Positions 1-64,000 of a stretch of DNA of 64,000 nt are shown piece by piece. A model generated the notes under the pieces. That model worked only from the letters and a program-made list of their open reading frames with translations. It did no database searches and had not been told where the DNA came from. The DNA is from Nicotiana tabacum (lineage: Eukaryota > Streptophyta > Magnoliopsida > Solanales > Solanaceae). How positions within the stretch are numbered: the stretch's first letter is position 1; each line of letters begins with the position of its first letter. The stretch is from the NCBI RefSeq assembly GCF_000715075.1, contig NC_134082.1, positions 190,887,948-190,951,947 on the forward strand, read 5' to 3'. A program made the translations under genes and the position numbers.

Positions 1-1413
1 ACTCCTCCATCGCAACCCTGTTAATAACCATGTAGCTATTAGTCAACCATAATCATCACTTCATGAGTAGAATATGTTTTAAAATTATAAATGAACTAGA
101 TTACGTGAATTGATGTAAAATGAACCTTAATCTTGCTTTATGGTTAATGAAAATGAAGTTTTATGGCTAGATAAGCTGAAAGAAGAAATGGAAGCTCGGT
201 CATGAGCATAGATAGATAGTCCGGATGAGAATAATGAGAACGCAGGCATATAAAAATTGGAAAAGCATGACAAAGCTTTGTCCAGGGGTAAAATAGGAGA
301 AAGCTAGTCCCTTCATTCTACTTTATATGTCAATATTCCTTATTAGTCTATCCTAAAATGAATCACAATTTTCTAATTTTGATAATAATTTAATTTAAAT
401 CTTTTTATTTTATTGCTATGAGATGATTTAGAGCTACACAAATATTTAAAGTTTGAGCAGTTTTTCTTTATTTTCTTAAAGTTTATTCAAGCTACCCAAG
501 TATTTTTTTTATAGGAAAAAGTTACTTAAGCGACAGTAACAAACAAGAATTGGAAGGCAACCTAAAAAGAAGCAGAATAGATTTTTCCAAGTTAGGGTGG
601 GTTTGACTTGTTCCGTGCAGGTTCACAGCTACTCCAACTGAGATTTTTCAATATAGTCGTAATAGCAAACATTTCTCATAATATAATAATAAATTGATAA
701 GTACTTGTTTGATTGATTAAATACTAGCTAGGACAAAATATTTTTTTACCATAAGTAAATAAATTGTTTTGACCTTATTTAGGTGCATGCATTATAGGTT
801 AATTACGGCCTTGGTAGGGGCGGACGTACAATCAGTTGGACAACCTTCCTCGTAGGAAATCTCAAACACTCATGGAGAAATTCTTGGTTTCGACAGTTGT
901 GAAAAACTCCTTATATCCCATTAAACCTTTAAAGATTGATAAATTTAGGAAAACATTTGACGAAAAAAAAAACTGCCTTTTATTGATTCTTTTTCTTTTC
1001 TTTGTTGTTCTTTTAAAGTAATTAAATACGGCAGAGAGAGTAAAGAATGCGAGAGCAGAAGAAAGAGTGAAGGAATTTACATCAACAAAGCAGTCATGGA
1101 AATGGAGACGAATGAGAGAAGCTCCCATGCGTCTTTCTCTATCAATGGCTCTGTTAACAACTCGTCGAACAGCAGAGAAGATGCATGCCGATGGAGATAA
1201 TGGTTGAGTTAACTTGCTGTCTGAATTTTGCTCAGCATTATTATTATTTAGGGTTAAAATGCTGGCTGCTGACTCCAGCAGATCTAACTCTGGAGAAAGT
1301 GTTTGGAATCCCTTACTCATGGCTTCATAAGTGTTCCTATAAATGGCAACACCTGCAAGTGCAAGAGCCAAAAGGCTCAGGGCAAGGCTCAAATGACTCA
1401 AACGAAAAGCCAT
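1..1413 (-). CDS. Class III peroxidase, suberization-associated anionic type (5' part; exon 1 and start of exon 2)
   Basis: A secretory heme peroxidase that uses H2O2 to oxidise phenolics in the cell wall, as in suberin and lignin deposition. Exon 1 is 1081-1413 (ATG at 1411-1413, 111 codons). It encodes a hydrophobic N-terminal signal or anchor (residues about 5-25), a poorly conserved spacer with an NNNN run, then the family hallmark ending in [16 protein letters not shown], with the distal catalytic Arg and His. The exon ends at GAT followed by a GTAAAT donor. Exon 2 starts at position 17 after an acceptor ending TTAACAG and reads GCDGGV before leaving the window, which continues the peroxidase motif in phase 0. 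The N-terminus ([12 protein letters not shown], then [12 protein letters not shown]) resembles the solanaceous suberization-associated anionic peroxidases. That assignment rests on recalled family features. No disabling change is visible in the part present; the proximal His and the rest of the gene lie outside. Confidence 0.88.
18..1080 (-). other. Intron 1 of the peroxidase gene
   Basis: A 1063-nt AT-rich intron between a GTAAAT donor (read on the minus strand just below 1081) and a TTAACAG acceptor ending at 18. The two exon ends join in phase 0 at the conserved HDCFV-D/GCDG position, a usual intron site in class III peroxidases. I see no other gene or obvious mobile element inside. A 61-codon plus-strand reading at 836-1021 overlaps it and has no support. 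Confidence 0.8.
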
Positions 1414-1480
1414 GACCTAATTGAAAGAAATGTCTATGGAGGCAAAGGCTGTGGATGATTTTGATTGTATTTATGCTTCT

Positions 1481-1488
1481 ATTTATAG
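1481..1488 (-). promoter_or_regulatory. TATA box of the peroxidase gene
   Basis: On the minus strand the sequence reads CCCTATAAATAGAAGC, a strong plant TATA box, about 70 nt upstream of the ATG at 1413. That spacing fits a short 5' leader. A W-box core (TTGACT at 1584-1589, plus strand) lies about 100 nt further upstream. WRKY binding would suit a wound- or pathogen-induced peroxidase, but a single core is weak evidence. Confidence 0.7.
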
Positions 1489-1589
1489 GGAGTTAAGACT
1501 AACAAATGCACGCAACGATTAGTCATCCTTCGGCTTTAAATAATTGCGAACACACAAGCTGAAAATTGTCGTTTGGTGTGGAATTGACT

Positions 1590-2123
1590 TTCTTAGTATT
1601 GTACAAGATTTTCTCCTTCCCTAGTTGTAGCTGTGTATTACGCGTGCTGCCTCCCTTCGCTATGTTTCTCCGATATTTTTGTCTAAAATATTCTAATATC
1701 CTTTTATTCTGATCAAAATCACTACTAATATCCTTTTATTCGTTTTTTCTCTTTTGGAGTAAAAAGTAAAAACGCTAGTTTACTTTTAATCCAGAGTTAA
1801 GAAGAAAATTCCAATTTGTTCTTTATTTAGTATGTGTTTGACCATAAAGAATAAAGACAATTGATAAAATAAAAAGCGCAACAAAATTAAGGATAGATCA
1901 AATAGAAGCCAAGACATTAATTCTGAAACTATATAGAGTAAATAATGTGATTGATTGATTGGCAACAATATCTACTGTCACTTTTACCCCAAGACGTAGC
2001 ACTGCATGTAATAGATATGCTAATTGATTAATCTGGTTTGACATTGGTATATAAGTACGTCATATTAGGAGAAGAAAAGTCTTTTAGGTACAAGTTTCAA
2101 CCTACAAAATAAGAAAATGTAGA
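1590..2123. other. Peroxidase upstream region, no gene seen
   Basis: AT-rich upstream sequence of the minus-strand peroxidase. No ORF with recognisable similarity, RNA gene or element end was found. It may hold distal promoter elements. Confidence 0.5.
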
Positions 2124-2664
2124 AGATGTTTGGCTAAGTTTATATGCTGATTAAACTAGCTTATATGTATATTTTGGCTTATCTACGCGTTTGGTAGACA
2201 TCCAAAATACTTATAAGTCAAGTGTTTATAAGCTAAAATCGACCATATGTCATAAGTTGATCACCCCCAACTTATGACTTTTCAGTTTATAAGCACTTTT
2301 AGTTTGACCAATGCTTTTACTAATTTATCCTTAACAATATTTTAATTCACAACATACTTTTCACAAAATAATTTTTCTAACTTTCTCTTGGTTCCATATT
2401 TCGTTGTTCATCCTTTTCTTTACGAAGAGACTTCTTAATTTATAATTTTTTTTTTAAAAAAAATTAAGGGTCTTTTAGTTATTTTAATAAAAAGAACAAC
2501 TTATCAGCACTTTTCTGCCAAACACATCAACTATTTATTATTAGTTTCAGCACGTCTATCCAAATACGTAAATGCTTAATTAAAAAATCAGTTTCAACAC
2601 TTAAAAATACTTTTCAGCACTTTAAGCTTATCAGCAATTTACAATCAGCTAATCCAAACGGTCT
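2124..2664. mobile_element. Foldback MITE-like element (about 540 bp)
   Basis: The two ends are imperfect inverted repeats. The left end reads GTTTGGCTAAG followed by GCTGATT. The right end read in reverse is CGTTTGGATTAGCTGATT. The interior is rich in short inverted copies of the words cttataag and cagcacttt, including a perfect 11-bp hairpin (GTCATAAGTTG at 2249-2259 against CAACTTATGAC at 2268-2278). There is no coding capacity. These are features of small non-autonomous DNA transposons, possibly hAT-type. No clean target-site duplication was found, so the ends are approximate. Confidence 0.6.
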
Positions 2665-4560
2665 GTAAGCATTACTTTTCAATCAGGATCGATGATGTGA
2701 TTTCATATGCATATGACTTTAGGTTAATAACTTTTAGAAAAAAATGGAAGCTAATGGCCGCGCGTGGAGCATTAGCTCTTTGCTTAAGAAGGCTATGCCC
2801 CTTCTCCAAAACTACTAGGGAAATCCTTCTTATCTAGAACAGTACTTTCTTCTATATAGCATTTCTTTTATTTTGAGATCTCCCAAAATATATATATTTG
2901 GTACAACTTCATTAACAATATTATTTTATAATTTCCTACAGCTTTGAAAAGTTTAAAATTTCGACTTTAAATTTTAATGTGATGCTTTCTGTATTAAATA
3001 AACATTTCAACCACTGTATTAAAATTAGTAGAATCAGTTGTAAATAGAAGGAGTCCTCCTAGGTGTAAATAATTGTTCCAATAAAGATTGAACCTGTTCG
3101 ATCTTCTTTAGGTATGGAGCTAAGGTTTATATCCCCATTACACATGCTAGTATAAGTGTATAACCTGGGTTTAGACTTTACTTAGAAGAAAAAACCACCG
3201 TATTGGTATTTCTTCTATCACCATTAATATAATACATGTGTCAACTTAAAAGCTTACACTCTTATTTTAGTAAAAACATTTCATATAATTGAGATTGATA
3301 TAGTACTAATATTGCTTCTACTTGCTTAAAAAATAATTCCCATAAATTTAAGAAGGGTATGAAATTATAAAAGATTTAGTTAATCAAAATGAATATTATG
3401 GAACTTACTGAATATAAAACTGTAACTAAAGAAAATGGCATGATCATTATATTCTTAGTGACTAATTAGTTAAATATTAGCAAATTTTAAAAGAAAACTT
3501 GAAGATCTACACTTGAAAATTTGAATATAACGGAAGCACAACATTTATTAATTAGGTTAAAAGTTTAAATAAATTTTGTAGCAACAATTTAAAAGTTCAA
3601 AGCAAATTTTCTTATCATGCATAGAATCTTTGTCTTCTCCCCATTCTCACCTGCATTTTTATAAAAGGCAGCTGGCTCCTCTGCTGTTAATGACTACTAT
3701 GCGCCTGGGGGTTAAATAATCAAGGATTAAAAAAGTTATTGGAGGTATGATCGAAATAATCTATCCTTATTCGGTGATTCAAGGCATGGAAATGAAAAAT
3801 ATTTTAGTAAAGAGCATTTTATTCTCTTGGTTGAACTCCACCTAGTGAGAATTTTTGTATTAGTCGATTGATGAATTTTGAATATCGAATAACTTAGAAG
3901 AAAATTTATTGGAGTGGCGGCTCTTAAGCGTGCTTGTACTACTAGTCAATTATTTTTATGTTTATCAAATTCCCAATTTATTGACTAGAAGTTTATACTA
4001 GTCAATTGAATTTTAGGTACGTACATGACAGATACAATAGTCTTGTGAAACATGAACGAACTAACTCTCGTAAGAAAGGAGTACGTGGATGACAAATAGT
4101 AATTTGGTGGATCTTTGTGATTATTCTTTGTCGTTTTTTCTTTTCACTTTTTGTGTTTGTCCCTTTCTATGATTTTTTCTTCCTTTTCACCTTTTTGGAA
4201 TAGTAAGTAAGAACATGGGAATGACAGTCAGATAAATATGAAAAATTTGCAGCAATATGTCAAAGGGCCAAATCGTCCAAACAATTTTTCTGTCAAACAA
4301 GTCTGTGTTCAAGAATTTTGAATAAGCACATGGCCGGCCAGAGGGGGAGGCCACTAAGGCCTTTGTTTATGCCCCAACTTTTGAGGGCCCCGTTTTCTAA
4401 TAATAGTATATTTATATTGTATTTTTTTCTTAAGAAATATAATAAATACTAGTATGATATAAGAACTATAAAAAAGAAAGTAAACGTTTGGAATAGTGCT
4501 TAATATTTTTTTAAAAATTAGGTAATGACAATAACTCATTTAGATCCTTACCTTCCTATA
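2665..4560. other. Low-complexity AT-rich intergenic DNA
   Basis: No gene, RNA gene or complete element recognised. A GC-rich patch near 4330-4392 (GGCCGGCC, then AAGGCC and GAGGGCCCC) stands out from the AT-rich surroundings and may be a fragment of an old transposon. I could not define its ends. Confidence 0.4.
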
Positions 4561-6960
4561 AATATAAACTAGTATTAGTACCGTGCGATAGCAGACACAA
4601 ATCATGTCGGATTGTGATCTGGATTATTTGAATTATGTATAAATAACTTTAAAATATAAACCTTCCAGATAAAGTTTATAGATAATCATTAGATATTAAT
4701 TAAGAAGCAAGACATGAAACCATTTCGCAAATCTCATATTGGATAACCTGTTTTCTTTTTCTATATTTATATAATCTAATAGGTTAATTTTAGTACTTGA
4801 ATTTCGTTTTCATTATCAATATTCAAAATTACTAACTAGGTGATTTGTCTCGTTTAAACATATTAAATTATATTATTTTAATAAAATTCTCGATATTAGT
4901 TTATTTTTTTGTCTAAAGCTTAAATAATTCTTATTCTTTTAAATTTTACACAATTTTGTCGTTCTTTGCTTATAATTATTTTATTATTTATTATTTAATA
5001 TTATTATACTTTCATGTGAGTTTTTCGGCTTACTAATTGACTTAATATTTATCTTATTATCCTTTTAATAATTATCGATAAATATTATTTTTTTATTCTT
5101 AAAATTTAATATATTTTACGCTTTTATCCTCTTACTCGAAACTATTTTACTATTTAAATCTATAAATAATATTTTGTAATATTATTCAATTATTTAATTT
5201 ATTTTATTTTAAATTAATTTAATATATTCTCACATTATATCTATTTTTTTCTTTATACAGTCTCTTCCCTACTAAGAAATTTTTAATTAATATTTTACCT
5301 CTAATTAAAATAATATCATATTTGACTTTAAGTTGTAACTTTGATTAGTATAAAGTATTAATATATAAGTTCCTTGATTATTATATTCCAAATCTATTAA
5401 GTGTTTTTATATGTATTTTTTGTATTACATGCAATAAAAAAATCTCTTTTAGATTCAAGATACAAAATTTGACTCTTAATTTTAGTTAATAAAATTACTT
5501 ATATTAGATATTTATTTTATATTTCTTAAATTTTAATTCTTATCTAGTAAGACTTTAATTTTTGGTGGTCATATCCATAGTTTGAGCATTCTCATCATAA
5601 ATTTAAGAACTTTCTAATATTAAGCAAAATAATCTTTTCCTTTCATTTCTAATATTTAAATTTTAATTATTTTTTTACTTTTGCTATTATGTTATCAAAT
5701 ATATGGTATTATCACAGTTTCATATGGCTTTTAATTAATTTGCCAAATTTATTTAGTATTATTATCCATTACTATCCTTAGTATAATATAGATAAATTTA
5801 GAAATTTTTTAATCTTAAAATAAATATCTATTTGATTTTAAAAATATTGCTTGTATTCTTAAGTTTTTAAAATTTATCAATAGTATTTTTAAGTATTTTA
5901 ATTCACTTTATTTTAGTTTCTAAACTAATTCTTAGCATAAATATTCTCACGCTATTTTTAATTTATTTTTAATATTTTAAAGTTCTTATTTTATCTGTTA
6001 GACATAATTTGTGTGGTATTATCCACAATATTATCTTTCTTATCATAATAGATAAATAACAACTTACTCATCTCAAATTTAAATAAGTTTTATCATTTTT
6101 CTTTATGATGAAAGTTTTGATTAATTTCTCTCTATTTATTCCTTATTTTTGCTATTCTATTATTCAATACATAATATTATTACATTGTTATGTGGCTTTC
6201 ATTAGCTTGTTTAATTTAATATCTATTTCTACCACACTCATTTTATTATTAATCATAAAAGTTAATTTCTTATTTGTTTGAACACATTATATCTAATGAT
6301 AATATTTTCACTATCATTTTATTTCTCCATGTACTATTTCTAAAAATAATAAAATTATGAAATGAAAGAAAGCAGATCAAGTGGTTAGTTAATAATTATA
6401 TTTGGAAAGCTATCAAAATTTATTTAGTATAAGAATGTGACTCAATTTTAATTGATTTCTACCATAAATTAAATTTGATCAAATCTAAGTTGTTTTAATC
6501 CTTATTAAATTTGTCTAAAAATCTATTTAGATTATGTCTTAAAAATACTAAGTAGAAATATTTCTATTTAGATTAATTCTCCATGTACTATTTCTAAGTG
6601 ACATTTTCTGAATATGCCATTTGGCTTAATGTCATGCCTCACTACATTCCTTTTAATATATATAATATTTAAGTTTTTTCTTATCTTATAAATAACTTTA
6701 TACTTTATGTAAGATCTTATTTTACTGTTTGAATTTTTTTAGTTTTTGAAGTCAATAAATCTTTAATATCTTAAGTAAGTTTTATTTATATTTTAACTTA
6801 CTTCAGAGTATAATAATCATAGGTTATATCAATTTACGTCGTTCTATATTTTTTATTTTTTTCTATTTTAGTTTTTGAATTAATTTTTTACCTCCATATT
6901 TCTAGCTAATTTAGAAGAAAATCTATGAGTGGATCAATATATATATATATATATATATAT

Positions 6961-6998
<38 letters not shown>

Positions 6999-7195
6999 GA
7001 TTTGCCTAAGATATATTTAGATTATGTATAAGATTCATAGATTCATTAAACTACTTCCTTTAATTATGTTTCCATTTATAATTTCTAATAATTAATGTTG
7101 TCCTACAACTGCCAAGTGACTTCATTTTAGCTTGTCACTTGGCTTAACCACAGTGCATACTACTCTCCTTTTAATATAATATAGATTATTCCCGG
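4561..7195. repeat. AT-rich block with degenerate repeated units
   Basis: About 2.6 kb of very AT-rich sequence in which similar phrases recur. One is a segment like tttgctatt...ttatcaaatA...catatggctttt near 4975-5040, 5685-5740 and 6155-6210. Another is a clause ending in ccttttaatata near 6650 and 7170. A phrase ctccatgtactatttctaa occurs at both 6330 and 6578. The block starts near ACTAGTATTAGTACCGTGCG (4570-4589) and ends near TTTTAATATAATATAGATTA (about 7171-7190), a pairing that looks like the ends of a widespread plant element. Copies are heavily diverged and partly nested. Family identity is not established. Confidence 0.4.
6937..6996. repeat. (AT)n(GA)n compound microsatellite
   Basis: A run of about 12 AT dinucleotides passes directly into about 16 GA dinucleotides. 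Likely polymorphic in length. Confidence 0.95.
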
Positions 7196-8542
7196 TCATT
7201 TACGTTTAAGGAAATGACCCAAATTGTGCTTCTCATTTTCACTTCTTATAGGAAACCGGTTCCTTTTGTTTTTCTCCCTTTGTCCAAATATGCTATTATT
7301 CGGTAAAATACAAGACCTATAGTGCATTGCACATTTTTAGTTACATATTCTATTTTACTATTTCAAGCATTTGCAACAAGCAAATTGACTTAGTAAAACT
7401 TTGTTTTAATATAATTAAAGTTATCAAAGTCAAGAATCAAGTTCAATTATTCTAATTTTATTCTATTGCCTCTTTTTTTAATCTATAAATTAATATTTTT
7501 ATATTTACTTCATAATTATAAATTATCTTTTATATTTTTCTTACCTTCGATCAATAATGTATCGAGAAATATTAAATTTGGTGTATGTATATCCTAGCCG
7601 GAAGTTGATATTACAGGCACCGTTTAATGACATAACAAAAAATTAAAAACATAAGAAATCATCCAGGTGGACTAAATGAACCCCCCAAAGAAAATATCCC
7701 GACCCACTAGCTTTTATTTTAAATAATTGAAGACCAATTTTAGTTATAGAAAGAAAAAAAAATTGATGGCTGCTTCTTCGAATCTCTCCGAATTTTTTGT
7801 AAATGAAAATGAGTGTTCTATTATTAAATATATATTGAATAACTACATTACTTATATTGAGTACTTAATTAGTTAGTCAATATATACTTAAAGTAGGTAC
7901 TAGAATTTGAATTATAGATGCAATCTCTGAAATCTTAGCTCAAAGATAATAGCGTGTAAAAGTATACAATGCAATATTCTTGATGCTATGAAACATTGAA
8001 TGATAAAGAAAGGGGTTAGTTGAGAAAGAGGCAAAAGTCAAGGGGCAAATATTACTAGAATCTCAGTGACATATGAACGTGGTATATTGTTGACGATTAA
8101 CATTATTTTGTACATCCTCTAAACTTGAAATTTCAGCTCAAGTTTCTTCAAATATATCTGGTTTGGTCATAAAAAAATTGTGAAGGTCTAGTCATTAGGT
8201 TGTAGCTTGTAAGATAGTGAAATTTATTTGAGACTTTCCAGCAACTTTCGTGTGGTTGCCACAATTTGACAATTTGCCGCATCCAAGATTTCGTGAAGAA
8301 TTATGATATCTATTATGCCTAAATCTATATGATTAATATGATTGAAATTTTCCATTTATGATTTATATTTCCCAATTATCCCAGTTATAGAACCTTCTCC
8401 CCTACGCTCCTTTCTCCTACTTAAAGCCAGCAATCAACTATTATTCCTTGGTGGCAAAGACCGATCGAGCTCCTATCTGTCTTGCTTTAGGATTTCTGTA
8501 CTTGCACTGGAGAAAATTCACCATTTTTTGATAGATCCTTAA
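7196..8542. other. Intergenic DNA, no gene recognised
   Basis: AT-rich sequence with no supported gene. A 66-codon reading at 8342-8542 (plus) has no recognisable domain and runs up to the copia LTR, so it is probably chance. Confidence 0.4.
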
Positions 8543-8825
8543 TGTCAAGCCCAAATCTTGGTTGAGCTTACTAAGTATTGGGCCTTTTCTTATTGGGCCA
8601 TCTTTAGTTTTTACACTTCAGGGAACCGGCCCTTGTCCGGTTATTTTCAATTTTAGCCACATTTATTTGTACATATAAATAGAGTTAGTTGACTCTATTA
8701 TTAATTAATGGATCAATTTCTGTTTACCCTGTCATATCTTAGTTCTTCTCTCTCACCGACTTAGGCGGTTAGGGTTTTCTACTTGATCCAATTCTCAAAT
8801 TTCTCGTTGATTTCATAGGTTAACA
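8543..8825 (+). repeat. 5' LTR of the copia element (283 bp)
   Basis: Begins TGTCAAGCCC and ends GGTTAACA, the TG...CA ends of an LTR, directly abutting the primer site. It contains a TATA box, TATAAATAG at 8674-8682. The short length is usual for plant copia elements. The 3' partner is outside the window, so the start is inferred from TG and sequence character. Confidence 0.75.
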
Positions 8826-8838
8826 TGGTATCAGAGCC
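8826..8838 (+). other. Primer binding site (initiator tRNA-Met)
   Basis: TGGTATCAGAGCC immediately follows the LTR and complements the 3' end of plant initiator methionine tRNA, the usual primer of copia reverse transcription. Confidence 0.92.
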
Positions 8839-9072
8839 TTGATCCGAGTTGTCCGCAACGCTTTTCATCACTTCATTGGTTTGGTTTCTTTGGTTTCATC
8901 AATCACGATCTTCCCCCGATGATTTCAACGGTTCAGACAATGTTTGGAGTTTTCTGCAAATTTTGCCTCTACAAGATCAGGTTTCACTTTACTTGATATG
9001 AACGTTGGGATTGAGACATTGTTGTATATATTAAATAGTTTCAATCTCTATTTTCAACTTTGAATTGCACGC

Positions 9073-10245
9073 ATGGCCCCAGACTCGACTCCTACCTCCT
9101 CACCTACACCTACTGTAATTCCCCCTAGTACCTCACTTGATCCTTCCCATCCGTTGTATGTGCATGCATCAGATAATCCGGGAGTTACACTAGTAACTGT
9201 CCCTTTCTCTGATACTGGGTATGTATCTTGGAGAAAGAATGTTCTTATTGCTCTATCTGCTAAGAACAAGGCTGGGATGGTTAATCGGAGAATCACTCAG
9301 GCACCTCCTGACTCTTCTTTGTATGATCATTGGCTAAGATGCAATGACATTGTCTTTGCATGGTTGAGTAACTCAGTGTCTAGGGATATTAATGACCGTG
9401 TACTTCACTGTGACACTACAAGGGATCTTTGGAAGTATATAGAGGAGAGATAGCGTCAATCTAATGCTAGTAGATACTACCAAATTCAAAGAGAAATTGG
9501 TGGAGTCTCTCAGGATTCTAGTGACATTGCTAGTTATTACACTAGGGTAAGAAAATTATGGGATGAGCTAAAAACTACTTCATTTGGTCCAGCTTGTACA
9601 TGTGGAGCAGAACCACAGTGCAGTGAAGGACAAAAGCTCATTCATTTTCTTACTGGGTTGAATGAAACATACTCCAATGTTAGAAGTAACATTCTTATGA
9701 TGATTCCTGTGCCTTCTTTGAGTAAAGCCTATTCAATGTTATTACATGATAAGAGTCAAAGGGAAATTCAAGCTTCAAGATCTCCATTTCTTTCTGAATC
9801 AACTTTCTTTCATGCCAAGTCCAGTCTTGTTCAAAACACTTCAACAAATAAGTCTTACTCTCAAAAAATCAGTTTTGAGAATAAAAGGACAAACATTGTG
9901 TGCAAATACTGTAGAAAACCTGGTCACTCTATTGACAAGTGCTATAGGCTGCATGGGTTCCCTCCTGACTTCAAATTTACCAAAGGGCTGAAGGCTATAG
10001 CCTGTGTTCAACTTGATGACCCTAGAACTGATTCTTTTTCAGCTTCTGAAGCCCTATATGGAAGTCCAGTCCATGGGTTCAGTAAAGAGCAGTATCAATA
10101 TCTCATGAGTCTATTCCAACAGTCTCAATTATCTGCTGTAACTCAAGATCCCGGCATTGCCTCTTCTGTTATGGGAGCATTTGCAGGTGTGTTCTGTAGT
10201 TTTGCTGTGTATTCTGGTTCTTTATGTTGTGTTTCTCAATTATAG
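9073..10245 (+). pseudogene. copia gag (one internal stop)
   Basis: Capsid/nucleocapsid protein that packages element RNA. From ATG 9073 the frame is open except for a TAG at 9451-9453, then stays in the same frame to a TAG at 10243-10245. The N-terminal part has the plant copia gag signature (HASDNPG, WRKNVLIALSAKNKAG, then a helical region). Near the C-terminus is one CCHC zinc knuckle, CKYCRKPGHSIDKC, followed by YRLHGFPP. The second TAG lies just before the protease motif in the same frame. Copia elements normally have one long ORF, so both stops are likely decay, though a readthrough role of the second cannot be excluded. Confidence 0.88.
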
Positions 10246-12644
10246 GTTAATACTTGGATTCTAGATTCAGGAGCTACCAATTATATGACCCACATAAAGA
10301 ACTTCTACACAATATTCAACCTTTACCTTGTCCTTACTTAGTAACACTTCCAAATGGTTACAAAGTAAAAGTTAATTGCACTGGTTCTTTAAAATTGTGT
10401 AATGATCTCATTTTAGCAAATGTTCTTTTAGTTTCTTCTTTTCAATTCAATTTGGTTTCTGTGCCACAGTTAGTTGATCAATTTCACTATACAACACTCT
10501 TTACTAATATTTCTTGTTATATACAGGCCCTTTCTCTGAAGAGGTCACTGAAAATTGGTAGAGCTGCTAATGGGTTGTATATTATTCATTCAGATCTTGT
10601 TGTGGAACGGTCTGTTTCATCTGTAAATACTATATCAGCTATATCTTCATCTCTCAAATGTGATTATAGTGCTTGTACAACTACTTGTAATCATGTTTCT
10701 TCTCTGAATAAAGCTAATCTTTTCTAGCATCAAAGACTAGGGCATATGCCATTTAATAGAATGAAATCTATTTCAGTTCTTTCTTATAAATTGTCTTCAA
10801 AACAATCCTTTATTTGTCATGTTTGTCCCTTAGCTAGGCAACAAAGGCTCGCATTCCCTAATAGCACTATCAAGTCAACTCACTCTTTTCAACTTTTACA
10901 ATGATCTATGGGGTCCTTATCATACAAGGACATATAATGGCTTTAGGTATTTCTTGACTATTATTGATGACTTTTCAAGAGTGACCTGGACATACTTGCT
11001 TTCTTGTAAGAGTAATGCTTTTTCTATTAGCAAAGCTTTTGTTTCCATGGTCCAGAATCATTTTAACTCTAAAGTTCAAACAATTAGGTCTGATAATGCA
11101 TTTGAGCTAGGCTCCAGTACTCAAATATCTTCCTATTTTGTTGATTCTGGTATTTTTCACCAAACCATAATTTTCCACACTCCTAAATAAAATGGGGTTG
11201 TTGAGAGGAAACACAAACATCTCTCAGAAACATCAAGAGAGCTTTTATTTCAATCTAAACTACCGATCAAATATTGGGGTGATTGTGTGCTTACTGCCAC
11301 CTACCTGGTCAACAGGTTTCCCTCTAGTGTTTTACATAACTTGTCACCTTTTGAGAAACTTCATGGTCATCCTCCTACATATTCTCATCTAAGAACCTTT
11401 GGTTGTCTTTGCTTTGCTACCTTGCCAAAGGTGGGTAGGGATAAATTCCAATCTAGAGCATCTCCATGTATTTTTCTAGGCTATCCTTTAGGAAACAAAG
11501 GGTATAAGTTGCTCAATCTTACTCCTCATTCCATCCCATTCTCCAGGGATGTTATTTTTCATGAGCATATATTCCCTTATGATTCTTCTTCTCCTCCTCC
11601 TGCTTTTCCCATTTTTCCTGATCCCTTTACAAACATTTCACCTACTGCTACAACTTCTACACCTTCACATGTTCAGGTTCCTCAACCTGCCTCACTAGTG
11701 GCTTCTTCTCCTCATGATCCTCATTCCTCTTCTCCTTCTCCTTCTGCTACCCTTCCTACTGTTCCTTCTACTGTACCCCTTAGGAGATCCACTGGAGAAT
11801 CTAACCCACCTGCCTCTTCAAGACTATGTCTGCTACACAGCCATTCCCGTTTTTCCTGTGAATTCCAAGGTTACCTCTACTGAGATTCACATGCATGAAC
11901 CTCGGTTTTACCATCAAGCAGCACCTCATTCTGCCTGGCAGGATGTTATGATTAAAGAATTTCAAGCCTTGGAGGCAAATCAGACTTGAGACATTGTCCC
12001 TTTGCCTCCAGGAAAGAAGGCCATACCATGCAAATAGGTATATAAAATCAAACAAAGGTTTGATGGTTCAATTGAGAAATACAAGGCAAGATTGGTGATT
12101 AGAGGTGATTCTCAGAAAGAGGGCATAGACTATTTTGAAACTTTTAGTCCAATTGTCAAGATCACAACTATCAAGTACCTTCTCATCTTAGCAGTCAAGC
12201 ATGGTTGGGCAGTCCACCAGTTGGACGTCGACAATGCCTTTCTATATAGAGATCTCCATGAAGAGGTGTACATGAAAATCCCTTTGGGTTTGACTATTGC
12301 TCCTTCTTCCTCTGATGCTCCTTTAGCTTGCAAATTGAAGAAATCCCTCTATGGTCTAAAGCAGGCTTCTAGACAATGGTTTGCAAAGCTCTCATAATCT
12401 CTCCTTTCTAGAGGTTACTCCCCTAGCAAGAATGACTCTTCTTTGTTCACCAAAATCACTGCCTCCACCATTGTCATTTTGGTAGTATATATGGATGATA
12501 TCCTTTTAGCTGGTGATAATAGTAAAAAAATTGCAAACTTGAAAGCCTTTTTAGATCAACAGTTCAGAATCAAAGATCTTGGTTCTGTTCATTATTTCGT
12601 TGGTCTTGAGGTCTCTCTAGTAGAAGGTGGTTATGTAGTCCATC
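10246..12644 (+). pseudogene. copia pol: protease, integrase and partial RT (degraded)
   Basis: The protease active site reads WILDSGATNYMT right after 10246. A frameshift follows within about 30 nt. The integrase zinc region (HQRLGHM, then CHVCPLARQ near 10730-10840) precedes the catalytic core, with Asp in TIIDDFSR, Asp in IRSDNAFEL and Glu in [10 protein letters not shown] near 11200. RT is visible from about 12040 ([42 protein letters not shown]) and has the catalytic YMDD in VVYMDDILLAG near 12490. Several stops and frameshifts (for example at about 10727, 11190, 11990 and 12396) break the frame. The RT end and RNase H are lost to the Tekay-1 insertion. Confidence 0.9.
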
Positions 12645-13344
12645 TGTCACAACCCGGATTTCCCACCCTCAGGAGTCGTGATGGTGCCTACTCGTGAAAG
12701 CTAGGCAAGCCAGCTATTAAGGTTCTACACATTAACAATCAACCCAAGCAATTATAAGCAGTAACTATAGCTAAACAAATGAAAAGCGCGGAAGAGTTAA
12801 AATAAATCCAAATACTTCATTACATGCCTACCTACGAATCTGGTGTCACAAATTCACGAACGACTAAGATTTTTACTACAAATACAAGTCTGGAAAGAAA
12901 AGTACAAATGTTCTCGGAATGAAAACAGACAGTAGAAAAGCTAAATAGGGAAGGGGGACTTTAGGCTCTGTAGACGCCAGCAAATCTACCTTGGTCTACC
13001 TGGACTGAAGGCAGCTACCTCAGCTACTCATCGGGTCCGGTATCAAAATCTGCACAAAAGAGTACAGAGTGTAGTATCAGTACAACCGACCCCATGTACT
13101 GAGTGAGTGTCGAGCCTAACCTCGGCGAAGTAGTGACGAGGCTAGGACACGACCATCATATATACCTGTGTAGTTAAATCATATACAAACAGAATCATAA
13201 TAACATGAATCAACAAAATAAGGTGGGAAGGGGACATGATGCGGGGAATATCAGATTCTAACAATAAACCAATAAAGAGGCATAAAAAAGAAGCATAATG
13301 AACATCATATCTATATCAACAAGGACAATGAAATGGTAACGCAT

Positions 13345-13600
13345 GCATGACATCGCCCTTCGTGCTTTTACTCTCGTCCTCACCATATGAAACAACAGAA
13401 AATGACACGACATCACCCTTTGTGCATTATTCCTCACAATATAGGTGCGACATCACCCTTCGTGCATTAACTCTCAAATCATGACACGACATCACCCTTC
13501 TGCATTAACAATCATAATATCGGTACGACATCACCCTTCGTGCATTATACTCACTCACAATATCATGCACGACATCACCCTTCGTGCTTTACACTCTTCC
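13345..13600 (-). repeat. Tandem repeat in Tekay-1 LTR, unit about 40-55 bp, six copies
   Basis: Six copies of ACGACATCACCCTTCGTGC separated by variable AT-rich spacers. The core can fold: GCACGA pairs with TCGTGC around a CATCACCCT loop. Confidence 0.85.
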
Positions 13601-13621
13601 TCACCCAAACAATAGAAACAA

Positions 13622-13694
13622 TACGTCCCAGCAAGGGAATCAACAATAATTTCCCGGCAAGGGAATCAACAATAACATCCCGGCAAGGGATTCA
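13622..13694 (-). repeat. Tandem repeat in Tekay-1 LTR, unit about 28-30 bp, three copies
   Basis: Three adjacent copies of a phrase built on CCCGGCAAGGGAATCAACA, directly after the other tandem repeat. Confidence 0.85.
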
Positions 13695-14518
13695 GCTATA
13701 ACCAATCTCGTTTTCAACAATCACTTTACAAAATGAAACTTAACTTGAGCCAATACTCAATAATAGTCAATTACCAAGAAACTTCATAATCTTTGTTCAA
13801 CATTAATAATCATCAATTTGAGCATGATCGATATATAATAGAGTCACAACAATCATGATATAAGACCCACGGGCATGCTTGACACCAACGTATAGATATT
13901 CGTCACCACACTTATACGTCGTACTCGATACTAACACATAGCAAATAGACCATAACTCATATTTCCTCAAGCTAAGGTTAGGCCAAACACTTACCTCGAT
14001 TCCACGGATAAGATTAAGCCTCAACTACCGCTCTACCTCTCAGTTCCACTTCCAATTCGCTTGTATCTAGTCACAAGTTACTTAATAACATTAATAAATG
14101 CTAAATAAACCAATTCTAATGCATGAAAATAGATTTCCCATTATTTTTTCCAAAAAGTCAAAAACCAACCCCGGGCTCGCTTGGTCAAACTCTGAAGTTC
14201 GAACCAAAACCCGATCACCCATTCATTCACGAACTTAAATATGCAATTAGTTTTGAAATAGGACCTCAAATTGAGGTCTAAATCCCCAAAATTTGAAAAT
14301 CCTAACTTCTACCCAAAACACCTAATTTCCCATGAAAACCCCTAGATTTTGAAGTGAAAGCATGTAAAATGATGCTATGATTGAAGAAAATAAGTTAGAA
14401 ATCGTTTACCTATGATTTGGGGAAGAACTCTCTTCAAGAAAATCGCCTATGGGAGTTTTAGGTTTGAAAAATTGAAAGAATAAGTTGAAATCCCGTCAAA
14501 ATCCCACTTAACAGGTGT

Positions 14519-14760
14519 CAGATGTCGCAATTGTGACCAGGGGTTCGCAATTGCAAACCCTTTGAAATCCTGTCATCTTCGCATTTGTGAAGGAATAGTC
14601 GCATTTGCGATAAAGGGAGTTCGCATTTCCCAGCCCCGAGGTCGCAATTGCGATGAAGGCCTGCCCAGGCTTGGTTCTCGATTGTGATACTTTGATCTCA
14701 TTTCCCAAGCCTGACCACTTCGGAAATGAGAAGCCTGATCTCGCAATTGCGAGATCAGAG
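14519..14760 (-). repeat. Cluster of TCGCAATTGCGA-type palindromes in Tekay-1 LTR
   Basis: About eight variants of a self-complementary word (TCGCAATTGCGA, TTCGCAATTGCAAA, TCGCATTTGCGA, TTCGCATTT) spaced about 20-45 nt apart. The last, near 14735-14755, is extended to CTGATCTCGCAATTGCGAGATCAG-like symmetry. See findings for the parallel in other LTR families. Confidence 0.85.
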
Positions 14761-15503
14761 GCCTGGGCAAAAATACCAGATGCCAGCTGAAATTTTACCA
14801 AGTCCAATTCACTCTGTGGCCTATCCAAAACTCACCCGAGCCCTCGAGGCTCCAAATCAAACATGCACGCAAGTCTAAAAACATCATACGGACTTTCTCG
14901 TGTGATCAAATCATCAAAATAATATCAACAACTACGAATTTAACCCCAAATTTATGAAATCACTTAAGAACATTGAAATTTCCCATTTTCTCAACTAAAG
15001 GTCCAATTTATACCAAACTAACTCCGATTCTTACCAAATTTCACAGATTCAACTTAATTATTATTTTAAACCTGTACCAGGCTCCGGAACTAACATACGA
15101 GACCGATACAATCAAGAACACGCAACATTTCATTTCATTTCAAAAAACCTTTATATTTTCTAGCAAACAATTTTCTTTAAAAATTCTTTTCTTGGACTAG
15201 GGACCTCGGAATTCGATTCCGGGTATACACCTAAGTCCCATATTTTACTATGGACCCTATGGGACCATCAAATTACGGGTCCGAGTCTGTTTACCAAGAA
15301 TGTTGACCTTGAACGTTGACCAAATTCAACTTTAATCAATTTTAAAGGCCAATTTCATTATTTTTCTTAAATTTCACATAAAAGCTTTCTGGAAACGTGC
15401 TCGGACTGCGCACGCAAATCGAGGTAAGATAAAATAAGGCTTTTAAGGCCTCGAAACACAGTTTTGACTTCTAAAACAAGAGATGACCTTTAGGGTCATA
15501 ACA

Positions 15504-15521
15504 TTCTCCACCTCTAAATAA
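15504..15521 (-). other. Polypurine tract of Tekay-1
   Basis: On the minus strand a purine-rich run (AGAGGTGGAGAA) directly precedes the LTR start TGTTATGACCC. This is the expected plus-strand primer site. Confidence 0.7.
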
Positions 15522-15539
15522 GCGTTCGTCCTTGAGCAG

Positions 15540-18199
15540 ACATAGAAAAGTACCTGAGTCGGTGAAAAGATGAGGATAATGGCTCCGCATATCGGATTCG
15601 GACCCCAGGTCGCTGCCTTAACAGGCTGACCTCTCCACTGCACACGAACTGAAGGAAAATTCTTCGATCTCAACTGACAAACCTGCCGGTCTAGAATAGC
15701 CATTGACTCTTTATCATAGGTCAAGTACTTGTCCAACTGGACAGTGCTAAAGTCTAACATGTGGGATGGATCGACGTGATACTTCCGAAGCATGGACACA
15801 TGAAAACTGGATGCACTGCTGATAAACTCGGTGGCAACGCAAGATTGTAAGACACCTCTCCCACTCGATCAAGAATCTCAAAAGGACCGATGAATCTAGG
15901 GCTTAGCTTGCCCTTCTTCCCAAATCTCATCACGCCCTTCATGGGCAACACCCAAAGCAACAATCGCTCCCCGATCATGAATGCCACATCGCAAACCTTG
16001 TGGTCTGCATAACTCTTTTGCCTGTACTGAGCTGTACGAAGCCTATCTTGATGATCCTAACCTTATCTAAGGAATCCTGAAATAAATCTGTACCTAACAG
16101 CCGAGCCTCTCCCGGCTCAAACCATCCAACCGGCGACCGACACTGCCTACCATATAATGCCTCATAGGGAGCCATCTGGATGCTTGACTGGTAACTATTG
16201 TTGTAGGCAAATTCTGCTAATGGCAAGAACTGATCCCACAAACCTCCAAAGTCAATAACATATGCTCAGAGCATATCCTCCAAAATCTGAATAGTACGCT
16301 CGGACTGTCCGTCCGTCTGAGGATGAAATGTTATGCTCAATTCGACCTGAGTACCCAACTCACACTGAACTGCCTTTCAGAAATGTAAGGTAAACTGTGT
16401 ACCTCGGTCAGAAATAATAGACACGGGCACACCATGAAGACGAAAAATCTCCCGGATATAAATCTCTACCAACCGCTCCGAAGAATAGGAAACTACCACA
16501 GGAATGAAATGCACTGACTTAGTTAGCTATCCACAATAACCCATACCGCATCGAACTTCCTCTGAGTCCATGGGAGTCCAACAACGAAATCCATAGTGAT
16601 ACGCTCCCACTTCCACTCAGGAATCTCAATCTTCTGGAACAACCCACCAGGTCTCTGATGCTCGTACTTTACCTGCTAACAATTCAAACACCGAGCTACA
16701 TATGCAACAATATCCCTCTTCATCCTCATCCACCAACAATGCTGCCGCAAGTCCCGATACATCTTAACGGCGCCCGGATGAATGGAATACCGGGAACTCT
16801 GGGCCTCCTCTAGAATCAACTCACGAAGTCCATCCACATTAGGCACACAAATACGACCCTGCATCCTCAACACCCCATCATCTCCAACTGTGACCTTCTT
16901 GGCACCTCTGTGCCGCACTGTGTCTGTAAGGACAAGCAAATGAGGATCATTATACTATTGATCTCTGATACGCTCAAATAATGAAGAACAAGCGACGGTG
17001 CAAGCTAGCACATGGCTGGGCTCTGAAACATCTAACCTCACAAATTGATTGGCTAAGGCCTGGACATCCAAAGCAAGTGGTCTCTTACCGACCGTAATAT
17101 ATGCAAGACTGGCCATACTGGCTGACTTCCTACTCAAAGCATCGGCCACTACATTGGCCTTCCTCGAATGATACAAGATGGTGATATCATAGTCTTTCAA
17201 TAGCTCCAACCACCTTCTCTGCCTCAAATTTAGCTCCTTCTGCTTGAACAAGTATTGCAAACTTTTGTGATCCGTGAACACCGCACACGACATGCCATAT
17301 AAATAATGCCTCCAAATCTTAAGTGCGTGAACAATGGTTGCTAGCTCCAAATCATGAACTAGATAATTCTTCTCGTGGATCTTCAACTGTCGTGAAGCAT
17401 ATGCAATAACAATGCCATTCTGCATCAACACCACACCAACTCCAATACAAGATGCATCACAATACACTGTATATGGCCCTGAACCTGTAGGAAATACCAA
17501 CACTGGCGCCGTAGTCAAAGTTGTCTTGAGCATTTGAAAGCTTGCCTCACACTCGTTCGACCACCTGAACTAGGCACCCTTCTGGGTCAACCTAGTCATC
17601 GAGGCTGTTATAGATGAAAACCCCTCCACAAACCGACGGTAATGGCCTGCCAAACCCAAGAAACTCCGGATCTATGTAGCTGATATGGGTCTAGGTCAGT
17701 CCTTGACTGCCGCAATCTTCTTAGGATCCACCTGAATACCCTCTACTGATACCACATGACCCAAGAATGCAACTGATCTCAACCAAAACTCACATTTCGA
17801 AAACTTAGCATATAATTGACTATCCCTCAGAGTCTGGAGAACGACTCAAAGATGCTACTCATGCTCCTCCCGGCTACGGGAATAGATCAAAATATCATCA
17901 ATGAAGACAATCATGAAGGAATCTAAATAAGTCTTGAACGCTCGGTTCATCAAATCCATGAAAGCTGCAGAGGCATTTGTCAACCTAAATGACATCACTA
18001 AGAACTCATAATTCTCGTACCGAGTGCGAAAAGCTATCTTAGGGACATCGGATGTCCTATTCCTCAACTGATGGTATCCACATCTTAAATCAATCTTCGA
18101 AAACACTTTGGAACCCTGAAGATGATCAAACAAATCATCAATCCTCGATAATGGATACTTATTCTTGATTGTAACCTTGTTCAATTGTCGATAGTCTAT
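15540..18199 (-). pseudogene. Tekay-1 pol, 3' portion: RT, RNase H, integrase, chromodomain-like tail
   Basis: Minus strand, so the protein runs from high to low coordinates. RT (about 17855-18194) shows VTIKNKYPL, the first catalytic Asp in [12 protein letters not shown] and the [10 protein letters not shown] box. One conserved Gly is Arg in MSFRLTNAS. RNase H (16955-17533) has [24 protein letters not shown] and VVADALSRK. Integrase has a zinc region (HPGAVKMYRDLRQHCWW, ARCLNC), a core with SDRGTQFT near 16400 and an Asp-Gly-Gln-Ser-Glu stretch near 16310, then a C-terminal part (KLSPRFIGPFEIL) and the chromodomain-like tail (SVRVQWRGQPV near 15640). Several stops and frameshifts interrupt it, so it is dead. 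The Athila insertion lies just upstream of the Tyr-Arg-Gln-Leu-Asn motif. Confidence 0.9.
18195..18199. other. Target-site duplication of Athila, left copy (TCTAT)
   Basis: TCTAT at 18195-18199 and again at 32629-32633 flank the Athila element. Merging the two flanks restores continuity of the Tekay-1 RT motif, which fixes both borders to the base. Confidence 0.9.
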
Positions 18200-18407
18200 T
18201 AATAACTAGGGATTTTGACGCATTTTATGCTCCTTCTTGCTTGCGCTTTGATTATAAATTCATACAAAACAATCCAAAAGGCTCATAAGTTGTACTTGAT
18301 TGCAGGTTTGATCAACAAAGTGACAAGATGTTAAAGATCAGCTCAAAAGGAGTGAAACTTGCACAAGTACCAAAGACAAGACAAACTCAGGAAAATAGGT
18401 ACTTTGT

Positions 18408-18730
18408 GCGGTCTGCACTAGAGAGGTTCAGAGATTTAGCATTTCAGGCTTCGAAGCAGTGCGGCCGCACTACAATTTTGAGCGGTCCGCGGTGGACCTC
18501 TGCGTCTGCACTCCCATTCTGTGCGGTCCGCGGAGACAAGGTTCAGAGAGATGCCAAGTTCAGAGGTTCAAGCCTGTGCGATCCGCGGTCGAGTTTGTGA
18601 GGACCGCGCTAGAAGCCTCCGTGGCCGCAATCCATTTTGTGCGGTCCGTGGAGCCTGGGTTCAGAGAGTCAAGATTGCAAGTTCAAGAGCCTAGTGCAGC
18701 CGCACACCATTTTGTGCGGTCCGCACTAAC
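18408..18730 (+). repeat. Palindrome cluster in Athila 5' LTR (GTGCGGCCGCAC / GTGCGGTCCGCAC)
   Basis: Repeated self-complementary words such as GTGCGGCCGCACT and GCGGTCCGC, commonly in pairs joined by a cattttgt-type spacer. They end about 40 nt upstream of the LTR TATA box. The 3' LTR copy is at about 31295-31638. Confidence 0.85.
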
Positions 18731-18767
18731 CCCGCCGGGGCAATTTTGTCCAGTTTTTCCAGCTTAA

Positions 18768-18776
18768 TATAAATAG
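18768..18776 (+). promoter_or_regulatory. TATA box of Athila 5' LTR
   Basis: TATAAATAG followed by AACC; the identical site in the 3' LTR is at 31678-31686. It would place the transcription start near 18800. Confidence 0.75.
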
Positions 18777-19724
18777 AACCTTTTTCCATTTTTAGGGCAT
18801 CAGATATTATCAGACGTTAGTTGCGCTCGTGAGAAGACTTTTCTTTGCCATTTTGGGCATTTTTACTTAGTTTTTATCATTAAATCTTTGTATTTACCTT
18901 AGCAATTAATTAATATGTCTTTATCTTCATCTATTTCTTTGTTTTTCTCTTCAAGCATGAGTAGCTAGACCCATTAGCTAGGGTTGTGGCTCAACCCTAG
19001 TATGGGTAATTGATGGGTGTTGTGATTTAAGGTTAGATTGACTATGAGTGTTTGTTATTTGGGTCAATTTCATGGTTTAATCTATGAATTAGTGTTTGCA
19101 AACACTAGTTTGTGCTAAGTTAACTTGGGTTCTTCTTGAGAAAGAGAGCCTAAGTCTCCGAAATGGACCCAACAAGGAATTGGGATGGACTCAAGAGAAT
19201 TGATAGCCCCAATTAAAAGGTTAAACCTCGAGAGAGTAATACCCGACTTGAACCCCAGTTGCTTGAGCAAATTTGCCTACCCTATTGGTCTTGAGAAAGT
19301 CAATTGGGCAAAATCACTCTCTCTACTGAGAGGTGTGAGAGTGGATAAAATTGTGCAACGGTTATCGCATATTCCCCAATCATGTCGATCATTCTTTAGG
19401 TTCAATTACCCGTTAATTGGCCACCTAGGAGGATGCCACTACCTTAGTGCCTTTTAAACTATTAGATACAACTTGTAGCAATTTACTCGTAGTTAATCTA
19501 GTAGCAATTATAATTTGTAGTTTGATAATAGTAGAATATAAAGAAAACCCAAAAATGATTAGAAGTGATATTTGGAACAAATACGCAATTTCAACCTAAA
19601 TAGATACTCGACTCCATTCCTATCTCTATGTGGAAATCGATCCCGACCCACAAATCGGGTAAAAGACATTGCGACCCTCTCTTCCTACTTTTTAGTAGTG
19701 TGGAGTAGGCTGCAATTAACCTTT

Positions 19725-19742
19725 TGGCACCATTGCCGGGGA
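19725..19742 (+). other. Primer binding site of Athila
   Basis: TGGCACCATTGCCGGGGA, 6 nt after the LTR end. This is the Athila-type primer site (reported as tRNA-Asp complementary), with A in place of G at two positions relative to the usual form. Confidence 0.8.
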
Positions 19743-19838
19743 GCTAACGGTTTTGGCTATCAATTTAGTTAGTTTTGTGTATTGTTTTTCTTTCCTTCTT
19801 TGTTACTTACTTGTTTGTGTCACTACTCAGGTACCAAC

Positions 19839-22284
19839 ATGGCTTTAAACAATGCTAATGACCCTTTTGGAAACGTGATAGCGGGGGAGGAGGTAGATGA
19901 TCTTGAGCAAGATGAGGTGCCTCTTGCACCTCAAGGACAACGTAGAGGCCGCTATGCCAATGCGAATCCAAATGACAATATTCCAGACCCTCCTCCGCCA
20001 CCTCCAAGAGTGGCTCCCAGAGTGCTTCCGAACCAGGGTTATGCAAGTGCTATTGTCCCACCCAAAATCCGGGCGGGCAACTTTCAGATAACCAATATGA
20101 TGTTGACCTTACTTGAGCAACGTGGGTGCTTCACGGGCGCTGCGAATCAAAATGCCTACAAACATCTCAAGGGGTTTGTAGATACATGTTGGTGGAGCAA
20201 GCAAACGAATGTATCCAAAGATGCGCTGAGATTGAGACTTTTCCCGTTATCACCTTTAGGGGAAGGCATTAGACTGGCTCGAGAGACACCCTAACCATTC
20301 CATCACAACTTGGGACGAGTTGGCGGATAAGTTTATTTCCAAATTCTTCTTTTCTAGTCATATGGCGGCACTTCGAGATGAAATGTTAGCCTTCAAGCAA
20401 GAGCCAACGGAACCTTTGCATGAGATTTGGGAGCGGTATAGATCGATGGTGAAGGAACGCCCAAATAATAATATGACCGAGGCCATGATCCAACAAACCT
20501 TATACCGGGGCATAAATACAACAAATCAATGCATTGTTAACCAATTGGACAGGGGTAATTTTATGATGTTTCTTATGATGAGGCATGTGATGTAGTTGAT
20601 GAAATGGCGGACACTTCTTCAGCATGGCAGAGTAGAGCAAATGTGCCTCAAGGTGACCCTACGGTTATCCATTTGCACAAGGAATTACATGATCACGAGC
20701 AAGTGATAGCTGAGCTTACTACTACTATGAACCAATTGGATAAGGCGTAGTTGCAACAAGTTCAGAATCCTCGCCAAGTGAATGCCATAAAGGGTGTTAG
20801 TATGCTTGTCAACAAGAGAAGGCAAAGGTGGCAACAAAATCAAGGGAATTCTGAGCAATATGATGATACATGTGATGGGTTTTAAAATGATGCTTATGAT
20901 GATCAAAGTGAAGAGGTACAATATGTCAACAACTATCAAGGCAATAGAGGCAACTCTTCAAACCAACAATGGCGACCCCAAGGAAATTGGGGAAATCAAC
21001 AACAAGGTAGTGGTAATTGGAACAACAACAACCAAAACAATAATTGGGGTAATCAAAACAACAACCAATGCAATTGGAATGTAAATAACAACAATTGGGG
21101 CAACAATAACAATCAAGGCGGGTGGAACAATAACAGAAACTAAGGCAACCGGGGGAAAGGCTTTCAAAGTCCCCCAATGTACCAACAACCGAACAATCTA
21201 CCCCCTTTCCCTTCTCAAGGTCCTAGTTCTTCTGATAATGATATGGGTAGAATTGAAATGATGTTCGAGCAGATGATGAAGAGGAATGTGGATTCTGATG
21301 CACAGTTAGCTTCTCACAACACCTCTATCCGAAACTTGGAGGTGCAATTAGGCCAATCTCTCAGTCATTGAATACTCACCCGAAGGGTGCTCTACCAAGT
21401 GATACGGAGTGAACCCAAAGGGTGGGAACAATCATGTTATGGAGGTCACAACAAGATGTGGGAGAGGCAGTGATGTAAATGCCTCTAAGCAAAAGCAAGT
21501 TGTGGATGATGATGTTGAGTTGCAAGATGACGAAGTCCCTTTGGTAGTTGAAAATGTGGTTGATGAAAATGTGAACAATGAAGTGAGGATTAATATTCAA
21601 GAAGTCGAGGTGGAAACCTAAAATGATGTGAACCCGTCTAGGGAACACATAATTGACATGCCGGAGCCGGTTGTGCCAAAAGCCAAGGCTCCTTTGCCAA
21701 GGCCACCTCCACCTTATCCTCAAAGGCTCGCGAAGTAGAAGAATGATAATCAGTTTAAAAAGTTCATTGACATGATGAAGAGCTTATCTATTAATGTGCC
21801 TTCGGTGGAGGCACTTGAACAAAGCTCTCAGTCATTGAATACTCACCCGAAGGGTGCTCTACCAAGTGATACGGAGTGAACCCAAAGGGTAGGAATAATC
21901 ATGTTATGGCGGTCACAACAAGAAGTGGGAGAGGCAGTGATATGAATGCCTCTAAGTAAAAGAAAGTCGTGGATGATGATGTTGAGTTGCAACATGATGA
22001 AGTCCCTTTGGTAGTTAAAGATGTGGTTGATGAAAATGTGAACAATGAAGTGAGGATTGATATTCAAGAAGTCGATGTGGAAATCCAAAATGATGTGAAC
22101 CCGTCTAGGGAATACATAATTGACATGCGGAGCTGGTTGTGCCAAAAGCCAAGGCTCCTTTGCCAAGCCCACCTCCACCTTATCAGGCTCGTGAAGCAAA
22201 AGAATGATAATTAGTTTAAAAAGTTCATTGACATGATGAAGAGCTTATCTATTAATGTGCCTTTGGTGGAGGCACTTGAACAAA
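19839..22284 (+). pseudogene. Athila gag (frameshifted, with internal tandem duplication)
   Basis: Capsid protein of the element. ATG at 19839, 13 nt after a possible 3' splice site (CACTACTCAG). The N-terminal segment has a proline run, then KIRAGNFQI and a gag core split by a one-base frameshift near 20275 between LFPLSPLGEGIR and HPNHSITTWDELADKF. A stop at 20593-20595 and others follow. Around 20935-21140 the frame with best continuity is strongly Asn/Gln/Gly/Trp-rich, a low-complexity nucleocapsid-like tail. The region after 21358 is a 467-bp tandem duplication. No CCHC knuckle was seen, and the low-complexity tail may take that role. The protein is non-functional as it stands. Confidence 0.85.
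21358..22284 (+). repeat. Tandem duplication of about 467 bp inside Athila gag-pro
   Basis: Unit 1 (21358-21824) and unit 2 (21825-22284) both start CTCTCAGTCATTGAATACTC and both end with GAGGCACTTGAACAAA. They differ by scattered substitutions and small deletions, so the duplication is not very recent. Both units carry stops. Confidence 0.93.
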
Positions 22285-23195
22285 TACCAGGTTATGCAAA
22301 ATTCATGAAAGACTTGGTTACAAAGAAGCATTCTATGGATTGTGAAACTATAAAGATGACTCGCCAAGTTAGTGCTATAGTGCATTCAATGGCCCCGAAG
22401 CTTGAAGATCCCGGTGCTTTCACCATTCCTTGCACCATTGGGAGTGCGGACTTCGCAAAAGCTCTATGTGACTTTGGGAGCTAGTATCAATTTGATGTCA
22501 TACTCGGTTTTCAAAACTTTGGGTATCGGGCAACCTAGACCAACTTCAACGAGACTTCAAATGGTGGACCGATTGATGAAGCAACCTTTGGTCATTATTG
22601 ATGACGTGCTTGTCCTCGTGGACAAATTCATTTTGCCGGCCGACTTTGTCATTTTGGATTGTGAAGTAGACTATGAGGTTCCTACTATCTTGGGTAGACC
22701 TTTCCTTGCAACGGGGGAGGAATTGGTTGATGTTGAAGCGGTTGAGCTCACTTTCCGAGTGGGTGATGAAAAGGTAGTTTTCCATGTTTGCAAGTCTATG
22801 AAGAAATCCAATAGCACTGAGGTGTGCTCATTTGTAGACCTTCTCACAGCTGTGATTGTGGATGATACTAGTGTTATGATCAACGTGAAGGATCCTCTTG
22901 AGGCTGTGATATTAAATCTTGATGTCAATGAGGATGCAAGTAGGGTGGAGTGCGTGAATGCCTTACATGGGATGGGCTCTTATTCTTATGATCCTAGAAA
23001 ATTGTCTTTGGATCTTCAAAACCGAAAAACTCCAACAACAAAACCATCAATTGAGGAGCCACCGGTGTTGGAATTGAAACCACTTCCTCCACACCTCAGG
23101 TATGAATTCTTGGGCTCAAACTCTACTTTACCAGTTATTCTTTCATCCTGCCTTACTAACATACAGGTTGAGGCCACTTTGGCGGTGCTTTAAAA
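22285..23195 (+). pseudogene. Athila protease region
   Basis: Aspartic protease that matures the polyprotein. Upstream residues are PGYAKFMKDLVTKK, then FTIPCTIG. The catalytic motif (family form D-x-G-A) is broken by a one-base frameshift near 22470, in the middle of the codons for Asp and Gly. The remainder is open as a 263-codon reading at 22402-23193, with SINLMSYSVFKTLG, the hydrophobic flap region (VDKFILPADFVILD) and the second conserved box TILGRPFLATG. The end is a stop at 23191-23193. Because the break falls in the active site, no active protease is expected from either frame. Confidence 0.85.
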
Positions 23196-24945
23196 GCAAA
23201 AAAGGGCAATTGGATAGACTATAGCTGACATTCGGGGAATAAGCCTCGCATTTTGTATGCACAAAATTATCTTGGAGGATGATGCAAAGCCTTCCTTGGA
23301 TCATCAAAGAAGATTGAACGGGGCTATGCAAGAAGTGGTGAAGAAAGAAGTGATCAAATAGTTGGATGCCGGGGTTGTGTACCCCATTTCTGATAGCTCA
23401 TGGACTTCTCCGGTGCAATGTGTACCGACGAAGGGTGGTATGACTGTGGTGACCAATGACAATTATGAACTTATTCCTACTCGGACAGTCACAGGTTGGA
23501 GGGTTTGCATGGACTACCGGAAGCTAAACAAGGTGACCCAAAAGGACCATTTTCCATTGCCATTCCTTGACCAAATGCTTGATCGTCTCGTGGGGCGTGC
23601 TTTTTTTTATTGCTTTTTGTATGGGTACTCGGGGTATAATCAAATCTTAATTGCCCTGGAGGACTAAGAGAAGACCACCTTTACTTGTCCGTATGGAACC
23701 TTCGCTTTCTCTCGGATGTCGTTCGGATTGTGTAATGCTCCGGCGACATTCCAAAGATGCATGATGGCTATTTTCACCGACATGGTGGAAGATATATTGG
23801 AGGCCTTCATGGATGATTTCATTGTGGTTGGTGATTCTTTGAAGAATGTTTGAGAAATTTGGATAGAGTATTGGCCCGATGTGAAGACACAAACCTCGTA
23901 CTCAATTAGGAAAAATGCCATTTCATGGTTAAAGAGGGTATAGTGTTGGGTCACAAAATTTCAAAGCATGGAATTGAAGTTGACAAAGCCAAGATAAAGG
24001 TGATTTCAAGGCTTCCTCCCCCCATTTCCGTCAAGGGGGTGAGGAGTTTTCTGGGGCACGCGGGGTTCTACCGAAGGTTTATAAAAGATTTTTCAAAGGT
24101 GGTAAACCCCTTGTGCAAGCTAATAGAAAAGGATGCAAAGTTGTGTTCGATGAGGGATGTATGCAAGCATTTGAGCGTCTCAAGCTTAAGTTGACCACTA
24201 CCCCAATCATTACCGCACCAAATTGGAGCTTGCCTTTCGAGCTCATGTGTGACGCAAGTGACGTTGCGGTTAGGGCTGTCTTGGGTCAAAAGGTTAACAA
24301 GATGCTTCATCCGTTGTACTACGCAAGCAAGACCATGAATGAGGCTCAAAGAAACTATACAGTCACCAAGAAAGAGTTGTTGGCTATAGTATTTGCAATG
24401 GAAAAGTTTCGGCCATATCTTATGGGGGCCAAGGTCATAGTGCACACCGATCATGCCGCTCTTAGGTATTTGATTACAAAGAAAGACTCCAAGGCAAGAT
24501 TGATGCGATGGGTATTACTACTTCAAGAGTTTGATCTAGAAATTATGGACCAGAAAGTTAGTGAGAACCAAGTGGCGGACCACTTGTCCCATTTGGAGGA
24601 GGAGTGGAGTCCTTGTGATGGCCTTGAGATCAATGATTCATTTCTCGACGAACAAATCATTGCGGTGTCAATGAATGATATTCCATGGTTTGCCTATGTT
24701 GCCAATTACCTTGTGACTGGAGTAATCCCGTGTGAGCTCTCTTCTAACCAAAGGAAGAAGCTCAAGCGGGATAGTTTGGATTTCTATTGGGATGAGCCAT
24801 ACTTGTTCAAGATTTGCACGGATGGTGTGATTTGTAGATGTGTCCCGAAGGAAGAACAATTGAGTATCTTAGAGGCTTGCCATTCTTCACCTTATGGTGG
24901 CCATCACGGTGGGGTGAGGACCGCCTCGAAAGTTCTTAGTTATTG
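23196..24945 (+). pseudogene. Athila reverse transcriptase and RNase H
   Basis: RT begins with KEVIK then a stop, DAGVVYPISDSSW, WRVCMDYRKLNKVTQKDHFP and the fingers/palm. In motif A the catalytic Asp codon is TAT (Tyr) at 23620-23622, in CFLYGYSGYNQ. A stop follows at 23665-23667. The second catalytic box reads FMDDFIVVGDS near 23810. A stop near 23850 and a frameshift lead to [16 protein letters not shown] and [15 protein letters not shown] (connection). RNase H is in another frame from 24113: [44 protein letters not shown] and [10 protein letters not shown]. The element cannot reverse transcribe on its own. Confidence 0.9.
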
Positions 24946-25963
24946 ATTCTATTGGCCAACCTTGTTCAAAGATGTGGGTGATTTTGTAAAGAGGTGTGAC
25001 GATTGCCAAAGAGCGGGTGGAATTTCAAAAAGGGATGCGATGCCTCTCAATACCATTCTTGAAGTGGATATCTTTGATGTTTGGGGCATCGATTTCATGG
25101 GTCCATTTGTTAGCTCTTGTGGGAATACTTACATTCTTGTGGTGGTTGACTATGTCTCAAAATGGGTTGAAGCCGTGGCTTTGCCTAACAATGAAGCCCG
25201 GAGTGTTGTTGCATTTCTTAAGAAGAGCATTTTCACATGGTTTGGAACTCCCCGTGCGATTATTAGTGATGGGGGATCTCATTTTTGCAATAAAACTTTC
25301 GACACGTTGCTTTCTACGTACGGTGTCAATCACAAAGTTTCTACCCCCCATCACCCTCAAGCAAGTGGTCAAGTGGAAGTCTTCAACTGGGAAACCAAAA
25401 GCATATCGTCAAAGACGGTCAATGCAAATAGGACCGATTGGTCAAAGAAATTGGATAACGCTCTATGGGCTTATCAAGCAGCTTACAAAACTCTGATTGG
25501 GATGTCTCCGTATCGATTGGTATTTGGGAAAGCATGCCATATTCTGGTTGAGTTAGAGCACAAGGCCATGTGGGCTTTGAGGAAGTTGAATCTTGAATGG
25601 GATGTTGCAGCCAATCTTCGTGTAAAGTAGCTCAATGAACTCGATGAATTTAGATTTTATGCCTACTCCAGTTCATCCTTGTATAAGGACAAGATGAAGT
25701 ACATTCATGACAAATATGCTCGTGGAAAGGAGTTCAACATAGGTGATTTGGTTCTCTTGTTCAACTCCCGGTTACGTCTGTTTCCGGGATAGCTCAAATC
25801 CAAATGGAGTAGACTGTTTGAAGTTGTGTTTGTGACCCCTTTTGGTGCTCTTGATTTGAAAAATAAAAATGGTGAAGTCTTTAGAGTTAACAGGCACCGG
25901 GTCAAGTATTATCTTAGGAAAATTGATGAAAGCCACGTGGTAGCACTTCTTCACTTCAAATGA
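24870..25963 (+). pseudogene. Athila integrase
   Basis: Inserts element cDNA into the host genome. The zinc-binding N-terminus is split by a stop at 24944-24946: [19 protein letters not shown] before it and [11 protein letters not shown] after. The catalytic core has Asp in WGIDFMGPF, Asp in IISDGGSHF and Glu in SGQVEVFN, with [11 protein letters not shown] downstream. A stop at 25628-25630 separates the C-terminal part (NELDEFRFYAY, YARGKEFNIGDLVLL, FGALDLKN, VNRHRVKYYL), which has another stop near 25790 and ends at TGA 25961-25963. The frame is otherwise continuous, so decay is by point changes only. Confidence 0.9.
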
Positions 25964-26164
25964 TGTGATGGTAACCTGCGTCATGTCGCGGCGTTAAATC
26001 AAGCACTTCTTGGGGGGCAACCCATGTGTCTTTCTTCTTGTTGTTTTCTTTGATTTTATTTGTAGTATAGGATTGATTTTTGGGCTAACTGGTTGTGAGA
26101 TGTTGTAGGGATTGTGTTGATGCAGTGCAAGACATAATGAAGAAATTGTTCAGTCTCTGAAGTT

Positions 26165-26382
26165 GCCAGTGCGGCCGTACTACACTTTGTGCGGTCCGCA
26201 CTGGTGAAGGCCAAAGTGATACCTCTTGGAAGTTGGCCACTGCGGCCATGGTCTATTTTGTGCAGACCGCAGTGGGATAATTGGCCAAGTTTGATCATAA
26301 CAGTTTAGTGCGAACCACAGTCCATTTTGTGCGTTCCGCACTGGTAGGTGAGAATGGGCCCCAAGGATTTTTCTATAAATAG
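26165..26382 (+). promoter_or_regulatory. Internal LTR-like promoter module of Athila
   Basis: Between integrase and the env-like ORF there is a palindrome cluster (GTGCGGTCCGCACT and variants, 26165-26345) followed 32 nt later by TATAAATAGAACC (TATA at 26374-26382). The LTR has the same arrangement: paired palindromes, about 40 nt, then TATAAATAGAACC at 18768. The sequence between and after differs, so the module is shared in design rather than a simple copy of the LTR. It could start a separate transcript for the env-like ORF. Function is inferred. Confidence 0.5.
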
Positions 26383-26751
26383 AACCTGAGGGCCTCCTTT
26401 TACTCTTTTTGAAAAATTGAACCTCAGAGACTCTAAATACTGTTCCTCTTCTTCTTTGATTGTAATTGCTTGATTGGCACTGTTTAACTTCACTTCATCT
26501 CATAATTTGGTAACATTACACTCATTTCTTCTTTGTTTAATTTTGTAATTTTGTTTAAATTCCATTTTTCTTAACTTTTGTTCTTCTTCCTCCAGTAATT
26601 AGTTCGATTTCTATGTTAGATTAGTTTAAATGTTGATTCCTGTGAACTTAGTAGTTTAATGGACTGGGTAATCGATTAAGGCCTCTAATTAGGTGGAAAT
26701 TTGACCTTAAAGCAATATCTCAAGCCCTAACTTAGTGCCACTTCTAGGCAC
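26383..26751 (+). other. Athila spacer before the env-like ORF
   Basis: T-rich, non-coding. It contains a pyrimidine tract ending CTTCTTCCTCCAG at about 26583-26595 that resembles a 3' splice site. No ORF with recognisable similarity. Confidence 0.4.
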
Positions 26752-27055
26752 CCTGTGCGGACCGCAATCATTTTTGTGCGATCCATGGTGCCCCAGTGCA
26801 ATCCGCAGTACCACTTTGTGCGGACCGCACTAATGAACTTCTGAAAGATAACACTTGGGCAGTGTGGCCGCACTATATTTTGTGCAGTCCGTACTGGGCC
26901 AGTGCAGCTGCAGTACCATTTTGTGCGGGACGCACTGTCAAGATTCAGAGGGTGGGTATTCTGAACCCCAACCCTGTGTGGACCGCACTACCATTTTGTG
27001 CGGACCGCACTGGGCCCTGTGCGGCCGCACTTCATTTTGTGCGGTCCGTACTGGG
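26752..27055 (+). repeat. Second internal palindrome cluster of Athila
   Basis: More copies of GTGCGGACCGCACT, GTGCGGCCGCAC and relatives with cattttgt spacers, between the internal TATA box and the env-like ORF. Confidence 0.85.
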
Positions 27056-27170
27056 CAACCTTTGAGGACTGTCTGCAACACTTTGATTCTATTCTGTAAT
27101 TTGTTCTGCTGCAATAACTTGAACTGCCTTGATTGATGCTAACAAATACATTGAATGATGTTTGCAGACA

Positions 27171-29113
27171 ATGGTAAAACAAAGAGGCAAGGGATCAAAA
27201 CAACCCGGCAGAGGTGAATCTTCCCGGGGTGGAAAACAGAAAATGGTCAAACTCACTCCCCAAGCTAGGCAAAACATCAAGAACATGAGGAAGGCCATAA
27301 AAGCGGCTGACAAAGCCATTGACATATCGGGGAGTGAGTACGAGCCCTCTCGGGAGATCTCTTTGGACTCAGTCCCAGAATACATCTCGTATCCGGAGAG
27401 GGCCAGACATAGAGACACCCCTCCCTCATCACCCACTACCCAAGCACCAGGGCATGTTTCTACTGAGTTATCTGAGGGCTTAGCAGCCAGCAGTGGTGAA
27501 TAATCCACCTCCCCCATAGCTTCATTATCCGGGGAGGGTGTAGGCGGAGGTGAGGAAAAGGTATAGGTAGATGAGAAGGCAGTTGGAGGTGGTAAGCCTC
27601 AGTTAGGAGGTATTGCCAGAACAAGAAAACCTAATGTCTGGGAGGATAGGTTCGTGAGCGAAGTGGCGTACGACAAATTTTGGGAGTGGTGCCTGGTGAG
27701 AAAGTTGATACCGGAGCGAAGTTTCATTGACAATGATCTACTACCCCACAACCCCAACATGCAGAGACAGTTCAAAACTAGAGTGGGTTGGGAGCACTTC
27801 TTAGATAGCTGTGTGGACGCCAACGAGCATTTGGTCAAAAAGTTTTATTGTAATGTAGCCCATATCAAAAAGGGCTCCAAGGTGACCAAAGTTCGTAATT
27901 TGAAAGTTTTATTCGATGGGAAGTCAATTAATGAATAATTGGGCTTCGATGAGGAGGATGAGACTCTATATATGGTGAAGATAAGATGGGCGAGGAGGTT
28001 CGTCCATGGTTAGCTCAGTACCTAGCAATCCCAGGTACCGTTCCTGATTGATTGACAGTTGGGGTCAAAATATTGCGGAGGACCCTAAACTTTGAGGCGA
28101 GGGGTTGGGAAACCTTTGTTTGTAGCCGGTTGGACCCGACCACCCATGATCAGACCCTTCCTCTCCACCGGGCTGTTTTGGTTGCTTCCATTATGGCCGG
28201 GTACCCCACCAACGTGGGGAATGTGATGTCCAGAGTTATCACCATTGTGGGAGCAGAGCATGACTGAAACTACCCTTTCCCCAGCTTCCTCATTGAGTAC
28301 TTCACAGATCTAGAGGTGGAGCCGAGGCCATATGACATCAAGGTCAAGGCGACATCCCCATTTTTCTAGTATAGGTTGAAGGGGAATGACAACCCTAAGG
28401 ACAAGAACTACAAAGCCCCTGCTTCTGCCCCAACTGGCCAGACTGAAGAGCCAGTTGTGGTAGAGGTCCCTGCTGAACCTACCTCCACTTCTGCTGACTT
28501 ACCCTCTAGGCCTTCCACATCTTCATCCATTCCTCCTGGCCCTTCCACATCAGTAGGCCCGGAGATCCCATCTACCTGGGCCCATCCCATTACTGCTCAC
28601 CGGCTGAGCCAGGCCCTGCTGAGTATAAATAACTGGATGCAGACTGCCTCATCCAAGTTGTCCACATTGAGTACTACTGTAGAGGCTCAGTCGCCACCTC
28701 AACCAGCATAGGTTCCACAGTCAATAGAGGATGCTTTGAAGAAGATACTCGAGAACCAAAAGAAAATCCTTACCACTCAGGATGCATTGGACAACGCAGT
28801 TGATTCACACAGCAAGGCTCTCAAGGAGCTTGCTCGGGAGCACAAGAAGCTTAGGAAGACACGGGCCTCCAAGGAGTCCGTGAAGGAGTTGCAGGCAGAT
28901 GTTGATAGACTGAACGCAGACCAGCTGCCTTTGGACCTATTGCTTGATGATCTAGTCCTAGCAACTCATCCACAGCCGGAGCAGGCCCAGAGGCCTCCGA
29001 AGAGGAGAAGGATTCCTAGAGAAGATGATGCCATCATCCAGTTGGCGGACCCACCAGAGACTTCCTCCAGTCAGCCAACGGATGTACCAGTTCCACAGCC
29101 TGCCGAGGTCTAG
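27171..29113 (+). pseudogene. Athila env-like ORF (plant retrotransposon third ORF)
   Basis: Position downstream of integrase is that of the Athila env-like gene, whose function is unknown. ATG 27171 (MVKQRGKGSK) comes 3 nt after an acceptor-like GATGTTTGCAG. The product starts with a basic low-complexity stretch, then a globular region (VAYDKFWEWCLVRKLIPE, RVGWEHFLDSC) resembling the putative plant transposon protein domain. A Pro/Ser/Thr-rich linker follows, then a coiled coil from about 28736 (ILENQKKILTTQDALD, KELAREHKKLRKTRA). Stops occur at 27501, near 27567, 27936, 28265, 28369 and 28709, with a frameshift near 27970-28008. The last segment ends at TAG 29111-29113. No clear transmembrane segment is visible, so an envelope role is not supported here. 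Confidence 0.75.
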
Positions 29114-31077
29114 GCCCTGTTCCCAATAGCAGCAGAGCAGACCACCGGGAACCAGTCTGAGGTTCCCGAGCACACAAAGGACCCAAGGACCACCCATGAT
29201 CCTATGCAGACAGACACGACTTAGGGAGTCTTCTATATCCTTTTTCTCTATATTTTTGGTGCTTAGTTAGACTAGTTGGCATTGGCGACAATGCCAGCTT
29301 TCATTTGAGGGGGTGAGCCCTACATTTTTTAGATGACTGCATATATTGTATTTGTTTTATGCTTTCTTGATTTTTCACATTTGGTCTGTATATAATTTGA
29401 TATTTAGTTACTGTTATCGCACTTTTTATCTTTCTTTAGGTCTGTATATAAAATTACAACACATTATATATATTCATCCCCCATTGTATATTCAAATCCC
29501 CTATTGTATATATTCAATTCTATTTTTTGCAAACATTTCTTTTGTTTTTAGCTTCTTATTTATGTTCATAGCTTTTTGTTTTGTTTTGGACGTTTTCAAT
29601 AAGCCTTTGGTTTTCTTAATGCCACGGTTCTTTCCAAAGGTGGAGTGTTGTGTGAACTGGGTGGCTCTTCCCAATGATGGATGGCGTGACAACCTTCTTA
29701 AGGGTTTGAGTCCGTTTTCCTTTTTGTTTTAGTAGTTTGTAGTTAAGGGTACCTCAAGCAAAGCTTCACTTGGGCCTAGCACATTTGCCTTTGATCCCAT
29801 GGTCAAAGACAAACTGTTGAGTTTAGAATGGTGAAAGTCGTGACCTTGAGACTCTTGTGTTGACCGATAATCATCAAGTGGTTTTTCGGGACCATAGTGT
29901 GCTCAAATCGTATCTAAGGTTGTTGTGGGCCCCCGACTCTATATCTTTAGCAATTCCTTAGCTTGTGTGGTGAGTCATTGAATTGCAAGTCCAAGTCTCG
30001 TGCCATTGGTCTAGAACTTGCCCTGAATGTTTGTTGAGGCGAAATCATAAGTGAATTTTGGCTTGAGGCATGATTATAGGCTCTTCTTGATCCAAATGAT
30101 AGTTTGAACAAATTCATAGCCTACCAATGATATGATACCTAGTTAACCCTTTTGAGCCTTAGACTTTCATCTTTCAAGAACCATGATACAAGCCTATACC
30201 CGTTCTAAAAGATACCCTCTCTTGACACCCGATCTTTCCTTTAGCACATAGCAAAAGTATAAGTTTGGGGGGAGAGACGAGGATAGCAACAAAGTGGTAA
30301 AAAGGCACAAAAAAACAAAGAAGAAAAAAGGCAGTGAAAAAGAAAGAAAAGCAAAAAACAAAAAGAATGATCAATGTGAAAAGGAATAAAGAGGGATTCA
30401 AGAAAAGCAAAGAATGAAAGGTGTGCAAAAGTTGAAAAAGGAGAAAAGGTTTGAAAAGCATAAGAAAGAGTGACAATGTGTCTTTCTAACCCCTTAGAAA
30501 AGAAGTGAAACGACTCAAAGAGTCAAGAGAATGTTTGCCAAATGAATCAAAAGAAGTACTTAAGGAAAGATGGAACCCACTTAGATCAAAACATTTCCTA
30601 CCCTAAATCAAAAGCCTTCACAATGACTCCACAAAAGCCCTATATGATATTGAGTTGAATGAAGCTTACATTAGTGGATACTCACATAAGAGGCAAGCAT
30701 ATGGTACTTAGAGCCGGACTTGTGACTTTTTCTTGAGAGAGATGAGCAAATTTCCTTTAACTTCGGTTTGTGTGCCAATATTCTAAAAAGGTAAGGTTTG
30801 CTTAGGGAGAGTTGAGGATGTATGAGTTTGGGTTCCACAATGACCAAAGTAATTGAGAGAGTTCTTTGATGTGTTGAGTCAACTCTTGATGCTCTTGTGT
30901 AACACTTGATCCATGGTTTTTCAAAGGATAAATGTTATTAATGATTCATTTGTATTGAGGGCAATTGTTAGTACCAATTGATGCTAGTTGAGGTTGTTTT
31001 AGGACAGCTGAAAATTTCTTGGATTTTCCCTTAGTGGGTGGGTCTTATTTTGTTTGCTTGAGGACAAGCAAAATCTT
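29114..31077 (+). other. Athila 3' untranslated region
   Basis: About 2 kb with no convincing ORF. It includes a strongly purine-rich, A-rich stretch at about 30285-30480. At about 30258-30272 a purine run TAAGTTTGGGGGGAG nearly repeats the true polypurine tract. Confidence 0.6.
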
Positions 31078-31091
31078 AAGTTTGGGGGAGT
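31078..31091 (+). other. Polypurine tract of Athila
   Basis: TAAGTTTGGGGGAG lies directly before the 3' LTR, as expected for second-strand priming. A near copy lies about 820 nt upstream. Confidence 0.85.
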
Positions 31092-32628
31092 TGATAACTA
31101 AGGATTTTGACGCATTTTATGCTCCTTCTTGCTTCCGCTTTGATTATAAATTCATACAAAATAGTCCTAAAGGCTCATAAGTTGTGCTTGATTGCAGGTT
31201 TGATCAACAAAGTGACAAGATGTCAAAGATCAGCTCAAAAAGAGTGAAACTTGCACAAGTACCAAAGACAAGACAAACTCAAAAAAAACAGGCCTAGTGC
31301 GGTCGCACTACACTTTGTGCAGTCCGCACTAGAGAGGTTCAGAGATTTAGCATTTCAGGCTTCGAAGCAGTGCGGCCGCACTACAATTTTGAGCGGTCCG
31401 CGGTAGACCTCTGCGTCCGCACTCCCATTCTGTGCGGTCCGCAGAGACAAGGTTCAGAGAGATGCCAAGTTCAGAGGTTCAAGCCTGTGCGATCCGCGGT
31501 CGAGTTTGTGAGGACCGCGCTAGAAGCCTCCACGACCGCAGTCCATTTTTGCGGTCCGTGGAGCCTAGGTTCAAAGAGTCAAGATTGCAAGTTCAAGAGC
31601 CTAGTGCGGCCGCACACCATTTTGTGCGGTCCGCACTAACCCCGCCGGGGCAATTTTGTCCAGTTTTTCCAGCTTAATATAAATAGAACCTTTTTCCATT
31701 TTTAGGGCATCAGATATTATCAGACGTTAGTTGCGCTCGTGAGAAGACTTTTCTTTGCCATTTTGGGCATTTTTACTTAGTTTTTATCATTAAATCTTTG
31801 TATTTACCTTAGCAATTAATTAATATGTCTTTATCTTCATCTATTTCTTTGTTTTTCTCTTCAAGCATGAGTAGCTAGACCCATTATCTAGGGCTGTGGC
31901 TCAACCCTAGTGTGGGTAATTGATGGGTGTTGTGATTTAAGGTTAGATTGACTATGAGTGTTTGTTATTTGGGTCAATTTCATGGTTTAATCTATGAATT
32001 AGTGTTTGCAAACACTAGTTTGTGCTAAGTTAACTTGGGTTCTTCTTGAGAAAGAGAGCCTAAGTCTCCGAAATGGACCCAACAAGGAATTGGGATGGAC
32101 TCAAGAGAATTGATAGCCCCAATTAAAAGGTTAAACCTCGAGAGAGTAATACCCGACTTGAACCCCAGTTGCTTGAGCAAATTTGCCTACCCTATTGGTC
32201 TTGAGAAAGTCATTTGGGCAAAATCACTCTCTCTACTGAGAGGTGTGAGAGTGGATAAAATTGTGCAACGGTTATCGCATATTCCCCAATCATGTCAATC
32301 ATTCTTTAGGTTCAATTACCCGTCAATTGGCCACCTAAGAGGATGCCACTACCTTAGTGCCTTTTAAACTATTAGATACAACTTGTAGCAATTTACTCGT
32401 AGTTAATCTAGTAGCAATTATAATTTGTAGCTTGATAATAGTAGAATATAAAGAAAACCCAAAAATGATTAGAAGTGATATTTGGAACAAATACACAATT
32501 CCAACCTAAATAGATACTCGACTCCATTCCTAGCTCTATGTGGAAATCGATCCCGACCCACAAATCGGGTAAAAGACATTGCGACCCTCTCTTCCTACTT
32601 TTTAGTAGTGTGGAGTAGGCTGTGATCA
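31092..32628 (+). repeat. 3' LTR of Athila (1537 bp)
   Basis: Begins TGATAACTAAGG and ends GGCTGTGATCA, followed by the TCTAT duplication. Co-linear with 18200-19718. The main length difference is in the palindrome cluster near 31285-31320. It keeps the canonical TG...CA ends that the 5' LTR has lost. Confidence 0.93.
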
Positions 32629-32633
32629 TCTAT

Positions 32634-33902
32634 GCACATCCTCATCGATCCATCCTTCTTCTTAACAAACAACACTGGCGCATCCCAAGTCGAGACACTA
32701 GGTCTAATAAAGCCTTTATCAAGCAAGTCTTGCAACTGTTCTTTCAATTCTTTCAACTCTAGTGGGGCCATATGATATGGCGGAATAGAAATGGGCTGAG
32801 TGCCCGGAGCCAAATCAATACAAAAGTCATTGTCTCTATCGGGGTGGTATCCCCGGTAGGTCTGAAGGAAATACCTCTGGAAACTCACGACCAACGGGCA
32901 CAGAATCTATAGAAGGAACCTCAGCACTAGAATCACGAACATACGCCAAATAATCCAAACACCCTTTTTCAACCATACACCGAGCCTTTATATAAGAAAC
33001 AACCCTACTGACAGAATGACTAGTGTTCCTCTCCACTCCAATTGAGGAAAGCCCGGCAAGGCTAATGGTCATAGTCTTGGCGTGATAGTCCAATACAACA
33101 TGATAAGGGGATAATTAATCCATCCCAAAAATGACATCAAAGTCCACCATATCGAGAAGTAGGAGTTCTACACGGGTCTCAAGACCCCCAATAATAACCA
33201 CACACGAGCGATAGACTCGATCTACAACAATAAAATCACCCACCGGTGTAGACACATATACAGGAGCACTCAAAGAATCACGAGGCATAACCAAATAAGG
33301 GGCAAAATAAGATAACACATAGGAATATGTAGACCCCGGATCAGATAGAACTGAAGCATCTCTAGTGCAAACTGAAATCGTACCTGTGACAACTACATCG
33401 GAGGCCCCAGCCTTAGGTCTGGCCGGAATAGCATAATATCGGGGCTTGGCCCCACCACTCTGAACTACATCCTGAGGATGGCCTCGTATTGGCTGGCCTC
33501 TACCTCTAGTTACCCGGTCTCCACCTCTAACGGCCTGACCTCCACCTCTAACACCTCGACCCCTACCTCTAGTTGGATGAGTGGGCGGTGGAACACTCGG
33601 TGCCTGAACCATGGTACGGGAACCCTGATGCTGAGAGCTGCTCGGTGCTCGAGGGCAAAATCTAGCAATATGCCTCGTATCGCCACAAGTATAACAAGCC
33701 CTCGACTGCTGGGACTGTTGCCCTACGGCCTGAGTAACCACCCTGAAAACTCTGGAGCATAGGTGCACTGATAGGAGCTGATGCACTAAAAGACAACTGA
33801 TTTGAATACTGTATATGAGAGCCATGACCACCTGGAGCACTATGAGAAGCCTGAAATGCTGAATGAAACGGCCTAGGAGGATGGCCTCAACTAAAAAGAA
33901 TC
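32634..33902 (-). pseudogene. Tekay-1 pol/gag, 5' portion: gag zinc knuckle, protease, RT N-terminus
   Basis: Minus strand continuation beyond the Athila insertion. From high to low coordinates: the end of gag with a CCHC knuckle CYTCGDTRHIARFC (near 33670-33710), an RG-rich stretch (TRGRGRGVRGGGQAVRGG), protease with the catalytic motif LSDPGSTYSYV (33310-33345; usually Phe precedes the Asp), a stop near 33115, then the linker [15 protein letters not shown] and the RT start with [20 protein letters not shown] and [13 protein letters not shown], which ends at the Athila junction. At least two stops or frameshifts are present. The Tekay-2 LTR replaces the rest of gag. Confidence 0.88.
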
Positions 33903-34304
33903 AGTCACGACCCCAGTTCGCCCTCCATGAACTGTCGTGACAGTACCTAGTCTTTATTACTAGGTAAGCCTAACAAATGCGGAACATAAACGAAACTTGC
34001 GGAAGAAATAATCAAAAGCCAAAATAACCGAATGAAAACAATAGTTAAAATTTTGCTCGGCATATACAACACGACATTCTCAGAATCAAGTACACTATCC
34101 CAAAACCCGGAAACTCCCGGAACCACAAGCCTTTGGATATGTACAATGTCTTACTCCAGAATATCTAACAAGGGAAAGAAATACAGAAGGGTGAATATTT
34201 AAAAGCTAGAATAGAAAGGGACTCCTCGGTCTGCGAACGCGGTAGATGTACCTTAAAGTCTCTAGAGCAGTCGCCTCTGCGAACGCCGCAGATGTAACTG
34301 TGCA

Positions 34305-34440
34305 GGGGGATCTATCGGAATCCCACATCTGTAATCCCAAAATAAACAGATAAGGGGGAGCTACTGGAATCCCACATCCGTAGTCCCAAAAAAAACAGAT
34401 AAGGGGGAGCTACCAGAATCCCACATTCGTAGTCCTAAAA
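34305..34440 (-). repeat. Tandem repeat in Tekay-2 LTR, unit about 49 bp, three copies
   Basis: Three copies of a phrase containing GGAATCCCACATCCGTAGTC and an AAACAGATAAGGGGGAGCTA joint, differing by a few bases. Confidence 0.88.
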
Positions 34441-35298
34441 TAATTACACAGCAGCAATAGGAAAATATACAGAAATGGCAAAATTTCATATTAAGGCAAC
34501 AAGTGATTCTAACCTAGCATGCTGCATAGAATTCAGGTAAGGCAGGTTAAGCGAATAAAGCAATTAAGTCACTTAGACATGTTTTCCTAAGCTAACAACA
34601 GGCTTAATAGTGCAAGTAATAAAAACAGAAAAGGAAACATACTAGTGATTATTTAATGAAAACCGTACTTCCAACAATTAGAACAAGTATGCACTCGTCA
34701 ACTCACGTACAAGGCATTTCAATTACCAGATATACCAATCCTAAGGTTAGACAAGCCACTTACCTCAAACCGGCTCAAAATCAACCCGAAACAACGCTCT
34801 TGCCACAAGTACTCGGCTCCAAATGACCCAAATCTATTCCATTCAATTTCATAACGGAAATAACACTTCTAGTAACTGATTCTACAAAGAAATTCTAAGC
34901 TAATACGCGAAATTTGGTAAAATGACCAAAACGCCCCTCGGGCCCATGTCTTGAAATCAGGTAAACTTTACATTTTTAGAATCCTCACACTCTCCTGAGT
35001 TTATGCATACCAAAATTATCCAAATCTAAAGTAAATTCCCAATCAAAAGTCGAATTCTAGGTCTAAGAAGTTTCTTCCAACTTTTTCCCAATTTTCATCT
35101 TCAATCCGAAATTAAATGATGAATTCATATTTGGATTAACGGGTTACAAGCAAAAAGGAGTTAAGAATCGTTACCCAATCGATATCGCTGAAAATCCCTC
35201 AAAATCTCGCTCAAATCCGAGCTCCCAAGCTTAATTTTTGATAAAAATGGCTAAACCCTCGATTTTGAAATTTTATATTATGTCCAGGTATTTCCTTC

Positions 35299-35566
35299 TT
35301 CGCGAACGCGGAAAGACCCTCGCATTCTCCAATCACAACTTCGCTTGGTCTAGCTTTCCTTCGTCACGAACGCGATGCCTTAGTCGCGAACGCAGTGCAC
35401 AGTCTCCTCCTCCTACGCGAGCGCGGGAACACCATCGCGAACGCGTAGGTATAAGACCTCTCACTTCGCGAACACGGGAGAAACTTAGCGAACACAAACC
35501 ATTAAACCTCACCCCAACCTCAGCTCCTCTTTGCGAATGCGATACCCCTTTCGCGAACGCGAAGAA
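35299..35566 (-). repeat. Cluster of TTCGCGAACGCG-type palindromes in Tekay-2 LTR
   Basis: Repeated variants of a self-complementary word (TTCGCGAACGCGG, TCGCGAACGCAG, ACGCGAGCGCGG, TCGCGAACGCGTAG, TTCGCGAACGCGAAG). On the minus strand the cluster ends about 20 nt upstream of TATAAAA. Confidence 0.88.
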
Positions 35567-36211
35567 GGAAACCAGAACTGGGCTGCTACAATTTTCTGCA
35601 ATTTTTCTAAGTTCCAAAATGACCCGTTGAGCATCCGAAACACACTCGAGGCCCCCGGGACCTCAACTAACCCTGCCAACCAATCCTAAAACATCATTAA
35701 AACTTGTTCCAACCTTTGGAATGCTCACTACAACATCAAAACACTTATTTTTCTTTGGATTCAAGCCTAAGAATTCCAAAAACTCTAAAAATACGCTTTC
35801 GATCAAAAAGTCTATCAAACCTCATCCGAATGACCTAAGATTTTGCACACATGTCACATTAAACATTATGGAGCTACTCCAACTTCCGGAATTCCATTCC
35901 GACCCTAGGATAAAAATCTCACTATCGAACCGGAAAATTCAAAAATTCAACTTTTGGCATTTCAAGCCTAAATTAGCTACGGACCTCCAAAACACAATCC
36001 GAACATGCCCCAAAGCTCGAAATCACCCAACGGAGCTAACAGAACTATCAGATTTCCATTTCGAGGCCGTATTCACACTATTCCAACTACGGTCAACTTT
36101 CCAACACTTAAGCTCTCATTTAGGGACTAAGTGTCCCAAAACTCTCCGAAACTCAAAACTGAACACCCCGACAAATTAAAATAGCAGAAATAAACTTGGG
36201 GAAAGTAGGTA

Positions 36212-36216
36212 ATAAG
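36212..36216. other. Target-site duplication of Ogre-1, left copy (ATAAG)
   Basis: ATAAG directly before TGTGAGCACG; the second copy at 59881-59885 follows the 3' LTR end GGTGTGACA. Confidence 0.95.
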
Positions 36217-36917
36217 TGTGAGCACGTGATTTTTGTTTCGCACGACAATCGCTCCAAAAGGAAATAAAAAATAATAATTGGCCCTGCTGTACAAATTATG
36301 GATTTCTGTGCGGCACCTTGTTGATTTATTTGTGACTCCGGCCCATTTTTATTTATTTACTTTATTAAAACAAAATTCAAAAAAATATATGTGTCCTGCA
36401 TAATTCGAACCGTAATCCGGTCGTTGAATAAGAAAATCATAAATAGGCATCTTCGTCCGTGTTTTGATTTGTTTGATTTTACCTGTTTTGAAATATTTTA
36501 GTGTGTGTGCAAATAATTGTATTGAGTGTGTATTTAATTTTTAATTTTGATTTTTTGCTTAGTTTTGTTTTTAAAATAAAAAAAAAGAAGAAAAAATCAG
36601 CAATTATTCCGGATTGGGCCAATTTTAATAAAATTGGCCCAAACAAACAACGTTCAAACCAAGCCTGCCCGGTCCAGGCCACCTGATGCCCAGGATGTCC
36701 AAACGACGTCGTTTGAGTCATGCCTGATCTGGGCCGTTGATCTCAGATTGATCAACGGCCAAGATCAATTACCCATAACCCACCAATAAACCCGACCCGT
36801 CTCACCCGGACTGACCCCAACCCTCAACCCTCAAAACGACACCGTTCCATTTAAGCCTTCAGATCCAGACCGTAGATCTAGATTGATCTAACGGTCGAGG
36901 TTCACCCACCCACTAAC

Positions 36918-36925
36918 TATATAAA
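36918..36925 (+). promoter_or_regulatory. TATA box of Ogre-1 5' LTR
   Basis: TATATAAA, about 25-160 nt downstream of three inverted repeats: AAACGACGTCGTTT, GGCCGTTGAT/ATCAACGGCC and CCGTAGATC/GATCTAACGG. The 3' LTR copy is at 56439-56446; Ogre-2 has TATATAAG at 61177-61184. Confidence 0.75.
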
Positions 36926-37135
36926 CCATTCACCATACCCTGCCCCCCCTAGCCAACACCCCCGCCTTCGTCTTCACCAAACCCATCCCCTTCAAACCCT
37001 AGCCGCCCCTGCACACCTTCACCAGAAACCCGGCGGCCTGAACGCCGGTGACCTCCACCTGAACACCATAGAACCCCCATGCCATCCTGAACCTAAATCT
37101 ACCAACCACACCCTTCGAATCCTACCCCACCTGCT

Positions 37136-37157
37136 CGAATCTTCATTTGAAGATTCG
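37136..37157 (+). other. Conserved leader hairpin 1 of Ogre
   Basis: CGAATCTTCA and TGAAGATTCG form a perfect 10-bp stem around TT. The same 22-nt element is intact in the otherwise diverged Ogre-2 LTR near 61545-61565. It lies downstream of the TATA box, hence in the RNA leader. Confidence 0.75.
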
Positions 37158-37350
37158 AGTCGGAACCTAATCTACACCAATCAACCCAAGCTTCACACCA
37201 GACACTCCCCAGACCCCCCTCGTGACCAAACCATACTTGGTTTGGTCCGAATCTGACCAGGGGAGTATGAATCCCGGATCTGAGTTTGGAACTTTGTAGT
37301 TCTTCATCACTGGCCTATGTCCGTCCAAACCAAAGAGATTAAGGTCTAAT

Positions 37351-37399
37351 GGACTTAATCGAAGTGTTTCTCATCTGCGAAACACTTCGATTAAAGTCC
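37351..37399 (+). other. Conserved leader hairpin 2 of Ogre
   Basis: GGACTTAATCGAAGTGTTTC pairs with GAAACACTTCGATTAAAGTC plus C (about 20 bp with one bulge). In the 3' LTR the loop-side base change (GCGAAAC to GAGAAAC) lengthens the stem. Ogre-2 has the counterpart at about 61762-61809 with AGACTTTAAT/ATTAAAGTCT at the base and TTCTC/GAGAA at the top. Confidence 0.75.
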
Positions 37400-38772
37400 G
37401 TTCACCCTTAAGAAAGTCTGTCCAAGTCCGAGTCAAGGGTTTTGATTTTTCAAGACTTGAGGTGAGTCTTGCCTGCTTTCTTTATTTCTGTTTGGTCCAT
37501 GTGAGTGATTGAATGGCTGTTCATGTTTTGTTTCAATTTGTATCTTTGAATTTTTACCAACTTCTGTTTGTCCACTTTGCTTGAACCACGGTGTCTGTTT
37601 GAACCCCTCCTATTCTGATAAGGCATGTGTACTGGTCGTGTTCCAAATTTGTATTCATTAACTGATTCCTTGAAGTATAATTTTATTTAGCCAGTACAAT
37701 TCAAGTCATGTGCCCTATACTTTGAATGTCTGATTTTTGGCTACGATTATGTATGTTAATGCTAATATAGTCGAGTCGACATGAGTCGTCAATTAGTTTC
37801 AACTGCCTGAACAAAATAAATCGATTTGCTTCTGTTGAACATTTGCCTGAATCAATTAAGAACCAAGTTCAGTTACTTATAGTTGTTAATATGATTTCAG
37901 AAACCTAAGGCTTGATCTGTAATTGAAATCTGAGTTGATAGCATGTGCACTTGTGCACAGCATGTGCATTGTGCACAGCCTGGTCCCTGTACAAAGGGCT
38001 TTTGATTTAGAAATGGTTTGACAACATATGCTGTCAGATATATTCTACTACCCATGCTTGCTTTTAGTTAATAAAATAGGAAAGGAAAGCCTGCCAGGGA
38101 ATATTGATGGGGTTATATACTTAAATAACTAATTGGGATCTGAAAAGGTAAAAGACACATGGGAGGGGTACTGTGACATTTGGAAAAGAGGCTGTTAAAA
38201 GAGATGGTGTCGAGGCTTATAAAGGGGACAGAATTAGAGGCAGAAAAGAGGAAGGAGGAGGAAGATATACATACACTGTGAGAATAAAAAAAAAGAGATA
38301 CAGAGAGAGGATCAGACCTGAAAAGAAAATATACACACACAGTGAGGGGATTGGGAACTTTAAGAGCTGAAAAGGAAAAACAAAAACACAGATAGAGAGA
38401 GGTTAAGGGATAGAAGCTATACAACCAACAATCAGAAGCTTTTTTCCTCCTATTATTACTGGGTTTCAGTTGTTAAACCTGTTTCAAATCAATTCTGATT
38501 CTTTGAAATTCCAGTTGTGTCTATTAGTCGAGTGTTTTCATTGGTTTACTACTGGTCTGGTCTGTTTGGATTTCTGTTTCTATTCCACTGGGTGTTGCTG
38601 CTATTTGGCTATTACTTTCTATTGGCCATATTTGCATCTCTGCACTCGAGCCTGTTTCTTGCTATTTGTTTTGCCTGCTGCTATTCTGCCCTGTTGCTGT
38701 TGGTGCTGTTACTGCTGCTGCATTTGTTCATTGTTACTCTACTGATTGCCCTTTTCTTCAATTGCAAATATT

Positions 38773-38782
38773 CCCAGGTACA
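38773..38782 (+). other. Possible 5' splice site in the Ogre-1 leader
   Basis: CCCAG/GTACACAAC follows the CTG-rich block. The diverged Ogre-2 LTR has CCAG/GTATATA at the matching place (63297-63304). Both fit the plant donor consensus. A possible acceptor is GTGCAG just before the ORF1 ATG at 41431. Splicing is hypothetical. Confidence 0.35.
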
Positions 38783-40362
38783 CAACCTTTGAACCTTGTA
38801 TTGTTGAAAGTTTGAAGTTGAAGCAGAAATAAAGGAATGAACGCCAGTTTATGTTATAGCATTGGTGTAAAAAGATAGTTCGAATGTTGTTTGGGCCTGT
38901 ATTCTTACTGTGAACTGCAAATATTCTGTAGGAACTAGCATACATTTTGTTTAAGATGAACTGTTAGATAGCATGGCTCAATAGTAATGACAGTATGACA
39001 TGGACAGCATGTTTTGATTTAGTATACATTCAGTTCAAGTATAACACTTGTTTGATTTAGTATGACTGTATAACATAGAGTCATGGTAAGCATTGTATGT
39101 ATTTTGCCTAGACCACTGAATTGACAAAACTGCGATACTGGGGTCCGGGATAAATGTATCCCCAAACAAACTCCCATACAGTCACACTAAGAGTATGGCT
39201 ATGAATGCCAGTTCTCTTGTCAGTTCATTCGTTCCAATACAGGTTCGATACTGGGTTTCGTTACAGATTTTTATTTCGAAATGATGTAATGATTGTTGAG
39301 AAAAACTGATAATCATTTTTGAGTTCAATTAGTAGTAATTTTTCCTAATAAAACAGCCGATTTCTTTATCAATTTCAAATAGGTTAGAGTGTTAAGAATA
39401 GAACTTGGAGGTCGTTAAAACATAACTCAATATATGTTGTTAGTTTGTTTGCAATCTCACTTAGCGAATTAATAAGCATATTCACTTGTTGAAGACAAAG
39501 CATGTCGTAGCTCTCACCTCATGAACAATCAATCAAGTAATCAAACAAGTTTAGGTTCGGCAAACATAATAAGGATTCAGTCCGTATTTGTCTAAACCAG
39601 CAAAATTCGGCATCATCCTTCCCTTAAAAGATAAATGTAGTAAAATGTAGTTCTTGTAGGGTACCCTTCTAAAATAATGAGACGAGCCTCGCCAAATCAA
39701 AAAGCAAATTGCGGGGCCCTCAATAATTGGTCATAATAAATACTTAGAATTTGGGACGGGCTGTTTAGTGAATTCCACTGCCCTCCCCGAAGACAATAAC
39801 GCGTTAGATTCTTTAGGCGCGACTTAATCAAATCACATTCTTAAATTCGGGTGCGCATTTATGTGACCCAATTTCAAATCTCAACGGAGTCGAAATGTGT
39901 TAACAACTACGGGTGCATTGATTGTGACGTGGTTCGAGATACATTTTCACGACGTTGCAATTCTATAAAAGTAAATGATAATAATAAAAGCGGTTAAAAC
40001 TTAATAAAAGCACATAAGTCACAACATGTATTTAAATCAGATATTTATCCATTATAACAATTTAAGCGACCGTGCTAGAACCACGGGATTCGAGGGTGCC
40101 TAACACCTTCCCTCGGGTCAACAGAATTCCTTACTTAGAATTTCTGGTTCGCAGACTTCATTTGGAAAAGTCGAAAATTTCCTCGATTTGGGATTCAAGA
40201 TAAACCGGTGACTTGGGACACCAAAAGCCAAACCTTTCCCAAGTGGCGACTCTGAATTAAATAAATAATCCCATTTCGAATATTGTCACTTAAATTGGAA
40301 AAACTCCACCCGCGCATCTTACCCCTCGGGGCGGGGCGCGCAAAAAGGAGGTGTGACAGCTC

Positions 40363-40380
40363 TGGCGACTCTGCTGGGGA
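40363..40380 (+). other. Primer binding site of Ogre-1 (tRNA-Arg type)
   Basis: TGGCGACTCTGCTGGGGA, 4 nt after the LTR end, the primer site usual for Ogre elements. Confidence 0.93.
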
Positions 40381-41430
40381 CTGTATACCCAGAACCTCCG
40401 GTTCAGGGTTCAAGAATTCGAGCTTAGAATAATTGTTATATTTGGCTTTATTATCTGATATTTATTACATGTTTTGACATAACGTGCTGCAATGTTTTTT
40501 TTACTGCTTTGATATTATCTGAACTGTATATAAACTGTGCCGAAACCCTTCTCTCTTCACCTCCGGGGAGAAGCTCGCTGGTCGAGACTCCCTATTCTGT
40601 TAGTGTCAATACCCGAAATAAGAAAGAGGACGGATAAGTTACGAAGCCGGACGGCCTTTTGGTTCCCGGTAAGTTGCCCCTCCTCGACTCGAGTTGTCCG
40701 CTCGGGTACACAGTCTAGAACAAATACCAAGGTTTAAACCTAGTATAACTCGACTTCATGCCGGATCCCTAGTAGGAACGCTTATTTGCATCATGTTGCA
40801 TTTGACTTAGGGGACTCAACACAGGGGTTGGGTCCGTCTAGGACAGACAACCTGAAATGGAAAGACCATCATGCTGCATTCCTATCTGTGTTATGCATTT
40901 ATTTGCTTCGGTTCCGCATGTCGACCAGTTCTTAAAAAAAAAAAGGGGAAATAGCAGCGTAGGGGAGATAATTACTTATTTTGGAAAAATAAACAAAAGT
41001 TGCCTTTTAGTCTGATTAAAAAAAAACATATAAAAATTGTTTCTTTTCTTTTAAGAAAAAAGAGGGTATTTATTTCAAAAAAAAAAATTTAAAAAAAATG
41101 GAAAACTCATAATTCAAAAATGTGTTGTTTCTTTTGTAATACCCTTTTATAAATTCGGACTAATAGTCCAAATATTGCAAAAAAAAAACAAAAAAAAATA
41201 TTTTTAGTATTTATCTTTCTCCAAAAACAATAAAAATGCTTATTCTTGATTACTAGGTTTATTTGATTTTTTTTATTTTGCGATATGACCGAACTACGCC
41301 GGTTTGATTCTCGCACGGGGTGAGATACGTAGGCAACCCTCGGCGGGTCCAACCTCCCGTTTTCAAAAAATCTAGATAATTTTAATTTTTTGAGTCTAAT
41401 AAAGTTTATCGCCTTAAATAAATGTGCAGG
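40381..41430 (+). other. Ogre-1 leader between primer site and ORF1
   Basis: Non-coding. It holds several oligo-A runs (about 40935-41200) and, at 41289-41354, the first copy of the repeated structured element. No conserved ORF. Confidence 0.7.
41289..41354 (+). other. ORF-bracketing structured element, copy 1
   Basis: CGAACTACG...TTGATTC, then ATACGTAGGCA. CTACG (41294-41298) pairs with CGTAG (41328-41332). Hairpin A is TCTCGC/GTGAGA inside that pair. Hairpin B is ACCC/GGGT just after GGCA. It sits about 80 nt before the ORF1 ATG. Confidence 0.7.
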
Positions 41431-43479
41431 ATGAGCACGATACAAAATGAATCGTTTTCAATAATGACCAAGATCCCTTTTGAGTTGCGATTATGGTGGA
41501 ACGACTTAGGCAAAGAAGGGCAAGGCAAAGTGAGGAAATATCTGAAAAATCTCCCGGATTTACTAGACATTCAGCCTCGGGGTGATATTATCAGATCATT
41601 GGTCACTTACTGGGACTCGGCGCACAATGTATTCCATTTTTCAAACTTCGAACTCACCCCGACGCTGGAGGAAATAGCGGGATACATTGGGGGTGATGAA
41701 GCTCCGTTAAGGTTCAAGTACTTGATTGCACCTAGAGCCGTCACGGTACACCGATTTTTGGACTTTCTGAAAATACCCCGAACATTTCACCATCCAGATC
41801 TTGCCAAAGGCTTCTGCAGTCTCCATCTCATGTATGCTAGATACGGTCATGAGGGTGGGTTCAATAAGCCGGATTTCAAACTATGTAGTAAAGGCAACCG
41901 GCAAAAATGGGACGAACACAGGTAATTGGCTTTCATAACGGCTTTCTTAGGTCTTATAGTGTTCCCAAGGAAGGACGGCAACATCGATCTAAGAATAACT
42001 GGGGTTGTCAGTACTTTGCTTACCCAAGATAAAAGTACTCTGGCGCCTATGATTATGGCTGACATTTTCCAGGCTCTCACTGTTTGTCGAGCCAGGGGTG
42101 ACTTCTTCGAAGGATGTAACCTATTGTTGCAAGTATGGATGACCGATCATTTATGTCATCGCTCCTCACTTGTGGGTTATGGTTCGCCAGAGAAAACTTG
42201 TATTGGAGAATTCTACACGAGAATCAAAGGGCTCAATTTACCTGAGGGAGTCACATCATGGACCTCATTTCTCCGAACTCTCACTGCCAGCCAAATCCAA
42301 TGGACGCTCGGATGGTCACCTATCGAGGAAATCATATACATGCCGGCAACCCGACCTCACTTTCTGTTGATGGGATTGAAAAGTATCCAACCCTATGCAC
42401 CGTATCGGGTTTTGAGGCAACTTGGGAGGTACCAAGTGGTACCGAAGGATGAAGATTTGAGTACCCAAGTGATTGAAATCAGTCCGCACGGTCTTTTCCC
42501 TGAAGAAGAAATTCGCCAAATCTGGAGTGAATGCCAACATCTGACAGCAAACACTTGTGTGATCGATACGGCAAAAGGGGAAGTCGCCCCAGGATATCAC
42601 GCTTGGTTTAGAGGTAGCCTGTCTTACGAAAGACCGGCTAAGAGGCCGCATCTCAAAGATTTCGTAGAATCATCCCAAGGGCAATGGAACTGGTTAGCAA
42701 AAGAGAAGAGTTATCGAGCAGAGATTGGCGATTTGAAGCTACAAATAGATAGTTTGAAATTCGATAACAGCGTACAAATCGCAGCGAATCGAAGCGAAAA
42801 GAATAGGTTGATCCAAGAGAATGAAGAACTTAAGGCCAAAGTCCAAAAAGTGAGATTGTCTCTTGATGAGCAACCCAGAAGTCAATCAGACCAGCGGTTG
42901 ATAAAGGGTTTGAAAAGAGAGATCACGGAATGGCGAGATAGGTTAGAAGAATCCGAAAAGGTCATGACAGAATTCAAGGCATGGTGGAAAACAAGAGTAG
43001 ATAAGCATCGCCGATGTTTGAACCAATTGAAACGTGATCACGAGAAGGCTGTTTCCAAAATAAAAAGGGAGATGGCTACACTTGAGTTTAAAGCAGTTAA
43101 GCAGGCCAGGGATTTCCAAATGGAGAGTAGATACTGTTACGACTTGTTGGCCCAAATGAAGGAAGAAGTGCGGCAGTTGAGGGATCAGCACATACAGGAC
43201 TCACAGGTATTCAAGACGAGCAGTGATCAGATAAGGCACCTACTCATAGAGAAGAAGCAAACCAGAGATAGGATCAATGCCATTGCCCATGCCATCACCA
43301 GACGATGTCTACGATGTGAGAACATATCCAGCGCTACCGTCCTCTCGGCAGTAATGGGTTATGTCAAGCAGACTATGCACGAGCTGGAGCAACTCGAGAG
43401 GGATCTTACGCCTAGGACCGCGGCGAGGCCGAACGATACCCCGCGGAGACCAATTTTTAAAACCATAATGCATTCATAG
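41431..43479 (+). pseudogene. Ogre ORF1 (function unknown), one internal stop
   Basis: The extra ORF upstream of gag that marks Ogre elements. ATG 41431 (MSTIQNES) follows GTGCAG; an in-frame ATG at 41422 is an alternative. The N-terminal globular part (PFELRLWWNDLGKEGQ, FELTPTLEEIAGYIG, FHHPDLAKGF, AFITAFLGLIVFPRKDG) resembles the plant mobile-type domain found in transposon ORF1 proteins. The C-terminal half (from about 42670) is a long coiled coil rich in Glu, Lys, Arg and Leu (RAEIGDLKLQIDSL, LIQENEELKAKVQKV, GLKREITEWRDRLEESEK). A TAA at 41923-41925 interrupts it, after which the same frame runs open for 517 codons to the stop at 43477-43479. Its biochemical role is not known. Confidence 0.85.
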
Positions 43480-44161
43480 GTCAAACCTGTATTGTAGCAT
43501 CTTCTGCCTGTTTTTTCATCAAGATGATTTTCAGTCTATTTTGAGTCTAGGTTCATTTTCCAAGTTTGCTTTTTCTTTTGCAGAATGTAGCTTGTAATAG
43601 AACATTTCAACAATGAAGAGGTTGTTTCTTTTACGTCCATTTATGTTTTTCGAACTACGTAATGATCTGATTCACGTAGGCATCGTGATACGTAGGCAAT
43701 CCTCATCGGATCCAGTCGCATTTCTTTTACTACGAAAATAAAAAAAATAATAAAAGGAAAACAAAAGAGAAAAAGAAAAGAAAAGAAAAAAAGGGGAAAA
43801 ACTAATAAGAGGAAAAAATGGAAAACAAAAGAGAAAAGAAAACAAAAAAAAAAGGGAAAAACTAATAAGAGAAAAAATGCCGGAATGACGCATGCTCTCG
43901 TAGCAAACATATAGTAATCCACTTAACTGTATAGGTGCATCATGCCCAACGTGAGATTAACTATCTATTATTTGCTGCAGAATTAACCGTGCGTTTGTCA
44001 TTGAGCATTTTCCCAGGGTTTTTTGAAAAGACGGTTGGTTTGGTGAAAGTCTGGCCTCGCACTCATACTTCACGAGATCAAGGAAAGGTGTTCAACTACC
44101 TATTGTTAGGACCAGAAGCAGTACTCACACTTATTTCACCAGGTCAAAAGGAAGTGTGGAA
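43480..44161 (+). other. Spacer between Ogre ORF1 and gag
   Basis: Non-coding, about 680 nt, with element copy 2 at 43651-43718 and then a purine-only-like A/G tract at about 43734-43880. A pyrimidine-rich stretch before gag may hold a 3' splice site (TATTTGCTGCAG at 43969-43980). Confidence 0.6.
43651..43718 (+). other. ORF-bracketing structured element, copy 2
   Basis: CGAACTACGT...CTGATTC, then ATACGTAGGCA. Outer pair CTACGT/ACGTAG, hairpin A TCACG/CGTGA, hairpin B ATCC/GGAT, then CCAGTC. Located between ORF1 and gag. Confidence 0.75.
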
Positions 44162-47100
44162 ATGTCGTCGGAAATTCCATTGCAAACAGTCCCCGTCTCT
44201 GAAGAGAGCTCAATCTCGGCCGTCCTCACACCGGAATCCGCAAATGCGGAGGAAAATAGGATCCTACGGCTCCGCATGTTGGAAATGCTGGATGACTGGA
44301 ACAATGGGAAAGAGCCGCCAAGTGTCGTCCCCGGATTCCCTGAACTATTCTCCAGGTCAAGTGGGACTTCTAATGTTCCCATAAATTACCCTGCTACCCC
44401 ATTTGGGTACCCAGCCACCTCCGCCTTCTCTGCAGGATCACCTTCTGAGCCTCATCCCCGAATGTCGGCCAATGATGCAAGCATGAACATCTTTACTGCA
44501 TCGCCTTGCCCAGCTACGGCACAGCCTGCCACGTACAAGCCAAGCCTTGACTCATCCTCTTTTACATTCCAAGCACCGTCGTTCTCAATGGAACCAAATA
44601 GGTTCGCTACCAGTACTAATCCTCTACCGCCTCAGTACGAGCTTGTACCAGGGCAGGATCAGAACCCCAGAGTTGTAGAACAAAACGAGATGGCCAAAAG
44701 GATGAGAAGCCTTGAGCAAAGTCTGAAGAATATGCAAGGATTGAGCGGGCAAAAGAGCGTCTCTTACGCCGACCTATGCATGTTTCCTCACATACACCTG
44801 CCAACGGGTTTCAAGACCCCCAAGTTTGAGAAGTACGATGGGCACGGTGACCCTATTGCACATCTTAAGAAATACTGCAACCAATTGCGGGGAGCCGGCG
44901 AAAAAGAAGAACTGCTAATGGCATACTTTGGGGAAAGTTTAGTAGGGATAGCCTCGGAATGGTATATGGATCAGGAAATGTCCCGATGGCATATATGGGA
45001 TGATCTCGCCAGAGATTTTGTAAAACAATTCCAGTATAACATCGACATTGCGCCAGACCGAAACTCTCTTTCAAATTTGAAGAAGAAGCCTTCAGAAAGC
45101 TTTAGAGAGTATGCTATTAAGTGGCGTGAACAGGCATCGAGAGTGAAGCCTCCCATGGATGAAGTGGAAATGGTCACTACCTTTCTCCAGGCTCAAGAGT
45201 CTGACTATTTCCAGAACATGATGTCGGCCATGGGTAAGCCATTCGCGGAAGCGATCAAGATTGGAGAGATGGTGGAGAACGGTTTGAAAACGGGAAGGAT
45301 TTTGAGTCAAGCAGCCATAAGGGCAACCTCCCAGGCCGTCCAAAGTGGGTCTGGAGGAACAACAAGGGGGAAGAAGAAATAAGAAACGACTATGGCAGCC
45401 TCTGAAGCAAGGGAGTATCGTCATTCCAGGCCCCATTTTCCGGGAAGAGCCCCACAACACTATTACCCCCATTCAAATTCGGCATATGCTCATCAACCTT
45501 ATATGGTCATGAATGCCCAACCTTATAACCATCCACCACAACAAGCCAACCGAGGCCCAGCTCCACCTCCCAGAAATCAGCCTCACTACGCAACCACTAT
45601 AACCCACAACCCCCGCAAAATAACTACCGCCCCCAAGAGCTACCTCGACGGCGGACTTTCACGCCCATCGGTGAGCCATACTCAACTTTGTTCCCAAAGT
45701 TGGTCCAGTTGGGTTTCTTGCAACCCATCCCTCAAACAAGGCAAAACCCGACATCTCCTTCTTACAAAGCCGGAGTCAGATGCGCCTATCATTCAGGGGC
45801 CGAGGGGCATGATACAAACGACTGCTGGTCATTGAAAAGGGTGGTCGAAAATTTGATAGAGCAGGGGAAAATAGTGCTAAGGGACGAAGAGATCCCGAAT
45901 GTGACTAACAATCCATTGCCCGCTCACAATAATGGGCCGCTGATCGGCATGATTTGTGAAGACAAAGAGTTCGACCCTGCTTTGAAAGCCATAATTGCCA
46001 TTGTCGACACGGGGAAGAGGCCTGAGATAGACCAGAAATCAGAAAAGGGGGAGGAGGCCAAGGTTGCAGAGAGCAAGCTTGAAAAGAAGGTGGAGAAGAA
46101 AGCGGTACCAGCAAAGGGTGGAATTCTTTACATACCGCGAGGTCAAGCCAAGAATACGCAGAACTTCGGGATCAAAAAGACAAAACCTATGTACGTGCCA
46201 AAAGGGGCCTATGTGGTCCGGGGGACGATTCAACCACCTCGGCTGAATGAGCCAGTGGTTATCGGACGCGTGCCACAAAAGCCAATGACCAACCCGACCA
46301 CAGTGCCGTGGAATTATCAAAAGACCTTGGTGATGTATAAAGGAAAAGAGGTCGTGGGAGAACTTCCAGAAAATACTTTCATTAGAGGGTACTCAAATAC
46401 CCAAGAACTGAACAACGCCACACAAAGGCGCTTTCCTCCGAAGAAGCCTGTGAGTGTTGAAGAGGCGGAAGTGTTCTTCCAATAAATGAAGATGCCGGAG
46501 TACGAAGTGATAGATCAGCTGCGCAAGCACCCTGAGCAGGTGTCCATGCTATCATTATTGACAAGGTCGGACGAGCATCAAAAGATCTTACTAAAGACCC
46601 TGAATGAGGCATATGTGCCGGTTGAAACCTCGGTTGAACAATTAGAGCGGATGACAGAAAGATTCTTCGCCGTCAACCAAATCTCCTTCAGCAAGAAAGA
46701 TCTACCCCCGGAAGGAGCAGCACATAACAAGGCTTTGCATTTAACAGTCAAATGCGAGGACTACTATGTCAAGCGGGTAATGTTGGATGGAGGTTCAGGC
46801 GTTGACATTTGCCCGCTCTCCATGCTACAGAGAATGGAAATTGGGACCGGAAGAATCCGACCCAACAATGTCTGCGTAAGAGCTTTCGATGGTATCAAGA
46901 GAGACACCATGGGAGAAATAGACCTGCTGCTGGTCATATGACCAGTCGAATTTCGAGTCACTTTCCAAGTGATCGACATGGACACATCTTACAATTTCCT
47001 CCTTGGCAGGCCTTGGATCCATGCGGCAGGAGCCGTGCCTTCTACTCTTCACCAGATGGTGAAGTTCGAGTGTGAAGACCAAGAGATCGTGGTCCATGGG

Positions 47101-47691
47101 GAAGACGAACATGCCATTTATCGGGACCCATCCATCCCGTATCTTGAACCAAGAGAAGGGAGTGAGCATATGGTATATCAAGCTTTCGAGGTGGTATTGG
47201 CAGAGCAGCACGAAGAGGGAGTACCTTGCCCCCAGCCTTTCTTGTCTAACGCTTCGGTTATGGTGGCCAAAGAGATGATCCGACACGGATTTAGGCCAGG
47301 GAAGGGGCTTGGACGAACCCTTCAGGGAATGACGGAACCCATTACTTTACCAGTCATCAAGAAACATTTTGGACTAGGTTTTAAACCTACTCCAACAGAC
47401 GAAAAATGGGCAAAGAAAAGGAGAAATGAGGGCTGGAAGTTGCCTCAACCACTGCCGGATTTACATGCGACTTTCGTCAGGCCAAGGTACGCTGAAGAAG
47501 AAGATGATGAGGTCTTCACAGCTGAGGAAATCGAGGAAATATGTGGGGCAATGAGGGAAATGCTTTACGAGGTCCACATGGTTCAACCAGGCGAAGGCAC
47601 GAGCACTGCTGAGATGATGTACATGGGGCCAAACGCCAAACTCCAAAACTGGGAGATCACGCCATTCCCAACTAGACGGAAGTCCGGGTAG
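44162..47691 (+). pseudogene. Ogre gag-protease with G-patch-like tail (three internal stops, one frameshift)
   Basis: Structural protein plus aspartic protease. ATG 44162 (MSSEIPLQ). The gag core (FEKYDGHGDPIAHLKKYC, GIASEWYMDQ, FREYAIKWREQASRV) is open to TAA 45380-45382. The same frame then resumes as a Pro/Gln/Tyr-rich linker. A frameshift near 45600 leads to LFPKLVQLGFLQPIP and a CHHC-like nucleocapsid motif (CAYHSGAEGHDTNDCW, about 45778-45825). Stops follow at 46483 (TAA) and 46939 (TGA). The protease has the active site MLDGGSGVDICPLS (near 46780) and the second box [10 protein letters not shown]. It is followed by a G-patch-like segment ([15 protein letters not shown], near 47284-47328), as in some retroviral proteases. 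The frame ends at TAG 47689-47691, which lies inside the predicted intron. Confidence 0.88.
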
Positions 47692-47893
47692 ATCTGTCCT
47701 GCCACCTTTCCTGTATCACAAGTTATCTCCGGGACATGACTTGAACGTTTTCTTCTTTTCAATTGTTGTTCCTGGTTGTAAACGTTGTTGTCTACCAAAT
47801 TTTCCGAAGAAAATATACAAAAAAATCATCATTACGTTCCTATTCTTTCTTTGTTCTGATTTTTATTAGTTTTCCTTTCATCTTCCTTTTCAG
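47688..47893 (+). other. Predicted Ogre intron between protease and pol (206 nt)
   Basis: Donor GG/GTAGAT at 47688 and acceptor TTTTCCTTTTCAG ending at 47893, preceded by a long T-rich tract. The upstream frame enters in phase 2 and the downstream pol frame leaves in phase 2, so removing exactly this segment also removes the gag-pro stop. Ogre elements are known to carry a spliced intron at this place. Spliced and unspliced RNA would then set the gag-pro to pol ratio. Confidence 0.75.
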
Positions 47894-50800
47894 TCCTAAT
47901 AATGCGGCTTTAAATATGACATGCTCGCGGACTTCACGCCCAGATCACAATGAGCTATTTAACTACGAATTAATGAAAGCAGAACCAGAATATGATGCGG
48001 AAGAGGCTTTTAGGGAGATAAACCGAGAGTTGGAATATTTTGAGAATAAACCTAAGCCGAATCTAAATGACACTGAACCGGTAAATTTAGGAACCCCGGA
48101 AGAAATCCGGGAGACCAAGATAAGCATTCACACGGACAAGAAAACGAGAGAGGCGATAATTCAACTTCTTTTCGAATTCAAAGACGTGTTTGCTTGGTCA
48201 TATGATGACATGCCGGGACTAGGTGTCGATCTAGTGGTTCACAAATTGCCAATTCATCCTGATTGTCCTCCGGTTCAACAAAAGCAACGAAAGTTCAAAA
48301 CCGAGGTCAGTGACAAAATTAAAGAGGAGATCACCAAGCAACTGAAAACAGGAGTGATCCGGGTAGTCCAATATACAACATGGTTGGCGAATGTGGTTCC
48401 AGTACCGAAAAAGGACGGGAAAACTCGGGTATGTGTAGATTACTGATATCTGAACAGAGCAAGTCCCAAAGATAATTTCCCGCTGCCCAACATCCACATC
48501 CTCGTTGATAATTGTGCCAAACACGAGATACAGTCTTTTGTATATTGTTATGCTGGGTATCATCAGGTACTGATGGATGAAGAGGACGCCGAGAAAACCG
48601 CTTTCACCACGCCTTGGGGCACCTACTGTTATCGGGTCATGCCATTTGGTCTAAAGAACGCTGGGGCTACTTACATGAGGGCCATTACCGCCATTTTCCA
48701 TGACATGATGCATCAGGAAATAGAGGTGTACGTGGACGATGTAATAGTCAAGTCCAGGACGCAGGATAGTCACATCCAAGACTTGAGGAAATTCTTCGAG
48801 AGGCTAAGGAAGTATGACTTGAAGCTAAATCCAGCCAAATGCGCTTTCGGAGTTCCGTCAGGTAAACTTTTGGGCTTCATCGTAAGCAGGAGAGGTATCG
48901 AGCTAGACCCGACTAAGATAAAATCTATCAAAGATCTACCTCCCCCGAGAACGAAGAAAGATGTGATGAGTCTTTTGGGCAGGCTGAACTACATCAGTCG
49001 ATTTATTGCCCAGCTGACAAGCACGTGTGAGCCCATATTTAAGTTGTTAAGAAAAGATTCGGCGATTAAGTGGACAACGGAGTGTCAAGAAGCCTTTGAT
49101 AAAGTCAAAGAGTACCTTTCGAATCCCTCAGTCTTGGTCCCTCCAGAACCAGGGAGGCCACTTTTCTTGTATCTGACAGTCTTGGAGAACTCTTTTGGCT
49201 GCGTCCTCGGGCAACACGACGTAACCGGGAAAAGGGAGCAGGCGATCTACTACCTGAGCAAGAAATTCACCAGCTACGAGGCCAAATACACTCTGTTGGA
49301 AAAGACATGCTGCGCTCTCACATGGGTTGCTCAAAAGCTGAGGCATTATCTCCAAGCCCACACTACATTCCTCATAAGCAGGTTGGATCCTTTGAAGTAT
49401 ATATTTCAGAAACCAATGCCTACTGGGAGACTGGCTAAATGGCAAATCTTGCTTACGGAATTCGACATAGTTTATGTCACTCGCACGGCAATGAAAGCCC
49501 AGGCGTTAGCAGATCATTTGGCCGAAAACCCGGTCGATGAGGAATACCAGCCATTAGATACCTACTTTCCAGATGAAGAGGTAAACACCGTAGAAGTGAT
49601 CTCGGAGGAAGCTCATGTTTGGAAGATGTTCTTTGACGGAGCCGTGAACGCCAAGGGTATAGGGATTGGGGCAATTTTGATCTCACCTGCCGGTCAGCAT
49701 TATCCCGCCACAGCTAGACTTCGTTTCTTCTGCACAAATAATACAGCTGAATATGAAGCCTGCATTATGGGCATACATATGGCAATCGATCAGGATGTCA
49801 AAGACTTACTGATTATGGGAGATTCTGACCTGATCATCCGGCAAGTTCAAGGCGAGTGGGAAACTCGGGATGTCAAGCTTATCCCATACCGACAACATGT
49901 AGAGGACCTCAGCAAGCGCTTTACCTCAATAGAGTTCAGGTATATTCCGAGGTGTCACAATGAACTGGCAAATGCACTTGCTACTCTGGCTTCTATGCTA
50001 CCCTACCCGGGCAACGCCCACGTCGATCCTTTGGAAATCCAAATCAAGGAAATACATGGTTACTGCAGTGTAATCGAGGCGGGATCAAATACGCAGCCTT
50101 GGTACCATGACATCAAGAGGTTCCTGAAGACGCAAGAATACCCCGAGCATGCTACCGGAGATCAAAAGAGGACCATTAGGCGACATGCAAGTGGTTTCTT
50201 TTTGAGCGGTGAATTGTTATATAAGAGGACTCCGGACCTCAATCTCCTAAGATGTGTTGATATCGAGGAAGCGAGAAAGATCATGCACGAAGTACACGCA
50301 GGTGTGTGCGGACCTCACATGAACGGGTATGTCTTAGCGAAGAAGATCCTTAGAGCGGGTTATTACTGGATGACCATGGAAAAGGATTGCTTTAGCTTTG
50401 TCCGGAAGTGTCATCAGTGTCAGGTGCACGGTAATTTGATTCATGCACCTCCCACGGAACTGCATCCCATGTCCGCACCTTGGCCATTTGTCGCTTGGGG
50501 CATGGACGTCATTGGACCAATTGAACCAAAGGCTTCGAATGGACACAGGTTTATACTGGTTGCCATCGATTACTTCACAAAATGGGTAGAAGCTGTCACT
50601 CTCAAATCGGTCACCAAGAAAGCTGTAGTGGATTTTGTACACTCAAATCTTATCTGTCGCTTCGGTATTCCTGCGACCATCATTACAGATAATGCAGCAA
50701 ACTTGAACAGTCACTTGATGGGAGATGTGTGCGAGCAATTCAAGATTACACACAGGAATTCCACTCCTTATCGGCCAAAAGCCAATGGTGCTGTGGAAGC

Positions 50801-51347
50801 TGCAAATAAAAACATCAAGAAGATTTTGAGGAAAACAATACAAAGTTCCCGACAGTGGCATGAGCAGTTACCTTTTGCATTATTGGGGTATCGCACTACG
50901 GTACGCACATCGGTAGGAGCAACTCCTTATCTTTTGGTTTATGGGACCGAAGCTGTAATACCGGCAGAGGTGGAAATTCCTTCGCTTCGAATCATTGTCG
51001 AGGCAGAAATCGAGGACAGCGAGTGGGTTAAGACTCGGTTAGAGCAATTGACGTTGATTGATGAAAAGCGGATGGCTGCAGTTTGTCATGGACAGTTATA
51101 CCAACGAAGGATGGCCCGTGCTTACAACAAGAAAGTCCGACCCCGGAATTTCGAAGTAGGTCAGCTGGTACTAAGGCGTATTCTGCCGCATCATGAAGAA
51201 GCAAAAGGAAAGTTCGCTCCAAATTGGAAAGGCCCATACATCGTAAGGAAGATATTGCCGAGAGGAGCACTGTATTTAGGCGATATCGAAGGAAATGACC
51301 CCGACACAGCAGTAAACGCAGATGCAGTTAAGAGGTATTACGTCTAA
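47894..51347 (+). pseudogene. Ogre pol: RT, RNase H, second RNase H, integrase (one stop, one lost catalytic residue)
   Basis: One frame to TAA 51345-51347 with a single TGA at 48444-48446, right after TRVCVDY. RT motif A reads FVYCYAGYHQ; the catalytic Asp codon is TAT (Tyr) at 48543-48545. The YVDD box (EVYVDDVIVKSR, about 48725-48760) is intact. Gypsy RNase H follows (KREQAIYYLSKKFTSYEAKY, QALADHLAENP). Then comes the archaeal-type RNase H unique to Tat elements (MFFDGAVNAKGIGIGAI, NNTAEYEACI, GDSDLIIRQVQGEW). Integrase has HEVHAGVCGPHMNGY and CHQCQVHG (zinc), with catalytic Asp in GMDVIGP, Asp in ITDNAANLNS and Glu in NGAVEAANK, then a GPYIVRKILPRGAL tail. No chromodomain. Long intactness outside two changes suggests recent loss. 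Confidence 0.93.
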
Positions 51348-51500
51348 ATCCTACTCCAGTGGTCCTGACACGTTGAAAATGGCGAAGGCGTTTGTTCCCC
51401 ACTACTTCCCAAAACACTACCCAATCCTCTCCACCAACTTTTGAGCCACTTACAAAACAAAAAAAAAAAAAAGAAAACAAAACAAAATTTGATTGAGGCC

Positions 51501-51562
51501 TGAACTACGTTTGACTTGATTCCGAAAGGATACGTAGGCAGCCTCTCCCTGAGGTTCAGTCA
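51501..51562 (+). other. ORF-bracketing structured element, copy 3
   Basis: TGAACTACGT...TTGATTC, then ATACGTAGGCA. Outer pair CTACGT/ACGTAG, hairpin A TCC-GAAA-GGA (GNRA-type loop), hairpin B CCTC/GAGG, then TTCAGTC. Starts 154 nt after the pol stop. Confidence 0.75.
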
Positions 51563-51741
51563 CACCAACAATAAAATCCCATCCACCCTGAAATTGAAAA
51601 CCGGGGCACATCGAGTAGTTGAGAAGTTAGTATCACTACCTCTCTTTACCAAGCACGAGCCTTCAAATCAATTACCAAATATGGTAGGGAATCAATAAGC
51701 GTCACAAACGAAGACTGTCACACTCTGAATTGAGAGAAATA

Positions 51742-51920
51742 AAATGAGAGAGTCTCGGCGGTGAAAACCTTCGGGCACCACGAGGCGACGGGAGTAGAGA
51801 AACCAAAATGAGAGAGCTTGTTTAGTAAAACTCGCAAAGAGTGCTATCAAGCGATGACAGGAAGAGAAATGAGAGAGGTCAGCCAGCGAAAACCCGCAAA
51901 GGGCGCTGTTAGCCGAAAAG
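51742..51920 (+). repeat. Triple hairpin repeat in Ogre 3' UTR (unit about 60 nt)
   Basis: Three units each headed by AAATGAGAGAG, each folding into an outer and middle stem, an AAAA bulge and an inner stem. Middle stems are GGTG/CACC, TAG/CTA and AGCG/CGCT. Inner stems are CC/GG, CTC/GAG and CCC/GGG. Outer stems are CTCG/CGAG, GCTTG/CAAGC and a weaker third. Confidence 0.75.
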
Positions 51921-52351
51921 GAATGACGCCACCCCAAGAAGGTCTCGGCAAAGTTCCACTGGTTTTGGAATCACAGATCTGTTCTGGTTCAGGAAAACGC
52001 AAGTTCATGGAAGGTCGGACGTCCAGTCCAAAGAGCATGTCATGTCATTTAAAGCCAGCGTTATCTTCCTCAGATAAGTCTTTCTCGTCCCGAAAAGGGT
52101 ATTCCTTTTCTGATTTGTTTTCCCCTTCTTTGTTTCTTTTCGAATCCCTTTTGCATTTTAACCCCGAGTTCAGGACACACCGGAAAGAGCAGGTGGCAGG
52201 TTTGTTTGCACGGAATCCCGTCTCATGAAGGAAAGCACCTCATCTCGTTGATATAATTACCCAAGCATGATGAATCATGACGTCCCGGAGTAGAGGAAAA
52301 AGAGAGAAATCTTGAAATCTTCCCCAGCAAGTCCACCTTCGGACAAATCCC

Positions 52352-52620
52352 CCTGTACAAAACCCCACAGAGTCTCTCTTTTTGTACAATCTCCCACAAA
52401 GTATCTCAAGCAAAAAAAAAAAAAAAATCCCTGTTGGAATTTCATCAGCGCATCCCAGCGAGTTCTTTTGTAAATATTCCCCAACAAGCTTACCCCAACA
52501 AACCCTGGGAAACCCGTTTTGAAACCAAAACCCAGCATACCCCATTGTACAAAATCCGCACAAAGAATCCACTTTGTAAATATTTCCCCCACATAGCTTC
52601 CTCTTGTACAAGTTCCCACA
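52352..52620 (+). repeat. Interspersed TTGTACAA repeat in Ogre 3' UTR
   Basis: About six copies of a phrase like TTGTACAAaaTCCCCACAgAG (for example near 52357, 52382, 52469, 52546, 52576 and 52604), some with TTGTAAAT in place of the palindrome. Confidence 0.7.
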
Positions 52621-53061
52621 GAACACCTCCAATAAAATCCCCGTTGAGAACCTTCAATCAAAACGGGACAAAAAGAAAAAGGGCCTTACGAGGCAAATCA
52701 TCACAGAATCCGGAAATACAAGCCTGAGTAGTCTAAAGGTTTCGCCGTTCAATTCGAATCAATGGCGGGACTTCGCAACAGAAGTAAAGACGCAACGAAG
52801 CAATTGGGAACGATCAAGGTCACCAAACCGACCGTCATTTTCGAACTAACAATTGTTCTTTGTCTGAGAAATTGAAACAGGTGTTAATCCAAGACAACCG
52901 TGCAAGAAGCAGGTGTCGCCCAAAGAAGAAGGTACACGGGTACAAGAAACATTTTGGCAATAAGGAATTCACTCGAAAGGTAGGTTTCCACGAAACTCCC
53001 TTTTATCTTCTACTAAAACAAGAAAATTCAAAAAAAGAGGTCGCTTAACTTTGTCCCCAGC

Positions 53062-54990
53062 CAATCAGTATTAGGGTTTTTAAACCCTAAACTGAATTTT
53101 CCTTTTGGTCAGCATTAGGGTTTTAAACCCTAAACTGAACTTTTCCCTTTCAGCCAGCATTAGAGTTTTAAACTCTAAACTGAGCTTTTCCATGCAATCA
53201 GTATTAGGGTTTTAAACCCTAAACTGAATTTTCCTTTTAGTCAGCATTAGGGTTTTAAACCCTAAACTGAACTTTTTCCTTTCAGCCAGCATTAGAGTTT
53301 TAAACTCTAAACTGAGCTTTTTCATGCAGTCAGCATTAGGGTTTTAAACCCTAAACTGAACTTTTTCCTTTCAGCCAGCATTAGAGTTTTAAACTCTAAA
53401 CTGAGCTTTTTCATGCAGTCAGCATTAGGGTTTTAAACCCTAAACTGAACTTTTTCCTTTCAGCCAGCATTAGAGTTTTAAACTCTAAACTGAGCTTTTT
53501 CATGCAGTCAGCATTAGGGTTTTAAACCCTAAACTGAACTTTTTCCTTTCAGCCAGCATTAGAGTTTTAAACTCTAAACTGAGCTTTTTCATGCAGTCAG
53601 CATTAGGGTTTTAAACCCTAAACTGAACTTTTTCCTTTCAGCCAGCATTAGAGTTTTAAACTCTAAACTGAGCTTTCCATGCAATCAGCATTAGGGTTTT
53701 AAACCCTAAACTGAACTTTTTCCTTTCAGCCAGCATTAGAGTTTTAAACTCTAAACTGAGCTTTTTCATGCAGTCAGCATTAGGGTTTTAAACCCTAAAC
53801 TGAACTTTTTCCTTTCATCCAGCATTAGAGTTTTAAACCCTAAACTGAATTTTCCTTTCAGCCAGCATTAGAGTTTTAAACTCTAAACTGAGCTTTTTCA
53901 TGCAATCAGCATTAGGGTTTTAAACCCTAAACTGAATTTTCCTTTCAGCCAGCATTAGAGTTTTAAACTCTAAACTGAGCTTTTCCATGCAGTCAGCATT
54001 AGGGTTTTAAACCCTAAACTGAACTTTTTCCTTTCAGCCAGCATTAGAGTTTTAAACTCTAAACTGAGCTTTCCATGCAATCAGCATTAGGGTTTTAAAC
54101 CCTAAACTGAACTTTTTCCTTTCAGCCAGCATTAGAGTTTTAAACTCTAAACTGAGCTTTTTCATGCAGTCAGCATTAGGGTTTTAAACCCTAAACTGAA
54201 CTTTTTCCTTTCAGCCAGCATTAGAGTTTTAAACTCTAAACTGAGCTTTTTCATGCAGTCAGCATTAGGGTTTTAAACCCTAAACTGAACTTTTTCCTTT
54301 CAGCCAGCATTAGAGTTTTAAACTCTAAACTGAGCTTTTCCATGCAATCAGCATTAGGGTTTTAAACCCTGAACTGAGCTTTTTCATGCAGTCAGCATTA
54401 GGGTTTTAAACCCTAAACTGAACTTTTTCCTTTCAGCCAGCATTAGAGTTTTAAACTCTAAACTGAGCTTTTCCATGCAACCAGCATTAGGGTTTTAAAC
54501 CCTAAACTGAATTTTCCTTCTAGTCAGCATTAGGGTTTTAAACCCTAAACTGAACTTTTTCCCTCCAGCCAGCATTAGAGTTTTAAACTCTAAACTGAGC
54601 TTTCCCATGAAATCAGCATTAGGGTTTTAAACCCTAAACGGAACTTTTTCCTTTCAGCCAGCATTAGAGTTTTAAACTCTAAACTGAGCTTTTCCATGCA
54701 ATCAGCATTAGGGTTTTAAACCCTAAACTGAATTTTCCTTTTAGTCAGCATTAGGGTTTTAAACCCTAAACTAAACTTTTTCCTTCCAGCCAGCATTAGA
54801 GTTTTAAACTCTAAACTGAGCTTTTTCATGAAATCAACATTAGGGTTTTAAACCCTAAGCTGAGCTTTTCCATGCAATCAGCATTAGGGTTTTAAACCCT
54901 AAACTGAATTCTTCCTTTGTTCGGCGTTAGGTTTTTTTTAAACCCCAAACCGAACCTCTCCCCAGCTAGCCGGTGTTAGGGCTCCAGCCC
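53062..54990 (+). repeat. Tandem array of telomere-like palindromes, about 44-bp monomers in an 88-bp higher-order unit
   Basis: Roughly 43 monomers. Type A contains GGGTTT-T-AAACCC (with TTAGGG and CCCTAAA at its edges, like plant telomere repeats). Type B contains GAGTTT-T-AAACTC. The two alternate through most of the array, joined by linkers gaactttttcctttcagcca and gagctttttcatgcagtca. The right end decays after 54905. Confidence 0.95.
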
Positions 54991-55555
54991 TGAACTGAAC
55001 ATGTATATCCTCTTTCATCAATTTTATGAACTTCCTGGTGAATAATTAACGAAATTTTCCTAGTGAAACTGGGGCAGAAAATTTCATTCGTTTGTTTGTT
55101 TTCTCCCGCAGGTCTGACCTCGAGCCACATGGATCGAAATGACCCACGAGATAAATCCTAGTTCGGAATCAAAGAAGAAGAAAGACAAAAGAAGATATCC
55201 CGAGATATCAGAGTAAAGGGAAAGCAGATCGACTCCAACATTTGACTAAGGTCCTGAACTCTGCCAGTCACATTGTATTCGGTATCCCGGAGATTAAACA
55301 AGTCGCCGCAACTCGCAAGCATCAAGATTCAGATCAGAGTCTACAAGCAGAATCAGCTAAGACCCAAGATCAAGTCGTAAAAGAATCATAGATAGGAATC
55401 TTGTAACTAGCAGTTGACATACATATAAGTAGTTAGTTCAGTTTCTAATTTTCGTTTGGTTGTAATAAGGCGGTCAGTGACGTAGCAGTGACAACAACAG
55501 CAGCGGTAGCAGCAAGCATTGCAATCCCATGGTAGTCCCAGCTACCAAAACTTCC

Positions 55556-55625
55556 CGAACTACATTGACCTGATTCCTGTTTAGCCCAGGATATATAGGA
55601 AATCTTTGAAGCAAGATTCGGTCAG
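55556..55625 (+). other. ORF-bracketing structured element, copy 4 (diverged)
   Basis: CGAACTACAT...CTGATTC, then ATATATAGGAA. The outer pair CTACAT/ATATAG has one mismatch. Hairpin A TCCTG/CAGGA and hairpin B ATCTT/AAGAT are perfect, then CGGTC. It lies about 110 nt before the 3' LTR. Confidence 0.65.
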
Positions 55626-55722
55626 ATCTTTTAAAAACATGCTTCATACGGAGTGGTCTATTGGCAAAAATCGCTCATACACGCTCACTTTATCTTTGCA
55701 CGAAAACCCTTCGTGTTTCCGA

Positions 55723-55737
55723 ACAAAGAGGGGCAGC
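55723..55737 (+). other. Polypurine tract of Ogre-1
   Basis: ACAAAGAGGGGCAGC directly precedes the 3' LTR start TGTGAGCACG. Confidence 0.75.
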
Positions 55738-58700
55738 TGTGAGCACGTGATTTTTGTTTCGCACGACAATCGCTCCAAAAGGAAATAAAAAATAATAATT
55801 GGCCCTGCTGTACAAATTTTGGATTTCTGTGCGGCACCTTGTTGATTTATTTGTGACTCCGGCCCATTTTTATTTATTTACTTTATTAAAACAAAATTCA
55901 AAAAAATATATGTGTCCTGCATAATTCGAACCGTAATCCGGTCGTTGAATAAGAAAATCATAAATAGGCATCTTCGTCCGTGATTTTGATTTGTTTGATT
56001 TTACCTGTTTTGAAATATTTTAGTGTGTGTGCAAATAATTGTATTGAGTGTGTATTTAATTTTTAATTTTGATTTTTTGCTTAGTTTTGTTTTTAAAATA
56101 AAAAAAAAGAAGAAAAAATCAGCAATTATTCCGGATTGGGCCAATTTATTAAAATTGGCCCAAACAAACAACGTTCAAACCAAACCTGCCCGGTCCAGGC
56201 CACCTAATGCCCAGGATGTCCAAACGACGTCGTTTGAGTCATGCCTGATCTGGGCCGTTGATCTCAGATTGATCAACGGCCAAGATTAATTACCCATAAC
56301 CCACCAATAAACCCGACCCGTCTCACCCGGACTGACCCCAACCCTCAACCCTCAAAACGACATCGTTCCATTTAAGCCTTCAGATCCAGACCGTAGATCT
56401 AGATTGATCTAACGGTCGAGGTTCACCCACCCACTAACTATATAAACCATTCACCATACCCTGCCCCCCCTAGCCAACACCCCCGCCTTCGTCTTCACCA
56501 AACCCATCCCCTTCAAACCCTAGCCGCCCCTGCACACCTTCACCAGAAACCCGGCGGCCTGAACGCCGGTGACCTCCACCTGAACACCATAGAACCCCCA
56601 TGCCATCCTGAACCTAAATCTACCAACCACACCCTTCGAATCCTACCCCACCTGCTCGAATCTTCATTTGAAGATTCGAGTCGGAACCTAATCTACACCA
56701 ATCAACCCAAGCTTCACACCAGACACTCCCCAGACCCCCCTCGTGACCAAACCATACTTGGTTTGGTCCGAATCTGACCAGGGGAGTATGAATCCCGGAT
56801 CTGAGTTTGGAACTTTGTAGTTCTTCATCACTGGCCTATGTCCGTCCAAACCAAAGAGATTAAGGTCTAATGGACCTTAATCGAAGTGTTTCTCATCTGA
56901 GAAACACTTCGATTAAAGTCTGTTCACCCTTAAGAAAGTCTGTCCAAGTCCGAGTCAAGGGTTTTGATTTTTCAGGACTTGAGGTGAGTCTTGCTTGCTT
57001 TCTTTATTTCTGTTTGGTCCATGTGAGTGATTGAATGGCTGTTCATGTTTTGTTTCAATTTGTATCTTTGAATTTTTACCAACTTCTGTTTGTCCACTTT
57101 GCTTGAACCACGGTGTCTGTTTGAACCCCTCCTATTCTGATAAGGCATGTGTACTGGTCGTGTTCCAAATTTGTATTCATTAACTGATTCCTTGAAGTAT
57201 AATTTTATTTAGCCAGTACAATTCAAGTCATGTGCCCTATACTTTGAATGTCTGATTTTTGGCTACGATTGTGTATGTTAATGCTAATATAGTCGAGTCG
57301 ACATGAGTCGTCAATTAGTTTCAACTGCCTGAACAAAATAAATCGATTTGCTTCTGTTGAACATTTGCCTGAATCAATTAAGAACCAAGTTCAGTTACTT
57401 ATAGTTGTTAATATGATTTCAGAAACCTAAGGCTTGATCTGTAATTGAAATCTGAGTTGATAGCATGTGCACTTGTGCACAGCATGTGCATTGTGCACAG
57501 CCTGGTCCCTGTACAAAGGGCTTTTGATTTAGAAATGGTTTGACAGCATATGCTGTCAGATATATTCTACTACCCATGCTTGCTTTTAGTTAATAAAATA
57601 GGAAAGGAAAGCCTGCCAGGGAATATTGATGGGGTTATATACTTAAATAACTAATTGGGATCTGAAAAGGTAAAAGACACATGGGAGGGGTACTGTGACA
57701 TTTGGAAAAGAGGCTGTTAAAAGAGATGGTGTCGAGGCTTATAAAGGGGACAGAATTAGAGGCAGAAAAGAGGAAGGAGGAGGAAGATATACATACACTG
57801 TGAGAATAAAAAAAAAGAGATACAGAGAGAGGATCAGACCTGAAAAGAAAATATACACACACAGTGAGGGGATTGGGAACTTTAAGAGCTGAAAAGGAAA
57901 AACAAAAACACAGATAGAGAGAGGTTAAGGGATAGAAGCTATACAACCAACAATCAGAAGCTTTTTTCCTCCTATTATTACTGGGTTTCAGTTGTTAAAC
58001 CTGTTTCAAATCAATTCTGATTCTTTGAAATTCCAGTTGTGTCTATTAGTCGAGTGTTTTCATTGGTTTACTACTGGTCTGGTCTGTTTGGATTTCTGTT
58101 TCTATTCCACTGGGTGTTGCTGCTATTTGGCTATTACTTTCTATTGGCCATATTTGCATCTCTGCACTCGAGCCTGTTTCTTGCTATTTGTTTTGCCTGC
58201 TGCTATTCTGCCCTGTTGCTGTTGGTGCTGTTACTGCTGCTGCATTTGTTCATTGTTACTCTACTGATTGCCCTTTTCTTCAATTGCAAATATTCCCAGG
58301 TACACAACCTTTGAACCTTGTATTGTTGAAAGTTTGAAGTTGAAGCAGAAATAAAGGAATGAACGCCAGTTTATGTTATAGCATTGGTGTAAAAAGATAG
58401 TTCGAATGTTGTTTGGGCCTGTATTCTTACTGTGAACTGCAAATATTCTGTAGGAACTAGCATACATTTTGTTTAAGATGAACTGTTAGATAGCATGGCT
58501 CAATAGTAATGACAGTATGACATGGACAGCATGTTTTGATTTAGTATACATTCAGTTCAAGTATAACACATGTTTGATTTAGTATGACTGTATAACATAG
58601 AGTCATGGTAAGCATTGTATGTATTTTGCCTAGACCACTGAATTGACAAAACTGCGATACTGGGGTCCGGGATAAATGTATCCCCAAACAAACTCCCATA

Positions 58701-59880
58701 CAGTCACACTAAGAGTATGGCTATGAATGCCAGTTCTCTTGTCAGTTCATTCGTTCCAATACAGGTTCGATACTGGGTTTCGTTACAGATTTTTATTTCG
58801 AAATGATGTAATGATTGTTGAGAAAAACTGATAATCATTTTTGAGTTCAATTAGTAGTAATTTTTCCTAATAAAACAGCTGATTTCTCTATCAATTTCGA
58901 ATAGATTAGAGTGTTAAGAATAGAACTTGGAGGTCGTTAAAACATAACTCAATATATGTTGTTAGTTTGTTTGCAATCTCACTTAGCGAATTAATAAGCA
59001 TATTCACTTGTTGAAGACAAAGCATGCCGTAGCTCTCACCTCATGAACAATCAATCAAGTAATCAAACAAGTTTAGGTTCGGCAAACATAATAAGGATTC
59101 AGTCCGTATTTGTCTAAACCAGCAAAATTCGGCATCATCCTTCCCTTAAAAGATAAATGTAGTAAAATGTAGTTCTTGTAGGGTACCCTTCTAAAATAAT
59201 GAGACGAGCCTCGCCAAATCAAAAAGCAAATTGCGGGGCCCTCAATAATTGGTCATAATAAATACTTAGAATTTGGGACGGGCTGTTTAGTGAATTCCAC
59301 TGCCCTCCCCGAAGACAATAACGCGTTAGATTCTTTAGGCGCGACTTAATCAAATCACATTCTTAAATTCGGGTGCGCATTTATGTGACCCAATTTCAAA
59401 TCTCAACGGAGTCGAAATGTGTTAACAACTACGGGTGCATTGATTGTGACGTGGTTCGAGATACATTTTCACGACGTTGCAATTCTATAAAAGTAAATGA
59501 TAATAATAAAAGCGGTTAAAACTTAATAAAAGCACATAAGTCACAACATGTATTTAAATCAGATATTTAGCCATTATAACAATTTAAGCGACCGTGCTAG
59601 AACCACGGGATTCGAGGGTGCCTAACACCTTCCCTCGGGTCAACAGAATTCCTTACTTAGAATTTCTGGTTCGCAGACTTCATTTGGAAAAGTCGAAAAT
59701 TTCCTCGATTTGGGATTCAAGATAAACCGGTGACTTGGGACACCAAAAGCCAAACCTTTCCCAAGTGGCGACTCTGAATTAAATAAATAATCCCATTTCG
59801 AATATTGTCACTTAAATTGGAAAAACTCCACCCGCGCATCTTACCCCTCGGGGCGGGGCGCGCATAAAGGAGGTGTGACA
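55738..59880 (+). repeat. 3' LTR of Ogre-1 (4143 bp)
   Basis: Co-linear with 36217-40358 with about two dozen differences by eye, mostly single transitions. It is followed by ATAAG. Carries the same TATA box, hairpins and donor-like site. Confidence 0.95.
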
Positions 59881-59885
59881 ATAAG

Positions 59886-59929
59886 GGATCGGGGCATTAA
59901 TTCTTAAGACAACCGATTGGGTCGTCACA
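59886..59929 (-). repeat. Tekay-2 LTR, smaller part
   Basis: 44 bp from the Ogre-1 target duplication to GGGTCGTCACA, the LTR border. It completes the LTR piece ending at 36216. Confidence 0.8.
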
Positions 59930-60359
59930 TCCTCCTACACTTAAACATTCGTTCGTCCTCGAACGAGCATAGAGACATACCTGATGTAGTGAAAAGATGA
60001 GGGTAACGGATGCACATATCCTACTCGATCTCCCAGGTCACATCCTCGACCGGCTCACCCCGCCATTGAACCTTTACCGATGCAATATTCTTTGACCTCA
60101 GCTTTTTAACCCGCCTGTCCAATATTGCCACTGGATCCTCAACATAAGATAGATCCTTGTCCAACTGGACTGAACTGAAATCTAACACGTGCGACAGATC
60201 ATCGTGATACCTCCAAAGCATCGAAATATGAAATACTGGATGAACTCCTGCCAAGCTGGGAGATAAAGCAAGCTCATAAGCAACCTCCCCAACACGCCTC
60301 AATATCTCAAAAAGACCAATAAACCTCGGACTCAACTTCCCTTTCTTCCTAAATCTCAT
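59930..60359 (-). pseudogene. Tekay-2 integrase tail with chromodomain-like end (cut by Ogre-2)
   Basis: Minus strand; a purine-rich tract (AAGTGTAGGAGGA, 59930-59945) precedes the LTR. The protein tail runs from 60359 down: MRFRKKGKLSPRFIGLFEIL, GVHPVFHISMLWRYHDD, FSSVQLDKDLSY and the chromodomain-like VKVQWRGEPVEDVTWE, with a stop at about 60021. The reading is intact over about 110 codons, better kept than the same part of Tekay-1. The catalytic core is missing because Ogre-2 inserted at 60360. Confidence 0.9.
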
Positions 60360-63300
60360 TGTGAGCACGTGATTTTTGCCTCATACAAATTACTCCAAAA
60401 TAATTCCTGAAATTAGGACTTTTCTTTAATTATGTGTTATTTTTAGGAAATATTGTACGGACTTCCTGTTTGTTTGCATAGGTATATGTGCGTGTGTAAT
60501 TTTTTTTTACAATAAATAAATAAATAATATAATATGTACATTTAAGATTTAGTTTTTCAACTTAGGAATTAATAGGTTTGTTTTACAGGAAGAAAATCAC
60601 AAAAAATATGCATATGTGTTTTTGCCATTGTGTTGATTTTATTTAAATTTTTAATTTGAGTATTAATTATTATAGGTGTTAAATAATATGGGTGTAATTT
60701 TATTTTTTTTGATTTTTACAATTTATTTAAAAAATTTGTTTAATTTTTGTAATTAAGGAAAAATGGAAATGGGCAAATATAAAGGAAGCTCGGATTGGGC
60801 CAGGAGAAATTCAGGCCCAAAACTCATCCCTGACCCAATCCAAACCAGCTGGTCTCAAATACAAATGAAACGACGTAGTAGGATGATGAAACAACGTCGT
60901 TTGGATTCTTTCAATCTGAGCCGTTGATCGAACAAATCAAACGGTTCAGGGCAGCCCTGGTTTGATTTAAAACGGCACCGTTTCAGGTGCTCAATCTGAG
61001 CCGCCCATTTTCTTTGATCCAATGGCCCCAGAGCTTAGACCAAACCCGATCCCACAACCCGGTCCACCTTTACTCGGTCTCTCAAAGAGACCAAACGACA
61101 CCGTTTGTTTGAGTGGTTTAATCCAGGCCATTGCTCTCAGTTGATCCAACGGCCATGGTCCATCCACCCCACCCCGTATATAAGTCATAAACCATACACC
61201 ACCCCAAAACCAAACACCCTCCTGTCCTATTCATTGTCTCTTTCAAGAGACCAGATGAACCCCACCATTAACCACCGTCAACCACCCACCGAAAATCGCC
61301 TCGCGGCGGTTTTGGTGGTCCAAATGACTCCATTTTAACACCCTTAACTCCTCTCAACCTCCCCGTTCCAACTATCATCATGGCTTACCTCGAATCAGAC
61401 CCCAACACCTCGAATCTTCGATCAAAGTTTGATCTGAAACCCTAACTTTCTCCGATAGCTTCCAAATCAACACCACAGCTTATCCCAACTACCCTTGACA
61501 TAGATCCGGTAATGGCTTAGGTCGAATCTTCCTAGAACTGCTCGAATCTTCATTTGAAGATTCGGGCCAAACAGGAATTGCCCAGATCCTTTTCAAATTC
61601 ATACCAAATGACCCCTAGGCCTCCTTTACCCCTAAACCACCCTTGATTCCCTTCGAATCTGCCCAGAAATGTTCGAGCCCTAAATATGGAAAAAAAAAAC
61701 GGAACCCTAAGGTTCCAAATCATGGAATCTGACCAAATTAATTGAAGGGTTGGGGCCTAATAGACTTTAATCGAGTTATTCTCAGTTGAGAACACTTCAA
61801 TTAAAGTCTGTTCGACCTCAAAATGCTTAGGTCTGACTTTGAGCCTATGTCCGTATGAGTTCTGAAGGTTGGAGGTATTTTTTCTTTTTCTTTTTCTGTG
61901 TTTCTGGTTGTTGCTTATCCGTGTATTTGTGTAGTTTAGTTTTGATTAATTTTCCACATTCTTTCAATTCATCTTTTCATTCCCAGTATCCCTTTTATTT
62001 GATCGAATTTGTTTCTGTTCTTTGTTGTGAATGATTATAGGATGTGTAATCGATTCGGATAAGTTCGTCGATTAGTTGTTAAAACCTCTGTTCTTGTCAA
62101 TGTCGATTGAAATTGCCTGATTATTTATAGATTAATTGTTGACAATTGTTGTAGGTAATCAGTTGATTAGTACTCGTCAATTAAATTGTTCTTGTTTGTA
62201 AATCAATAAGTTCGTCAAATGGATGTTGTGTATGTTAATCTCTAGGCAATTAGTTTTAGGGCATTGTCAATATGCTGACAATGCTCCTGCATTCATGTTG
62301 ATTTTAGTTCGATTTTCAATTTCAGTTTAAATGGTTCTGCTGAGTTTCTGTGTGGTGTTAATATATTTTTCAAGTTCAGTCTGTTAGTTCCAGTTTGAAT
62401 TCAGCCTTTGTCAATTAGTTATTAGAAATTTGGTATGATGGATTGATCATAGCTATTGCAGTTCCCTGTTTGGCACAATCTGTGAGGATAGAATAGTTGT
62501 TTGATTTATTTTAGGGATTGGTTGTTAGCTGTTAGGCAGATTGGTTTAGATAATTGTTAAGTGTGGGCAGTTTGGTCTAGGGCAGTAATAGTAAAGGAAT
62601 TTCAGGGGTGTTTGGGGAATAAAACAGTTAGTATGATACTTTATTACTAGTGCTTTATCAATAAGGTATTAATTAATCCTAATGGGGAACCAAATGAAGT
62701 GGAGGGGCTGAAATTAAGGGAAAGTGCTGATTAGCTAGAAAAAGCAGTTTTAGTGGCAGATTTTAAGGGAAAAATCTGTCTTAGATAACAAAAGGGGGTC
62801 CGGGCAGTAGGTGGAAAAGAAGGAAAATAAGTTGTATAAGAAGGGGATGTTAGGGACTGATTTCAAAGGGAGAACAGATAGAGAAGGGAGACAGAAAACA
62901 AAAAATAAAAAAGAGAGACAGAAGGAGACACACACAGAAATATACAGAACATAGAAAGAGAGAGAGAGAGAGAGAGAGAGATTATCTGAAAAGAGAGATA
63001 GAAAAGAAAAACAGAAAAAAAAGCACACACATACACACAGTCAGAAGAAAACAGAACAGAAAAATAGAGAAGAAAGAAAGCAAAATCAGAAATATTGTTT
63101 CCCTATATCTGTTCGGGTTTGTTTGGTAATGCTGTTTGATTAAATCTGAAATTTTCTTAAAATTTCTGCTACTGTTCGTCTGGTTTTCACGGTTCCTGTC
63201 GGTTTTGTTCAAATCTGCTGAATTGATTGGCATTTTTCTGCTGTTGGGTTTCTGTTGCTGCTGTTGCTGAAATATTACCTCTTTTACCCTCATTTCCAGG

Positions 63301-64000
63301 TATATATTTGTAGACTCATGTCATGAAAAGCTTCAATATTGCAAATAAATGAAGTTTGGAGTTGCAATTATGTCCTCTACTCATTTAAATCTATTAGTTA
63401 AGTTTCAGTTTTTTTTAGTTAGCTAATGTAGTATTATACTTGACATGGGAGCTATTAGCCAACTGGCCTTTTAGAGCAGTATAAACTCTGCTGTAATCTT
63501 ATTTATTCTGAAGTAGTGGTAACATTTATTTTCGAATTGTCAAGACAAGGAACACGGCAGAAAGCTGACCATTAATTAAATTTTGTAATCTTGTTGGCTA
63601 AGTATAGGATAGTATGGAAATATCAAGGAACCACATTACTAGTATATCTCGTCAAGCATCCGATTTTGTTAAAAGTTAGATGATGAAAGTTGTTTCTTGT
63701 TCGTATATGGCATGATAACGGTTATGTGTATAACCATAGGTGAGAGGTGAATTGATTTAATCCGTTACGTTTAAGATATTGGAATATTATGGATGGTTCA
63801 GATGTATAATTACGTTATATGTAATATCATTTTATTAAATCAATTTGTAGATTAGTTCTCTTTCTTAATAACAAATGGCCCATTTATTTTAGGACTGCGA
63901 TTAACCCATTTCTTAAAAATAGTATATAAAATAACGTCAATGATTTTACAAAGTGTAGATTTAGTATTTGTAAATAGCTTGCATAAGCCGAGATAAAGAA
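60360..64000 (+). mobile_element. Ogre-2: 5' LTR of a second Ogre-like element (runs off the window)
   Basis: Starts TGTGAGCACGTGATTTTTGCC, matching the Ogre-1 LTR border, then diverges. Shared landmarks appear in the same order: AAACRRCRYCGTTT palindromes (60866-61106), TATATAAG (61177-61184), CGAATCTTCATTTGAAGATTCG hairpin, long hairpin at about 61762-61809, a purine-rich block (about 62860-63080), a CTG-rich block and CCAG/GTATAT. CTCAT at 60355-60359 would be the left target duplication. No LTR end, primer site or coding region is reached. Confidence 0.88.
62954..62981. repeat. (GA)n microsatellite in Ogre-2 LTR
   Basis: About 14 GA dinucleotides within a longer purine-rich block that sits where Ogre-1 has its own purine-rich block. 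Confidence 0.9.

Follow-up and report, generated by a model that had tools for sequence, protein, structure and literature searches.

Comparison of many copies shows that a short element of Ogre-type retrotransposons is, by its letters, a compact four-helix pseudoknot, kept at four fixed non-coding places: 5′ of ORF1, between ORF1 and gag, 3′ of pol and 5′ of the polypurine tract (PPT). Our best guess, put forward tentatively, is that this module of 60-67 nt is a putative site at which host factors dock to export the RNA or override its retention. The window, that is, the whole stretch of DNA analysed, comprises 64 kb of Nicotiana tabacum (GCF_000715075.1, NC_134082.1:190,887,948-190,951,947, forward strand). 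A preliminary description had placed four copies in it, and both direct reading and a covariance model find them there, all on the + strand. The features of the element are as follows, with covariance model scores in bits.

41291-41354, +, copy C1, 5′ of ORF1, 74.0 bits: GAA 41291-41293; P1 5′ strand CTACG 41294-41298; P2 5′ strand GGTT 41301-41304; TGATT 41305-41309; P3 hairpin 41310-41324; ATA; P1 3′ strand CGTAG 41328-41332; GCA; P4 hairpin 41336-41348; CC; P2 3′ strand AACC 41351-41354
41422-43479, +, ORF1 in two stop-to-stop pieces, with a domain match to DUF7745 / plant mobile domain
43652-43717, +, copy C2, in the ORF1-gag interval, 79.4 bits: P1 43655-43659/43691-43695; P2 GATC 43664-43667 / AGTC 43714-43717, 3/4 paired; TGATT 43668-43672; P3 43673-43687; P4 43699-43711
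44162-45382, +, gag, with a Retrotrans_gag match
48447-51347, +, pol, the RT-RH-aRH-INT part, with RVT_1, RT_RNaseH, RVT_3 and rve matches
51502-51561, +, copy C3, 155 nt 3′ of the pol stop, 60.0 bits: P1 51505-51509/51533-51537; P2 GACT 51513-51516 / AGTC 51558-51561; TGATT 51517-51521; P3 CCGAAAGG 51522-51529; P4 51541-51555
55557-55623, +, copy C4, 5′ of the polypurine tract, 58.7 bits: P1 CTACA 55560-55564 / TATAG 55594-55598; P2 GACC 55567-55570 / GGTC 55620-55623; TGATT 55571-55575; P3 55576-55590; P4 55602-55617
55725-55740, +, junction AAAGAGGGGCAGCTGT, the landmark for C4, its polypurine tract inferred from position at the 3′ LTR edge

The covariance model, a check that the preliminary description had proposed, was built from 17 seeds with C1-C4 among them, which makes the 58.7-79.4 bits of these four high by construction; it returned the four window copies and, with filters off, no fifth in the 64 kb, the next score being 12.3 bits. 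A weak look-alike in the LTRs (39904 and 59426) is absent from the model matches at E up to 10 and was taken for chance, and no tRNA was found in the window. The pattern GAACTAC..TACGTAGG has 3 matches in the window, C4 being missed, compared with none in 100 shuffles. Across the 4.0-Gb genome to which the window belongs, the core pattern occurs 45,147 times and its reversed control 0 times, and with nothing in reversed controls or shuffles a chance origin was rejected. The AAAGAGGGGCAGCTGT junction has 21,332 exact copies genome-wide (reversed control 1).

The strand order of the module is GAA, P1 5′ strand, P2 5′ strand, TGATT, P3 hairpin, ATA, P1 3′ strand, GCA, P4 hairpin, YC and P2 3′ strand, most C4 copies having GAA in place of GCA at the junction between P1 3′ and P4. 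The preliminary description had recognised an outer stem (P1) and two hairpins, A and B (P3 and P4), in a repeated frame. That frame is borne out, except that the AGTC or GGTC closing it forms the 3′ strand of P2, of which the 5′ strand lies inside what had been read as a spacer of about 9 nt. The four nucleotides 5′ of TGATT pair with four that lie two bases past hairpin B, and since the resulting helix P2 crosses the outer CTACG/CGTAG stem, the element is a pseudoknot; the earlier structural model was incomplete because this was overlooked. P2 pairs as GGTT/AACC in C1, GACT/AGTC in C3 and GACC/GGTC in C4; in C2 it is GATC/AGTC, with one mismatch, and in sister copies of C2 such as L028 it is GATC/GGTC. 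It is fully paired in a copy identical to C1 (L001) and in 46 of 59 copies altogether, where the shuffle maximum was 37. The hairpins stand as described, apart from a longer hairpin B in C3 (GCCTC/GAGGT, its first pair G-U), and the single mismatch claimed for the outer pair of the fourth copy is present in CTACA/TATAG. Pair 5 of P1 is A-U in 19 of 20 sampled pre-PPT copies and G-C in the other classes.

The junctions are well kept, with P2, P3, P4 and the terminal loops variable. In a sample of 20 C4 copies chosen without use of the motif letters, GAA is found in 19 and TGATT in 17, with ATA, G[AC]A and TC in all 20. Identity within classes is 74-95% over the motif, minus the letters fixed by the search, compared with 58-81% in flanks of the same length, for the 79 of 103 copies with enough flank, 66 of them within the five classes.

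That pairing is kept as in a selected RNA structure, as the preliminary description held, is strongly supported by the P2 count, by the C4 sample and by alignment A3, in which both hairpins covary strongly over 98 distinct rows. A3 was drawn from 78 sources, chosen so as to exclude loci that overlap or are nearly identical; 30 of the 78 were taken for a mutated P1, one row is cut off, and in the row of L093 both P2 and P4 are out of register. Retrieval by GAAC.ACG and GATACGT.GGCA fixed these letters by selection, leaving free only TGATT (exact in 89/98 rows) and helices P2-P4. Both sides are changed in 285 cells, against a shuffled mean of 112.6, a number reached by 0 of 500 shuffles when kinship is ignored, and pairing falls from 92.8% in register to 20-39% once the partner strand is shifted. 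By this shuffle-based measure covariation is strong, and the lack of it that had been named as contrary evidence did not occur. The strand preference of wobbles is modest (G-U 76 against A-C 42 for P2-P4 in A3), absent for P2 alone (21 against 22) and reversed for P1 (G-U 3 against A-C 11). The counts least affected by kinship are unremarkable, two for P2 alone being reached by 376 and 37 of 500 shuffles and one for C4 by 473/500; the C4 alignment, A4, holds one spurious 7-bit row that was kept in the covariation count and excluded from the wobble and junction counts. The second base of P1 is altered in 269 copies (control 1), with the partner unaltered in 99 of 100 among the matches listed, implying that P1 covariation is absent within classes and is confined to the class-level change of C4. 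Could the pairing have been kept through common descent only, in a repeat that recombination or insertion had spread? The copies in the genome are all kin, and shuffling leaves that relatedness in, but the excess of double-changed cells, the loss of pairing on shifting, the separate place of each class and a hAT-linked copy paired with new letters make this extremely improbable.

The host element is assigned to the Ogre lineage of Tat Ty3/gypsy elements by two features. Its pol part has an archaeal-type RNase H (aRH) between RH and integrase (RT_RNaseH 235-339, RVT_3 396-514, rve 682-777), a criterion common to Ogre and Retand, and its ORF1 holds a plant mobile domain (PF10536, E 1.4e-13), which is found in the extra ORF of 57% of Ogre elements (PMC6317226). 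Relative to these genes, C1 lies 74-513 nt ahead of ORF1, C2 162-294 nt past the ORF1 end and upstream of gag, and C3 33-273 nt past the pol end; of 20 pre-PPT stretches chosen from other parts of the genome, all have a C4 copy 89-101 nt upstream of the polypurine tract. No copy was found inside an Ogre ORF match. The random placing that would have spoken against the preliminary description is not seen, since each class holds its own place even where ORF1 match identity is only 41-80% (C2 cases). Three elements in which C2 and C3 are 1.3-2.0 kb apart, with no capsid or RT/INT match between them, have C1-type copies upstream and C4 ahead of the next PPT; the keeping of modules in these elements implies cis action and no role at ORF starts. 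Copies also occur at loci in which no ORF1 or no gag-pol could be identified. One copy (L093), on a chimeric contig of a bacterial assembly, lies 53 nt past a hAT transposase stop codon, its pairing kept with new letters; 20 hAT 3′ flanks in the window's own genome hold no copy.

These places bear on whether the module is a translation element, acting in internal entry, as a cap-independent enhancer or as a shield after stop codons. The positions of C1 ahead of ORF1 and C2 ahead of gag, and those of C3 and the hAT-linked copy past stop codons, would suit such a role. However, the copies do not each precede an ORF at a short regular distance, as an IRES or ORF start would imply: the C1-ORF1 distance varies, no Ogre ORF match follows C3, and C4 in the window has the repeat region on one side and the PPT on the other. 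The internal translation start suggested earlier is disfavoured, two of the four copies having no Ogre ORF behind them and the three elements lacking gag-pol keeping theirs, and we consider a translational role quite unlikely.

How, then, might the module serve the element? As a docking site for export or retention override, its folded core would bind a host RNA-handling factor, and with several of them on each transcript, the very long element RNA, which contains an intron and is only partly spliced, would be able to exit the nucleus and evade retention or decay. Comparable elements are the constitutive transport elements (CTEs) of animal retroelements, MPMV CTE, IAP RTE and MusD MTE, which are likewise cis-acting structured RNAs of retroelements with unspliced RNA needing export, the likeness being one of description. 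It counts against this reading that the CTEs described so far are mostly found close to one end of their RNA, whereas the module stands at four gene boundaries. Covarying structure, conservation peaking in the motif, fixed places and cis action all argue for export, and the hAT-linked copy suggests a module not bound to reverse transcription, although this is one instance only, its contig is chimeric, and the hAT flanks searched had none. A need for export would arise from the intron of Ogre RNA, which only some transcripts have spliced out (PMC6317226), and a pseudoknot has been reported in the MTE (PMC12786077). The animal elements use the NXF1 pathway, whereas plants, according to the same 2025 review, use TREX and not NXF1, the receptor of known CTEs, and RNA export of plant LTR retrotransposons is there said not to have been studied directly (PMC12786077). 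The modest wobble preference and the unremarkable kinship-robust counts also weigh against an export signal, and a free fold with kept core and 5′ flank would equally fit an exonuclease block.

Such a block, doubtful in our estimation, would resemble viral xrRNAs: the knot would halt 5′-to-3′ decay at the GAA/P1 edge, so that decapped or sliced RNAs would be trimmed to the next module only, with downstream pieces stable. The GAA flank kept in 19/20 C4 copies, the several copies per RNA and the copy past the hAT stop are consistent with this. C1 lies, however, ~0.9 kb downstream of what we take to be the primer-binding site, implying that trimmed RNA could not be reverse-transcribed, and yet C1-C4 are kept in elements without gag-pol. 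The strand order is also unlike that of xrRNA-D, for in the module the inner hairpin comes after the 5′ pseudoknot strand and the pseudoknot encloses a second hairpin, and no Rfam family was matched. The xrRNA-D of Tombusviridae and Luteoviridae are analogous, with different letters, in their compact pseudoknot, near-invariant loops and junctions and covarying helices, and are also located in intergenic regions and 3′UTRs (PMC6299227); they have an extra stem-loop after the pseudoknot, and the module does not match their order of P1/P2 and pseudoknot. Packaging or dimerisation signals distributed over the genomic RNA and recognised by Gag, or by the ORF1 protein, are a rather unlikely alternative given that they would be of no use to the hAT-linked copy (one case) and that spliced RNAs too would carry the copies outside the intron; several copies per genome, a near-constant C4-PPT distance and conservation in cis in elements probably using proteins supplied in trans speak in their favour.

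HDV-like ribozymes, as in R2 and other retrotransposons, have the helix order P1, P2, P3, P4. The module's strand order matches theirs (PMC3774820), and a self-cleaving ribozyme might cut the RNA at each boundary. Four cuts would, however, destroy the genomic RNA; no constant P1.1 partner was seen by eye, neither P3 nor its loop is constant in sequence or length and there is no conserved L3 core, P1 has 5 bp, letters 5′ of P1 are kept, and no Rfam ribozyme was matched. To our knowledge HDV-like ribozymes lack inserts between P2/P3 and P3/P1, where the module has its conserved TGATT and ATA. Self-cleavage is thus highly improbable.

In 257 Gb of prokaryote contigs the core pattern had 3 matches, two of them bacterial, without TGATT and at 12.6-14.1 bits. 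In viral contigs two strict patterns had 0 and 1 matches and a looser one 94 stretches, with a best score of 17.2 bits among the 80 matches listed; a pol protein search there gave 3 pattern matches and no relative. Rfam 15 gave 0 matches at the gathering threshold in the window and, for 9 short loci, 7 at E up to 10, the best with E 0.085 and every one well short of its gathering score. No description of the module was found in the literature searched: hairpin, stem-loop, secondary structure, pseudoknot and RNA structure are all absent from the available text of PMC6317226 on Ogre, as are hairpin and secondary structure from that of PMC11963269 on Retand.

We conclude that the earlier interpretation as a whole is partly supported, and that export or retention override may best account for the module. 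With some reserve we also suggest a new fold-dependent RNA family of order P1-P2-P3-P1-P4-P2, perhaps carried in transcripts of both Ogre and hAT elements as a means to exploit or withstand a host pathway of RNA handling; if so, it would rank among the structured RNAs of highest copy number in a plant genome. The module is a sensitive marker for Ogre-type elements, coding-less ones included. Since a single genome holds its core tens of thousands of times, a binding host factor should be easy to seek, and the module would offer a short, defined handle on the fate of a giant, partly spliced RNA, with natural compensatory variants at hand.

The four copies of the module in the Ogre-1 element lie before ORF1 (C1), between ORF1 and gag (C2), after pol (C3) and before the polypurine tract, or PPT (C4), and the sequence confirms the positions assigned to them in the preliminary description. 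A two-anchor pattern has three matches in the window, against none in 100 shuffles. A covariance model that leaves out the helix P2, built on 17 copies, recovers the four at 58.7-79.4 bits, all four being among its seeds; it finds no fifth copy in the 64 kb, the next score being 12.3 bits, and a scan of the window with Rfam 15 gives no matches. A second long direct-repeat pair at 18199-31845, about 12.9 kb apart and probably LTRs, contains no module above 12.3 bits. The host element, judged by features rather than by a tree, has two Ogre features, one of them common to Retand. Like the preliminary description, we know of no earlier account of such an element: none appears in open-access titles and abstract openings, among the matches listed, and the available text of PMC6317226 does not contain the terms hairpin, stem-loop, secondary structure, pseudoknot or RNA structure.

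The predicted fold is a pseudoknot, in which an outer stem (P1, CTACG/CGTAG) is crossed by a helix, P2, that lies outside the two hairpins (P3 and P4) recognised earlier. Complete pairing of the tetranucleotide upstream of TGATT with the one that follows P4 after two bases is seen in 46 of 59 parsed copies, compared with a mean of 26.5 and a maximum of 37 when the 3′ ends were re-dealt in 2,000 shuffles; across 23 distinct combinations, 73 of 92 pairs are formed (shuffle mean 62.8, maximum 72). The types seen include GGTT/AACC, GGTC/GACC, GACT/AGTC, GACC/GGTC and GATC/GATC. In an alignment of 98 distinct rows picked by motif patterns (A3), 92.8% of cells in the four helices are paired (80.9% shuffled), 285 are changed on both sides (112.6 shuffled) and pairing falls to 20-39% when partners are slid, while P2 alone is 92.8% paired (77.1% shuffled, at most 44% slid) with 107 both-side changes (47.8 shuffled), figures to be read with the kinship among copies that both controls leave in. 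The sequences thus differ while pairing is kept, as had been proposed, under controls that ignore relatedness. In 20 C4 copies chosen by the PPT, independently of motif letters (A4), the helices are 96.2% paired (88.4% shuffled) with 31 double changes (8.6 shuffled), and P2 is fully paired in 18. Other measures are unremarkable: for P2 alone, four pairs with double change are equalled by 376 of 500 shuffles and nine pair types by 37 of 500, and pair types in the C4 sample do not exceed those of the shuffles (473 of 500).

The constancy of P1 and of GAA, ATA and GCA in A3 proves little, since the search patterns dictated part of them. A search open to change at the second P1 base gave copies that retain its old partner in 99 of 100 cases, among the matches listed and as judged by reading; TGATT, unconstrained by the search, is unaltered in 89 of the 98 rows of A3. 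In the C4 sample P1 is mostly CTACA/TGTAG, pair 5 being A-U in 19 of 20 copies and G-C in the other classes, one class-level compensatory change. The junctions are kept there too (GAA 19/20, TGATT 17/20, ATA 20/20, G[AC]A 20/20, TC before the 3′ side of P2 20/20). For P2-P4 together, G-U outnumbers A-C (76 to 42 in A3, 10 to 4 in A4), as expected if plus-strand RNA were the working molecule; P2 alone is without bias in A3 (21 to 22) and P1 has the reverse bias (3 to 11).

The module is abundant in the 4.0-Gb tobacco genome. The pattern GAACTACG..GATACGTAGGCA has 45,147 matches (22,925 + 22,222; none for the reversed pattern), as compared with three in 257 Gb of prokaryote contigs, and TGATTC..GATACGTAGGCA has 51,476 (control 0); AAAGAGGGGCAGCTGT, a junction marking the edge of the 3′ LTR, is present in 21,332 copies (control 1).

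Where do these copies lie? Same-strand matches to Ogre ORF pieces contain none of the 78 copies at 56 loci. C1-type copies, measured in 13 cases that include three P2 variants, lie 74-513 nt upstream of where ORF1 starts; C2 follows the end of ORF1 by 162-294 nt (10 cases) and C3 follows the end of pol by 33-273 nt (8 cases, including one P2 variant), with no class at another's place among the cases measured. The random placement relative to ORFs that the preliminary description had set as a refutation is thus not found, C1-C3 each having a place of its own. C4 is present 89-101 nt before the PPT in 20 of 20 PPT-ended 366-nt stretches, themselves picked from 100 listed places on one contig mostly for their upstream motif copies, and so giving no genome-wide rate. 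Some families have an extra upstream copy (class C0; L024, L033), and module copies persist where ORF1 is not seen. C0 (P2 GGTC, P4 AACC/GGTT) precedes the other 5′ copies at L024, L033, L037, L072, L082 and L088, in stretches without an ORF1 match, and brings the modules ahead of gag to as many as three (L024-L026). Long tracts rich in A and in purines stand behind several copies, at 43720-43880 in the window and similar sites. Between pol and the 3′ LTR, with C3 and C4 on either side, 53057-54900 is an array of ~44-45-nt repeats, AGGGTTTTAAACCCTAAACTGA alternating with AGAGTTTTAAACTCTAAACTGA, with palindromic parts.

Within classes the whole motif is 79-95% identical, compared with 60-76% for 120-nt flanks and 60-64% for shuffled flanks. 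With search-fixed letters removed (66 of 79 copies, five classes), the motif is 74-95% identical and same-length flanks 58-81%; C1 and C3/C4 stand out clearly from their flanks, and the difference is smaller for C2 and, on the downstream side, for C0 and C3.

Three elements have no more than 1.3-2.0 kb between C2 and C3. A tblastn search with the window ORF pieces (E < 1e-3), covering the C2-C3 interval and the smaller, C3-proximal part of the ~4-6 kb C3-C4 stretch, found no capsid part, RT or integrase, and small remnants only (36% identity over 109 aa in one element, 27 aa in another). These elements keep C1-type copies upstream (L013, L015, L018), and the next PPT is preceded by C4 copies (L226, L227, L228); each set of copies is attributed to a single element from its order and strand, not from LTRs. 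Since the module is kept without gag-pol between C2 and C3, it would on this reading be needed in cis, and not for translation of the ORF behind it.

One copy stands beside a hAT transposase. JAFUBK010000065.1 (L061/L093), from a Bacilli assembly of roe deer gut, is one of the three prokaryote-contig matches; it carries a hAT transposase end (Dimer_Tnp_hAT, E 1.2e-21) with adjoining ORFs that are bacterial-looking by eye. The contig looks chimeric, the hAT DNA probably coming, we infer, from a plant in the deer's diet. The module begins 53 nt past the hAT stop on the same strand (38.3 bits) and builds its helices from new letters: P3 CCTC/GAGG, P4 CTTAATT/AATTAAG, shifted one base later, and P2 GGCCTT/AAGGCC, after three bases. 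It forms 13 pairs, and 20,000 shuffles of the letters in the tail never reach that number. No module copy was found in 20 hAT 3′ flanks of the tobacco genome (proteins 29-33% identical), so that this is a single case, and the module may be a nested neighbour and no part of the hAT element. Two families among the tobacco hAT flanks (L104, L108, L110, L208-L222) have a candidate pseudoknot of similar order past the stop, in L110 CTAC..CCTA..two hairpins..GTAG..TAGG; within each family the copies are near-alike.

The fixed non-coding places, the need in cis, the several copies per RNA and the kept folded core point to a role in the handling of the element's own RNA. The internal translation start suggested in the preliminary description, or any translation role, fits worse than export, exonuclease block or packaging, given the short elements that keep the module without gag-pol between C2 and C3; self-cleavage also fits worse than these three. 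Packaging ranks third and seems unlikely. An exonuclease block, ranked second, is a doubtful but somewhat better candidate, the module resembling plant viral xrRNA-D in its style of conservation and its places (available text of PMC6299227). First, though still tentative, we would place export or the overriding of retention. The Ogre intron is spliced out in only a subset of transcripts (available text of PMC6317226), so that intron-bearing RNA must reach the cytoplasm, and the export element of MusD contains a pseudoknot, as the module is predicted to; export of such RNAs in plants is described as without direct study (available text of PMC12786077). The module would then be a putative export or retention-override site for intron-bearing Ogre RNA.
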